A DNA stretch of 49,909 bases from the NCBI GenBank assembly GCA_025362675.1, contig JANYFN010000240.1, positions 1 through 49,909 on the forward strand, given 5' to 3'. Source of the stretch: Limisphaerales bacterium. Its GTDB lineage: Bacteria > Verrucomicrobiota > Verrucomicrobiia > Limisphaerales > UBA11358. How positions within the stretch are numbered: position 1 is the first letter of the stretch; each line of letters begins with the position of its first letter. The position numbers and the translations under genes were made by a program. A model generated the notes under the pieces. The model was not told the DNA's origin and did no database searches. It worked only from the letters and a program-made list of their open reading frames with translations. This document shows, one piece after another, positions 1-49,909 of the stretch.

Positions 1-780
1 AACGGCTTTGGCGCGTTCACGTCGGCGTTGAAAAAGCGCCATGACTTTTTTCACGACCAAGGCTGCCGCCTGTCCGATCACGGCATGAACCATTGCTTCG
101 CGGATTTTTGCAGCGAGAAAGTTGCCGCCGGAATTTTTGACAAGGCGCGCAAAGGCATTGCCGTCACCGCAGAGGAGTATTCGCAATTCGCTTCGTTCAT
201 GATGTTGTTCTTCGGCCATCTTGACGCCAAGCGCGGCTGGACGAAGCAGCTTCACCTTGGCGCGCTCCGCAGCAACAATACGCGTTTGCTCAAGCAGCTC
301 GGCCCCGACACGGGCTTTGATTCCATCGGCGATTTTCCGCAGACGCAATCGCTCGCCGCGTATCTGGACAAACTGGATTCGGAAAATTCTTTACCCAAGA
401 CAATCATCTACAACTTGAATCCGGCGGACAATTACGCCTTCGCCACGATGATCGGAAATTTTCAGGACGGCACCATTCCTGGCAAAATCCAATACGGCTC
501 CGGCTGGTGGTTTCTCGACCAGAAAGAGGGCATGGAAATGCAGATGAACGCGCTGTCAAACCTCGGTTTGCTCTCGCGTTTCATCGGCATGATCACGGAC
601 TCGCGTTCGTTCATGAGCTATCCGCGTCACGAGTATTTCCGCCGCACGCTCTGCAACCTCATTGGCAAAGACATTGAGAACGGCGAAATTCCGAAAGATG
701 AAAAGCTCGTCGGCCCGATGATCAAGAACATCTGCTACGAGAACGCGAAGAACTACATGGCGTTCCCCGGCGTGAAGTGA
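1..780 (+). CDS. uxaC: Glucuronate/uronate isomerase, 3' part (5' end outside window)
   Basis: Converts D-glucuronate to fructuronate, or D-galacturonate to tagaturonate, in the cytoplasm; this is the first step of hexuronate catabolism. The reading frame is open from base 1, so only about the last 259 residues of a family usually about 470 long are present. Recognisable UxaC blocks are HLGALRSNNTR, GSGWWFLDQKEGMEMQ, LGLLSRFIGMITDSRSF and SYPRHEYFRR. It sits directly upstream of a pectate lyase and three GH28 enzymes, which fits intracellular use of the galacturonate they release. The TTG at 28 and later ATGs lie inside the conserved domain and are not starts. Identification is confident from motif identity. 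Whether glucuronate or galacturonate is the main substrate cannot be told from sequence. Confidence 0.93.
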   Translation, partial: NGFGAFTSALKKRHDFFHDQGCRLSDHGMNHCFADFCSEKVAAGIFDKARKGIAVTAEEYSQFASFMMLFFGHLDAKRGWTKQLHLGALRSNNTRLLKQLGPDTGFDSIGDFPQTQSLAAYLDKLDSENSLPKTIIYNLNPADNYAFATMIGNFQDGTIPGKIQYGSGWWFLDQKEGMEMQMNALSNLGLLSRFIGMITDSRSFMSYPRHEYFRRTLCNLIGKDIENGEIPKDEKLVGPMIKNICYENAKNYMAFPGVK

Positions 781-784
781 GGGC

Positions 785-860
785 GTGATGCGCGACGAGT
801 AATGCGTGAAAAAACGGTGGATGCCGCCGGAATTTTTCACGCATCACGCATCACTCGTCA
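785..860. repeat. Inverted repeat downstream of uxaC
   Basis: A perfect 12-bp inverted repeat, ATGCGTGAAAAA at 802-813 and TTTTTCACGCAT at 833-844, is flanked by imperfect copies of the same GATGCGTGA/GACGAGT words out to about 785 and 860. It can fold into a long hairpin immediately after the uxaC stop and may act as a terminator or mRNA stabiliser. The internally repetitive words (CACGCATCACGCATCACTC) also look like a dispersed intergenic repeat. No gene is seen between 781 and 949. Confidence 0.5.
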
Positions 861-949
861 GAGCTTCAGTGCAATAATCTCAATGCGGTTTGCTCAAAAT
901 CCGCGTAGCCCAACCGCGCGTTTTACCGCATCTTCGGCGGACACCAAAA

Positions 950-3412
950 ATGAGATTCACCGCGTCCTTGCTGTTTTGTTTGCTCGCCGGCCGTTTGCTG
1001 GCGCTGCCCGCTTTTCCCGGCGCGGAAGGCGCGGGCGCGAACGCGCGGGGTGGACGCGGCGGCACGGTGTTTCACGTCACGATCACGAATGACAACGGCT
1101 CAAGTTCACTCGCGGGCAGTTTGCGCCAGGGTGTGAGCGTGGCGAACCGCACCGTCGTCTTCGATGTCTCCGGCACGATCAATCTCGCGTCCGATCTGAA
1201 GATCACCGTGAGCAATTTGACCATCGCCGGGCAGACTGCGCCGGGCGACGGCATCTGCATCAAGGGCCGGTCGCTCATGATTGAAAACACGCACGACGTG
1301 ATCGTGCGCCATCTGCGCTGCCGGGGCGGCGACGTGAATTGCTCCTCGTTTCAAGGCGACTCGTTTGATTTCGTGAACGCGACGAACGTCATCGCCGATC
1401 ACATCTCCGCGACGTGGAGCGTGGACGAATGTTTTTCGCCGACGTGGTCCACGAACGTGACGGTGCAGTGGTGCCTGATCGCGGAGAGCATGAACAATTC
1501 CTGCCATGTGAAGGGACAGCACGGCTACGGCACGCTGATGCGCTACGGTAACGGCATGGTGAGCCTGCACCACAATCTTTACGCGCACAACTCCAGCCGC
1601 AACCCGCGTCCCGGCGACAGCATGAAACTCGATTTCGTCAACAACGTCGCCTATGACTGGGGATTTTTTTGCGGCTACAACGGCGATGACACGCCGGACA
1701 ATCTGGCCAACGGCGGTCTGTATTTCACGAACATCCTCAACTACGTCAGCAACTGTTTTGTGGCCGGGCCAAATACCAGCAGCCATCAGAGCCTCGCGTT
1801 TGATTCCGGCGTCACGAATTCATTGCAGTGCCAGATTTTTCAGGCGGGCAATTACATGGACAGCAATAAAAACACTTTGCTCGACGGCGGCGACATCGGC
1901 TGGGCGTCGTTCGCCGCGCCTTACACGCAGCTCGGCAGCCGTTACGCTGCGTTGCCAGCGATCACCACTGATCCGCCGCTCACCGCCTACGAACGCGTGC
2001 TGGCTTTCGTGGGCGCGTCGCTGTCGCGCGACGCGGTGGATGCGCGCGTCATCCGCACCACGCGCGCCCACACCGGCAGGATCATTGACTTCATCACCAC
2101 GAGCAGTTTCACCGGCGATTATGTCACCAACACGCTTCCTTACACCTACACCACCAACTCCGGGACGGGAGTCATCACGACGAACTATTACGATTACATC
2201 GGCGTGAATCCGTGGCCCGCGCTCGTGACGCTGACTGCGCCGCTCGACACCGATCAGGACGGGATGCCCGACTACTGGGAAAAAAATCTCGGCCTGAATC
2301 CGGGCGTGGCGAACAACAACCATACCAACACCAGCGGCTACACCGACCTCGAAGACTATCTGAATTTTCTCAGTGCCTCGCACAACTTTGGCCCGGTCAA
2401 CGCGACGAATTTCACCGACCTCCGCGTGCTCGCTGGCAACGATACGAATCAAATTTTCACCGTCGCCAATCCGACGAATGGCAGCATCACGCTCGCGCCG
2501 GACGGCCTCACCGCGCGGTTTCTGCCCGCGACCAATTTCATCGGCCTTGCCTATTTCACTTTCAGCGCCACGAACGCCGTGAACCATTCCGCGTTCGGCC
2601 CGGAACTGGTGACGCTGTTCATCACGAACCTTCCGCCCGTCATCGTCGCGCAACCCGCCAGCACCACCAACGCACCCGGCAGCGCGGCGCAATTTTCCGT
2701 CGGCGCGGCCAGTGCGAATTTATTTTTCCAGTGGCGGCGCAGCGGCACCAACTTGCTTAATAGCGGCAATGTCTCCGGCGCGACCAACGCCACGCTCGTC
2801 CTCGCAAACATCAGCGCGGCGGACGCGACAAATTATCTCGTGGTCATCACGAATTTCTCCGGTGCCGTCACCAGTTCGCCCGCCGCGCTCGTCATCGTCG
2901 CCGCCGTGAACACGCCGCCAACGCTCGCGGCGATTTCCGACCGCACCGTCATAGCGGGCGTGACCGTGACGTTCACCAATTCCGCGAGCGACACCGATGC
3001 GCCGCCGCAGACGCTGACCTTTTCCGGCCTAAATTTTCCGACCAACGCCGCCGTGAATTCCAGCAACGGAATTTTTAACTGGCGTCCTGTCATCGCGCAG
3101 GGCGGCGTCACGAACAGTTTGAAAATCATCGTGACCGACAGCGGCTCGCCGAACTTGAGTGCCACGCAATCGTTCACCATCGGCGTGCTGAATCCTGTGC
3201 GCCCGCTGCTGGTGCCGGGGCCGTTCACCGCGTCGCAGTTTGGTTTTTCCGTGACCGGCAGCCTCGGCCCGGACTACCTTATCCGTGTCTCGACGAACCT
3301 CGTGAACTGGACGCCGCTGCTCACGACGAATCCGCCCGCGCTGCCGTTCGGCTGGAAGGAGTCCACCGCCGATGTTCCGCAGCGGTTTTATCAAATCCTG
3401 CTCGGCCCGTAA
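950..3412 (+). CDS. Secreted PL1-like pectate lyase with Ig-like modules
   Basis: Probable extracellular pectate lyase that cleaves polygalacturonate by beta-elimination. The ATG at 950 was chosen because it gives a clean signal peptide (MRFTASLLFCLLAGRLLA) followed at once by the family opening AFPGAEGAGANARGGRGG; the open frame upstream to 890 lacks signal-peptide character. The parallel beta-helix covers roughly residues 20-420 and carries ADHISATWSVDECFS (about 147-161) and HHNLYAHNSSRNPRPGD (about 207-223), the calcium-binding and catalytic Arg regions of PL1-type lyases. A calcium-binding segment DTDQDGMPDYWE starts near 433. Two Ig/cadherin-like modules follow (about 560-745), then a C-terminal module ending RFYQILLGP that recurs in other secreted proteins here. 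Total length is 820 residues, much longer than simple PL1 enzymes. It heads a same-strand run of three GH28 genes. Confidence 0.85.
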   Translation: MRFTASLLFCLLAGRLLALPAFPGAEGAGANARGGRGGTVFHVTITNDNGSSSLAGSLRQGVSVANRTVVFDVSGTINLASDLKITVSNLTIAGQTAPGDGICIKGRSLMIENTHDVIVRHLRCRGGDVNCSSFQGDSFDFVNATNVIADHISATWSVDECFSPTWSTNVTVQWCLIAESMNNSCHVKGQHGYGTLMRYGNGMVSLHHNLYAHNSSRNPRPGDSMKLDFVNNVAYDWGFFCGYNGDDTPDNLANGGLYFTNILNYVSNCFVAGPNTSSHQSLAFDSGVTNSLQCQIFQAGNYMDSNKNTLLDGGDIGWASFAAPYTQLGSRYAALPAITTDPPLTAYERVLAFVGASLSRDAVDARVIRTTRAHTGRIIDFITTSSFTGDYVTNTLPYTYTTNSGTGVITTNYYDYIGVNPWPALVTLTAPLDTDQDGMPDYWEKNLGLNPGVANNNHTNTSGYTDLEDYLNFLSASHNFGPVNATNFTDLRVLAGNDTNQIFTVANPTNGSITLAPDGLTARFLPATNFIGLAYFTFSATNAVNHSAFGPELVTLFITNLPPVIVAQPASTTNAPGSAAQFSVGAASANLFFQWRRSGTNLLNSGNVSGATNATLVLANISAADATNYLVVITNFSGAVTSSPAALVIVAAVNTPPTLAAISDRTVIAGVTVTFTNSASDTDAPPQTLTFSGLNFPTNAAVNSSNGIFNWRPVIAQGGVTNSLKIIVTDSGSPNLSATQSFTIGVLNPVRPLLVPGPFTASQFGFSVTGSLGPDYLIRVSTNLVNWTPLLTTNPPALPFGWKESTADVPQRFYQILLGP

Positions 3413-3446
3413 CCTTGAACGTCTGCTTTCGTCCTTAAGTTCACAC

Positions 3447-4733
3447 ATGAAAAAATCCACGTCCGTTATTTTGCTCGGCCTTGTTTGCGCTGGCCGGCTG
3501 GCCGCCGCTGAAACAGTTTTTAACGTCCGCGAACTCGGCGCAACCGGCGACGGCAAAACGTTTGACACCGCCGCGATTCAAAAGGCGCTCGACGCTTGCA
3601 AGGAAGCCGGCGGCACGGTGGAGTTTCCGGCGGGAAATTATTTGAGCCAGCCGCTGAAGATTTATTCCAAAACGACTTTTCAACTCGATGCCGGTGCGAC
3701 GTTGTGGGCCAGCACGAACCAGATGGATTTTATGAAGACGCCCGGCGACTGGCTGGCGAAGGGCGCGAGTTTCATCCCGTTCATCAGCGGGAAAGATTTG
3801 GCTGACGTGACGTTTACCGGCGCGGGCGTGATTGATGGCAACGGTTCTGTTTGGTGGGGCGAAGCGGAAAAGGCGCGCCAGAAAAAATCCGGCTACACTT
3901 TGCCGCGCCCGAACCTCATCGGCATCGAACGCTCAAAAAATTTGCGCTTTGAAAATATCACGCTGCAAAACTCGCCTAAGTTTCATCTCGTGCCGAGCGA
4001 TTGTGATGACGTGGTGATTTCCAACGTGACGATTCTCGCGCCGGAACGCGCGGCGAACACGGATGCCATCGACCCCAGCGGGCATCGTTACCTCATTACG
4101 CATTGCAAAATCGATGTCGGCGATGACAACATCGCGATCAAGGCGGGCAAGAAAAATTCGGACGGCAGCTTTCAGAGCGAAGATTTCAACATCACCGACT
4201 GCACGTTTCTGCACGGCCACGGCATGAGCATCGGCAGCGAAACTGTCGGCGGCGTGCGGAATATCACGTTGCGAAACTGCACGTTTGAGAACACGGAGAA
4301 CGGCATCCGCATCAAGTCGGACACGCGGCGCGGCGGCGTGGTGGAAAATATTTTCTGCGACAATATCACCATGAAAAACGTGAATCCCGCGGTCACGTTG
4401 ACCTGTGTTTACCAAGGCACTTCGGCGGGTGACAAAAAAACGGAAGGCACGCAAACGAATTCCGCGAGCGGCGGGAACCTTCCGGTTTTTCACCATATCC
4501 GCATCAAGAACCTGACGGCGACGTGTCCGAAGGCGGCGGGCTTGATTTTAGGATTGTCTGAAAGCTGCATTGAGAACGTGATTTTGGAAAACGTGAACAT
4601 CACCGCTGCGAAACCGTTCAGCATCACTCATGCGAAACGCGTGAAGTTGGAAAATGTTTCCGTCACCGTGCCGACGGGCGAGCCGTTCAAATTGGAGGAC
4701 GCGGAAGTGTCTGGCCTACCGGTGGCGAAGTGA
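3447..4733 (+). CDS. Secreted GH28 polygalacturonase-family glycosidase (copy 1)
   Basis: A 428-residue member of GH28, inverting enzymes that hydrolyse alpha-1,4-galacturonan or rhamnogalacturonan. The ATG at 3447 gives a signal peptide (MKKSTSVILLGLVCAGRLAAA); the open frame from 3372 overlaps the preceding gene and is not needed. The N-terminal motif is FNVRELGATGDGKTFDTAAIQ. The three catalytic-site aspartates are visible in NTDAIDPSG (Asp206, Asp209) and GDDNIAIK (Asp226/227), followed by GHGMSIGSE (His258) and RIKS (Arg288, Lys290). All key residues are present, so it should be active. The next GH28 gene begins 21 bp downstream, suggesting co-transcription. Endo versus exo action cannot be decided from sequence. 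Confidence 0.92.
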   Translation: MKKSTSVILLGLVCAGRLAAAETVFNVRELGATGDGKTFDTAAIQKALDACKEAGGTVEFPAGNYLSQPLKIYSKTTFQLDAGATLWASTNQMDFMKTPGDWLAKGASFIPFISGKDLADVTFTGAGVIDGNGSVWWGEAEKARQKKSGYTLPRPNLIGIERSKNLRFENITLQNSPKFHLVPSDCDDVVISNVTILAPERAANTDAIDPSGHRYLITHCKIDVGDDNIAIKAGKKNSDGSFQSEDFNITDCTFLHGHGMSIGSETVGGVRNITLRNCTFENTENGIRIKSDTRRGGVVENIFCDNITMKNVNPAVTLTCVYQGTSAGDKKTEGTQTNSASGGNLPVFHHIRIKNLTATCPKAAGLILGLSESCIENVILENVNITAAKPFSITHAKRVKLENVSVTVPTGEPFKLEDAEVSGLPVAK

Positions 4734-4754
4734 ACTTTGTTATCCCGATTCAAA

Positions 4755-6128
4755 ATGAAAAATGATCTCGTTCGTGCCGTGCGCTTGATTTGCCTCTCAG
4801 TTTTATTATCCGCGCCCGCGCTTCACGCCGAGGTGCCGGAGTGGAAATCAGTGCCGGAAATTTTGGCGCGGATCGTGCCGCCAAAATTTCCCACGCGTGA
4901 GTTTGACATCACCAAATACGGCGCGAAGGCGGATGGGAAGACAGATTGCTCGGCGGCGATTGCGAAGGCCATTGCCGCGTGCGCCAAAAAAGGCGGCGGC
5001 CGCGTGGTGGTGCCAGCGGGAGAATTTTTGACGGGGCCAATTCACTTGTTGAGCAACGTGGATTTGCATCTAGCAGCGACGAATTCCGTTTTGAAATTCA
5101 GCACGGATCCAAAACAATATTTACCCGTCGTAGCCACGCGGTTCGAGGGAATGGAATGCTACAATTATTCCCCGCTGATTTATGCCTACGAGCAGCAGAA
5201 CGTTGCGATCACAGGTCTCGGAACGTTAGATGGACAGGCGGACGAATCTAACTGGCTCGCGTGGAAGGGACAAAAAAACGCGACCAACGGAACGCAGCGG
5301 GTGGCGCGGGCGCGGCTCGATAAAATGAACAACGACGGCGTGCCGGTGTGCCAGCGCGTTTTTGGCGAAGGTGATTTTCTGCGCCCGCCGTTTGTGGAAT
5401 TTAATTTGTGCCGCAATGTTCTGATTGAAGGCGTAAAAATCCGCCGCTCGCCGATGTGGGAATTGCATCCGCTGCTTTGCACGAACGTCATTGTGCGCGG
5501 CGTGGACATCAGGTCGCACGGCGCGAACAACGATGGTTGCGATCCGGAAAGCTGCACCGATGTGCTGATTGAGAAATGTATTTTCGATACGGGCGATGAT
5601 TGCATCGCCATCAAATCCGGCCGCAATCGCGATGGCCTGCGCATCGCCATCCCTTCGCAGAACATCATCATTCGTGATTGCACGATGCGCGACGGTCACG
5701 GTGGCACGACGATTGGCAGCGAAATTTCCGGCGGCTGCCGCAACGTATTCGTGGAGAATTGCGAGATGAGCAGCCCTGACCTCACCTGCGCACTGCGATT
5801 GAAATCCAACGCCATGCGCGGCGGCGTATTGGAAAATATTTTCATGCGCAACATCAATGTTGGCCTGGTAAAAGACTCGGTGTTGCAGATTGATTTTCTT
5901 TACGAAGAAGGTGCGAAAGGCGAGCAAAAGCCCGTCGCCAAAAATGTGGTGATGGAAAACATCAAGGTGGCGCAGACACCACGGGTGTTGAACGTGCGCG
6001 GCTTTCCGGCGGCGAGCATCCGTGATGTGCGGATTTACAATTCCAGTTTCGAGCAGATCAAGAAACCCGACCAAGTCATTGAGGCGGACGTGAAGCTGGT
6101 GGATTGTTCGCTGGAAAACGTAAAGTGA
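4755..6128 (+). CDS. Secreted GH28 polygalacturonase-family glycosidase (copy 2)
   Basis: A 457-residue secreted GH28 enzyme. The ATG at 4755 is preferred over an upstream TTG at 4737; the N-terminus MKNDLVRAVRLICLSVLLSA is a signal peptide ending ALHAE. Motifs are FDITKYGAKADGKTD, NNDGCDPES (Asp260, Asp263), GDDCIAIKSG (Asp281/282), GHGGTTIGSE and RLKS. Between the early strands and the catalytic region it has an extra stretch rich in WLAWKGQ and FLRPP segments. That architecture is common in bacterial exo-acting GH28 enzymes, so an exo-polygalacturonase role is plausible but inferred. It lies between two other GH28 genes on the same strand, about 20 bp from each. Confidence 0.92.
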   Translation: MKNDLVRAVRLICLSVLLSAPALHAEVPEWKSVPEILARIVPPKFPTREFDITKYGAKADGKTDCSAAIAKAIAACAKKGGGRVVVPAGEFLTGPIHLLSNVDLHLAATNSVLKFSTDPKQYLPVVATRFEGMECYNYSPLIYAYEQQNVAITGLGTLDGQADESNWLAWKGQKNATNGTQRVARARLDKMNNDGVPVCQRVFGEGDFLRPPFVEFNLCRNVLIEGVKIRRSPMWELHPLLCTNVIVRGVDIRSHGANNDGCDPESCTDVLIEKCIFDTGDDCIAIKSGRNRDGLRIAIPSQNIIIRDCTMRDGHGGTTIGSEISGGCRNVFVENCEMSSPDLTCALRLKSNAMRGGVLENIFMRNINVGLVKDSVLQIDFLYEEGAKGEQKPVAKNVVMENIKVAQTPRVLNVRGFPAASIRDVRIYNSSFEQIKKPDQVIEADVKLVDCSLENVK

Positions 6129-6147
6129 ATTACCTTTTATAAAATTC

Positions 6148-8370
6148 GTGAAAAAAATCGCCGTCAACCTGTTGTTTGCCGCAGGAATATATTTCGTTAC
6201 GCCGGCCTTTGGTTACATAACTCCGACGTGGCCGGTCATCAACACGAACAACATCGTCAACGTCACGAGTTACGGCGCGGTCGGCGATGGCGCGACGGAC
6301 AACACGCTGGCGATTTCCAATGCGATTGTGAAGGCCGCTGCCGGTGGCACGACGAACGGCGCGGCGGGCGGCACGGTGGAAATTCCGGCGGGAATTTTTT
6401 TGTCCGGGCCGATCGCGCTGAAAAGCAGCATCAATCTGCAAGTGGATGCCGGCGCGATTTTGCGGATGCTGCCATTCGGCACTTACCCGGGTTCAGCCAA
6501 TGCCAACGGTGCGTCCATCAATTTCATCAGCGCGAGCAGCGTGAACGATGTGGCGATCACTGGCGGCGGCGCGATTGATGGCCAAGGCTCGCCGTATTGG
6601 CACGCGCTGGATACGAATTCTGCATTTCTCCGGCCCATCATGGTGCGCTTTCAAGGTTGCAGCCGGCAGTTGATCCAGAACGTGACGCTCTCCAATTCGC
6701 CGATGTTTCATCTGTCGTTCAGCAGCAGCAAGGGAAACATCACGGTGCAGGGCGTCACGATTTTTTCGCCGTCATCCAGCGCCAGCCCGCAGCCGTCGCA
6801 TAACACCGACGCGTGCGATGTGAGCGGCACCAACATCCTCGTGCAAAATTGCAACATCAGCGTGGGCGACGATGATTTCACCTGCGGCGGCGGCACTTCG
6901 GACGTGTTGCTCACCAATAACGTCTATGGCAACGGCCACGGCATTTCCATCGGTAGTTACACTTCGCCCAGCGTATCAAACATCACCGTCATCAACTGTT
7001 CCATCACTGGCGCGGACAACGGCATCCGCATCAAGTCGGACAACGACCGGGGCGGTCTCGTGCAAAATATTAATTACTTCAACATCGCCATCACCAACGT
7101 GCATTTTCCCATTCAGATTTACGCGTATTACAATCTGGTCGGCACGCCCAGCAGCATTTCGCCTTACTACGCCGCCACGCAAGCCGTCGCCGCCGTGACC
7201 ACCACCCCGACGTTTCGCAACATCAGCTTCAGCAACATCACTGCCACGTCCATCAGCGGCTATCCCATCGGCATCATCTGGGCGCGCCCGGAAATGCCCG
7301 CGACGAACATTGTCTTCAAAAATGTCAAAGTGACCGGCGACCGGAATTTTTGCCTCTACAACGTCAGCGGCGCGCAGTTCATTGACTGCAACCTCAAGCC
7401 GTCATCCAGCACCACCACCTTCGCGCTGTTCAATGCGCAAGCCGTCATCACTAACAGCGCACCGACGAACACGCTCTTCACTTTCGACGGCCTGACGACC
7501 AATGGCTACGGCAGTTCGCTCGCATTTTACAACGCGTTCGGCTCGTTGAAAAACACCAACGCTTTTGACGACGGCCCGCTCACGCTATCCGCCAGCACCT
7601 TCACCGTGAGCAACAGCCTGACGCTATTCCCGAACACCGTTTTAAATTTCACGCTCGGCACCAACCCGGCGAAACTCGCGGTCGTCGGCAATCTTTCGCT
7701 CGGCGGCACGAACAACATTTTCGCCAGTGCCAGTTTTACCAACGGCACTTACCTGCTGATGACTTACACGGGCACGTTGAACGGTTCGCCACCGTTTTTG
7801 GGCGCAACACCGCCGGGTTATAATTACGCATTCAATACGGCCACGGCGGGACAGGTCAACTTAGTCGTATCAGTCCCCGCTCCGGCTGCGCCAACAAATC
7901 TCGTGGCAACTGCAACTAATCTACAGATCAATCTGAAATGGAATACCGTCAGCGGCGCGGCGAGTTATAATTTAAAACGCGGCACCGCGAACGGAATTTA
8001 TCCAACGATTTTCAGCGGACTCACCACGACGAATTATTTCGATGCGAGCGTGACGAACGCAGTGAATTATTTTTACGTTGTCAGCGCGTTGGCCGGGCTT
8101 GAAAGCACGAATTCATTGCCGGCCAGCGCGGTTCCGCTGCCGTCCAAACAGCCGACAAATCTGGGGCTGCAAGTGACCGCACCCAATCAAATACAGCTTT
8201 CGTGGCCACAGGATCATCTCGGCTGGCGGTTGCAAATCCAGACGAATGATTTGAGCGCAGGCCTCTCGACGAATTGGGCTACGGTGGAAAATTCTATAAA
8301 TGTGATTTCCACCAATATCCTTATCAACCCTACGAATGGCGGGGTGTTTCTGCGTCTCGTCTATCCTTAA
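6148..8370 (+). CDS. Secreted GH28 glycosidase with FN3-like and C-terminal modules (copy 3)
   Basis: A 740-residue multidomain GH28 protein. Translation probably starts at the GTG at 6148, which opens MKKIAVNLLFAAGIYFVTPAFG, a good signal peptide; no ATG is better placed. The catalytic beta-helix (about 25-430) has NTDACDVSG (Asp221, Asp224), GDDDFTC (Asp241/242), GHGISIGS (His264) and RIKSDNDRGG. The third active-site segment departs from the usual GDDCIA by reading GDDDFTCGGG. A domain of unclear type follows, then an FN3-like module (about 575-665) with WNTVSGAASYNLKR, and a C-terminal LSWPQDHLGWRLQIQTN module ending FLRLVYP, related to the tails of other secreted proteins here. Ser/Thr/Asn-rich composition suggests cell-surface or extracellular location. 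Confidence 0.88.
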   Translation: MKKIAVNLLFAAGIYFVTPAFGYITPTWPVINTNNIVNVTSYGAVGDGATDNTLAISNAIVKAAAGGTTNGAAGGTVEIPAGIFLSGPIALKSSINLQVDAGAILRMLPFGTYPGSANANGASINFISASSVNDVAITGGGAIDGQGSPYWHALDTNSAFLRPIMVRFQGCSRQLIQNVTLSNSPMFHLSFSSSKGNITVQGVTIFSPSSSASPQPSHNTDACDVSGTNILVQNCNISVGDDDFTCGGGTSDVLLTNNVYGNGHGISIGSYTSPSVSNITVINCSITGADNGIRIKSDNDRGGLVQNINYFNIAITNVHFPIQIYAYYNLVGTPSSISPYYAATQAVAAVTTTPTFRNISFSNITATSISGYPIGIIWARPEMPATNIVFKNVKVTGDRNFCLYNVSGAQFIDCNLKPSSSTTTFALFNAQAVITNSAPTNTLFTFDGLTTNGYGSSLAFYNAFGSLKNTNAFDDGPLTLSASTFTVSNSLTLFPNTVLNFTLGTNPAKLAVVGNLSLGGTNNIFASASFTNGTYLLMTYTGTLNGSPPFLGATPPGYNYAFNTATAGQVNLVVSVPAPAAPTNLVATATNLQINLKWNTVSGAASYNLKRGTANGIYPTIFSGLTTTNYFDASVTNAVNYFYVVSALAGLESTNSLPASAVPLPSKQPTNLGLQVTAPNQIQLSWPQDHLGWRLQIQTNDLSAGLSTNWATVENSINVISTNILINPTNGGVFLRLVYP

Positions 8371-8461
8371 AAGCAAGCAGATACAAACTTCAGACAGACA
8401 CCTGGTTTAAGGGAGGACACAGCTTACTAATTGTGGAATTCACCTCTACCAAGCTTGCTTA
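8371..8461. terminator. Possible terminator region between convergent genes
   Basis: The 131-bp gap between the convergent GH28 (plus) and GH16 (minus) genes contains an 8-bp inverted repeat, AAGCAAGC at 8371-8378 and GCTTGCTT at 8453-8460, followed on the plus strand by AAAAA. The arms are far apart (74 nt), so this is only weak evidence for a bidirectional terminator. No coding region is seen in the gap. Confidence 0.25.
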
Positions 8462-8501
8462 AAAACCTTCAGTGCTGCTTAGGCGAGGCGATAAACACGT
8501 T

Positions 8502-11489
8502 CTATTGCAGTTTGATCCGATAGAACTCTTGCAACGGTGCCATAGAATTGGTGCGAGGGGACGCGGCTCCGATTACATCATTCCAGAAACCGCTGAGGTT
8601 AGTAGCCGATTGAAGAGTGCCGACGGGCCAGCTCAAAATAATTCTCCCTCCCAACACCTGAGCCGTAATGCGGGCCGGCGGATTAACGGTCACAGTTGTC
8701 GCCGCCCGAGTAGAGGTGCAACCGCCAGCGGTAGCCGTCACACTGAACTGTCCAGATAAATTCGTGGAAGCATTGACGATCGAGGGATTTTGATTGGTGG
8801 AGTTAAAACCGTTCGGACCGGTCCAGTTAAACGTCGCGCCCGGAATACTCGCAGCCGCGAGGTTCAAGGTCATGCCCATCCAGACCGGGCCATTATTGCC
8901 AACCGTCGGCGCAGTTGGCGGCACGCAGACGGGCGTTGTGCTGACAAACGTGGAGTTAGTGCTTTCGCAACCAAGAATTACAGCGGAGACGACATAGAAA
9001 TAATTCACTCCATTCGTCAATCCTATGTCGGTGTAATTGGTAGCCGCCAGTCCGGTGGTTATAGCGGTGTAAGGACCGCCACTAGCCGACGCTCGCTTCA
9101 CGTTGTAAGTCGCACTAGCTAAGGAATTCCAAGTCAGACTAATTTGGGAAGTTCCGGTGGCAGGTGTCAAACCCGTGGGAGCCACCGGTTGAGCTAGAAG
9201 AATTTCAATGCCGCTAACCCGCGCATTGTCTGTGACGCTGACATATTGGACGACAATTTGCCCGCCAACAGCCGTGACCGTGAATTCCTGAATCAGCGCC
9301 TTATTCGCGGCTCCGACGAGAGCAATGATATCGCAGTTGGTAAGGACTTGAGTGCCATTGATGAGGACGTTGAATCGGCGTTGTCCAACCGCCGTCCAGT
9401 AGGTCTCGACATTGTGCAATCGCACCTTGTAACTCAACCCGGAGCTCAAACCGCCGAAGGTATAAGTGAAGTTCCCAAAGCGTTCTGCTTGGTAAACCTC
9501 CGGCGGTGCCGGTGCGACCAATCCAGAAGTGTCGATAGCGGCCGTGGACACCGATCCGATAGTGCCACCGGCAGCATAAGCTGTATCTAAAACGAAATTG
9601 CCAATTGGATTACCGCCTGGCTTAACGGCTAGCGCGGAGGCGCCGAGGACTACGGCCTGCTCGCTAGAATTCGTGCTCCCGCCAACGGAGTTAGTAGCCG
9701 AGACGACGTAGTAATAAGTCGAGCAATTCGCCACCGCAGTATCGGTATAGCTGACCGCAGAGGAATTAGCGATCGTCGTATAAGGTCCGCCCGCAACCGT
9801 AGCCCGTTTGATGTTGTAGCTGGTAGCGCCGGCAGAACTATTCCAATTCAAATAAACTTTCGCGCTGCCTGGGCTGGCGGTCAAACCAATGGGTGCGTTT
9901 GGCGCTGTGGGAGCAACCACTACGGGAGTATAAACCCGCACATAATCCACCAGCATTTGTTGGGGGAAAACAGTGGTTCCATCGGGATTACCCGGCCAGT
10001 TACCACCAACCGCGACGTTCAAGAGCAGAAATTGCGGCAGCGTAAATGGCCAAGTTCCGCCGGGCGGAAGATTAGTCGGCGAAGCTGTAAAATAAAGATT
10101 AGTGTCCACATACCATTTCATCAGGTTCGTGGTCCATTCCACGGCAAAGACGTGGTAGTCATCCGCTAAGACTCCAACTGGCAGCGTATAGTTTCCACCC
10201 ACTCCCGCGCCTCCGTTATAGTCACCGCCAGACTGTGGCCCATGAATTGTGCCATAAACTTTGGCTTGCTCGCTGGCCTTGCCTATGTTTTCCATGATGT
10301 CAATCTCCCCACAGCTAGGCCAGTTGACTGAATCAATATTAGCGCCGAGCATCCAGAATGCGGGCCAAATTCCCTGACCTTTCGGAATTTTAATTCGCGC
10401 CTCAATACGACCATAAGTCCAGGACCATTTACCCTTGGTCAACATGCGGGCGGACGTATAGTTGCGAGCAATGTTATCGGAACCAGTGTAATTTTCCTGC
10501 CTGGCTTCGATCACCAGTTGGCCACCTTCAATGCGGGCGTTGTTAGTGCGACTTGTATAGGATTCGAGTTCATTATTACCATAGCCACCACCGCCGATGT
10601 CATAGCCCCATTTTGAGGAATCTGGTGAACTTCCGTATGGCTGGGAAAATTCGTCGTTCCAGACCAATTGCCAGCCAGGAATAGAAGGAAGATTACTTAT
10701 AGTGATGCTGACCACCGACGAGGTCGCACTGTTACCATTACTGTCTCGCACGACCACCTTTAAGGCGTGCGCGCCAAATGTTGCCCCGGTCACAGCATAA
10801 CTATAAGGAGGCGTGGCATCGTTGCCTAACAGCGTGGCACCGTCGAAGAAATATACGTTAGTAACTATGCCAGGGCTGACGGTAGCCGTGGCATCAATCG
10901 AATAGTTGGAGATCACCCCTGAGCCGTTCGCCGGACTTGTGATAGATACGGTCAGCGGCGAGGCAGACACGATCACACCGAGATTGTCATAACCGATTTG
11001 GGAAGCCGTTCCCGCTACCGGCACGACCTTGATGCCCGTCGCTGCCGCGTTCAGCGTGACGGGAAAGGAATAAGTTGCCCAGGAGGCGGTCTGTGAGCTG
11101 GCCGGTATGTCGCCCGTGTCGCTCAGTAAAGATCCGCCAGCCCACGATTCGATTTTAAGTTTACCAATACCCGTGCCGGCAATGTTCTTCATATCCATGA
11201 CAAAGGTGTAAGAGCCACCCGCGACGAGCCCATAGGAAGAAAGGGTGAGAGGAGCCGTATCACCACCAACCCAAATACCCCAACCGGAGGAATTATTCAT
11301 GATCCCGTAACCGCCCGGGTTACCCCCGGAGGTTGGGTAACTGTAGGTGGTGGTGCCGCCGCCGAATACTTCAACCCAGTTTGTTCCGCCCGGCAAACTG
11401 AAATTACCATTCGGAAAATAGTTGGTTACGGCAGCGTTGGCAAAACCCAGCATCATGAACACGGCTAGAATGAGGCTTATTTTCTTCAT
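8502..11489 (-). CDS. Secreted multidomain GH16 beta-glucanase (laminarinase type)
   Basis: Probable extracellular endo-beta-1,3-glucanase of GH16 (retaining). The ATG at 11489 opens signal peptide MKKISLILAVFMMLGFANA; the longer open frame to 11579 runs into the upstream gene. Domains of the 995-residue protein in order: a CBM-like beta-sandwich (about 22-177, starting NYFPNGNFSLPGGTNWVE); an Ig-like module (178-268); the GH16 domain (about 272-522) with WNDEFSQ, the catalytic GEIDIMENIG (Glu395, Asp397, Glu400), YHVFAVEW and LNVAVGGNWPG; FN3 (530-622); a malectin-like domain (about 623-760); a second FN3; an Ig-like module; and the shared C-terminal module ending EFYRIKLQ. The M-E-N spacing after GEID is the bulged E-I-D-x-x-E form usual in laminarinases, not lichenases. 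It is the last gene of the minus-strand beta-glucan locus, 86 bp after the di-haem protein gene. Confidence 0.9.
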   Translation of the reverse strand: MKKISLILAVFMMLGFANAAVTNYFPNGNFSLPGGTNWVEVFGGGTTTYSYPTSGGNPGGYGIMNNSSGWGIWVGGDTAPLTLSSYGLVAGGSYTFVMDMKNIAGTGIGKLKIESWAGGSLLSDTGDIPASSQTASWATYSFPVTLNAAATGIKVVPVAGTASQIGYDNLGVIVSASPLTVSITSPANGSGVISNYSIDATATVSPGIVTNVYFFDGATLLGNDATPPYSYAVTGATFGAHALKVVVRDSNGNSATSSVVSITISNLPSIPGWQLVWNDEFSQPYGSSPDSSKWGYDIGGGGYGNNELESYTSRTNNARIEGGQLVIEARQENYTGSDNIARNYTSARMLTKGKWSWTYGRIEARIKIPKGQGIWPAFWMLGANIDSVNWPSCGEIDIMENIGKASEQAKVYGTIHGPQSGGDYNGGAGVGGNYTLPVGVLADDYHVFAVEWTTNLMKWYVDTNLYFTASPTNLPPGGTWPFTLPQFLLLNVAVGGNWPGNPDGTTVFPQQMLVDYVRVYTPVVVAPTAPNAPIGLTASPGSAKVYLNWNSSAGATSYNIKRATVAGGPYTTIANSSAVSYTDTAVANCSTYYYVVSATNSVGGSTNSSEQAVVLGASALAVKPGGNPIGNFVLDTAYAAGGTIGSVSTAAIDTSGLVAPAPPEVYQAERFGNFTYTFGGLSSGLSYKVRLHNVETYWTAVGQRRFNVLINGTQVLTNCDIIALVGAANKALIQEFTVTAVGGQIVVQYVSVTDNARVSGIEILLAQPVAPTGLTPATGTSQISLTWNSLASATYNVKRASASGGPYTAITTGLAATNYTDIGLTNGVNYFYVVSAVILGCESTNSTFVSTTPVCVPPTAPTVGNNGPVWMGMTLNLAAASIPGATFNWTGPNGFNSTNQNPSIVNASTNLSGQFSVTATAGGCTSTRAATTVTVNPPARITAQVLGGRIILSWPVGTLQSATNLSGFWNDVIGAASPRTNSMAPLQEFYRIKLQ

Positions 11490-11575
11490 AGAATTGATTT
11501 GCTGTCGGTTAATTGTTTTTTGATTCAACCCATCTTGAACATACCAGAACCACCCTGTTTGTCTTGGACCAGTAT

Positions 11576-14500
11576 TCATAACGATTTCAAAAATTTTACA
11601 AGAGCGGCGCGATCCGCAGCTGACATAGTCCGGAAAATCTCCTTTGAAACCTCAGCTTCACCGCTATGCCAGAGAATCGCTTCTTCGAGAGTCCTGGCCC
11701 GTCCGTCATGAAGATAAGCTTCACCGCCACTTACCCCCGCGGTCAAGCCAATGCTCCACAGCGGCGCAGTTCGCCATTCGGAACCGGCAGCATTTCCTTC
11801 ACCCAGATTGTCCGCCAGGCCGCTTCCCATATCGTGTAACAATAGATCAGTGTAAGGATGAATGGTCTGATTGCGGAGCTCGGCCATGGGATGATAGGCG
11901 CTGGTAGTCAGGGTGGGCACGTGGCATTTCGCACAGTTGGCACTCGCGAAAATCTGTTCACCTTGTAATACTTGAGCATTAGTTAAATCTCGCCGCGCAC
12001 TGACTCCAAGAAATGCGATATAGCGCGTCATTTTATCGAGTTCATCATCGCTGAGTTCAGGTGGGCCGCCCGTAGTTTCACCGTCGAGAATTGGGAATAT
12101 TGAGGTCGTCACCCCCATATCAGTATTAAGTGCGCCAGCGATCTGATGGCTGATGCGCGCCTTCCCGCCTTTATAAGTAAAACGTCCAAGCCGTTGCTGG
12201 CCAGTCTGCGGGTCTAACACAGTTTGAACGCGTCCGGAGATGCCGTCCATGTTTGTATCGCTAGGATCAGCCAAAGCCATAATGGTGCTTTCGCCAACTG
12301 CCTCCAGCAAACCGAGACCTACTAGTGGCGGCGCTATTCGCACGGAGTAAAAAGTCGGGGTTATGCCGGAGAAAGTATAATTTGGTTTTTGTAACGAATA
12401 ACCTGTGTTATCTCCGTATTGCCCGCTAACGATGGTATAGCTAGCAATCGTTGCGCTGCCTTCGACTGAACCCACGGTGACCTGCGGTTGTAACACCGAA
12501 CCAAGTAGTGGATGTCCGGAACCGTTCGCATCGCTACCCACCTTCACTACGGATTGGAGCATCGGCGCGCCGATGGCGGATGGGAGCGCACGTCCGTTGT
12601 TAACGTGGCATGCGACGCAACTACGATTGATAAATTTTGGTCCGAGCTTACCGACCTGCTCAGTGTAGATCGGATTATCCGGTTCCGAATGTGTGCCGTC
12701 GCCAAAGTCCGTATGATGTAATCGCCGCCCCAACATGAACTGCTGTCCGTTCCTAGGCGAGATGTTGCCCGCCATCTGTTTAAAACGATGCTCCGGCTCA
12801 TTCGAGTATTGATACGGCAATGTGGTTTGGCCGCCGAGCCAGGCATTCGTGGGTAATGGATAGGAGTCTAGACTCTGGTTGACGCTACCCATGATGCCGC
12901 CGTTGAAGCCCAAGTCCTGTCCTTCTCCCCACGGGACAATCCCTTGTCCGACAATGTAGAGCAGCACGGTGCCGTAGTAATTGTTGCGACCGTGTCTTGG
13001 CGCATTCAGGAACTGGCTGATCTCAACCTCGACACGGTCGCCATTAGTCAGCGGACGGTTGCCGAACTGGGCATTCTGACTAATGGTGGCGCTATAATTG
13101 TAATCAATTTCCCCAGCGGTGGCGGAGGCGTTTGTAGAGACGAGGGTCGCGATCTGATTATTATTGTATTGGGCCACGGTAGTGATGCCGCCGAAAAAAG
13201 TGCGGAACTCGGCGGGGTTCAACCGATCTTGAGTGGTGTAGTTAAACGTGATGCTCGTCCCACCTTTGGCTACGCGATCAATGATTTGAATATTCGCTAC
13301 CCGCTGCTCCCAATACCAACTTAGGTAGTGGTCGTAGATATGAAAAACATCCTCACGCGCATGGCGGTCGCGCGCTCGGTCGGCTAAGTAGGTAATCCGA
13401 TTCGTAGGCGTTTCTACTGTGGTCTCCGGCTCCAGTGGGGTGAAGGCATCGAAGAGCGCAACTATGCCTACATTCGAATCTGTCTGGGCAGAAATGGTAG
13501 CGTCAACCGCGAGACTTTGTCCGCTGGCAGTAACAGCGATGACTGCAAGGTAATACGTTTGTCCTGAAATCAAACCGGAGACAATGGCTGAAGTTACATT
13601 TCCCACGTCCACCGAATTAGTCAGGTTTAAACCATTAGTGCCATAGAAAACGCGATAACCAATGACACCGGCGGTAGGACTCGCCGTCCACGCTAGACCA
13701 GTAGCATTGGTGAAACCTGACGGTATGGTGTGCAAGTTAGTGGGCGCGAGCACCGAGACGATTTCAGACGGATTAGACAGCCCGTAAAAACGCTTCGGCT
13801 CCGCCAGATTTACGGGCAGGCTATTGGTGGCTCTGCCGTCCACACCAAATAAATTGGTAGCCACCGGTGTCCAAGTTGAGCCCGGCGCAACGTTCGTGGA
13901 GGTGAGCAACACGCTGGAAGTATTGCTTCCGCCGAGCCAGGCGAAGCTAAGATTTGTGCCTGACCTTACTACGCTGCCCGGAACAATCGTTGGTGGCACC
14001 GGCGGTGGCGGTGGCGGCAGCACATAAATGAAGCCATTTAGGTTGGTCACCGAAACCGTGTTCGTATTCGCTACCACTACGTTGACCGCACCGGGTGCAC
14101 CTGTCGGCGTGGTTGCCGTAATATTGGTTGAACCCGTCAGCGTGATGCCGGTTGCGGCATATTGGCCCAAATTTACCATGACTCCGTTCAGGAAGTTGGA
14201 GCCGCTAATAGTTATAACCGTGCCACCATTGGTCGGTCCTGTTCCAGGAGTAACAGCCGTGATGACCGGCCCGATTGGTAATACGACACTGCCCCCACCA
14301 ACCACATCGGCGTAGCTGTCGCCTACTCGAATCTCATCGGCGATGATGGCAAATCCGCCACCGGAATTTTGAAATCCAATCCCGGTAATTGTTCCTACAT
14401 CAAATGTGCTGATACTATAAGTTGCCGCGATGCCAGGCGTTGACGAATTGACGGTGGGGTTGAGATATACCGTGATCGTATCGTTAGTGCCCGAAGTGTT

Positions 14501-15061
14501 GAAATCGATTTTGATCACGACTAAGTAGGGAGTCGGGCCATAGGTTCCCGCAAATGAACTGGCCAATGAAGTTGCGGCCTGGGTAGCAGTCCCAAAGGTA
14601 TTTATAGAACCCAGACCCAGCCCCCCTTTGGTCCCCGAGATTGGCGCTAAACCATAACCAAAAAACAGCCCCGTTCCGCCGTTCGGAAAGATAACGCCAC
14701 AATAATTTCCGCCGTTATTCCCGGTCAAATTGAACAGCAAGCTGATCCACTTAGTTCCGCTATTCAGTGGGGCGGCGAGATTCGCTACTTGCCGGCCACT
14801 CGTGGAATTTAATGAGTTATTAGTTACAGTGAGTCCGGTGTAAGTCAAACCGGAGACAATCGAGGGAGTCATTCCACACGCCCAATTGCCAGCAAACCCT
14901 GTCGCGGTGCTTGTGGTAGCATTTGGGATCGAAGTGCTGTAATTAAACGGCTCGTAAGCATTCAAGCTCGCATAACCACTGTTGATCCACGTGACGAGCA
15001 ACAACAGTTGGCTTAGTAAGACTCCAAATAATTTCGGCGCGGCTGGGACTTTGCGTTTCAT
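11576..15061 (-). CDS. Secreted di-haem oxidoreductase (DUF1111/DHOR type) fused to adhesion-type modules
   Basis: A 1161-residue exported protein. A signal sequence (KLFGVLLSQLLLLVTWINSGYA) precedes a jelly-roll domain (about 32-258, starting LNAYEPFNYS and ending DEIRVGDSYADV), an IPT/TIG module (about 263-355, PVITAVTPGTGPTNGGT), an internal copy of the 'STN..W....KRFYG' module (about 365-430) and an FN3 module (about 440-525). The C-terminal part from about 530 is a di-haem oxidoreductase of the DUF1111 family, distantly MauG/peroxidase-like. It has two covalent haem motifs, CVACH (Cys815-His819) and CAKCH (Cys1043-His1047), plus YLHDGRARTLEEAILWHSGEA near the end. Such proteins usually lack glycan-type modules. 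It lies 5 bp after the phosphorylase gene and upstream of GH16, so it is very likely co-transcribed with glycan genes. Its electron donor and substrate are unknown. Confidence 0.85.
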   Translation of the reverse strand: MKRKVPAAPKLFGVLLSQLLLLVTWINSGYASLNAYEPFNYSTSIPNATTSTATGFAGNWACGMTPSIVSGLTYTGLTVTNNSLNSTSGRQVANLAAPLNSGTKWISLLFNLTGNNGGNYCGVIFPNGGTGLFFGYGLAPISGTKGGLGLGSINTFGTATQAATSLASSFAGTYGPTPYLVVIKIDFNTSGTNDTITVYLNPTVNSSTPGIAATYSISTFDVGTITGIGFQNSGGGFAIIADEIRVGDSYADVVGGGSVVLPIGPVITAVTPGTGPTNGGTVITISGSNFLNGVMVNLGQYAATGITLTGSTNITATTPTGAPGAVNVVVANTNTVSVTNLNGFIYVLPPPPPPVPPTIVPGSVVRSGTNLSFAWLGGSNTSSVLLTSTNVAPGSTWTPVATNLFGVDGRATNSLPVNLAEPKRFYGLSNPSEIVSVLAPTNLHTIPSGFTNATGLAWTASPTAGVIGYRVFYGTNGLNLTNSVDVGNVTSAIVSGLISGQTYYLAVIAVTASGQSLAVDATISAQTDSNVGIVALFDAFTPLEPETTVETPTNRITYLADRARDRHAREDVFHIYDHYLSWYWEQRVANIQIIDRVAKGGTSITFNYTTQDRLNPAEFRTFFGGITTVAQYNNNQIATLVSTNASATAGEIDYNYSATISQNAQFGNRPLTNGDRVEVEISQFLNAPRHGRNNYYGTVLLYIVGQGIVPWGEGQDLGFNGGIMGSVNQSLDSYPLPTNAWLGGQTTLPYQYSNEPEHRFKQMAGNISPRNGQQFMLGRRLHHTDFGDGTHSEPDNPIYTEQVGKLGPKFINRSCVACHVNNGRALPSAIGAPMLQSVVKVGSDANGSGHPLLGSVLQPQVTVGSVEGSATIASYTIVSGQYGDNTGYSLQKPNYTFSGITPTFYSVRIAPPLVGLGLLEAVGESTIMALADPSDTNMDGISGRVQTVLDPQTGQQRLGRFTYKGGKARISHQIAGALNTDMGVTTSIFPILDGETTGGPPELSDDELDKMTRYIAFLGVSARRDLTNAQVLQGEQIFASANCAKCHVPTLTTSAYHPMAELRNQTIHPYTDLLLHDMGSGLADNLGEGNAAGSEWRTAPLWSIGLTAGVSGGEAYLHDGRARTLEEAILWHSGEAEVSKEIFRTMSAADRAALVKFLKSL

Positions 15062-15066
15062 AAGGT

Positions 15067-18000
15067 TTATTTTTCGGTAGGCAATTGTATGCCTGCGATG
15101 ATTGATTTGACCATGCCTGTGCGTTGGTGAATGGCGCGGCTATTCGCCTTATCCAAAGCCAACACCGCCTGCCGACGACGGCGGCGATCGGAATATTCAA
15201 CTATCAGAAACGGTTTCGGCGCGAGCAGATACACCACCGGCACTTGGCAATAGGTGAACGCGAGCGCGCCAGCCTTGAGCCGGATTTTCTTCACGACGCC
15301 GGCGACATCGAGATAGGAAAAGTTGCTTGTCTGGGCGAGAAATTCAGCCAAACGCAAGAGCCGGGGTTGGAAATAAATTTGTCCGCCATGAACGCTCACG
15401 CCTAGTTCGCCGAAACGGCAAAGGATGTCTTCCTTCACCTGCCCGGTTAGTCCCGGCTGCCGGGCGCCAGTGTGCGCGGGGGTGTGGGAATATGGGTCCA
15501 TTGGAAACGCGCCGTAGTTTTCTGGCGTCTTGAAATCACCAATGCCAGCGCGGATATCGTGATAACATTTCGCCAGCCGCTCGGCGACCGGTGAAGCGGG
15601 CGCAGAGAGAAATGATTCCTGCGCGGCGAGGAGCAACTTGGAAACCATGTGCCAATAGATGCAGCCTAAACCTTCGTAGCCAAAAAATGTTCCTGAGCGC
15701 CCGGTGAACGAACGATGATCGAACATCTTTTCAAACTGTGCGAGCACCGCTGCGGATTCGCGTTTTACTAAGGACGCGTAACCAGCGGCGGCCAGCTCGC
15801 GCAAAATCGTTTCCACATCGCCGGCGTTGCTGATGCGTGGATGGAAGTGACAGACACCCGTGGCATCTCGCTCAATCAACAAACGGTGGTCGTCGGCCAG
15901 GAGTTTTTGGAGCAACGGCGAGCGCGCGACGAAGGCCAGCGGTAAACAATTTTTCTCGGTAAAGCGCGGTAGTCGGCGGTCGGGATAGAGCAGATAGGAA
16001 TGTTGGTTTGCCCGATAGATGGAACTTTGCTTAAGTGCCATCAGCAGATTGAGCGATTCAGTGGCGTTAAGAACATTCGCGCCCAGAATCGCGGCTTGGC
16101 CTTCCAGCATTTCGGGTAAGCGCCGCAGTGAAATCACGCCGCGCTCGCCAAACTCAGCTAGATTATAAGAATGATACAAACCATCTTGCCGTTGGTTGGT
16201 GCGAATCGATTCATCCGTCAAGATGAGCGCAACGCTGAAAAATTCTAGCAGCCGGGTTTTCGTCACGGCGGTTTTGCGACCCGCAGCATGACCCGCGTAA
16301 ATCTGCCGGCGATACTTTTCCGCTGCGCGGCCCAACGCCTCGAGCATCTGGCGGCGTTGGGTGTCGCCGACTTTTTCGGAGCGATGGCGTTTGAGAATCT
16401 GCGTGGTGCGAGCGAGCCATTTCGCCACTTCGGCTGAGAGCGGCACCTCGTCCGCATTGAACGACAGGAATAGTTGCCGACAAAACGCCAGGTGCCGGCG
16501 CAGTTGATAGAGCGTCACCATCGAGACGCCGTTGCCGACGAGCGCGTTATTGGCGTCATTCCATTCCGGCCGCTGAGTATTGAGCCAAATGCCCGCGCCA
16601 GGAATGAAATTGGAAAATTTCGCGAGCAACGAAATGAGGAGTTTCTCGGTGAGGTTGACGTGACGCACGCGGCCTTGGCGGTCCCAAACGAGTTTGCCGT
16701 CGGCACCAACTTTTTGCACTCGCTCCCGCGTGAGTTGATCTAACTTTGAATCGAAGTTTACCGTCGCGCGCGGATTCGCCAGCAGTTCTGCATAGGGCTT
16801 GATACGATAGGGAACGTTCGCAAACGCAAAAATTTCGCGCGTGAGAAAATCGCGCAGCACCTCGGGTTGATGCCGTTCCAAGTTCTCCAGCAGCTTCAGT
16901 AAATAGATAATCTGATGATCGCCCCAATAACCGATGTGCGACCACGGGTCATGCGGCTCGGGCACTTCCCAGTCGATCCCATCACGCGTGACGCGATAGG
17001 GATTGTAGCCATCGGCGGTCGAGGCGTTGACGAATTTGCTGACCATGCCAGAGACGAAACCGGGAAAAGAAACTGCGAGTGCCTCCCAGTTTTGAAAAAT
17101 ATCGCGCCAGTTGCCCTCGTAATTCAAAACACGTCGGCCATCCGCGCCGCGCGTGGCGATGGCGAAACGGTTCCAGGGTCGGCTCGGATCGCCGTGCCGC
17201 CGGCTGAACGTGAGCGGGAGATATTCCTGACACAGCCGTTCCAGATCGGGATCTTGGGTCGCGCGGGCCAGGGTTAATACTCTTTCGCGTAATGCACCCG
17301 GGCCAAGTTTGCGAAAAAAGGCGGTGTGTCGCGCGGTAACCGCCCAGTTTGCCTTCCTTACAAACGCGCGCAGATCGGCGGTGTCAACCTGGTAGCCGTC
17401 GAAGAATATTCCCCCGCGCATCACGTTGAAAAGCACGTTGCTGAAATGCCGGGCGTCGCCCAAGGGCCGCGCCGATTTTTGCAAGCCGTCGGCGCGGGCC
17501 ACGATGCGCCAGAGTTCCGTCGTGCCGTGCGCGATGTCCGCCGCGACTTTTTTTTGCAGCAATAGCGGGGAACGCAAGGCGCAGCGCAGATTGGCCACCG
17601 GCGCCGAACCTTGATTTATATCGGCGACTATAAGCCACTCACGCGACTGACCGGCGCGCAAGGTGAATTCAGATTCGACGAGATACGCGCCGCGTTCGGC
17701 GCGCACATCCGTTTCCGTTTTGAGCGGCAGGTCTTGACGAAAGTTTTGCAACTGCACGGAAGAGAGCAGCACATTACGCCGCTGAATACCGGCGGACCAA
17801 ACGGTGGTGGCACGAAGTGATTCCGCCGGCTCCGGACGATCGACCGGTATCGAGCTTAATAGAAATAGTCCCAATCCCGATTCTGGCAGCAGTTCGTTTT
17901 TTTTGTAGGCGTCGATGAGCGTGCTTTTCTCCAGCTGAAACTGACTGCCGAGGCCACCGGGCAAAATATTTTGCAGCCCATCAAGCAAGCGGACTTTGAC

Positions 18001-18504
18001 GGCGGCGGAACTCGCGAGCGAGGCTTTCCGCACCCAGCCAAATTGCTCGCTGCTGGCCCAGCCGGAGCGAAAGGTCAGGCCCAGATCAGCGTTGATTTCT
18101 TCAAAGATGATTTTGTTGCCGAGGAAATTTTTGTAGAGGTTGCGGCAAATCTGATAGCGGCCGCGCCCGCGTTCGGAAAATGGTTCCCACAAATATTTTT
18201 TGCCGCCCCGCTCGATGATGAGGATGGTCTTGGGGCCGGTGATCTCCGCCGAGTCATGAATTTTATCGTCCGTGTAATAGGGAAAAAGGGCGAGGTCGGG
18301 ATTGCGCCGGCCAGCGGTCAGTGCGCCGTTGCTGGAGATAAACATCCAGTGATCGGCACTGCTGACGATGCTCAAAAAAAATGGGCGGAGCGCGTCACTG
18401 TTGGTGATCCGATAAAAATCTTCGCCCGCCACCACGACCTGCCCGCCTGAAATTTTTCCAACTCCCGACCGGAACGGATGGTTGCCGAGGAAAAGTTTTT
18501 TCAT
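15067..18504 (-). CDS. GH94/GH161-like glycoside phosphorylase (putative beta-1,3-glucan phosphorylase)
   Basis: A 1145-residue protein without signal peptide, so cytoplasmic. The N-terminal half is a beta-sandwich with YRITNSDALRPFFLSIVS, WMFISSNGALTAGRRNPD and FPYYTDDKIHDS, typical of large relatives of cellobiose phosphorylase. A later RPEWNDANNALVGNGVS segment matches the D-W-N-D-x-x-N catalytic loop of GH94 enzymes; Asp650 is the predicted general acid. Length (about 1100) and the flanking GH16 and GH158-like genes favour GH161, whose characterised members phosphorolyse beta-1,3-gluco-oligosaccharides to glucose-1-phosphate. This family assignment is inference; GH94 or GH149 remain possible. 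It follows the GH158-like gene by 22 bp and precedes the di-haem gene by 5 bp. Its role would be energy-saving breakdown of oligosaccharides taken up by the MFS porter. Confidence 0.75.
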   Translation of the reverse strand: MKKLFLGNHPFRSGVGKISGGQVVVAGEDFYRITNSDALRPFFLSIVSSADHWMFISSNGALTAGRRNPDLALFPYYTDDKIHDSAEITGPKTILIIERGGKKYLWEPFSERGRGRYQICRNLYKNFLGNKIIFEEINADLGLTFRSGWASSEQFGWVRKASLASSAAVKVRLLDGLQNILPGGLGSQFQLEKSTLIDAYKKNELLPESGLGLFLLSSIPVDRPEPAESLRATTVWSAGIQRRNVLLSSVQLQNFRQDLPLKTETDVRAERGAYLVESEFTLRAGQSREWLIVADINQGSAPVANLRCALRSPLLLQKKVAADIAHGTTELWRIVARADGLQKSARPLGDARHFSNVLFNVMRGGIFFDGYQVDTADLRAFVRKANWAVTARHTAFFRKLGPGALRERVLTLARATQDPDLERLCQEYLPLTFSRRHGDPSRPWNRFAIATRGADGRRVLNYEGNWRDIFQNWEALAVSFPGFVSGMVSKFVNASTADGYNPYRVTRDGIDWEVPEPHDPWSHIGYWGDHQIIYLLKLLENLERHQPEVLRDFLTREIFAFANVPYRIKPYAELLANPRATVNFDSKLDQLTRERVQKVGADGKLVWDRQGRVRHVNLTEKLLISLLAKFSNFIPGAGIWLNTQRPEWNDANNALVGNGVSMVTLYQLRRHLAFCRQLFLSFNADEVPLSAEVAKWLARTTQILKRHRSEKVGDTQRRQMLEALGRAAEKYRRQIYAGHAAGRKTAVTKTRLLEFFSVALILTDESIRTNQRQDGLYHSYNLAEFGERGVISLRRLPEMLEGQAAILGANVLNATESLNLLMALKQSSIYRANQHSYLLYPDRRLPRFTEKNCLPLAFVARSPLLQKLLADDHRLLIERDATGVCHFHPRISNAGDVETILRELAAAGYASLVKRESAAVLAQFEKMFDHRSFTGRSGTFFGYEGLGCIYWHMVSKLLLAAQESFLSAPASPVAERLAKCYHDIRAGIGDFKTPENYGAFPMDPYSHTPAHTGARQPGLTGQVKEDILCRFGELGVSVHGGQIYFQPRLLRLAEFLAQTSNFSYLDVAGVVKKIRLKAGALAFTYCQVPVVYLLAPKPFLIVEYSDRRRRRQAVLALDKANSRAIHQRTGMVKSIIAGIQLPTEK

Positions 18505-18526
18505 CCGAGATTATGGCCAACCTGAG

Positions 18527-19882
18527 TCATGGCTGCGATGCAACCGAGGCAGTTTTTGCCTCCACATAAAACGGAATGTTGGCGTGGGCAGCTTTTCCGT
18601 GACCGTCGAGCACATAGATGAAGAGCCGGTAAGCGCCGGGTTTGGCGGGGGCTTTGACTTGCGCCTCACCAGCGACGCCGCCCGAAACGAGCGTCGGGAA
18701 ATGCTGGGGCGTGGTTTCAAAATCGCCGCCGGTGGACTGCGCCGCGCTTTCCTCCATGATGTCCCAGACATAGGTCAACGGAAGATTCGCGGGCGATTGC
18801 GCCTCAACTTTGGCCACGCAACTTTGGCCGGCATTCAAGCGCACACTTTGCTGGGCGGTCTTGCCATTCAGCTTGAAACTTTTCAGTTGCGGGCTGCGCC
18901 TCTCCGGCCAGCGACCAGTCCAGAGGTGCTGCATCACATCCACGGTTTCCGTGGACTCACCGGATGGAAGAAACAGGCCATACCACGTGGGCGTGCGCTC
19001 TTGCTTCTGGCCCCAAAGAAAAACATAGGAGCCAAGGCACTGATTCGTATCCGAAGCGATGGCGACATTATAGCGTTTGTCGTAAAGCTCTGCCTTCACC
19101 GTGCTATCATTTTCGATGGGCGCGCCCCACGCCGTCTTGCCACATTCCCAATGGCCAGTGGCACCCCATTCTGTCACCACATACGGCCCGGTCCAACCGG
19201 TATCGCGCAAGTAACGCGGCAGATTCACAATATCGGCATACGACTGAAAGCAAAGCAGGTCAAGGTCCGGCGCACGATTCTTGATTTCACTCACGAGTTC
19301 TTTACTGATGCCCGCCAGCGACGTTGTGGTCGGATGATTCGGATCCACTTGATGGATCATTTTTGAAATCTCGTTGACCGCATCCCAGACTTTCGGATTT
19401 TTCGAATTCAAATTCAATTCGTTACCAATGTCCCACATGAGCAGAGCGGGATGATCTTTAAATTGGAGCACCTGGGCTTTGATCGCGGCTAGTTGTTTGG
19501 CGACGTTCTCTGGATTGGAATAATCAAATCCGTGACGTTCCCGCGATATGTCCAGACCCAGCGTGACCAGCAACCCATTTTTGTAAGCGCGATCCAAAAC
19601 TTGACCGCCGGTTTCGCGGCCGTTGTCCGTTCGCCAGGTGCGGAATGAATTTCCACCAGCTGCGGCTAACTTTTCCTGATCGCCGAATTCAAGCCCCGCA
19701 CCTCTGATAAAAAAAGCTTTCCGGTTCACCAAAAGCTGCCAGCGTCCGTCGGTCTGCCGAACCTCCACCTTGGCGGGAGCCAACGCCTTGATGTCTGTTT
19801 GCGCTGTGACATTGCCGGCAACAACGGCGCAGCTCAACAGCACTAGCGACAACTTAATCGGAAAAAAATTTGTGCGATTCAT
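18527..19882 (-). CDS. Secreted clan-A TIM-barrel glycosidase, GH158-like (putative endo-beta-1,3-glucanase)
   Basis: A 451-residue protein with signal peptide MNRTNFFPIKLSLVLLSCAVVAGNVTAQ. The (beta/alpha)8 barrel (about 40-330) includes FFIRGAGLEFG, GGNSFRTWRTD, LLMWDIGNELNL (acid/base Glu155) and GPYVVTEWGATGHWE (nucleophile Glu238), the arrangement of retaining clan-A enzymes. YVFLWGQKQERTPTWYGLF follows, then a C-terminal Ig-like domain (about 345-440, AGQSCVAKVEAQSP to YRLFIYVLDGHG). Barrel plus one Ig-like domain, about 450 residues, resembles GH158 endo-beta-1,3-glucanases, which were first found in the related phylum Lentisphaerae and in Bacteroides. GH2 or GH5 relatives are alternatives. 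Neighbours are the MFS porter (start 4 bp from the stop) and the phosphorylase, so it probably supplies oligosaccharides to them. Confidence 0.72.
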   Translation of the reverse strand: MNRTNFFPIKLSLVLLSCAVVAGNVTAQTDIKALAPAKVEVRQTDGRWQLLVNRKAFFIRGAGLEFGDQEKLAAAGGNSFRTWRTDNGRETGGQVLDRAYKNGLLVTLGLDISRERHGFDYSNPENVAKQLAAIKAQVLQFKDHPALLMWDIGNELNLNSKNPKVWDAVNEISKMIHQVDPNHPTTTSLAGISKELVSEIKNRAPDLDLLCFQSYADIVNLPRYLRDTGWTGPYVVTEWGATGHWECGKTAWGAPIENDSTVKAELYDKRYNVAIASDTNQCLGSYVFLWGQKQERTPTWYGLFLPSGESTETVDVMQHLWTGRWPERRSPQLKSFKLNGKTAQQSVRLNAGQSCVAKVEAQSPANLPLTYVWDIMEESAAQSTGGDFETTPQHFPTLVSGGVAGEAQVKAPAKPGAYRLFIYVLDGHGKAAHANIPFYVEAKTASVASQP

Positions 19883-19886
19883 ATAT

Positions 19887-21446
19887 TTATTTTGGGGTGG
19901 AAAGTTCGTTGCCAGCCAGCAGGCGTTCTAATTCCTCCAATGATTTGCCCTTGGTTTCCGGGATGACAAGCAAGACAAACACCAAGGCTGCCAATGCCAA
20001 TAGACCGTAGCCGAGAAAAGTGCCAGCCGCGCCAAAATGCGATAGTTCCCACGGAAAAATCATCGTGACCGACGCGCTCACGACCGAGTTCCAGAAGCCA
20101 ACGACCGAAATCGCCGCGCCCCGATAAGCGTTCGGGAAAATTTCTGAAAGCAAGACCCACATCACCGGCCCAAGTGAAATGGCAAACGAGGCGACGAAGC
20201 CGATGATGGCCAGCAGCACGAGCGACGCACTGATGTGCAATCCTGCCGTGGCCAGCGAATCGTGGAATAGTGCCAACCGTTCCGCGCCCAGTTTGTTGTC
20301 GAGGTGAGCGAGAAATTGTTTGTCCGTCGCGAAAACTTGCGAATCAAGTTTTTGGAGATCGCCGATGATCTCAGCCGGAACTTTGGCATCGCCCAGAACG
20401 GTGAAGGATTTTTCCGTGAGCTGATAATTGGAATTGTGAAACGCGCCAGCACAGGTCAGCAGCGAAATCGCCATGCCAGCGGTGCCGAGGACAAGGAGCG
20501 GTTTACGGCCCCAACGGTCAACCCACTTGATGGCGACAAAGGTCATGCCCAGATTGACGAGACCGACGATGATGGCTTGTTTGAAAGCCGCGTTGGTGCC
20601 CCCGCCAGCCTGAGAGAAAATTGTCGGCAGATAATAAAACACGGCGTTGATGCCGGTGATCTGCTGAAAAAACGCGATAGCGAGCGCGATCACCATGACG
20701 AACCGCATCTTGCGACCGAACAACGCGGTCACGCCAACGCCGGCGACGTGTTCCGACGCATTCTGGCGAACGCTACTCATTTCCTTCGCCGCATGTTCGG
20801 GTCCCGCCACCTTGGTGAAAATATGCAACGCTTGAGCTTCGCGCCCTTTGGTAAATAGCCACCGTGGACTTTCCGGAACAAAAAAGAGCAGGACAAAATA
20901 CAGCACTGCGGGAACGGCTTCCACGCCGAGCATCCAGCGCCAGCAGTTATCGCCGAGGCTCAACAGAAAATAATTTGAGAAGAAAGAGGCTGAGATGCCA
21001 ATGACAATCATGAGCTGGTTGAACGAAACCAAGCTGCCGCGCAGCTTCGACGGCGAAATTTCCGCGATGTAAACCGGTGCGATGAGAATGGCGCCGCCCA
21101 CCGCGATGCCGCCCAGCACACGGGAGAGAACGAACACAGAAAAATCGGTTGTCAGTGCGGACATCAAGGCCGAGACGGCGAACAACAGCGCCGTGAGCAT
21201 CAGGATTTTTTTCCGGCCAAAGGCATCACTTAAGAAACCGGCCAGCGCGTTGCCGCCCAACGCGCCCCAGCCGAGACAACTGACGGCCAAGCCAAGTTTC
21301 CAGTCACCGCCAACTCCGGTCAGATGGAAATAATTTTTGATGAACGGCACGGCACCGGAAATCACCGTGGCATCAAAGCCGAGCAGAAATCCGCCCACGG
21401 CTACAATGAGGGCCACGGAGATGGTGAAAAAATTACCTTGTTTCAT
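19887..21446 (-). CDS. MFS sugar porter (sugar:H+ symporter type) with large loop insertion
   Basis: A 12-helix major facilitator of the sugar-porter family, about 519 residues. Signatures are GFLLGFDATVISGAVPFIKN in helix 1, GRKK after helix 2, LRGSLVSFNQL, PESPRWLF, QQITGINAVFYYLPTI in helix 7, DRWGRKPLL and PETKGKSLEELE at the C-terminus. Between helices 9 and 10 there is an unusual hydrophilic insertion of about 60 residues (about 338-402, from NSNYQLTEKSF to FHDSLATAG), predicted periplasmic. The ATG at 21446 is preferred; a GTG three codons upstream is possible. It overlaps the locus of beta-glucan enzymes and lies about 100 bp after the pseudopilin-like gene. The gap contains a palindrome (21487-21507). 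It likely imports glucose or short beta-glucans; exact substrate is not readable from sequence. Confidence 0.9.
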   Translation of the reverse strand: MKQGNFFTISVALIVAVGGFLLGFDATVISGAVPFIKNYFHLTGVGGDWKLGLAVSCLGWGALGGNALAGFLSDAFGRKKILMLTALLFAVSALMSALTTDFSVFVLSRVLGGIAVGGAILIAPVYIAEISPSKLRGSLVSFNQLMIVIGISASFFSNYFLLSLGDNCWRWMLGVEAVPAVLYFVLLFFVPESPRWLFTKGREAQALHIFTKVAGPEHAAKEMSSVRQNASEHVAGVGVTALFGRKMRFVMVIALAIAFFQQITGINAVFYYLPTIFSQAGGGTNAAFKQAIIVGLVNLGMTFVAIKWVDRWGRKPLLVLGTAGMAISLLTCAGAFHNSNYQLTEKSFTVLGDAKVPAEIIGDLQKLDSQVFATDKQFLAHLDNKLGAERLALFHDSLATAGLHISASLVLLAIIGFVASFAISLGPVMWVLLSEIFPNAYRGAAISVVGFWNSVVSASVTMIFPWELSHFGAAGTFLGYGLLALAALVFVLLVIPETKGKSLEELERLLAGNELSTPK

Positions 21447-21486
21447 TATCAGCACAGTTCATGTGTCATTCCCGTTAAGGGGAAAT

Positions 21487-21507
21487 TTTTAGAGTCACAC
21501 TCTAAAA
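21487..21507. promoter_or_regulatory. 21-bp palindrome upstream of the MFS gene (operator or weak terminator)
   Basis: A perfect 9-bp inverted repeat, TTTTAGAGT and ACTCTAAAA around CAC, lies 41 bp upstream of the MFS start and 36 bp after the pseudopilin stop. The stem is AT-rich, so it is a poor classical terminator. Its tight symmetry is more like a dimeric regulator site for the MFS and glycosidase genes. No matching copy was noticed upstream of the other genes of the locus. Confidence 0.4.
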
Positions 21508-21542
21508 GTGTTTACCTTGGGAATTTCAAAGCTGCCGATTAA

Positions 21543-22340
21543 CTAAAAGGACTGCACGGCAAAGACATCATCCTTATCAGTGCTTAAGTCGGCCCATTTG
21601 CCGGGTTCCACATGGCCGTCACAGGCCGAGTAGTTGGCTCGGGAGTTATGGCGACAAGCGGCCTGTTTATTGGCCGGCACCGTCGTCCAGCCCGTTCCGG
21701 GTGACGGAGTGACCACCGGCTTAATGACGGTGACGTCGGTGTAATAGCTGGTCGGCAACTTGTTGACGTTCCCGCCGGTCTTGGGGCGCCCGACATCACC
21801 AATCAACCAAATCTGGCTGGTTCGGTTAATGGTGCTCATTTTTCGGGCGCCTTGAGGCTTTCCAGCTAGGTCTAAGTAGTAACGAATGACTCCCTTTTCA
21901 GGGTTAGACGTATCTTCCAGCGGGCCATACCCTTCGCACGGAGAGTTGTAATAACTTACCGTGCCTGGATCTATGTCCGCATCGGCAACCATCGTGCAAC
22001 GCCAGACATTATTAGAATGTGAACTACTCGTTAAGTAGTTCCCGCTATCTAGTATTTTATACCACCAGTTAGCGCTGTGAGTTGCAAAGTTTCTATCATT
22101 CAACGGTGGAAGGAAGTCGTTGTTGTCCCCGACATACATCAGCATTCCGAGGCCGATTTGCTTGTTGTTATTGACGTCGGCAATCGCTTTCGCCTTATCC
22201 TTCGCCTTGGCCAGCGCGGGCAATAACATCGCGGCGAGAATAGCGATGATGGCGATGACGACCAGCAATTCGATTAGGGTGAAACCTTTGCGGACCGTTA
22301 AATTTTTAGCTTTCATACTTTGATTGATTGGAGAATTCAT
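21543..22340 (-). CDS. Pseudopilin-like protein with N-methylation leader (DUF1559-like)
   Basis: A type IV pilin/pseudopilin-like protein of 265 residues (from the ATG at 22340) or 257 (ATG at 22316); the start is uncertain. The leader ends RKG and is followed by [20 protein letters not shown], so prepilin peptidase should cut after the Gly, with Glu5 conserved. The rest is a soluble domain with [13 protein letters not shown], a WWYKIL segment, two cysteines and a C-terminal [15 protein letters not shown] block, which is typical of the very numerous pseudopilin-like proteins of Planctomycetes and Verrucomicrobiota. The gene starts 20 bp after the kinase-less sensor gene and precedes the MFS gene. 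Its function is unknown. Its place in the locus suggests export or surface assembly of glucan-handling proteins. Confidence 0.85.
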
Positions 22341-22360
22341 ACGGGAATTAGTTTGGAATG

Positions 22361-23797
22361 TTAAGATGATCGATAGTGGCGATGTTTGATTCTTACCACC
22401 GCTACCCATAGCAATGAACCCACAGCAATCAGTCCGGCCACCACCGCGATCCAAAGTGTGTCGGGCATTTTAGAGGTCGTCGGCTGGTTCAAAACCAAAA
22501 CGTCTTTCGGTGAGCGTAACAAGATTTGAAAGGAGGCAGCTCGCCACTTTTCACCGGCTTGCCAATTGTTACCGCGCTCGATGCGGCAGATGCCTGTCAC
22601 CATCACTTCGCTGCCGTTGGGTATGGCTGCCAGCTCATCGTTATTAGACTTTTGCGGCAGGTAAGCTTGAAACGTAAAATCGCTGCTTTGGAGGAGAAAA
22701 AATTGATTGATACCCCGCTGCACGCGATCCAAAACAGTGGCTGGGAGTTGCACCAGTCGGCAGTCATGAACTCCTGTCAAAATCTCGTTCACGTCCACTG
22801 TGTCTGCTTTCGGTTCGGGGCCGCTGCCGATTTTCTGGAAAACTGCATCCTCCAGGATTGGCGTGTATTCTCCTTTGGCCGGATAACCAATGACTTCCAC
22901 TAAGTCGCCCGGCTGAGCCACATCTCGCTGCCGCGTCTGGCAAAAGAGTCCCGCCGCCTGGTCTTGAATAAAAATCGCGTTACCAGATTCGCTATAAGCC
23001 ACCGTGCCCGTGACCTTGACCCGATCATTAAAAGTTCCACCCGGGGCAAATTGCAGGAGGCTATTTATTTTCTGCACAGGTAGATCAAATGGATTAGCGG
23101 GGGCGGGTTTTTCAACCGTCAGGCCATCCGCTTGTGGCACAAGGATACGGATCCCGAACAGTTGGCGCTGGTGGTTAAACATGGTGGCCGAAACGCCCCG
23201 GACTTTCATAGTGCTGCTGACCAAGTCGGCGGCCTGGGCCACCGGTAATTGTTTCGCGTAAACGGTGAAGCGTTCGCCGCCTTTAACGAAATCAATTAAA
23301 AAATATCCAGACTCTTTTTCAAAGCGGACGGCGCGGACATTCCCGCTGAATTCCACCAACTGGCTGTCCTCATGACCACTAACTAACTGCTCCAGTGAGA
23401 CCGGGTTAGGTGCCGGCATTTTTCCTTCGCCGATCACGCTGATTGACGTCGGCACGATAACCGGCGCATATTCGCCCGGACCGGTTACGCCGGACAACTC
23501 AACTTCCTGCCCAGCTACCAAAGGCGGGATGTTGGTCAACTCCATGAAATAAATACCGGCCGTTTGATCCTGAAAAAAACGTGAGAAAAGCGCTTCATCA
23601 TAAAAAGTCACCACCCCGTGCAATTTAACCGCGTAGTGCTTGGCAGCATCCTCGGCTGACAACGCCCGGACTTCCGCCGCCGTAGTCAGGATGCGATCCG
23701 GGTTTTCGGCGGCAAACCCCAAAAGCGGAGCCGCTAAACAATACAGGGCCACCATGAAGGTGAATGCCATCCCGCTCGCTTGCATTTGTATTTTCAT
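22361..23797 (-). CDS. Membrane-anchored kinase-less paralogue of the neighbouring sensor kinase's periplasmic region
   Basis: A 478-residue protein with a signal peptide ([22 protein letters not shown]), a large periplasmic region, one C-terminal transmembrane helix (about 448-468, [21 protein letters not shown]) and a ten-residue basic tail. The periplasmic part shows four OB-fold-like repeats ([65 protein letters not shown]). It aligns end to end with the sensor region of the kinase at 26283-28445: both have ALS near the start, [38 protein letters not shown] and VTGICR/VTGVCR, but here nothing follows the helix. It is therefore a truncated-by-design or duplicated receptor. It may act as a co-receptor, decoy or ligand-presenting partner. 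This is inference; no function is known. Confidence 0.85.
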
Positions 23798-23809
23798 TTT
23801 TTAAGACTA

Positions 23810-23840
23810 GCCGGGCCTGCACGCCAGATGCAGACCCGGC
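23810..23840 (-). terminator. Strong intercistronic hairpin
   Basis: A 12-bp stem with a single mismatch (23810-23821 with 23829-23840, 7-nt loop) rich in GC lies between the glycan-binding protein gene and the kinase-less sensor gene. On the transcribed minus strand it is not followed by a U-run, so it is more likely a partial terminator or 3' mRNA stabiliser, giving more of the upstream secreted protein than of the downstream genes. Confidence 0.55.
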
Positions 23841-23889
23841 CGGGTTATTGTTTGGAGCTACTATGTCAACGGCATCAATCAATCGCCCA

Positions 23890-25527
23890 TCATTGGATGG
23901 AAACCCGATAGAAGCGTCGCGGATTATTGGCTGTGGTAGTCGGCACTGCGGTCGCGCCAGTGCCATTGGTCGCGGTCAGGGTGCTCCAGGAAACGTCCGT
24001 GAGATTGGTTTTGTATTGAACAGTGTAGGTGAAACCGGCTTGGGTTGGGAAAGACAGTTTAAGCGTTGCGCCGCTCAAGCTAGGAGTGATGGTAACTGCC
24101 GTCGGCGTGCTGACGAGTGGGCCGACTTGAACATTACCATATCCTGCGAGAGCTGAGTCGGTAGCCCAAACGCACGGGCCGATAGTTTCGAAGCCATACT
24201 GAATATGGCGTGCCGGGTCGTTGATGGTTGCCAAGCTGATGCGGAATGTGGTGCCGTTAGTCAAGGGCGTGGTCACGACCACCGAGGAGGAGAAGTCGGG
24301 CGCAAAATCTTTGATGAAGGCCACACAGGTCCAACCGTTGCCAGCAGGATTGGTGTTTGACCCACTGACCAAAGTGTTAGCCAAAACCGTTCCGGCGAAG
24401 GTCATCGTGACACCCGGCAAAGAACCGGCGGGCTCAACATAAAAGCTAGCATCCATACTTTTGTTGCCCACCGAACCATTACCCGTGTTGACATACCAAA
24501 AGCCGGCGGGATCACCAATCGTGTTAGGAGAGAGGGTCAGCGATGAACCCGAATAGGAGGCGCGTAAATCGGCAGTGCCCCAGGCCTGACCAAACACATA
24601 ACCGTTGGGATTTGTCAGATCTTGCGGAGTGTTAAAAACGTTCATAAAACCATTCCAAGTCTTCGAGGGATCGACGGTGAATAAGTAGGGATCGGCAACG
24701 ACGTTCACGGTGACCACGGAAGAGGTGACGGAACCGCCGTTGTTGGCTTTGGCCACGACCTTCAATGAATGGGAGCCAACTGAAATTCCCGTGGCTGCGA
24801 AGCTAAACGGCGACGTGGTGGCATTCCCCAGCAACGTGCTGCCGTCATAGAAGGCAACATTGGTCACTGCACCGGGCAACACCGTGGCGCTCGCATTGAT
24901 CGTGAAGTTGGTGGGGACCGTGGCCAGATTTACCGGAGAAGTGATAGCCGCACTCAAAGGTGAAGTGGTGGGAATGATCACCCCAATGTTGTCGAACGCC
25001 ACTTCGGACAACTGGCCCCAGAGCGGGACGATTTTCATTCCTGCGGCCCCGGCTGGAATGGTGATTGGAAACGAGTAGGTTTCCCAGTTGGTGGTATTGT
25101 GGCCGACGATGGAGGGACGCAGATCACCCGTGCTACCGACCAGGCCCGCAGCCCCGTCAAAGAAATCAATCTTGAAACCGCCAATCGTCGGGCCGGAAAT
25201 AATTTTCATGTCTTCCACAAACGTGTAGGTCTGGCCAGCGGCAACACCCATTGAAGCTAGCGTGAGCGGCACTGAATCGCCATTGACCCAGATGCCATAA
25301 TAATCCGTCGGCCCCTGGTTATTGATCGTGCCATAACCGCCGGGGTTGCCGCCCGTGGTCGGATAATTGTAAATAAAATTTCCGCAGCAATTGTTTTCCA
25401 CCCAGTCGGCTGTCGGGCCGGGGTTGGAAAAATTGCCGTTTGGAAACAAGTTAGTGGTATCCGCACTGGCAGTGGCGGCGGCACCCAGCAAGGCGCAGAG
25501 GGCAAGGCTTTTGATCAATGATTTCAT
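23890..25527 (-). CDS. Secreted putative glycan-binding protein (CBM-like plus Ig-like modules)
   Basis: A 545-residue secreted protein (signal peptide MKSLIKSLALCALLGAAATASA) with no recognisable catalytic domain. The N-terminal module (about 24-190: NLFPNGNFSNPGPTADWVE, YPTTGGNPGGYG, GIWVNGDSVPLTL) and the following Ig-like module (about 195-285: FYDGSTLLGNATTSPFSF) are clear homologues of the same two modules of the GH16 enzyme at 8502-11489. A beta-rich central domain of unknown family follows (about 290-460: TWNGFMNVFNTPQ and FWYVNTGNGSVG). The end is the shared C-terminal module, TYTVQYKTNLTDVSW to RRFYRVSIQ. Being first after the regulator terminator and upstream of a hairpin, it is probably the most strongly expressed gene. 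A surface glucan-binding role is inferred from the shared modules. Confidence 0.8.
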   Translation of the reverse strand: MKSLIKSLALCALLGAAATASADTTNLFPNGNFSNPGPTADWVENNCCGNFIYNYPTTGGNPGGYGTINNQGPTDYYGIWVNGDSVPLTLASMGVAAGQTYTFVEDMKIISGPTIGGFKIDFFDGAAGLVGSTGDLRPSIVGHNTTNWETYSFPITIPAGAAGMKIVPLWGQLSEVAFDNIGVIIPTTSPLSAAITSPVNLATVPTNFTINASATVLPGAVTNVAFYDGSTLLGNATTSPFSFAATGISVGSHSLKVVAKANNGGSVTSSVVTVNVVADPYLFTVDPSKTWNGFMNVFNTPQDLTNPNGYVFGQAWGTADLRASYSGSSLTLSPNTIGDPAGFWYVNTGNGSVGNKSMDASFYVEPAGSLPGVTMTFAGTVLANTLVSGSNTNPAGNGWTCVAFIKDFAPDFSSSVVVTTPLTNGTTFRISLATINDPARHIQYGFETIGPCVWATDSALAGYGNVQVGPLVSTPTAVTITPSLSGATLKLSFPTQAGFTYTVQYKTNLTDVSWSTLTATNGTGATAVPTTTANNPRRFYRVSIQ

Positions 25528-25604
25528 AGGTTTATCGGTATTTTAGAATCCATCCGTCTAATTAGTTGGTTTAACTTTCTTGGCTGTGGCGCATGGAATA
25601 TGAA

Positions 25605-25651
25605 AAAATTTACCCTAGGCTGGTAAATTTTCTAGCTAGCCGAGCGGCTAG
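25605..25651 (-). terminator. Two hairpins at the end of the regulator operon
   Basis: Reading the minus strand after the response regulator, a GC-rich hairpin (CTAGCC/GGCTAG, arms 25636-25641 and 25646-25651) overlaps the stop codon. It is followed by a perfect 10-bp stem (25605-25614 with 25622-25631, 7-nt loop) that runs into TTTTTT. The second has the form of an intrinsic terminator, separating kinase/regulator expression from the glycan-binding gene that starts at 25527. The second palindrome could instead be an operator for that gene. Confidence 0.6.
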
Positions 25652-26286
25652 TTTTGAGCAGTCTGGCCCCGTTTGAATTTCAGCGCGGCTTCGGTCCGTG
25701 AATGGACGTGCAGCTTTTCGTAAATGTGTTGGAGATGCCATTTCACCGCCGCCACGGTCACGCCGAGGCGATCCGCAATGGTTTTGTTGGCTTGCCCCTG
25801 CATCACGAGCTCCAACACTTCGCGCTCACGGTCAGTTAGATTTTCAACTTCCGACGCGGTCGTGGCCTGTTGCCGGAACTGGCCAATGACTTTACGCGCG
25901 ATCTCCGGCGTCATCGGCACCCCGCCATCCTGAGCTTCTTTGATCGCGGCGATAATTTTTTCAGGCTGCGCGCGCTTTAGCAAATAGCCGCAGGCACCGG
26001 CCCGCAGCGCCTGAAAAATCCGCTCCGAATCTTCATAGACCGTCACGATGACGATATGAATTTTCGGCATCATTTCTTTGATCTTCGCGGTGCATTCCAC
26101 CCCCGTAGAATCGGGTAACTGAATATCCATCAAGACGACATCGGGCATCGCCTTGGGAATTTTCTTGAGCGCTTCGGCCACCGTGGCACAGGTGCAAACA
26201 CATTGAAAACCCGGCGTGCGATTGAGCAATGTCTCAAATCCTTCTCGCAGGGTTTTGTTGTCTTCCACGATGCCGACTTTGATCAT
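25648..26286 (-). CDS. NarL/LuxR-family response regulator
   Basis: A 212-residue response regulator. The receiver domain starts MIKVGIVEDN, with the phospho-accepting Asp54 in VVLMDIQLPD and conserved VTVYEDSE and GYLLKRAQPEK (Lys of the switch). The C-terminal LuxR-type helix-turn-helix has LTDREREVLELVMQGQANKTIADRLGVTVAAVKWHLQHIYEKLHV. The ATG at 26286 overlaps the kinase stop as ATGA, so translation is coupled and it is the cognate partner. The longer open frame upstream lies within the kinase gene and is not used. It most likely activates the adjacent beta-glucan genes when the kinase senses glucan or its fragments. The target promoters are not identified. Confidence 0.95.
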   Translation of the reverse strand: MIKVGIVEDNKTLREGFETLLNRTPGFQCVCTCATVAEALKKIPKAMPDVVLMDIQLPDSTGVECTAKIKEMMPKIHIVIVTVYEDSERIFQALRAGACGYLLKRAQPEKIIAAIKEAQDGGVPMTPEIARKVIGQFRQQATTASEVENLTDREREVLELVMQGQANKTIADRLGVTVAAVKWHLQHIYEKLHVHSRTEAALKFKRGQTAQN

Positions 26287-28445
26287 AATAATCTTTGGGG
26301 AAGCGGGGCCGAGAGGCGCACGGTAGTTCCCTGGCCAAGGCCACTCACAATAGTGCAATCGCCGCCCAGGGCTTTCAACCGCTCTTTAAGATTGGCCAAG
26401 CCATCGTCGCCGGCTTTGTATCCGCGCAATTGAAACCCTTGTCCGTTGTCCGCAAGTTCCACCTGCAGTTGTCGGTCTTTAACGGAAATGTGCAACTGAA
26501 CCTGAGTGGCCTGCGCGTGGCGGACCACATTGGTGAGCGCCTCTTTGAAGGCCAGAAAAATTTCCTGCCGGAATTTCGGGTCCAGCGGATGTTCCGGCAA
26601 ATCTTCCGCCACATCCAATCCGCAGGAAACTGACGCCAGATCCAGAAACCGTTGCGCATACGAACCAAAATAACTCGCCAGCGAGGCGATGGTGTCATTG
26701 CGCGGATTCACGGCCCAAACAATTTCGTCCAGCGAGGTCACCATGCGTCGCGCCGTTTCCGTCAACTCATCCAGATAACGCTGTTTTTCTTGAGTGTTGG
26801 TGGTCGGACTTTTTACGAGCGAGGCGAGGATGTTCACTTCCGTCAGACCGGCTCCTAAATCATCGTGCAAATCATGCGCCACCCGAGCACGTTCCTGTTC
26901 GATCTCCCGCCCGCGTTCAGCTCGCTGACGTTCCTGAATTTGTCGCTCCAGTTGCCGCGAGCGCTCGGCTACTTGGCGGCGCAAAACCAACACCCAGCCA
27001 AACGCCGCCAGCGTGGCGAAGCTGAGCGCACCCGCCATCCACAACAGTTTTTTCAAGGTCCACCACGGCGGGCTTTGCAGCGACACCACATCCTCCGCCG
27101 TGCGCAGCAGCAGGCTGAAAGATTTTGCGCGCCAGTTTTCACCCGCCACCCATTCCCCAGGTTCGACCCGGCACACGCCGGTCACCGCCACCCGGCTACC
27201 GTTCTCCAGACCGGCGAAACTGTCATGCCCGGCGGCTTGTTTGAGACTCGCTTGGAAAATGAAATTGCTCTGCTGAAGGATCAAAAATTGTTCCGAACCG
27301 TGCTGCGTCCGGTCAATCAATTTCGCCACCACTTGGATCAACTGACAATCATAATCGCCTTTCAAAGCCTCATCGTAAGTCAACCGCGGCGGTCGCGGCG
27401 GCGGCTGGCTGGAAATTTTGCGATAGACCGCATCTTGCAGTTGCGGCGTGTAATCGCCCTGACTGACAAAACCCACAACCTCCACCTCATCCCCCGTCGT
27501 TAACGGTTCATGTTCCTTCGTCTGGACTTGCACGCCGTGTTCCGCGCCTTGCAAAAAAATCACGCCGCCCGGCTCAAAATAAATCACCGAGCCAGTCACC
27601 TTCACGCGGTGCCCATAAGTTTCCTGCGGTGTGAATTGCAATAAACTGCCAACCGGCCGCGCCGGAATTGCGAACGGATCCGTGGGTGCGGGAATTTTGA
27701 TTTCTAAATCTTCCGGGCGCGGCACCATCAACCGGATCGCGAAAAGCTGCCGCTGATGATTGAACTGCGTCGAGCAAACACCGCGCACCCGCACCGTGCT
27801 GTCCAGCAATTCTTCCGGCTTTGTCACGGGAAGTGTCTTCGCAAAAATCAGCAGCCGCCCGCCGCCAGTGGCGATTTCGATCTGATGAAACTGCGAGGCC
27901 TCCAGCCGGCGAGCCGAGCGGACGATGCCGACAATCTCCACAAACTGACTATCCTCCGTCCCGCTAGCGAGCTGCTCATAAGTTGTTTTTTTTGCCACGG
28001 GCAAGGGCGTCGTCCCCTTCACCGTCACCTGATCCACCACCACCACCGGGGCATATTCACCAGGATTCACCGTGCCCGAAAGTTCCACCAACTGACCCGG
28101 AACTAGCATCGGTGGTGAGACATTAAGGGGGAATTGCAGATAGATTCCTGCGGTGTCATCTTGAATGAAACGTGAATAAAGACTGTCCTCAAAAAAAGTG
28201 ACCGTGCCGCGCAGTCGAACCGGAATTTTCTGTTTGGTTTGCTCCACGGATAGGGCGCGGATAGTCGAAACCGTGCGAATTTCACCGTCGTTTGTTTGCG
28301 CCTGCACACACAGCGGGGAAATGTTTCCAACGATTAAGATCGCGGCCACTGCGAACGTGCTCAGGGATTGAATTCCCAAACGGGAAATGAAAACTCCCGG
28401 CGGACGAACTATCCGCACGCTGCGACAAATTGTGAGCAAGGCCAT
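26283..28445 (-). CDS. Membrane sensor histidine kinase (HisKA_3 type) with OB-like periplasmic repeats
   Basis: A 720-residue kinase. The N-terminal signal/anchor (LSTFAVAAILIVGNISPLCVQA) is followed by about 430 residues of periplasmic sensor made of four OB-fold-like repeats (LRGTVTFFEDSLYSRFIQDD, VEIVGIVRSARR, HRVKVTGSVIYFEPGG, and VVAKLIDRTQHG). A transmembrane helix (about 468-490, LLWMAGALSFATLAAFGWVLV), a coiled coil (RRQVAERSRQLERQIQERQR), and the dimerisation/phosphorylation motif ARVAHDLHDDLGAGL come next; His527 is the likely phosphosite. The ATPase domain has NVVRHAQA, DNGQGF and GLANLKERLKALGG. No extra cytoplasmic PAS or receiver is seen, so it is a simple NarX/DesK-like class. 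The kinase-less protein at 22361 is its sensor twin. The ATG at 28445 is the first in frame. Confidence 0.93.
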   Translation of the reverse strand: MALLTICRSVRIVRPPGVFISRLGIQSLSTFAVAAILIVGNISPLCVQAQTNDGEIRTVSTIRALSVEQTKQKIPVRLRGTVTFFEDSLYSRFIQDDTAGIYLQFPLNVSPPMLVPGQLVELSGTVNPGEYAPVVVVDQVTVKGTTPLPVAKKTTYEQLASGTEDSQFVEIVGIVRSARRLEASQFHQIEIATGGGRLLIFAKTLPVTKPEELLDSTVRVRGVCSTQFNHQRQLFAIRLMVPRPEDLEIKIPAPTDPFAIPARPVGSLLQFTPQETYGHRVKVTGSVIYFEPGGVIFLQGAEHGVQVQTKEHEPLTTGDEVEVVGFVSQGDYTPQLQDAVYRKISSQPPPRPPRLTYDEALKGDYDCQLIQVVAKLIDRTQHGSEQFLILQQSNFIFQASLKQAAGHDSFAGLENGSRVAVTGVCRVEPGEWVAGENWRAKSFSLLLRTAEDVVSLQSPPWWTLKKLLWMAGALSFATLAAFGWVLVLRRQVAERSRQLERQIQERQRAERGREIEQERARVAHDLHDDLGAGLTEVNILASLVKSPTTNTQEKQRYLDELTETARRMVTSLDEIVWAVNPRNDTIASLASYFGSYAQRFLDLASVSCGLDVAEDLPEHPLDPKFRQEIFLAFKEALTNVVRHAQATQVQLHISVKDRQLQVELADNGQGFQLRGYKAGDDGLANLKERLKALGGDCTIVSGLGQGTTVRLSAPLPQRLL

Positions 28446-28527
28446 TGGGTGCCATGTCTTTCTCCCACTTGATGATAAATGTCAACCCTGTTCCATACCG
28501 ACGGTTGATTCGATCACAGTGCTCGCC

Positions 28528-30309
28528 TCATTTCGCCGCCAGTTTTTTTCCCAACCAGCTTACGAGTTGCGCCTGCCAGTCGGGCGTAAAACTTTTCCAG
28601 TCGGCGATGCGGTGCTGGCCTTCGGGGATGGAAATCAAGGTGCAGTCCACCTTCGCCGCACTGAGCGCTTTCGCAAAATTTTCGGTCTGGCCAAACGGAA
28701 CCGTCTTATCGGCGCTGCCGTTGATAAGCAGGAACGGCGGCAATTCGGGCTTAACGTAAGTGAGCGGAGAATTTTTCTTCAGCACCGCGCGCACGCTGTC
28801 AGTGAGATTTGTCGAGTCGCAGTTGAAAAGATTCCGCATGGAAATACTCAAGCCACCACGACGCTCGTTGTCGGCCACCAAATCCGTGGGCGGCGCAAAC
28901 GCGGCGACGGCTTGCACGCGCTCGTCAGTGTTTTTAATGAGGTGCAACCGTTGCCAGAATGATCTGTGCCCGCCGCGTGTTCCGGCCAAGGTCACGAGCT
29001 GTCCGCCCGCAGAATATCCAAGTAAGGCAAGGCGTTTTGGATCGCCCTTGTATTCCGCCGCATGCGCTTTCACCCAGCGGATGGCCGTCTGCACATCTTC
29101 ATAACACGCCGGCCAGCGGTTCGTGGGCGCGAGGCGATAGTTGATGGTGAACCAACAAAAATTCGTCGCGAACGGCGCGAAGACTGGCACGATATCCGTC
29201 TCCTTATCGCCCGCCATCCAGCCGCCGCCGTGAACGATGAGCACGACGGGAAATTTCCCCGTGCCCGCCGGAACGTGTGCGTCGAGCAACAATTTTTGCC
29301 CACCCGCTTCGCCGTATTGAATATCATATTTCGTCGCAGCAATGTTCGGATCGAGTGGCGGGATAGTCGGATTCCAGCCATCATTACCGCCAAGAACTTT
29401 TTCCACGGTAATTTTTTTAGCGTCATCGGCGGAAAGTTGTTTCGTCCAATCGGGCCGGCTCGTCGGACTCGCACCTGCGCCGGTGGAATTGAATTCCGCA
29501 TACCGCGCCGTCGGGTGCGCTTCGGGCTTCTTCCAATCGTTCCAACCTTCCGGCTTGATGACGGCGGACATGTCGCAATTCAGAAAAATCGTGCTCGCGT
29601 AAATCCGCCACGGCCGACCGAGAAAACTTTTCACCCCCGGCTCGCCGGTGATTTGGCAGCGATTGAAAACGTAGCCGAACGGCACATCCACCGGCGTAGA
29701 GGCGGCGGTGAGATAACCATCGCGCAGGCAATGAATATGGCACTTTTCAAACCATGCCGTAGCCGCGCCAAAAATAAAATCCACATGTCCCTCGAGGTAG
29801 CAATCTTCAAAATATTGGCGGCCACGATTGATGAGAATCGTGTCCTGCCAGCCGAGGAAGCGACAGTTGCGGAACGCAGCGCGGTCGCCGTCCACGCGAA
29901 TGGCCAGCGCCTGCCCGACGGGGCCAGCAGAATTTTCAAACGTGATATTCGCGGCGGTGAAATCATCCGCATCAATGGTCGTCGAAGGCGTCTTGAAGGT
30001 GCCGATGGGTTTGCCCTCGGAGTTCGTGATGCCCGCGTAAAGATTGAAAGAGAGAACGGTGTTCGTCGGATTCTGACCGACAAGTTTGAAAAATCTTTTT
30101 TCGCGTTGGATATAGATGAGTTCCTGATAAGTGCCGGGCGCAATATGGATGACGACCGGATTTTCCCGCGTGCCCATCGGCACCGACATGATGGCCGACT
30201 GAACGGAGGTGAATTGGGCGGAGCCGTCGGCGGCGACGAAGAGATTCGTCTGCGCAAATATTTTTACGCAGAGAAATATCAGCGCCGCCGACAAAAATTT
30301 TGGCTTCAT
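28528..30309 (-). CDS. Secreted bifunctional pectin methylesterase (CE8) - alpha/beta-hydrolase esterase fusion
   Basis: A 593-residue exported protein (signal peptide MKPKFLSAALIFLCVKIFA) with two enzymes in one chain. Residues about 22-315 are a CE8 pectin methylesterase beta-helix with GWQDT (Asp156), HVDFIFG (Asp177) and LGRPW (230-234, active-site Arg). Residues about 325-593 are an alpha/beta-hydrolase of the BD-FAE/acetyl-esterase type with oxyanion motif HGGGW (360-364), nucleophile GYSAGG (Ser433), and later Asp and His in NGSADKTVPF and EGQHRIADW. Together they could remove methyl and acetyl (or feruloyl) esters from pectin, preparing it for the lyase and GH28 enzymes at 0.9-8.4 kb. 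The substrate of the second half is inferred. It lies downstream of no same-strand gene and is divergent from the fucosidase gene. Confidence 0.9.
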   Translation of the reverse strand: MKPKFLSAALIFLCVKIFAQTNLFVAADGSAQFTSVQSAIMSVPMGTRENPVVIHIAPGTYQELIYIQREKRFFKLVGQNPTNTVLSFNLYAGITNSEGKPIGTFKTPSTTIDADDFTAANITFENSAGPVGQALAIRVDGDRAAFRNCRFLGWQDTILINRGRQYFEDCYLEGHVDFIFGAATAWFEKCHIHCLRDGYLTAASTPVDVPFGYVFNRCQITGEPGVKSFLGRPWRIYASTIFLNCDMSAVIKPEGWNDWKKPEAHPTARYAEFNSTGAGASPTSRPDWTKQLSADDAKKITVEKVLGGNDGWNPTIPPLDPNIAATKYDIQYGEAGGQKLLLDAHVPAGTGKFPVVLIVHGGGWMAGDKETDIVPVFAPFATNFCWFTINYRLAPTNRWPACYEDVQTAIRWVKAHAAEYKGDPKRLALLGYSAGGQLVTLAGTRGGHRSFWQRLHLIKNTDERVQAVAAFAPPTDLVADNERRGGLSISMRNLFNCDSTNLTDSVRAVLKKNSPLTYVKPELPPFLLINGSADKTVPFGQTENFAKALSAAKVDCTLISIPEGQHRIADWKSFTPDWQAQLVSWLGKKLAAK

Positions 30310-30442
30310 GCGCCGAGATTAAAGTATGTGGCCCGCGTGAGCCACCGTGAATCGTTTGTGAATTCTTGCAAAATTTTTGGCGGAATGAGCATCGGCGATA
30401 TTCCGGCTTTCCGCGCTTGAGGTATTGGTTTAGCTTCCGGTT
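30310..30442. promoter_or_regulatory. Divergent promoter region, pectinesterase / fucosidase
   Basis: The 133-bp gap between the divergent esterase fusion and GH29 genes must hold both promoters or one shared control region. It has an AT-rich centre (around 30355-30380, GTGAATTCTTGCAAAATTTT), but no -10/-35 pair is convincing by eye. Confidence 0.35.
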
Positions 30443-32068
30443 ATGACTCACGCGCAAAGAATTTTCACCATCACGCTCTCTCTGTTATTACCGCTGATGG
30501 CAAAGGCGGAAACCAACGCCATCGTCGTCGTCAATACCGGCGCGGAACCGGTGGCGGCGGGGAAATTTTCTCCAACCTGGGAGTCGCTGAAACAATACCA
30601 ATGTCCGGAATGGTTTCGCGATGCGAAGTTCGGTATCTGGGCGCACTGGGGACCGCAATGCCAGCCCGAGGATGGCGATTGGTATGCCCGCTCAATGTAT
30701 CTCACCGGCAGCAGCCAATATAAATTTCATACCAATCACTATGGCTCGCCGGCGGAATTCGGTTTCAAAGAGGTCATCCACGAATGGCATGCGGAACATT
30801 GGAAGCCAGACCAATTGATGGCGCTCTACAAACGCGCGGGGGCGCAATATTTCTTCGCGCTCGCCAACCATCACGACAACTTCGATCTGTGGGATTCTAA
30901 ATATCAGTCATGGAATTCGGTCGCTATCGGGCCTAAGAAAGATTTGATCGGCGGCTGGGCCCAGGCCGCCCGCAAAAATGGCATGCGCTTCGGCGTGAGT
31001 GTCCACGCTTCGCACGCGTGGTCGTGGTATGAACCGGCGCAAAATTTCGACGGTAAATTGACGAAGGCTGATGGCGCGGGCAAATGGTGGGATGGGCTCG
31101 AGCCGCAGGAACTTTACGCGCAAAACCACGCACCCAGTCCCGGCTACGAAAAAGGAAATTCCATCCACGGGCGCTGGAACTGGGCCGGCGGCGTGAGCGT
31201 TCCCGATCAAGCCTATTGCGACAAATTTTACAGTCGCACTGCCGACCTCATAAAAAAATATCATCCCGATTTGATTTATTTTGACGACACCGCCCTGCCT
31301 CTTTGGCCGATCAGCGATGCTGGCTTGAAAATCGCCGCTGACTTTTATAATACCAACGAGAAGTTGCATGGCGACGACGGCGTGTTGTTCGGAAAAATTC
31401 TCACGCCCGCGCAGCAGCAGTGCATGGTGTGGGACATCGAACGCGGGCAGGCCAATGACATTGAGCCGTATCCGTGGCAGACCGATACCTGCATCGGCGA
31501 CTGGCATTATCAACGCGAGCGTTTTAACCGCCACAGTTATAAATCTAGTAAGACCGTTATCCAAACGCTGTGTGATATCGTGAGTAAAAATGGAAATTTA
31601 TTGCTGAACATCCCCGTGCGCGGCGATGGCACGATCGACGAGGAAGAACTGAAAGTCGTCCAAGGCATCGGCGACTGGATGACGATGAATCGCGACTGTA
31701 TTTTCGGCACAAGGCCCTGGAAAGTATTTGGCGAAGGCCCGGCGTTGGGCGGGGCAAAGTTGAGCGCGCAGGGTTTTAACGAAGGCAAAGGCAAACCTTT
31801 CACGTCCGAAGATATTCGTTTCACGCAGTCAAAAGATGGAAAAACGCTGTATGCAATTGTCCTCGGCGCGCCGACGAATGGCGTGAGCCTCAAGGCGCTG
31901 GGACAATCGGCGAATTGGTTGCCGCAATCGGTGAAGAAAATCCAGCTTCTTGGCAGCCGCGAAAAAATCTCGTGGAAACAACAGGCCGACGCGCTGGTGA
32001 TTTCCCAGCCAAAAAAATTACCAAACAATTTTGCCATCGTCTTCAAAATCTCGCTGCGAGAAAAATGA
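30443..32068 (+). CDS. Secreted GH29 alpha-L-fucosidase
   Basis: A 541-residue exported GH29 enzyme (signal peptide MTHAQRIFTITLSLLLPLMAKA) that would release alpha-linked L-fucose by a retaining mechanism. Family motifs are PEWFRDAKFGIWAHWGPQC, WKPDQLMALYKRAGAQYF, NHHDNFDLWDSKYQSWNS and YHPDLIYFDDTALP, in which Asp281 is the predicted nucleophile. NLLLNIPVRGDGTIDEEE marks the end of the barrel, and a C-terminal beta-sandwich follows (about 440-541). Fucose occurs in rhamnogalacturonan II and xyloglucan side chains and in algal glycans, so it fits either a pectin or an algal-glycan role next to the pectin esterase. No fucose catabolic genes are in the window. Confidence 0.93.
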   Translation: MTHAQRIFTITLSLLLPLMAKAETNAIVVVNTGAEPVAAGKFSPTWESLKQYQCPEWFRDAKFGIWAHWGPQCQPEDGDWYARSMYLTGSSQYKFHTNHYGSPAEFGFKEVIHEWHAEHWKPDQLMALYKRAGAQYFFALANHHDNFDLWDSKYQSWNSVAIGPKKDLIGGWAQAARKNGMRFGVSVHASHAWSWYEPAQNFDGKLTKADGAGKWWDGLEPQELYAQNHAPSPGYEKGNSIHGRWNWAGGVSVPDQAYCDKFYSRTADLIKKYHPDLIYFDDTALPLWPISDAGLKIAADFYNTNEKLHGDDGVLFGKILTPAQQQCMVWDIERGQANDIEPYPWQTDTCIGDWHYQRERFNRHSYKSSKTVIQTLCDIVSKNGNLLLNIPVRGDGTIDEEELKVVQGIGDWMTMNRDCIFGTRPWKVFGEGPALGGAKLSAQGFNEGKGKPFTSEDIRFTQSKDGKTLYAIVLGAPTNGVSLKALGQSANWLPQSVKKIQLLGSREKISWKQQADALVISQPKKLPNNFAIVFKISLREK

Positions 32069-32180
32069 ACGTTGATTGATCGGCTGCCGACCGGCGAACT
32101 GTGACGCGGAGATTTTTCACTTCACGAAAGCTTCGCGCTTGAACCCGTCCGCTTGCGTCCCTACTATCTTGAAAATTTTG

Positions 32181-33338
32181 ATGAAAGCAATTCTGGCCCT
32201 CGAAGACGGTTCGGTATTTCACGGCACTGGTTTTGGCGCACACGCGTCGGCCAGTGGCGAAGTGTGTTTCAATACTTCCATGACCGGCTACCAGGAAATC
32301 CTCACCGATCCCTCGTATCGCGGCCAGATTGTGACGATGACCTATCCGCTCATCGGCAATTACGGCGTAAATTTGCAGGACATGGAATCGTGGCGGCCGC
32401 ACGCCTCGGGCTTTGTCATCCGCGAACTATCCCCCGTCGTCAGCAACTGGCGCGCGGATTTCTCGCTGGAAAAATATCTCGAAGAGAACGGCATCCCCGG
32501 CATCCAGGGCATTGATACGCGGGCCTTGACCAAAAAACTTCGCGTCCGCGGGGCGTTGAATGGTTTCATCTCCACGGAAAATATTTCCGAAGCCGAAGCC
32601 GTGAAGCGCGCCAAAGAATTTGTTTTTGTGGGCGTGGATTACGTCAAGGAAGTGACGCACAAACAAGAATTTCGCTGGGACGAAAAAGACGAGCAAAGCG
32701 CGGCGTTTGATTTGGTGCGCGGGATCAAAATTGCCGATGCCCGCAATGTGCGGAAGCCGCTGCCGCCGGCCGACATCCCGATTGTCGCGTTCGATTACGG
32801 GATGAAATACAACATTCTCCGTCGCCTGCGGCAGCAAGGTTTTGCCGTGCAAGTGTTGCCGGCGACTGCCACCGCCGCCGATGCGCTCAAGCATAAGCCC
32901 GCCGGAATTTTTCTCTCGAACGGCCCCGGCGATCCGTCTGCGCTCGGCTACATTGTCCGCGAGGTGAAAACCCTGTTGGACACGGGCATTCCGATTTTTG
33001 GCATTTGTCTCGGCCATCAAATTCTTGGCCAAGCGTTTGGTGGGAAAACCTTCAAATTGAAATTCGGCCATCGCGGCGGCAACCAGCCGGTGAAAGATCT
33101 GGAATCCGGGAAAGTTGAAATCACCTCGCAGAACCACGGCTTTGCCGTCGATGCCAAAACTTTGCCGGCGGATGTGGCGGTGCATCGCGTGAATCTGAAC
33201 GACGGCACGGTGGAAGGTTTGCGCCACAAAACGAAGCCCGTGTTTTGCGTGCAGTATCATCCTGAGGCCGCGCCCGGCCCGCACGATTCCACCCCGCTGT
33301 TCGGCGAATTCCGCGAACTCATTCAAAAACGCGGCTGA
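32181..33338 (+). CDS. carA: Carbamoyl-phosphate synthase small (glutaminase) subunit
   Basis: Supplies ammonia from glutamine to the large subunit CarB for carbamoyl phosphate, used in pyrimidine and arginine synthesis. The 385-residue protein has the CarA N-terminal domain (ALEDGSVFHGTGFGA, FNTSMTGYQEILTDPSYRGQ, GIQGIDTRALTKKLR) and a class I amidotransferase domain with nucleophile Cys276 in GICLGHQILG and HPEAAPGP supplying the catalytic His and Glu. The ATG at 32181 is chosen because it begins at the conserved MKAILALEDG; the open frame from 32076 is too long. carB is not adjacent in this window. The 112-bp leader shows no clear attenuator. Confidence 0.96.
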   Translation: MKAILALEDGSVFHGTGFGAHASASGEVCFNTSMTGYQEILTDPSYRGQIVTMTYPLIGNYGVNLQDMESWRPHASGFVIRELSPVVSNWRADFSLEKYLEENGIPGIQGIDTRALTKKLRVRGALNGFISTENISEAEAVKRAKEFVFVGVDYVKEVTHKQEFRWDEKDEQSAAFDLVRGIKIADARNVRKPLPPADIPIVAFDYGMKYNILRRLRQQGFAVQVLPATATAADALKHKPAGIFLSNGPGDPSALGYIVREVKTLLDTGIPIFGICLGHQILGQAFGGKTFKLKFGHRGGNQPVKDLESGKVEITSQNHGFAVDAKTLPADVAVHRVNLNDGTVEGLRHKTKPVFCVQYHPEAAPGPHDSTPLFGEFRELIQKRG

Positions 33339-33426
33339 AGAATCAATGCGACAAATTCGCAATCAATCCGAAAGATTTGCGTTTGACTTGAACCTCATCG
33401 CCTTCATAATCACCTGAAAGTTACTC

Positions 33427-34005
33427 ATGGCGAAACTCGTTATCCTCAATCAAGGTATGACTGGCCGCACGTTCGATTTAAACATCGAACGCACCACCGT
33501 TGGCCGTGTGGAGGATAACACCTTCCAAATCGCCGATGCCTCCGTCTCCAGTCATCACGCGGAAATCATTCTACGCGGAACCGACATCGTCGTTCGCGAT
33601 CTGAACTCGACGAATGGCACCTTTCTCAACAACAACCAAGTCACCGAGATTGTCCTCAAGCCCGGCCAAACTTTGCGTTTCGGTCAAGTGGAATTGAAGT
33701 TGGATGATGGGAAACCGCTGGCAGCAAACGCTCCCGCCCCGGCTCCCGTTGGTGGTAGCGCTCCTGCTCCCGCCCCGACGCCAGTCAAGAAATCTGCGGA
33801 TAATACGCTGGTCATTCCGCGCGGTGTGAGCTTGAACGAGCTCGAACACGGCGGCGGTCGCCCCACTGGATTTGACACTAAAACTGCTTTCTCCAAGAAG
33901 AAAAATACCACCAATAAATATTTCCTTATCGGCGGCGTTGTCATTGGCATCATCATCGTCGGCCTAATCATTTACCTGCTCACTCAGACCGGCGGACACC
34001 ACTAA
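33427..34005 (+). CDS. FHA-domain protein with C-terminal membrane anchor
   Basis: A 192-residue protein. The N-terminal forkhead-associated domain (about 1-95) has the phospho-threonine-binding residues in TTVGRVEDN, SSHHAEI and LNSTNGTFLNN. A Pro/Ala-rich linker (APAPAPVGGSAPAPAPTP) follows, then a basic segment and a C-terminal transmembrane helix (about 166-187, FLIGGVVIGIIIVGLIIYLL) ending in TQTGGHH. The FHA domain should face the cytoplasm and read Ser/Thr phosphorylation; no kinase gene is nearby. It is followed 12 bp later by the pseudopilin-like pair, so the three may be co-transcribed. FHA proteins sometimes accompany secretion systems, but that link is inference here. Confidence 0.92.
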   Translation: MAKLVILNQGMTGRTFDLNIERTTVGRVEDNTFQIADASVSSHHAEIILRGTDIVVRDLNSTNGTFLNNNQVTEIVLKPGQTLRFGQVELKLDDGKPLAANAPAPAPVGGSAPAPAPTPVKKSADNTLVIPRGVSLNELEHGGGRPTGFDTKTAFSKKKNTTNKYFLIGGVVIGIIIVGLIIYLLTQTGGHH

Positions 34006-34017
34006 ATCTCGCGGTTT

Positions 34018-34674
34018 ATGAAGCCGCACCTCTCCCCCAAACGCAACACGGCGATGAATCTGTTTGAGGTAGGGATTGTCATCGCAGTGGTGGCTATTTT
34101 GGCAGTCATTCTCCTTCCAGTGCTGGCAACCAACAAACAAAAATCCCGTAAGATTGGGTGCGTCAATTGTCTCAAGCAAGACTTGTTGGCCATCAAAATT
34201 TGGGCGGGCGACAATGGAGATGTTTTCCCGATGGGCATTTCGGTGACTAACGGCGGCGCGATGGAATTGGTAGCCACGGGAAATGTCGCTGCTACTTTTC
34301 AAGTGATGTCGAATGAGTTAAGCACACCCAGGGTTTTATTTTGTTCGGAAGACAAAGCGCATTTTCCGACAAACAACTTCGGTGGCTTTTCAAATTCCAA
34401 TCTGAGCTACTTCATCAGCGCGGACATCACGAACGACCTAAATCCGCAAGCGATTCTCATTGGCGATTCCGATTTGACCCTCGGTGGAAAGTTGTTGAAG
34501 CCCGGCCTCACGGCATTTTGGACGAATGATCCCGTAGCGTGGAGCACGACGCGCCATATCAAATCCGGCAACATTGGCCTTGCCGATGGCAGTGTTCAAT
34601 CAACAACCAGCGTCAGCCTGCGCACCTATCTTCAACAAACCGGTCTCGCCACCAATCGCTTTGCCGGGCCATGA
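34018..34674 (+). CDS. Pseudopilin-like protein, tandem copy 1
   Basis: A 218-residue type IV pilin-like protein. After a short basic leader (MKPHLSPKRNTA) comes MNLFEVGIVIAVVAILAVIL, where Glu5 is kept but the usual Gly before the cut is Ala and Phe1 is Met. Processing by prepilin peptidase is therefore plausible but not canonical. The mature domain has CVNCLKQDLLAIKIWAGDNGD, PMGISVTNGGAMELV, TPRVLFCSEDKAHFP and a C-terminal HIKSGNIGLADGSV block, as in the large verrucomicrobial family of 'prepilin-type cleavage' proteins. The next gene is a paralogue overlapping by ATGA. Function is unknown; a surface or secretion pseudopilus component is the usual guess. Confidence 0.82.
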   Translation: MKPHLSPKRNTAMNLFEVGIVIAVVAILAVILLPVLATNKQKSRKIGCVNCLKQDLLAIKIWAGDNGDVFPMGISVTNGGAMELVATGNVAATFQVMSNELSTPRVLFCSEDKAHFPTNNFGGFSNSNLSYFISADITNDLNPQAILIGDSDLTLGGKLLKPGLTAFWTNDPVAWSTTRHIKSGNIGLADGSVQSTTSVSLRTYLQQTGLATNRFAGP

Positions 34675-35318
34675 AGCCGCACCTATCGCAACGCCGCAAC
34701 GCCGCCATGACATTGTTCGAAGTGGGGATTGTCATCGCCGTCATTTTGGTTTTGGCCGTGCTGTTTCTTTCGCGAACCGCTAAAAGCTATTCCCCCGAAA
34801 CCACGTGCGTGAACAATCTCAAGCAAGTTGGTCTATCTTTTAAAATGTGGGCGGGAGATAATGATGACCTGATGCCGATGGGCGTAGTCGTGACGAATGG
34901 CGGCGCGATGGAATTGGTGCGCACGGGCAATGTTCTCTCAGCCTTTCTGGTGATGTCGAATGAACTGGGCACGCCTAGAGTATTACTTTGCCCGGCAGAT
35001 ACCGCCCATTTAACTGCGAATGATTTTGACGGGCTGACCAGTTCCAACCTCAGCTATTTCGTGAGCGTAGATATGACGAATGACATGAATCCGCAAATGA
35101 TTCTTACCGGCGATTCTGATTTACTGCTCGGTGGAAAAAAACTCCCTCCTGGGCTGGCTCAGCTACGGTCGAGTGATCCGGTGAACTGGGATATCCGGCA
35201 TCTTAAATTCGAGCAGATCGGCCTCGCCGATGGCAGCGTGCAAACCGTGACCAGCGGCGGTTTCCGCAGCCAACTCATGCTCACCGGATTCGCCACCAAC
35301 CGTTTCGCCATCCCGTAA
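34671..35318 (+). CDS. Pseudopilin-like protein, tandem copy 2
   Basis: A 215-residue paralogue of the preceding protein, aligned along its length: leader MKPHLSQRRNAA, then MTLFEVGIVIAVILVLAVLF, CVNNLKQVGLSFKMWAGDND, PMGVVVTNGGAMELVRTGN, MSNELGTPRVLLCPADTAH, and HLKFEQIGLADGSV. The start ATG at 34671 overlaps the upstream stop as ATGA, so the long open frame beginning at 34539 is not the real start. The leader again has Ala instead of Gly before the expected cut. The pair arose by tandem duplication and is translationally coupled, suggesting a heteromeric or dosage role. Confidence 0.82.
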   Translation: MKPHLSQRRNAAMTLFEVGIVIAVILVLAVLFLSRTAKSYSPETTCVNNLKQVGLSFKMWAGDNDDLMPMGVVVTNGGAMELVRTGNVLSAFLVMSNELGTPRVLLCPADTAHLTANDFDGLTSSNLSYFVSVDMTNDMNPQMILTGDSDLLLGGKKLPPGLAQLRSSDPVNWDIRHLKFEQIGLADGSVQTVTSGGFRSQLMLTGFATNRFAIP

Positions 35319-35392
35319 ATGAGAAAGCGCCGGCGCAGCCCCGCTTCTGATCTTATAAGGCTCAGTTGCCTCACCAGTGAACTTTCAGGCTG

Positions 35393-35633
35393 CTAGCTTC
35401 TGGCGAAGATCTTGACGAGTCCTGCAAAGGCGAAGAGTCCACCAAACATACCTAGTGCCACGTTGATAGGTTCCGGCACCGGCGTGATGCTGGTAATAAT
35501 TCACTTCGCTGATTCGTGCCGTTTTTGGGTTCGACACACATTGTCGAGCAAAGGCTGCTTTTGTCGCATCGCCAATTATGATGATGTCGATTAGTGGACT
35601 TTTTTGAGGGATTTGGCAAGTATGGGGAAACAC
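35393..35633 (-). pseudogene. Remnant of a PEP-CTERM exported protein
   Basis: Reading the minus strand, codons 35488-35393 encode ITPVPEPINVALGMFGGLF and then AFAGLVKIFARS-stop. This is a PEP-CTERM sorting signal: VPEP, a hydrophobic helix, and a terminal basic/Arg segment. An in-frame TGA lies five codons upstream. The neighbouring frame (35633-35489, ending ARISEVNYYQ) runs straight up to the tag with a one-base offset, as expected of a frameshift. No start, signal peptide or body of the protein remains. The tag implies that the organism has or had an exosortase/PEP-CTERM surface system; none of the intact proteins here carries such a tag. Confidence 0.6.
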
Positions 35634-35660
35634 TCAGGCACGGGCATATCCAGCATGGCA

Positions 35661-35711
35661 CAGCCACTGGTAGCAGCGGATTGTGAATCCGCTCAAATCT
35701 CGCCCCCCACC
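35661..35711 (+). pseudogene. tRNA-His-like remnant
   Basis: GCGGATTGTGAATCCGC (35677-35693 region) folds into a 5-bp stem with the 7-base loop TTGTGAA, a perfect tRNA anticodon arm with anticodon GTG (His). It is preceded by D-loop-like CCACTGGTAGC. It is followed directly by CTCAAATCTCGC and CCCCCACC, resembling the 3' half of a T arm and acceptor strand with discriminator C, as expected for tRNA-His. The variable loop and 5' T stem are missing and no matching 5' acceptor strand is seen, so it is read as a deleted pseudo-tRNA rather than a working one. Confidence 0.5.
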
Positions 35712-35908
35712 TGCCCTTGGCTCGCATTTGGAATGGTTGGAGCGGAGTAACGTCGAGCGGCTACGCGGGTAAAACCTGCCTCCTCACCCTCAATCCGGCC
35801 AAAACTGACTCGCTATGGCCAGACGCATCGAGGTCACTGAGTGGACACAGTGAGGTCGAGCGGTGGAGAGCTTGAGGGCTAGGTGCTGAAGCCTCGGGGT
35901 CGAGGTGT

Positions 35909-35990
35909 TGACTCCTAGTGAGCATTGTCTTCACCCATCGAGGGCTATGGGTTCACTCCTAGTGGGCACTGTCTTCACTCCTAGATGGTG
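35909..35990 (+). repeat. Imperfect direct repeats
   Basis: Two 24-25 bp imperfect copies, ACTCCTAGTGAGCATTGTCT (35911 onward) and ACTCCTAGTGGGCACTGTCT (35955 onward), each followed by TCAC, lie 44 bp apart. A third partial copy, CACTCCTAGATGG, begins near 35976. Function is unknown. Confidence 0.6.
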
Positions 35991-36071
35991 CCTTTTAGGT
36001 GCTTTGAGGGCAAAAGACGCGCTCCAAGACTTTCGGAGAGAGAGAATTGGGGTTGGAAATGGGTATTCCAA

Positions 36072-37454
36072 CTAAGACTTTTCTTCGATCAATTCGCGCC
36101 GCGCGCCGCCGAGGAGTTGTTCGACGAAGTTGGTGGAATAGACGCCGCGCCGGAAATTCGGATCTTGCATGATGGCTTGCTGGAAGGTGGCGGTGGTCTT
36201 GATGCCGGTGATGAGGAGTTCGCCCAAGGCGCGGTTCATGCGGTCAATCGCCTCGCGCCGGTCTTTGCCTTTGACGATGATCTTGCCGATCATAGAGTCG
36301 TAAGTCGGGGGAATGGTATAGCCGGCGTAAGCATGGGTATCCACGCGGACGCCACGGCCACCAGGCTGATAATACATCTCGATGCGTCCGGGGCTGGGGC
36401 GGAAATCACCGAACGGATCTTCGGCATTGATACGACATTCGATGGCGTGGCCGTTCATCACGATGTCGCGCTGCGAGTATTTGAGCGGCTCGCCCATCGC
36501 GATTTCAATCTGCGCGCGCACGAGGTCAATGCCAGTGACTTCTTCGGTGACGGGATGTTCCACCTGAATGCGTTTGTTGACTTCGAGAAAATAGAAGTTG
36601 CCGTTGTCATCCACGATGAATTCCACCGTGCCAGCGTTCGTGTAGCGCGCGGCTTCGGCGATCCGAACCGCAGCCGCGCCGATTTTATCACGCAGTTTGC
36701 GGAATTTATTTTCGAGCAGCGGCGAAGGAGATTCTTCGATGAGCTTTTGGTTGCGGCGCTGAATGGAGCAATCGCGTTCGCCCAAATGGATTATTTTTCC
36801 ACGGTTATCACCGAGAATCTGGATCTCGATGTGATGCGGATTCTCGATGAATTTCTCGATGTAAACGCCGGAATTGCCAAAGCATTTCTCCGCTTCGGTG
36901 CGGGCGGTGTGGTAGCCTTTGACGAGTGAAATGTCATTGTGCGCGATGCGCATGCCCCGTCCGCCGCCGCCGGAGACGGCTTTAATGATGACGGGGTAGC
37001 CGATCTTCTTGGCGATAACGAGGGCGTCTTTTTCATTATCCACCGTGCCCTCGGAACCAGGCGGAATTTCCACGCCCGCCTTTTTGGCTAACGCACGGCT
37101 GACGGCTTTATCTTCCAGAGCACTCATCGCCCGCGGGCTGGGACCTATGAAACGGATATTACAGCTCTCGCACACTTCCGCGAAATGAGCATTCTCGGAT
37201 AAGAAGCCGTAGCCCGGATGGATGGCATCTACGTCGGCAATTTCCGCCGCGCTAATAATGCGATCTATGCGTAAATAACTCTCCGAAGAAGCTGCTTTAC
37301 CGATACAGATAGCCTCATCTGCCATCTGAACGTGCATTGAGTTCGCATCAATCTCGGAATAGACCGCGACGGTGCGGATGTTCAATTCTTTGCACGCGCG
37401 AATGATGCGGACGGCAATTTCTCCGCGATTGGCGATCAGGACTTTTTCAAACAT
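36072..37454 (-). CDS. accC: Acetyl-CoA carboxylase, biotin carboxylase subunit
   Basis: Carboxylates the biotin on AccB using ATP and bicarbonate, the first half-reaction of fatty-acid synthesis. The 460-residue protein is full length and starts [20 protein letters not shown]. Motifs are the ATP-grasp glycine loop [58 protein letters not shown] (metal and catalytic Glu, Asn, Arg) and [13 protein letters not shown]. 'NKRIQVEH' replaces the commoner N-x-R-x-Q-V-E-H with the same key residues. accB lies 27 bp upstream, so the two are co-transcribed as in most bacteria. Confidence 0.97.
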
Positions 37455-37481
37455 GATGTCAAAAAGTGCGGTTGAAGGAAA

Positions 37482-37967
37482 TCAGAGGGGACGAACGCGA
37501 AAGAGAGGTTGACCAAACTCCACCGGCTTACCGTTCTCTACCAAAACTTGGGTGATGATACCCTTGACCTCGGATTTGATCTCGTTCATCACCTTCATGG
37601 CTTCAATGATGCAGACGACGGATTCAGAATTCACTTCTGTGCCAACATCCGCATAAGACCCCGCTTCTGGGGACGGTGAACGATAAAATGTTCCAATCAT
37701 CGGTGATTTTATATCAATTTCACCGGTTGGCACCACGGATACGACGGAGGTTGTGGTAGTAGCTACGGCGTTGGAGATAGTTGCGGGCTGAATCGCTGGA
37801 ACAGGATTTAATAGCAACGGGATTGAATCATCCGCCTGAACCGCCTGAGAACCGCCAGTCAGTCCCCGTTTGAGCCGCAGTTTTGAATCTTTTTCTTCCA
37901 GTTCAAACTCCGTGATGGAGTTTTTCTTCATCAAATCAATGATGGCCTTAATATCTTTTAAATCCAC
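37482..37967 (-). CDS. accB: Biotin carboxyl carrier protein of acetyl-CoA carboxylase
   Basis: A 161-residue carrier that shuttles carboxyl groups on biotin from AccC to the carboxyltransferase. The N-terminal part (DLKDIKAIIDLMKKNSITEFELEE) is the usual AccB dimer/linker region, followed by a Ser/Thr/Val/Ala-rich linker and the biotinyl domain (about 82-161). The domain has SPMIGTFYRSPSP and the biotinylation site EAMKVMNEI (Lys125), plus the thumb-containing FYRSPSPEAGSYADVG segment. Translation begins at a GTG at 37967. A 154-bp non-coding gap separates it from aroQ and may hold the accBC promoter. Confidence 0.96.
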   Translation of the reverse strand: MDLKDIKAIIDLMKKNSITEFELEEKDSKLRLKRGLTGGSQAVQADDSIPLLLNPVPAIQPATISNAVATTTTSVVSVVPTGEIDIKSPMIGTFYRSPSPEAGSYADVGTEVNSESVVCIIEAMKVMNEIKSEVKGIITQVLVENGKPVEFGQPLFRVRPL

Positions 37968-38121
37968 AGTGCGTTTTCGTTAAAGATTGTTTGGTATTTC
38001 CAAAAACAGGTCGAACAATAGAAATCGATTCTGTTTTCTTAAGGACACGAATGAGATTATAAGCTCAAACCAGATGGGTCAAGCCCTAATTTAAAAATTA
38101 AAAACGGCAATTTTTAGAACG

Positions 38122-38559
38122 TTATTCAATCACGTTAACGTAAACTGCCGCTTCTAGGCCCAAAATATAAGATTTTGCTCCAAACCCGCAGATTTGACCC
38201 CGACAAACTGGGGCAATGAGTGATTTATGACGAAATTCTTCACGAGCATGGATGTTGGAGAGATGAATCTCTACCGTAGGCACACCGATGGCGGAGATTG
38301 CATCACGCAGAGCGACACTCGTATGAGTATAAGCGGCGGCATTGATGACGATGGCTTCAAACTTACCCTTGGCCTCTTGTATCCAGTCCACCAACTCGCC
38401 CTCCTGATTCGACTGACGAAAATCCAACTCGACCTTGAGCTGCGCCGCGCGCGCCCGAACCTGCGCCTCAATGTCGGCGAGCGTCGTGCGACCATAAACA
38501 TCAGGCTCACGCGTGCCGAGTAGATTAAGGTTCGGTCCATTCAGAAATAATATCTTCAT
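38122..38559 (-). CDS. aroQ: 3-dehydroquinate dehydratase, type II
   Basis: Third enzyme of the shikimate pathway, forming 3-dehydroshikimate; type II enzymes are dodecamers of about 145 residues, matching the length here. Motifs are [20 protein letters not shown] (catalytic Tyr24 and Arg19 region), [30 protein letters not shown], and [19 protein letters not shown] (catalytic His). The ATG at 38559 is used; a TTG two codons upstream is less likely. The gene follows the O-antigen-ligase-like gene by 9 bp. Confidence 0.97.
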
Positions 38560-38568
38560 GACCAAGTT

Positions 38569-39960
38569 TTAATACTTTTTGAGTTTCCTGTCGATTTGAA
38601 TCCGCTTTTCACCAATTTGGAGACCCAATAACGTAAAAGCTACCCAAGCTAGAGCTGGAATAAAGAGTTCAAACTCGCCCAACCCTTGAATGAACCAAGC
38701 TAAAACACCAGCGTAGATCGCAAAATGGAGAACATCATCGGTCCGCCATAGCTTTTTCCCGATGAGAATGAGCACCAGAACAATCCAAATCGTATAAATC
38801 AATCCGCCAGGAATTCCGCTGTCGCTGAATTGTTCTAAGAAGTCGTTATGTGTGAGCCGGGCCATTTCTGAATCCGGCGCCTTGAGCCGGGCATAAGGCC
38901 GTTGAAATGTTCCCGGTCCGCTTCCAGTCAGCGGATGCGCTTGGGTGATCTGCACTGCCGCCCGCCAGTAATCGAATCGTGCGCTGGCACTTGTTGCCCC
39001 AGCGGAGAAATAACTATGAAAGCGGAGGGCAAAACTACCGAGGCCGAAAATCAAAATAACCGACACGGCAGCAACTTTCATTTTTACGGACCATTTCAGG
39101 CGAAGCAAAAACAGCCCGGCTATAATCATTCCAACCAACCAGCCCAGTTTTGAGTCAGTGGCAAAAAATGCTGTGCCACCCAGAAAAATTGTCAGGGCGA
39201 TGGCGGCAAAACGGATCGGCGGCTTCAGATTTTTCGTGGCCCCGAATGCCAGTGCCAGCGACAACGGCCAGAGCAACAAAATAATTCCGGCGAGCGCATT
39301 CGGATATACCAACGTGCCGTAAGCGCGGCCCTTTTCCATTTTTTTCAGGATGACCGGATTGATGATTTCGGCTCCGTTCGTGGTGATGATGACGCCGTCG
39401 TCCTTCATCGACAAAATGGTTTCTGGCGGAAAATTCGTCCAGCCTGAGCGCTGACCTTCAACCATGGCTTGTCGCTCGGCGGGGAACTCAATCAACTTTT
39501 GGTCGACGGCGCGGATAAGACAAAAAGTAAAAGCAGCGAGGATTCCTGGCAAAATCCAACGGAGCAGATTCTCCCGGGCGAACAACAACAAACCTAAAAA
39601 ATAACACGCGACGCACCCGGAATATTGCCAGAGCGTGACCTCGGTCAAAGGTGCGTCCACGGTGGTGGCGCTTGAAATAAACTGCCAGCCAAGCCATGCC
39701 AACGGCAGCCACACCAGCCAGCGATTTTTTGGAAGAATTTTTTTGGGGGACCCGATAAAGAAAACGCCGATGATCACAAACACCAATAGAATCAAGCTTG
39801 CCCAGTGGGGTGGCCATGGATTGTGGAGAAAATCGGCGGCCGAATTCGGGGCAATGATCTTATGATCCAAAATCACCGGGTTGCCAAATTTCCAAATGCA
39901 TAGCCCCAAGAAAAGACCAAAGGCGAGCGCGTAAATTTTCGACGCGGTGAAATTTTTCAT
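38569..39960 (-). CDS. O-antigen ligase / Wzy-like polytopic membrane protein
   Basis: A 463-residue integral membrane protein with about 10-12 predicted helices (for example IYALAFGLFLGLCIWKFG, LILLVFVIIGVFFIG, WILPGILAAFTFCLI, AGIILLLWPLSLALAFGA). The large periplasmic loop near the C-terminal third has the Wzy_C/O-antigen ligase signature HPLTGSGPGTFQRPYARLK and LTHNDFLEQFSDSGIPGGLIY. A second soluble loop (about 165-215, FPAERQAMVEGQRSGW) is unusual. Proteins of this class polymerise or ligate surface polysaccharide, or glycosylate pilins. No glycan synthesis genes are next to it; it sits between holB and aroQ, 4 and 9 bp away, so its substrate is unknown. Confidence 0.85.
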   Translation of the reverse strand: MKNFTASKIYALAFGLFLGLCIWKFGNPVILDHKIIAPNSAADFLHNPWPPHWASLILLVFVIIGVFFIGSPKKILPKNRWLVWLPLAWLGWQFISSATTVDAPLTEVTLWQYSGCVACYFLGLLLFARENLLRWILPGILAAFTFCLIRAVDQKLIEFPAERQAMVEGQRSGWTNFPPETILSMKDDGVIITTNGAEIINPVILKKMEKGRAYGTLVYPNALAGIILLLWPLSLALAFGATKNLKPPIRFAAIALTIFLGGTAFFATDSKLGWLVGMIIAGLFLLRLKWSVKMKVAAVSVILIFGLGSFALRFHSYFSAGATSASARFDYWRAAVQITQAHPLTGSGPGTFQRPYARLKAPDSEMARLTHNDFLEQFSDSGIPGGLIYTIWIVLVLILIGKKLWRTDDVLHFAIYAGVLAWFIQGLGEFELFIPALAWVAFTLLGLQIGEKRIQIDRKLKKY

Positions 39961-39964
39961 CGTG

Positions 39965-40990
39965 TCAGAGCTTCAACTTCAGCAAGCCGACTTCGAGCGC
40001 GAGCGACTCTTGCACATTGCCGTAAAGCATTCGTTGCGTCTGATCGAGCACCAGCAAGTTATCCTGCGCCTGCCGAGTCGTGATGCGTTTGGCGACCTCA
40101 TCCGCGCCATAGATTTGCGGCAAATGCAATAGCGCCTCGCCCACTACCAGTGTGTGCAACCAGACATCGCGCAGCCACCATTGGAGCAACGACAATACTT
40201 CTCCGCGCTGCCGACGATATTCGGCCTCAATGGCGGCCTTCAGTTCGTCTTCCCATTTCTCGCGCAGATTTTTTTCGGCGTCATCGTATTTTTCCAGGGG
40301 TGACCGCGCCGTCAATGTTTCGTCGACGCGTTCGCGCATGGCGGTGAGCTGCTGCAATAACGCATCTAGCAAACGGTAGCGACCGAACAAACTCTTCTGC
40401 TCGGAGGCAGCGGCGGAACTAAATTTCTGCAACCAGTCGGACTGTTCGGCGGAGAGCACGCGGGCGGTTTCAACAGAAAAATTCAGCCGCAGGCAGCGAG
40501 AGATAATTGTTTCTAAAATGCGGGACGGCTCCGTGGTAAGCAAAATCAAAACGGATTTTGGCGGCGGCTCTTCCAGAGTTTTGAGAAAAGCGTTGGCAGC
40601 GTTGGTATTCAGGCGATCAGCGCCAGCGATGATCGCGATTTTGTAACCGTCTTCCGTTGGCTTGAGCTGAATTTGCTGCATCAGGTCGCGGGTCTGATCA
40701 ATCGTGATGACGCGTGATTTTGATTCCGGGCGCGCCCAATGGACATCGGCATGGATGTCATCAGAAATTTTTTTACAACTAGGACATTCATCACAGCAGT
40801 CGGTGGCGTTGCCGGAAGTTTTGATTGGCGACTGACAATTAAGAGTTTTTGCCAATGTCCGCGAGAGGTTTTCGAGACCTTCAATCTGGCTGCCGGTAAA
40901 GAGATAGGCATGACCCAGCCGACCCCGCGCCAGCGAACGCTGCAATAGCTGAACGCCTTGGGATTGTCCGGAAAATTCAGTGAAGGCCAT
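39965..40990 (-). CDS. holB: DNA polymerase III delta' subunit (clamp loader)
   Basis: A 341-residue clamp-loader subunit. It has the RFC-like opening GHAYLFTGSQIEG, a degenerate P-loop lacking the GKT lysine, as delta' subunits often do. A zinc-binding CCDECPSC follows, then NTNAANAFLKTLEEPPP (the SRC-box helix region), LTTEPSRILETIISRC and a C-terminal collar domain. The degenerate P-loop and shorter length distinguish it from DnaX. It opens a tight minus-strand series with the O-antigen-ligase-like gene (4 bp) and aroQ. Confidence 0.93.
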   Translation of the reverse strand: MAFTEFSGQSQGVQLLQRSLARGRLGHAYLFTGSQIEGLENLSRTLAKTLNCQSPIKTSGNATDCCDECPSCKKISDDIHADVHWARPESKSRVITIDQTRDLMQQIQLKPTEDGYKIAIIAGADRLNTNAANAFLKTLEEPPPKSVLILLTTEPSRILETIISRCLRLNFSVETARVLSAEQSDWLQKFSSAAASEQKSLFGRYRLLDALLQQLTAMRERVDETLTARSPLEKYDDAEKNLREKWEDELKAAIEAEYRRQRGEVLSLLQWWLRDVWLHTLVVGEALLHLPQIYGADEVAKRITTRQAQDNLLVLDQTQRMLYGNVQESLALEVGLLKLKL

Positions 40991-41345
40991 GTTGCTTTAA
41001 TAACTTGGTAGCTGTGTCCGCCTGGCTGCGCGGGGCAACACTTGGCCCGGCGACGGGGAGTCGAACCAGCAACTTTTTAACCTCGTAAATGTTTACGATA
41101 ACACTGTGAATAAAGGCAGTTTTGCACATTTCCCCAATAGGGGTCAAGCAAGGGTTTGCTCCGGGGAAACAACTATTCAACGCGAAATTTTTACACTCTG
41201 GCCGATACTTATGTTTGGAAACTTGAACACAAACGATGTTTAATGAACTCGTGAATGGCACAACATCAGCCGCGAACTCTTGAAGATTAAAAACCACCCA
41301 GTTGCTTGGTCGCAGTGGGCAAGTATTGACAACTTAAAACAGCGA
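40991..41345. other. 355-bp non-coding divergent region with tRNA-like T-arm segment and palindrome
   Basis: Lies between divergent holB and the epimerase gene and should hold both promoters. Two structures stand out. On the minus strand 41067-41043 reads GGTTCGACTCC followed by 14 bases ending CCA, with the spacing of a tRNA T loop, 3' T stem, acceptor strand and CCA, but the 5' T stem does not pair. A perfect 7-bp palindrome TCGTAAA-TG-TTTACGA is at 41083-41098. A further CCCCAATAGGGG hairpin is near 41132. No convincing gene is present. Confidence 0.45.
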
Positions 41346-42278
41346 ATGCAAAAAATAACCATCATCGACTCCCACACGGGCGGCGAACCGACCCGCACCG
41401 TCGTCTCGGGCGGACCGGATTTAGGCAACGGACCGCTGGCCATGCGCCGCGACCGTTTCCAACGCGAGTTCGACCATTTTCGGAGCGCCATCGTGAATGA
41501 ACCGCGCGGTTCCGATGTCGTGGTGGGTGCGCTGTTGGTTGAACCGGTGGATAAAACCTGTGCAGCGGGTGTGATTTTTTTCAACAACGTCGGCTATCTC
41601 GGCATGTGCGGGCACGGCACGATTGGCCTCGTCGTCACGCTAGCGCACTTGGGCCGAATTGAGGACGGCGAGCATCGCATTGAAACTCCGGTGGGAATTG
41701 TCACCGCCACGCGACATCCGAACGGAGAAGTTTCGGTGGCGAACATCCCGAGCTGGCGTTCGCGCAAGGCTGTTACCATTGATGTTTCCGACATTGGCCC
41801 GGTCACCGGTGATGTGGCCTGGAGCGGCAATTGGTTTTTTCTTATCGAGAAACACGGTCAGGATATATCGCTCGCGAACGTGGATAAACTCACCGAATAT
41901 TCCTGGCGCGTGCGGCAAGCGCTGAATGCACAGGGTTTTCCGGAGATTGATCACGTGGAATTATTCGGCCCCGCAACTTCACCCGGCGCGAACTCGCGTA
42001 ACTTCGTGCTTTGCCCCGGCAAAGCTTACGATCGTTCGCCCTGCGGCACGGGGACGAGCGCAAAATTGGCGTGCCTCGCGGCGGACGGTAAACTCGCCGA
42101 GGGCGCGGCGTGGTTGCAGGAAAGCATCCTCGGCAGCACCTTCAAAGGCTCATTCCAATGGCTTGATAAAACGGCGGGAAAAGTTTCGCCGATCATCACC
42201 GGCACGGCGTTTGTGAATTCAGAGATCACGCAGTTGCTCGATGAAAAAGATCCGTTCTGCTGGGGCATCCGTTCCTAA
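41346..42278 (+). CDS. Proline racemase family protein, probable 4-hydroxyproline 2-epimerase
   Basis: A 310-residue cofactor-independent racemase/epimerase. Both catalytic cysteines are present: Cys88 in MCGHGTIG and Cys233 in [12 protein letters not shown]. This argues against trans-3-hydroxyproline dehydratase, where the second Cys is replaced by Thr. [11 protein letters not shown] is the family N-terminal motif. The ATG at 41346 is chosen because it begins just before that motif; the TTG frame from 41280 adds nothing. A DapA-family lyase gene follows 50 bp later. That pair is typical of trans-4-hydroxyproline catabolism, where the D-hydroxyproline product is oxidised and then deaminated. 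The oxidase and ketoglutarate-semialdehyde dehydrogenase are not in the window. Confidence 0.88.
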
Positions 42279-42327
42279 TCATTTTCCAAGCACAGTCCCG
42301 AACAAAAAACTTTTAGAAAATAATTTT

Positions 42328-43224
42328 ATGAAATCAAAATCCAAATCTTCCTTCCGCGGCGTCTTCGTCGCGCTCGTCACGCCGATGAAAGCGAACGGAG
42401 AAATCGACTTCATTAATCTCAAAAAACAGGTGAACGTCATGATCACCTCCGGTATCCACGGATTGATTCCGCTAGGTAGCACGGGGGAATTCTACGCGCT
42501 CACCAACGCCGAACGGACGGCGGTGATTCAAGCCACTTTGGAAGCTGCCGCCGGTCGGATTCCCGTGGTGGCCGGGACGAACGCCGGCTCCACGCGCGAG
42601 GTGATCGCCTTTAGCCGCGAGGCCGAGGAACTCGGCTGCGACGGCGTGATGCTCGCGCCGCCGTATTATTCGCTGCCGAAGCCCGAAGAATTATTCGCGC
42701 ATTTCAAAGCCGTGAATGACGCGATCCATATTCCGATCATGCTCTACAATTATCCCGGACGCACCGGCATAGATATGTCGCCCGAGTTTATTGAGCGACT
42801 GGCGGGATTGAAAAATGTGCGCTACGTCAAAGAAAGCACCGGCGACGTTGGCCGCATCAGCACGCTACTGCGTCGCTGCGGTGATCGCCTCGGGGTGTTC
42901 TGCGGCGGCGACAGCGTGGCCTTTGAAACGCTGGCCGTCGGTGCCATCGGCTGGGTGGGTGGCGTGGCCAATGTTATCCCGCGCGAACACGTCGCGTTAT
43001 ATCGGTTGATCGTGGAAGAAAAGAATTTTGCTGCCGCACGTAAACTCTATTTCAAGATGCTGCCGTTGCTCGGCTTGATGGAAGGCGGCGGCAAATATAC
43101 TCAATGGGTCAAAGCCGCCTGCGGTCTGGTAGGCCGCCCGGTCGGATCGCCGCGCGCACCGTTGCAAGTCGCGACGACTGGCGAAATCCGGGAGTTGAAA
43201 AAAGCTTTGGCCGCTCTGAAATAA
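42328..43224 (+). CDS. DapA-family (class I aldolase fold) lyase, possibly pyrroline-hydroxycarboxylate deaminase
   Basis: A 298-residue member of the dihydrodipicolinate synthase/N-acetylneuraminate lyase superfamily. GVFVALVTPMKANGEID opens the barrel. GSTGEFYALTNAER provides the substrate-carboxylate loop, MLYNYPGRTGIDM has the relay Tyr140, and RYVKESTGD has the Schiff-base Lys168. The ATG at 42328 gives the normal length. The relay to a true DapA or to a 1-pyrroline-4-hydroxy-2-carboxylate deaminase cannot be settled by motifs, but the upstream hydroxyproline epimerase makes the deaminase plausible. GGGKYTQWVKAACGLVGRPVG near the C-terminus differs from standard DapA tails. Confidence 0.82.
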   Translation: MKSKSKSSFRGVFVALVTPMKANGEIDFINLKKQVNVMITSGIHGLIPLGSTGEFYALTNAERTAVIQATLEAAAGRIPVVAGTNAGSTREVIAFSREAEELGCDGVMLAPPYYSLPKPEELFAHFKAVNDAIHIPIMLYNYPGRTGIDMSPEFIERLAGLKNVRYVKESTGDVGRISTLLRRCGDRLGVFCGGDSVAFETLAVGAIGWVGGVANVIPREHVALYRLIVEEKNFAAARKLYFKMLPLLGLMEGGGKYTQWVKAACGLVGRPVGSPRAPLQVATTGEIRELKKALAALK

Positions 43225-43256
43225 AGGAGGATGACGTGCGAACTGGTTAAGAAATT

Positions 43257-43280
43257 GGCGAGCTCAGACCAGAGCTCGCC
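43257..43280 (-). terminator. GC-rich hairpin terminator between the lyase gene and tRNA-Leu
   Basis: A perfect 9-bp stem, GGCGAGCTC and GAGCTCGCC with a 6-nt loop, lies 20 bp beyond the tRNA-Leu 3' end on the minus strand, where it is followed by AATTTCTT. It is 33 bp after the lyase stop on the plus strand. It probably ends transcription from both sides. Confidence 0.6.
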
Positions 43281-43299
43281 ACTGAAAGCAAGCAGTAGT

Positions 43300-43386
43300 T
43301 GGTGCCGACGGAGGGGGTCGAACCCACACACCCTTTCGGATAATAGATTTTGAGTCTATCGCGTCTGCCAATTCCGCCACATCGGC
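43300..43386 (-). tRNA. tRNA-Leu(CAA)
   Basis: On the minus strand 43386-43300 is an 87-nt tRNA with genome-encoded CCA (43302-43300). The acceptor stem GCCGATG pairs with the 3' strand ending CGTCGGC (one G-U). The D arm has GGCGGAATTGGCAGACGC. The anticodon loop CTCAAAA gives anticodon CAA (43352-43350), decoding UUG. A class II variable arm (TATCCGAAAGGGTG region) and the T arm GTGGGTTCGACCCCC are typical of leucine tRNAs. Confidence 0.96.
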
Positions 43387-43535
43387 TTACCAACTGTTGC
43401 TTGTTGACCTTGCACTTGCGAAGCAAACGCGGAGTCAACGGGGTAAATTATCCTCAACTTCCTAAAAACAGCAAGTGTATTTCCCCAAGTCGATTTCGTT
43501 AAATTATCGCGATTTTTAAGCGCCCAACTCGCAAG

Positions 43536-44156
43536 TTACTTTTTCTTCGCCGCATCCGCCGCGCGCCACAGATACCACGCCGCCGTCGTCGCGTGCGGAC
43601 GCCATTTCATTCCAAACTTGAGCAACGCTTTCGGCTTCGGCATTTCACGTTTTTTGTAAGCGATCCGAAAACCGTTACGCACACCAAAATCATCCACCGG
43701 CAAAATGTTTTCCCGGCCAAGTTGAAAAATGAGCAACATCTCCACCGTCCACCGCCCGACGCCGCGCACCTGCGTAAGCCGTTCAATGATTTCGGCGTCA
43801 GACAATTTCACGATCTGCCGTGAAGTCGGCACCACGCCGGACAACGTTTTTTCGGCGATGTCACGAATGGCCCGGATCTTGGAGAAAGAGAAACCGCAGG
43901 CGCGAATCTGTTCATCCGTGACGCGCGCCAAATCTTCCGGCTTGGGAAATTTCCGTTTCGGAAACAGTTTTTTGAAGCGCGTGAGAATCGTATTGGCCGC
44001 CGTGCCGTTGAGTTGTTGATGCGCCACGGCTTGCACCAGCGATTGAAAGGGCGAGCGGCCCGGTTCGGGCACCAACTCACAGGCGCCGATTTCGCGAATG
44101 ATCCGCGCCATCACGGGATCAACGGTGGATAGGTGTTTTAACGCAGCGGTGTTCAT
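43536..44156 (-). CDS. DNA-3-methyladenine glycosylase II-like (HhH-GPD) repair enzyme
   Basis: A 206-residue base-excision repair glycosylase of the AlkA/HhH-GPD superfamily, lacking AlkA's N-terminal TBP-like domain. Motifs are FQSLVQAVAHQQLNGTAANTI and the helix-hairpin-helix LTQVRGVGRWTVEMLLIF, then the catalytic-Asp segment GRENILPVDDFGVRNG (Asp156 most likely) and a C-terminal PHATTAAWYLWRA. It would excise alkylated purines from DNA. A structurally unrelated AAG-type glycosylase lies 1.2 kb further along on the same strand, so two alkylation-repair glycosylases are clustered. Confidence 0.9.
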   Translation of the reverse strand: MNTAALKHLSTVDPVMARIIREIGACELVPEPGRSPFQSLVQAVAHQQLNGTAANTILTRFKKLFPKRKFPKPEDLARVTDEQIRACGFSFSKIRAIRDIAEKTLSGVVPTSRQIVKLSDAEIIERLTQVRGVGRWTVEMLLIFQLGRENILPVDDFGVRNGFRIAYKKREMPKPKALLKFGMKWRPHATTAAWYLWRAADAAKKK

Positions 44157-44173
44157 GGTCTTAAATCTAATTT

Positions 44174-44265
44174 TTTTAACCGCTAATCCGTGCTAACAGT
44201 CGCTAATGTAAAAAAGCAATTTGAACTTCGTCCGGTTGTTTATCACCGCGGATTAGCGGTTAAAA
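44174..44265. repeat. Long inverted repeat (17-bp arms)
   Basis: A perfect 17-bp inverted repeat, TTTTAACCGCTAATCCG at 44174-44190 and its complement CGGATTAGCGGTTAAAA at 44249-44265, spaces 58 bp. The interior repeats the CGCTAAT word. It fills the gap between the HhH glycosylase gene and the small membrane protein gene. It resembles a dispersed palindromic intergenic repeat and could also terminate transcription. Confidence 0.65.
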
Positions 44266-44280
44266 CTAAAACTGCGCCCG

Positions 44281-44475
44281 TCATTTCTTTTTTCCACCGA
44301 GTCCCCAGATGAGCCATACCGCGAGCAACAACAACAACACGAGCCACCAGAAAACTACCAGCTCGCTCGCGGCCATTTCAACAAAGCGCATCACCGGCGG
44401 AAATAAAAATGCCAGCGCGACAATCAAAATGATTGTGCCGAGCAGTTTGAAGATGAACGCGTAACGGGGGTTCAT
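44281..44475 (-). CDS. Small two-helix membrane protein, 64 residues
   Basis: A short protein beginning MNPRYAFIFKLLGTIILIVA at the ATG at 44475; the open frame upstream overlaps the SPFH gene end and is not needed. Two hydrophobic helices are visible, IFKLLGTIILIVALAFLFPP and ELVVFWWLVLLLLLAVWLIWG, joined by VMRFVEMAAS, with a basic tail GGKKK. No family is recognised. It starts 11 bp after the SPFH gene stop, so it is probably co-translated and may work with that protein at the membrane. Confidence 0.65.
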   Translation of the reverse strand: MNPRYAFIFKLLGTIILIVALAFLFPPVMRFVEMAASELVVFWWLVLLLLLAVWLIWGLGGKKK

Positions 44476-44486
44476 GCCGGGCCAAG

Positions 44487-45308
44487 TTATTTTTTCACAT
44501 CCACGGCGGGTAAGATCATGTTCACCCCGCCGCCCGCGGCACCGCCGACGTAGAGCGGCGCTTTGCCATCCCATTTTTCCACGATCTGCAAATCAATGAA
44601 CGCGGGCGTGAGCTTGAGCGCTTCGCCACGGATCTTGATGGATTCCGCGTCGCCTTTGGCTTTGATGACGACGGTATCTGCCTCGATCTGCGCTTTGGCC
44701 TGCGAGAATTTCGCCTTGGCGGCTTCTTGTTCCATGACCATTTTTGATTCGATGGCAGTTTCCAATTCGTGCGAGAGATCAATGTTTTGAATGACCACGT
44801 CCACGATCACCACGATGTCGCCAACTTTTTTCTGCGCGGCAGCGAGCGCGGCGGACTTGATGGCTTCACGTTGTTTGACGATCTGTTCGGCGCTCTGCAA
44901 GGCGGTGGCTTCTTTCAAGGCTTCTTGCACGCGCGGTGCGATTAAGCTGTCAAACGGATCGCCGGCGAACTGCTGGTAAATTTTTACGACCGAACTTTCC
45001 GGCACGCGATAGAGCACGCGCAATTCGGTCTTCACCTGTTGCAGATCCGAGGAATAACAATCCGCCGTGAGTTCACGCGTCTGTTGGCGCACTGAAACCG
45101 GCACGATCTGCGTAACGAACGGCGTCTTCCAGCCAAAGCCTTCGGGTTTGAATACCGTCGCCACTTTGCCAAGGGTCACCTCCACGCCGCGAAAACCGGG
45201 GTTCACGACATACGAAGCCGACGAGCCAAGGATGACGAGAACGAAAATCAAAATCGCCACGCCGATAAGTTTAGAGAGAGTTTCTGCACGCATGAGTGGA
45301 GCATTCAT
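44487..45308 (-). CDS. SPFH/prohibitin-family membrane protein
   Basis: A 273-residue protein with an N-terminal membrane helix (LIGVAILIFVLVILGSSASYVV) and an SPFH (band 7) domain (about 35-190): NPGFRGVEVTLGKV, GFGWKTPFVTQIVPVSVRQQ, LRVLYRVPESSVVKIYQQF. A coiled coil follows (ESKMVMEQEAAKAKFSQAKAQIEADTVV) and the tail ends NMILPAVDVKK. Prohibitin-like proteins form ring-shaped membrane assemblies that scaffold proteases or lipid domains. No FtsH gene is nearby. It is followed by the small membrane protein gene. Confidence 0.9.
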   Translation of the reverse strand: MNAPLMRAETLSKLIGVAILIFVLVILGSSASYVVNPGFRGVEVTLGKVATVFKPEGFGWKTPFVTQIVPVSVRQQTRELTADCYSSDLQQVKTELRVLYRVPESSVVKIYQQFAGDPFDSLIAPRVQEALKEATALQSAEQIVKQREAIKSAALAAAQKKVGDIVVIVDVVIQNIDLSHELETAIESKMVMEQEAAKAKFSQAKAQIEADTVVIKAKGDAESIKIRGEALKLTPAFIDLQIVEKWDGKAPLYVGGAAGGGVNMILPAVDVKK

Positions 45309-45377
45309 CAGGCGGGCAAAGGGCGCAATGAAAATTTCCCGGGCAGATTGTAATAGCGCTTGCGCCGCCGTAACCCA

Positions 45378-45932
45378 TCAGCCGCGCCGCGACACAAATG
45401 AATTGCCCTTGATATAAAATCGCAACCGCTTTTTCGCCCACGTTCCCGCGTAGTCCACCCCAATGCGCGGGCGTTTGACGATGGAAAAACTTTCAGGAAC
45501 TTTCGGCTCGGCGATGAAAAAATCATCGCTCAATAAATCATGCGCATTCAATCGGCGGTCAATGTCCATGGCGCGGCACAGCAAGCCGGGGCCACACGTG
45601 CGGCCGGAAATATTCTTTATCGGTTCGATCGCGCGGAGCAAAACTGCCGCGCCGTTCCCCTCGCGTTCCGTCACCACGTTCATGCAATGGTGCAAGCCGT
45701 AAATGAGATAAACATAAGCATGCCCAGGCGGACCGAACATGACTTTCGTGCGTTCGGTCAGGCCTTTTGAAGAATGCGCGGCAAGATCATGCGGACCAAG
45801 ATAAGCCTCCACCTCGACGATTCTCCCGATGCGCTCAATATTTTCCGCACGATGAACCAGCCATTTCCCGAGCAACTCCCGCGCGACGAGAACGGTATCG
45901 CGATCATAAAAGGTGCGGGGAAGTTTTTTCAC
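45378..45932 (-). CDS. DNA-3-methyladenine glycosylase, AAG/MPG type
   Basis: A 184-residue alkyladenine glycosylase of the mammalian-AAG fold. Motifs are LARELLGKWLVHR, RIVEVEAYLGPHDLAAHSS (catalytic Glu in VEVEAY), KVMFGPPGHAYVYLIYGLHHCMNVV, AAVLLRAIEP and GPGLLCRAMDID. The GTG at 45932 (then KKLPRTFYDRD) is preferred because the frame upstream runs into a palindromic repeat that does not encode family sequence. It excises 3-methyladenine and related lesions; together with the HhH glycosylase at 43536 it makes a small alkylation-repair cluster. Confidence 0.93.
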   Translation of the reverse strand: MKKLPRTFYDRDTVLVARELLGKWLVHRAENIERIGRIVEVEAYLGPHDLAAHSSKGLTERTKVMFGPPGHAYVYLIYGLHHCMNVVTEREGNGAAVLLRAIEPIKNISGRTCGPGLLCRAMDIDRRLNAHDLLSDDFFIAEPKVPESFSIVKRPRIGVDYAGTWAKKRLRFYIKGNSFVSRRG

Positions 45933-45971
45933 GCGGGAAGACTCTTTAAATTTCTGACACCTATTTTGGAG

Positions 45972-46032
45972 CGCCGGTCTCCGACCCGGCACATTGAAGC
46001 GGCGTGCGTTTCGAGCCGGGTCGGAGACCGGC
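45972..46032. repeat. Perfect 19-bp inverted repeat (REP-like)
   Basis: CGCCGGTCTCCGACCCGGC at 45972-45990 and its exact complement at 46014-46032 enclose 23 bp. Each arm contains GGTCTCCGACC, so the structure has the look of a GC-rich REP/MITE-type dispersed palindrome. It lies between the AAG gene and the DUF2007 gene, so it could serve as a terminator. Confidence 0.7.
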
Positions 46033-46081
46033 GTTTCTATCGAACCGAGGCTCAATCATTGGAATGTTTTTTTCGCCAGCC

Positions 46082-46297
46082 TTATTCCATCGGCGCATCG
46101 AGAAATTCTTTCGCCGCCGCCCATTCGTCATCGGGAATCTGGATTTGATTGAGGCCGATCGCGAGTCCGTAGCCTTCCATGCTGAACATCGAATTTTCGT
46201 TCGGGAGGAAGGGATGGAAATTCGCCGCTTCGAGCCGCGAGAAGACGAGCTGCGTGTCGGCCGGATTCGCGCCGTGGTAAATGGTGACAAGTTTCAT
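46082..46297 (-). CDS. DUF2007-like small protein, 71 residues
   Basis: A short soluble protein from the ATG at 46297: MKLVTIYHGANPADTQLVFS, then LEAANFHPFLPNENS and a C-terminal PDDEWAAAKEFLDAPME. Opening with a beta strand and 'A...L.AAGI.....' logic and closing with a P..E...A...L motif resembles the DUF2007 'putative prokaryotic signal-transducing' family, whose function is unknown. It lies 106 bp after the PIN-TRAM gene. It is not similar to any neighbour. Confidence 0.75.
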   Translation of the reverse strand: MKLVTIYHGANPADTQLVFSRLEAANFHPFLPNENSMFSMEGYGLAIGLNQIQIPDDEWAAAKEFLDAPME

Positions 46298-46403
46298 ACG
46301 ATTTTCAAAACATCGAACCGCCAACAACCAACATCGAACAACTAATTATTCCCCATGTGACGGTCACTGATGTTGGGTAAGCGCTGTTAGTTGTTTCCGT
46401 TTT

Positions 46404-47417
46404 TCATGCGACCGCCGTGGCGGGCTTGGCCTCCGCGAAAATGATTACGCCCGCGCCCGTCTGCAAAGTGCTTTGCACTTCGGCATCCACGTGTTGGCCC
46501 AGACGCGTGAGGCCGTGATTCACGATGATCATCGTGCCATCGGGCAGATAAGCAATCCCCTGCCCTTTGTCCCGACCTTCGCGAACAATTTTTACGGAGA
46601 CGATTTCGCCCGGAATCAAAGCCACCTTCATGAATTGCGCGATCTCGTGAAGATTCACGCAATTGACATTTTGAATGCCGGCTACTTTCGCCAAATTATG
46701 GTCATTGGTGAAAAGTTTTGCGTTGAGGTTGCGCGCGAGGCGAACCAGTTTCGCATCCACCCCTTTTTCTTCGGGGAAATCGCCGTCGTGGATGCGGACT
46801 TGTAGCTTCGTATTGTTTTGCAGCCGATTTAACATCTCGAAACCGCGCCGCCCGCGCGAACGTTTGATATCGTCATTCGAGTCGGCAATCTGCTGCAATT
46901 CCAACAGCACAAATCGCGGCACAATGATGACGCCTTCGATCAAACGCGCCTCGATGAGATCGGCGATGCGTCCGTCAATAATGGTGCTGGTGTCTAGCAC
47001 CACGAGATTATCCGGCTCGTTCTGGCGCGTGAAGCGGACGTAGGGAATGATGAGCGAAAAATCTTCCTTGTTGCTGCGCATCGCGAGCACGATGCCGATG
47101 TAGCCGAACGCGAGAAACAGGCCGAGGCGGATGAGCCAGCGCGTGCGTTCATCGGCATTTTCAAACAGGCCGGATTTATCAATCAGCATCGCCACGCCCA
47201 TACCCAGCAACAGACCAAACGTCGTCGCCGAAAAGGCGCGCAGAGAAAAGCCCTTCAACATTTCGTCCACGGCGATGAGCAGTCCGCCAAAACCAAAGCC
47301 CAGCACCAATCCCAGAGAGCGCACCCCGACATATTCCGGCGTGACCTGGCTGATGGCGTAACCCGCCAGCGTGCAAAGCGCGAGGAACAAAATCCGTATG
47401 GCCCAGAGTGGTGTCAT
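46404..47417 (-). CDS. PIN-TRAM domain membrane protein (YacL-like)
   Basis: A 337-residue protein with four N-terminal membrane helices (about 5-25, 33-52, 63-80, 95-113; for example ILFLALCTLAGYAIS and SLGLVLGFGFGGLLIAVDEML). A cytoplasmic PIN-type nuclease domain follows (about 137-260): LVVLDTSTIIDGRIADL, PRFVLLELQQIADSND, GFEMLNRLQ and KLFTNDHNLAKVAGIQ, with the acidic metal ligands in place. The C-terminal TRAM-like RNA-binding segment (about 265-325) has GEIVSVKIVREGRDKGQGIAYLPDGTMIIV. Function is not well defined; a membrane-associated RNase is likely. It begins 3 bp after the MlaD-like gene. Confidence 0.92.
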   Translation of the reverse strand: MTPLWAIRILFLALCTLAGYAISQVTPEYVGVRSLGLVLGFGFGGLLIAVDEMLKGFSLRAFSATTFGLLLGMGVAMLIDKSGLFENADERTRWLIRLGLFLAFGYIGIVLAMRSNKEDFSLIIPYVRFTRQNEPDNLVVLDTSTIIDGRIADLIEARLIEGVIIVPRFVLLELQQIADSNDDIKRSRGRRGFEMLNRLQNNTKLQVRIHDGDFPEEKGVDAKLVRLARNLNAKLFTNDHNLAKVAGIQNVNCVNLHEIAQFMKVALIPGEIVSVKIVREGRDKGQGIAYLPDGTMIIVNHGLTRLGQHVDAEVQSTLQTGAGVIIFAEAKPATAVA

Positions 47418-47420
47418 TTT

Positions 47421-48392
47421 TTAGGGACGTGATTTTTTTATAGCGGCGGTGTTCGTCGCGGGTGGCTTGTGTGACCAGAGAATGCCCCAAAGCCCGGAGC
47501 GATTCAAGTTACTCGTGGTGACAGAAAGATTTTGGGCGATGGCTTGGATATTCGTCGCCAGCTCTTGATTTTGCAGCACCGTGCCCGCGAGGCCTTTGCC
47601 CGCCTGCAAATCGGCGGCGAGCTGCTTGAAGATGACGGTCGCATCTTGCACGTTTTTGGTCGCGGCGAAAATGTTCACCGCGTTCGTGTCGAGCACGCTC
47701 TGCGCCGAATCCGCCAGCCGCGTCAAATCGGCGGAAAACAAAACGGCGTTGCTGACCGCCGTGCCGACTTGCGCGCTATTCGTGGCCACGATCAAATTAA
47801 TGGTGTGAACCGTTTCGAGCGCTTGCTCGGTGAAGAGACGCAGATTCGTGATGGAAGTTCCAAAATTCGCCAGCGTTTCGCCGTTCAAGACGCGCTGCTG
47901 CAAAGCCGCCACCGACGCATCCAGCTTCTTCGCCGTCTCGTCAATGCGTTTGATGAAGCCCGCCGCGTCGCGCGCGACCTCCTGCAAGTTGAACGGCACC
48001 GCGCAGGTCACATCCGAGTTGTTGGTGAGAATCTCCCCTTTGTTTTCCAACGGGATGATGGAGACAAATTGATCCCCCAGAAAGCCCGCCTGCTCGATGA
48101 CAAACCGCGCGTCGCTGTGGATGGGAAAGTCGCTGTAAATTTTCAGGAAGACCGTGACACTCTTGCCGTCCGGCGCGAGCACGATGTTATTCACGCTGCC
48201 AACTTGGACGCCCGACAGCAGCACGCCCGAGCGCTGCTTGAGGCCGCCCACGTTTTCCGTGTGCAAGTTCAGCATATAAGTGCCGCGAAACAAACTCGTG
48301 CCCTTGCTGAACTGGATCAGCAACACCGCCAGCAATGCCAGCCCGATGAAAACAAACAGGCCGACTTTTAATTCTAATCGTGATTTTTCCAT
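47421..48392 (-). CDS. mlaD: MCE/MlaD-type lipid-transport substrate-binding protein
   Basis: A 323-residue MCE protein. One N-terminal membrane helix (LELKVGLFVFIGLALLAVLLIQ) is followed by the MCE domain (about 40-115): GGLKQRSGVLLSGVQVGSVNNIVL and FVIEQAGFLGDQFVSIIP. A long helical region (about 135-300) with repeated Thr/Asn/Gln heptads (FIKRIDETAKKLDASVAALQ, LADSAQSVLDTNAVN) follows. MCE proteins bind phospholipid in the periplasm and hand it between the membranes with an ABC transporter of MlaE/MlaF type. Those genes are immediately upstream (2 bp), so the three form one transporter. The C-terminal extension is longer than in Escherichia coli MlaD. Confidence 0.92.
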   Translation of the reverse strand: MEKSRLELKVGLFVFIGLALLAVLLIQFSKGTSLFRGTYMLNLHTENVGGLKQRSGVLLSGVQVGSVNNIVLAPDGKSVTVFLKIYSDFPIHSDARFVIEQAGFLGDQFVSIIPLENKGEILTNNSDVTCAVPFNLQEVARDAAGFIKRIDETAKKLDASVAALQQRVLNGETLANFGTSITNLRLFTEQALETVHTINLIVATNSAQVGTAVSNAVLFSADLTRLADSAQSVLDTNAVNIFAATKNVQDATVIFKQLAADLQAGKGLAGTVLQNQELATNIQAIAQNLSVTTSNLNRSGLWGILWSHKPPATNTAAIKKSRP

Positions 48393-48394
48393 GG

Positions 48395-49147
48395 TTAAAA
48401 ATGTAATTCTTCTTTGGGATCCGCCACGCCGTCAATGAACTGGCGCACGATGGCATCTTTGCTCGAAAAAATTTCCTCGGGCGTGCCGTGCGCGTAAATC
48501 TTTTTTGCGTGCAGCATGAACACTTTGTTGCCCACGCGCCGCACGCTCCGCATGTCGTGCGTCACCACCACGCTGGTCACCTTCAACTGATCGCGCACGC
48601 GGATGATGAGCTGGTCAATGCAGTCGGACATGATCGGGTCGAGCCCCGTCGTCGGCTCATCGTAGAGCACAATCTGCGGTTCGTAAATGATGGCGCGGGC
48701 GAGACCCACGCGCTTCCGCATCCCGCCGGAAAGCTCCGCCGGCTTTTTATTTTGCGTGCCCGGCAAATCCACCATGTCGAGCGCCGCGGCCACGCGCTTC
48801 TCGATTTCGCCCGCCGTGAAATTATTTTTCTTCCGCTGCAACGGAAACGCCACGTTCTCCGCCACCGTCATCGAATCAAACAGCGCCGCGCCTTGAAACA
48901 CCATGCCGAATTTTTCGCGCACGCGCAGCAACTGCCGCTCGTTTTTGCCCACGATGCTTTCGCCGTCCACGATGACGTCGCCGGAATCTGGCTGCAACAA
49001 GCCAACGAGGTGCTTGAGCAATACACTTTTGCCACCACCGCTGCGGCCGATGATCGCCGCCGATTCGCCGCTCTCGATGCGCAGATCAACGCAATCGAGG
49101 ATCGTCTGCGAACCAAATCGCTTAGTCAGTTGGCGCACTTCAATCAT
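48395..49147 (-). CDS. mlaF: MlaF-type ABC transporter ATPase
   Basis: A 250-residue ATPase of the phospholipid-transport ABC system: Walker A GRSGGGKS, Q-loop FQGAALFDSMT, signature LSGGMRKRVGLARA, Walker B IVLYDEPTTGLDP and VTHDMRSVRRV. The 'RRV' and AALFDSM segments are characteristic of the MlaF branch. It overlaps the permease stop by ATGA (translational coupling) and is followed by mlaD two bases later. Confidence 0.96.
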   Translation of the reverse strand: MIEVRQLTKRFGSQTILDCVDLRIESGESAAIIGRSGGGKSVLLKHLVGLLQPDSGDVIVDGESIVGKNERQLLRVREKFGMVFQGAALFDSMTVAENVAFPLQRKKNNFTAGEIEKRVAAALDMVDLPGTQNKKPAELSGGMRKRVGLARAIIYEPQIVLYDEPTTGLDPIMSDCIDQLIIRVRDQLKVTSVVVTHDMRSVRRVGNKVFMLHAKKIYAHGTPEEIFSSKDAIVRQFIDGVADPKEELHF

Positions 49148-49909
49148 ACAAACATTTGCGCCACGCGTTGCAAAGCGAGCGTCAGGAAAAAATTACACAT
49201 CAAAATTGAGATGGAAGCATACACCACCGCCTCGGTCGTCGCGCGGCCCACGCCTTCCGCGCCCATGCCGCACGTCATGCCTTTGTAACAGCCCACGAGC
49301 GCGATGATGCCGCCATACACAAACGACTTGATCAGCCCGATCGTCACGTCAATGTCGCCCGTGTATTTCAACATATTATACCAGAGATACGCCGGCTCGA
49401 TGCCTAGCAGATAAACGCCCACGAGATAGCCCGATAAAATTCCCACCGTGATGGATTCCAACGTCAGCAACGGCAACGCCAGCATCGCCGCCGTCAAGCG
49501 CGGGACCACAAGATAATCAATCGGATGCGTCGCCAACGTTCGCAGCGCATCAATCTGTTCCGTCACGCGCATCGTGCCGATCTCCGCCGCGATGGCCGCG
49601 CCCACGCGTCCCGCCACCATTAACGCGGTGAGCACCGGGCCGAGTTCGCTGCACATCGAGACGCCCACGACGGCGAGCGTCGCCGTGTCCATCTTGACTT
49701 TGTGAAATTGAAAATACGTTTGCGCCGCCAGCACCATGCCGGTGAACGCACCCGTGACGAGCACCACCGATTGCGATTTGATGCCGATGAAATGGATCTG
49801 CCGCAGTAAGTCGCGCCACACGATGCGGCAACGAAAAATCGTCCCGAGCGCCTCGCGAGTCATCGTCGCGATGCGGCCCAGGCCCGACAGCCAGTCGCCC
49901 AGCCACGAA
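49144..49909 (-). CDS. mlaE: MlaE-type ABC permease (5' end outside window)
   Basis: The inner-membrane permease of the Mla lipid transporter. The frame stays open to the window edge (SWLGDWLSGLGRIATMTREA), so the true start lies beyond 49909 and about 255 residues are seen of a family usually about 260-270. Family blocks are FIGIKSQSVVLVTGAFTGMV, ELGPVLTALMVAGRVGAAIAAEIGTMRVTEQIDA and the helices VPRLTAAMLALPLLTLESI and GGIIALVGCYKGMTCG. The ATG at 49863 sits inside conserved sequence and is not the likely start. With MlaF and MlaD it should move phospholipid between the outer and inner membranes; MlaA, MlaB and MlaC are not in the window. Confidence 0.93.
   Translation of the reverse strand, partial: SWLGDWLSGLGRIATMTREALGTIFRCRIVWRDLLRQIHFIGIKSQSVVLVTGAFTGMVLAAQTYFQFHKVKMDTATLAVVGVSMCSELGPVLTALMVAGRVGAAIAAEIGTMRVTEQIDALRTLATHPIDYLVVPRLTAAMLALPLLTLESITVGILSGYLVGVYLLGIEPAYLWYNMLKYTGDIDVTIGLIKSFVYGGIIALVGCYKGMTCGMGAEGVGRATTEAVVYASISILMCNFFLTLALQRVAQMFV

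Follow-up and report, generated by a model that had tools for sequence, protein, structure and literature searches.

The protein encoded at 22361..23797, a kinase-less twin (P0001) of the nearby sensor histidine kinase HK-A (P0002), belongs to a conserved family of some uncultured Verrucomicrobia, encoded mostly next to genes for beta-1,3-glucan use, and is a real part of a glucan-use system. The ectodomain tree supports its descent from another, PAS-containing kinase family that lost its output part. We tentatively propose, at slightly less than an even chance, that the twin serves as a membrane-tethered accessory sensor subunit for HK-A, tuning the GH16/GH149 operon via a ligand of shared type.

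The window, the whole stretch of 49,909 nucleotides that was analysed, contains a beta-1,3-glucan utilisation locus, with GH149, GH16 and MFS genes all inside it. The sequence-only reading had given the coordinates of the twin and kinase genes correctly; both are on the (-) strand, and the motifs it quoted are present in both. As it had also suggested, they share one operon-like block, in the order HK-RR-P0003-twin-pseudopilin-MFS-GH2-like-GH149-DHOR-GH16, with intergenic gaps of -4 to 120 nt (calculated from a pseudopilin start that is three bases off):

26283..28445, (-) strand: sensor histidine kinase HK-A (P0002), 720 aa (sequence, BLASTP, Pfam, tree)
25648..26286, (-) strand: NarL/LuxR-type response regulator, with a 4-nt overlap with the kinase stop (Pfam, NCBIfam)
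23890..25527, (-) strand: P0003, secreted, with Big_7 and low-confidence beta-sandwich domains, possibly glycan-binding (Pfam, structure model)
22361..23797, (-) strand: kinase-less twin P0001, 478 aa (sequence, BLASTP, Pfam, tree)
21543..22340, (-) strand: pseudopilin-like protein with a prepilin N-terminal motif, start picked by hand (Pfam, NCBIfam)
19887..21455, (-) strand: sugar-porter MFS transporter (Pfam, NCBIfam)
18527..19882, (-) strand: GH2-like TIM-barrel hydrolase (Pfam)
15067..18504, (-) strand: GH149 1,3-beta-D-glucan phosphorylase (NCBIfam NF058639, 1587 bits against a cut-off of 1150)
11576..15061, (-) strand: secreted di-haem peroxidase-like (DHOR) protein with TIG and fn3 domains (Pfam)
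8502..11579, (-) strand: GH16 with Malectin and Big_7 domains (Pfam)

By hand count the pseudopilin start lies about 20 nt past the twin gene, and the sugar transporter gene comes after that. A glycan-binding protein had been proposed to lie between kinase and twin; the secreted Big_7 protein P0003 is indeed found there, together with the NarL-type response regulator, but glycan binding is a guess to which the modelling lends weak support. The P0003 structure model is itself weak (pLDDT 70.2, pTM 0.44), and its Foldseek list is made up of Ig/fn3 proteins and a few carbohydrate-binding or surface glycan-binding proteins.

HK-A consists of a four-OB ectodomain, a pre-membrane PPWWT, one membrane helix and then HisKA_3 and HATPase_c domains, both scoring above the Pfam cut-off. 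The twin begins with a signal peptide, continues with four OB-like barrels in tandem (structure model, pLDDT 83.3) and, as had been read from the sequence, ends after a single membrane helix with a tail of ten residues:

23708..23797, (-) strand: signal peptide, residues ~1-30, predicted by reading the sequence; the model shows a helix at 9-20
23408..23638, (-) strand: OB-like domain 1, residues ~54-130, from model strands, limits by eye
23102..23407, (-) strand: OB-like domain 2, residues ~131-232, with an FNHQRQLF motif, from the model, limits by eye
22808..23080, (-) strand: OB-like domain 3, residues ~240-330, from the model, limits by eye
22478..22807, (-) strand: OB-like domain 4, residues ~331-440, from the model, limits by eye; weak Pfam OB match at 354-409
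22391..22459, (-) strand: membrane helix, residues ~447-469, from the model, ends by eye, with no preceding WW motif

Pfam and NCBIfam find no kinase domain in the twin, HisKA_3 and HATPase_c both being absent. The proposal that it mirrors the entire periplasmic part of the kinase holds up: in BLASTP 205 of 461 residues are identical to P0002 (44%, E 1e-130), in a match that covers the full ectodomain plus the membrane helix and breaks off directly past the helix. The ectodomain is internally duplicated, as a further BLAST segment shows (25% over 225 aa, E 7e-7). Whole-ectodomain homology and the OB-like fold place the twin in a four-OB ectodomain family, for which Pfam OB matches fall below cut-off and PDB sequence searches gave no useful relative (one search was empty, the other returned a single match at E 0.71). 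OB folds bind many kinds of ligand. The best Foldseek matches to the twin model are DNA-binding tandem-OB proteins, at a whole-chain TM of only ~0.2, and a nucleic-acid sensor is conceivable; judged by gene context, however, the ligand of the ectodomain is probably glucan.

The kinase and the twin are not, as had been supposed, two copies of one local receptor ectodomain. In the tree the twin falls in a clade of its own, nested among PAS-type kinases (HK-B), the nearest PAS-containing kinase showing 69% core identity; pairing it with the local kinase was rejected (AU p ~1e-50), which rules out a duplicate of that kinase. Assignment to HK-A or HK-B was made by BLAST of the kinase portion, with Pfam confirming PAS in one HK-B only. 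The analysis retained 98 distinct ectodomain rows with 250 aa or more aligned and an identity of 30% or higher. Ten rows were omitted from the tree, namely L016, L025 and L085, which are broken or cut by a contig end, and the seven distant rows L028, L029, L030, L031, L032, L033 and L122; L124, whose matched stretch contains stops, was omitted from alignment A2. The tree leaves 17 of its 85 forks open and carries a long-branch warning around the outgroup (L026); stars mark the forks on which the argument depends. Grouping the 12 anchored forms into one clade was rejected (AU p 1.3e-4). On the tree the output part was lost at least three times for anchored forms and once for the soluble form, unless kinases were regained after one loss, a course that is formally conceivable.

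Of 320 genomes of the order, 11 or more carry anchored kinase-less forms, at 12 loci; the search scored up to five candidates per genome among matches listed to E 1e-90, so remoter forms may escape it. Two further genomes carry soluble forms, which also lack the membrane helix, and all 13 encode a full kinase as well. No kinase-less form appeared outside the order in a class sample (384 genomes, E 1e-75) or a phylum sample (387 genomes, E 1e-60). The main clade comprises ten rows from nine genomes and three family codes of the order. HK-A is encoded in all nine, against 17 of the 42 other genomes with a match by hand count (Fisher p 0.001; 0.0015 within three families), although the genomes are incomplete MAGs and this co-occurrence may reflect shared lifestyle or kinship. 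Two matches were left untyped: G118:C435, which is kinase-sized, and G166:C227, from a genome already counted for HK-A. Proximity to the kinase is not the rule: in four of the nine genomes the twin and HK-A are on one contig (~2.5, 14, 21 and 53 kb apart), and in the other five they lie on separate contigs. The genomes with the independent anchored forms G116 and G259 also hold a twin-like HK-B.

The four-OB ectodomain of the twin is under strong purifying selection, with dN/dS of 0.07-0.11 in five of five twin pairs (which share members, two having dS above 1) and 0.10-0.17 in six kinase-ectodomain pairs. Such values, the single open frame in all 12 anchored forms and the spread of the main clade over three family codes argue against a functionless, decaying remnant of a kinase gene, which we regard as very improbable even though the tree nests the twin among kinases. 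Nor is this a frameshifted kinase with a HisKA remnant downstream, a possibility raised at the outset: the 12 anchored forms were inspected over 0.8-2.5 kb of downstream DNA, the local twin gene over 1.5 kb, and none showed a remnant. The other such possibility, a random truncated duplicate without a conserved neighbourhood, fails on both the purifying selection and the recurrent neighbours, which are GH149 and P0003-like or pseudopilin genes. A GH149 beta-1,3-glucan phosphorylase gene lies within 8 kb at 7 of the 12 anchored loci, and GH149 occurs in 9 of 11 genomes with the anchored form versus 16 of 309 others. In G028, GH17 and GH81 adjoin the twin; at loci G014 and G019 the neighbour is GH106, and both genomes lack GH149.

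These neighbours bear on the main rival to an accessory sensor, a tethered protein outside signalling that would hold imported beta-glucan oligosaccharides by the inner-membrane transporter or periplasmic hydrolases. Gene order is tied to GH149, GH17, GH81, MFS and P0003-like genes more steadily than to two-component genes, in two genomes that lack GH149 the twin is used next to GH106, and both the cytoplasmic part and the WW motif have been lost. Such a role is a real possibility but on balance doubtful: the outputs typed on this ectodomain are kinases (by BLAST, with Pfam on two) or GGDEF (Pfam on one), making the module otherwise a sensor input, and HK-A accompanies every main-clade genome.

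All ten main-clade rows lack the pre-membrane WW motif, which is kept by 67 of the 74 relatives that have an output domain; signalling by the main clade through its own helix has therefore probably ceased. Mean identity in OB domain 2 is 0.61 within the twin clade versus 0.67 for HK-A and 0.68 for twin-like HK-B, while the other three domains show similar within-clade identity in all three groups, suggesting that the ligand or partner of the twin may have shifted.

As an accessory subunit, the twin would have arisen when a PAS-containing histidine kinase shed its PAS and kinase parts, a step supported by the tree. With PAS, DHp, ATPase and WW motif gone, as seen in the sequence, it would work by its outer part alone, in the periplasm, to judge by the signal peptide and helix that would hold it at the inner membrane. 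Its ligand would be of the same kind as that of HK-A, probably beta-1,3-gluco-oligosaccharides or a glycan-loaded partner. It might tune HK-A through a mixed ectodomain assembly, or through ligand uptake and hand-over, so that the GH16/GH149 operon would be turned on at the right ligand level. The accessory role draws on the ectodomain being an input module common to HK-A, HK-B and GGDEF proteins, on the kinase co-occurrence and shared contigs, on low dN/dS and WW loss, and on the repeated proximity to GH149 and to P0003-like or pseudopilin genes. Against it, the twin ectodomain is nearer to HK-B than to HK-A, so that mixed assembly with HK-A would not be a given; twin and HK-A are on separate contigs in most main-clade genomes; OB domain 2 is somewhat less alike within the twin clade; the steady neighbours are catabolic and fit glycan handling equally; and loci G014 and G019 adjoin GH106 in genomes that have no GH149.

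The HK-A co-occurrence would fit a putative co-receptor or decoy role. That such a role evolved repeatedly in glucan-use loci, four-OB kinases losing their cytoplasmic part and the tethered ectodomain tuning a paralogous kinase, is plausible but somewhat doubtful. A pure decoy or dominant-negative partner, setting the threshold through signalling-dead mixed dimers with HK-A (or HK-B), would suit the repeated changes on the tree and the full kinase in all 13 genomes; we consider it unlikely, given that HisKA_3 kinases dimerise mainly via DHp, which the twin lacks, and that the soluble forms have no helix, so that helix pairing is not always kept.

Bacteria with glucan-use loci offer a natural series of full PAS kinase, anchored ectodomain and soluble ectodomain, with repeated changes, in which the reuse of a bacterial sensor without its output becomes testable; the work also yields a four-OB ectodomain family. 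Titles and abstract beginnings of the literature on this ectodomain family, its locus and GH149, mostly from non-subscription papers, contain no description of it.

In animals, kinase-less receptor copies are a familiar means of signal tuning, and eukaryotic decoys or pseudoreceptors such as BAMBI combine a receptor ectodomain with a membrane helix and no kinase. The twin shares this layout, but the proteins are unrelated and its decoy action is putative. Split histidine kinases place sensor and kinase on different chains while keeping DHp or CA on each; the twin, with about ten cytoplasmic residues, has neither and is not one of them. Like CpxP with CpxA and QseG with QseE, the twin would be an extracytoplasmic modulator of a kinase, but it is a helix-held, full-length homologue of the kinase ectodomain, which CpxP and QseG are not said to be in the descriptions available in part. 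Another parallel is RocA of Streptococcus pyogenes, described in the accessible portions of its report as an accessory pseudokinase of CovS, a kinase-dead relative of a sensor kinase working via a membrane partner kinase (PMC7028121). RocA retains DHp- and CA-like domains and has six putative membrane helices (PMC7028121), whereas the twin has no such degenerate module, only its ten-residue tail, together with a single helix and a large OB ectodomain; and for the twin HK-A is a candidate partner only.

The kinase-less membrane protein in the window (P0001, hereafter the twin) repeats the entire ectodomain of the nearby histidine kinase (P0002), as the sequence-only reading had claimed: the two align at 44% identity over 461 residues (BLAST E 1e-130), spanning the whole ectodomain and the membrane helix. 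The same reading was right that the twin stops ten residues past its single membrane helix. Pfam and NCBIfam found no kinase domain in it, and the 1.5 kb examined behind it gave no sign of a kinase remnant; the next genes there encode a pseudopilin and then a transporter.

22361-23797, minus strand: twin (P0001), 478 residues, intact gene
26283-28445, minus strand: kinase (P0002), 720 residues, intact gene
11576-15061, minus strand: DHOR, a secreted protein resembling di-haem peroxidases and carrying TIG and fn3 domains, between GH149 and GH16
3372-8370 (plus), 28528-30309 (minus) and 30443-32068 (plus): flanking pectin-type genes

Twin and kinase indeed lie in one operon-like block with P0003, a secreted Big_7 protein, between them. 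The block runs histidine kinase, response regulator, P0003, twin, pseudopilin, MFS, GH2-like, GH149, DHOR and GH16, all on one strand with intergenic gaps of -4 to 120 nt. The GH149 protein is a 1,3-beta-D-glucan phosphorylase (1587 bits, cut-off 1150), and its presence together with GH16 points to use of beta-1,3-glucan. Flanking this block is a pectin-type set: three consecutive GH28 genes, one for an alpha-L-fucosidase and one for a pectinesterase with a fused esterase domain. Relatives of DHOR (up to 81% over 1132 residues) occur elsewhere near pairs of a response regulator and a kinase of the local type, hereafter HK-A (loci L045, L091, L092). The window's genome (93.6% complete) holds two further ectodomain relatives (27 and 29% identity), each in a long frame whose end resembles a kinase.

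Kinase-less forms constitute a family. Ectodomain matches at E 1e-90 or better were present in 51 of 320 genomes of the order, and 98 distinct rows were sorted by architecture. Twelve are anchored kinase-less forms from 11 genomes (two in G122) and two are soluble forms ending just before the helix:

L041 (genome G016), 8790-10136: soluble ectodomain
L042 (genome G010), 8564-9940: soluble ectodomain

No glucan genes were recognised beside either. The remainder comprise 32 HK-A rows, 42 rows with a kinase nearest to PAS-HisKA_3 (HK-B; PAS verified by Pfam in one), six with a GGDEF-like tail from Acidobacteriaceae/Acidobacterium records (GGDEF verified by Pfam in the one tested), and four others. 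Two of these four (L025 and L085) are cut or broken; L031 and L032 are long frames that end in tails of other kinds. In L085, which falls in no class, similarity stops within the fourth OB domain near the contig end. A full kinase is encoded as well in every one of the 13 genomes where a kinase-less form occurs (the anchored form in 11, the soluble form in 2). In the class sample 13 of 384 genomes matched at E 1e-75, every one from the window's order; in the phylum sample (E 1e-60), 12 genomes besides the window's gave 16 matches, all in frames of at least 686 residues. Where the record titles of relatives are informative, most name Verrucomicrobia, in several cases subdivision 3 or Limisphaerales. 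Three records titled as Akkermansia muciniphila MAGs (L099, L101, L109) hold twin relatives and are probably mislabelled, since they correspond to G122 and G313, indexed in the window's order.

Could the kinase-less form be a chance duplicate without a conserved neighbourhood? The gene surroundings argue against this. GH149 lies within 8 kb of 7 of the 12 anchored loci (window, G011, G028, G041, G080, G122:C53 and G259, where it is divergent). Three loci without it are on contigs of only 3-7 kb (G122:C199, G083, G116), and the other two (G014, G019) adjoin a GH106 gene in genomes lacking GH149. Overall, 25 of the 320 genomes carry GH149 (24 above the curated cut-off, the G080 copy being cut by a contig end): 9 of the 11 that have the anchored form and 16 of the 309 that lack it (Fisher p 1.2e-9, kinship ignored). 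P0003-like genes recur close to the kinase-less gene in the window, G122:C199, G080, G083 and G259, and pseudopilin genes in the window, at both G122 loci and, by prepilin motif, in G259. By NG86, dN/dS was 0.07-0.11 in all five twin pairs (which share members, two with dS above 1), 0.10-0.17 in six kinase-ectodomain pairs and 0.19 in the single soluble pair. The second OB domain is less alike among twins (mean identity 0.61 versus 0.67-0.68 in kinases); the other OB domains are similar in this respect. The kinase-less form is real, conserved and under selection, and sits mostly in a beta-1,3-glucan context.

The proposal that the twin is a second copy of a receptor ectodomain held for homology and failed for its source. 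In a tree of 88 ectodomains the window's kinase falls among 26 HK-A rows (support 100/98) and the twin among 10 kinase-less rows (100/96) from nine genomes and three family codes, the main clade; a tree constrained to group the twin with the local kinase is worse by 277 log units (p-AU about 1e-50). The next relatives of the main clade are two HK-B kinases, one from G163, whose core is 69% identical to that of the twin, and one from G013, and the tree supports descent of the twin from another kinase through loss of output. Loss would have occurred at least three times in anchored forms and once in soluble ones, unless kinases were regained, because L064 (G259) and L084 (G116) are separate lines, a single clade of all 12 anchored forms is rejected (p-AU 1.3e-4), and the soluble pair falls among other HK-B kinases. 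Output modules also seem to have been swapped, as L070 (G313) joins a twin-like ectodomain to an HK-A-type kinase. The ancestor may already have been located in such a locus, since the twin-like HK-B genes of G163, G013, G081 and G116 lie near proteins matching P0003 and the window's GH16 protein (the latter in part through accessory domains), three of the four also near pseudopilin-type genes.

An AlphaFold2 model of the twin (24 sequences; pLDDT 83.3, pTM 0.70) has four barrels and one C-terminal helix. Its top Foldseek matches in the PDB are the tandem OB proteins HIN-200, CST, RPA and LEF-3 (best E 1.5e-10). Weak Pfam OB matches, below cut-off, agree, and a second BLAST segment reveals internal duplication. 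The Foldseek matches support the OB barrel type, and not the arrangement of the barrels, as whole-chain TM is low (about 0.2).

An aromatic pair, WW, precedes the membrane helix in 26 of 29 HK-A, 35 of 39 HK-B and all six GGDEF tree rows; the seven kinase exceptions retain one member (e.g. PPWL or FW). It is present in both independent anchored lines versus none of the 10 main-clade rows. With PAS, DHp and ATPase gone and WW lost, main-clade proteins most likely send no signal through their helix. HK-A is encoded in all nine main-clade genomes versus 17 of 42 other matching genomes (hand count; p 0.001; within three families p 0.0015, alone significant only in the largest). A position close to a local-type kinase is no general rule for the kinase-less copy: the two share a contig in four of nine genomes, at distances of about 2.5, 14, 21 and 53 kb. 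This co-occurrence fits action of the twin on HK-A, without proving it, and could also stem from shared lifestyle or kinship. We tentatively favour the twin as an accessory sensor for HK-A, at somewhat under even odds; that it instead holds glycan, in keeping with its glucan-gene neighbours, is the main rival and somewhat less likely, and a pure decoy is improbable.

Judged by titles and the beginnings of abstracts, we found no published account of the twin family or its locus. RocA (PMC7028121) is the nearest precedent for the mode of action that this accessory sensor would have, although its make-up does not match that of the twin.
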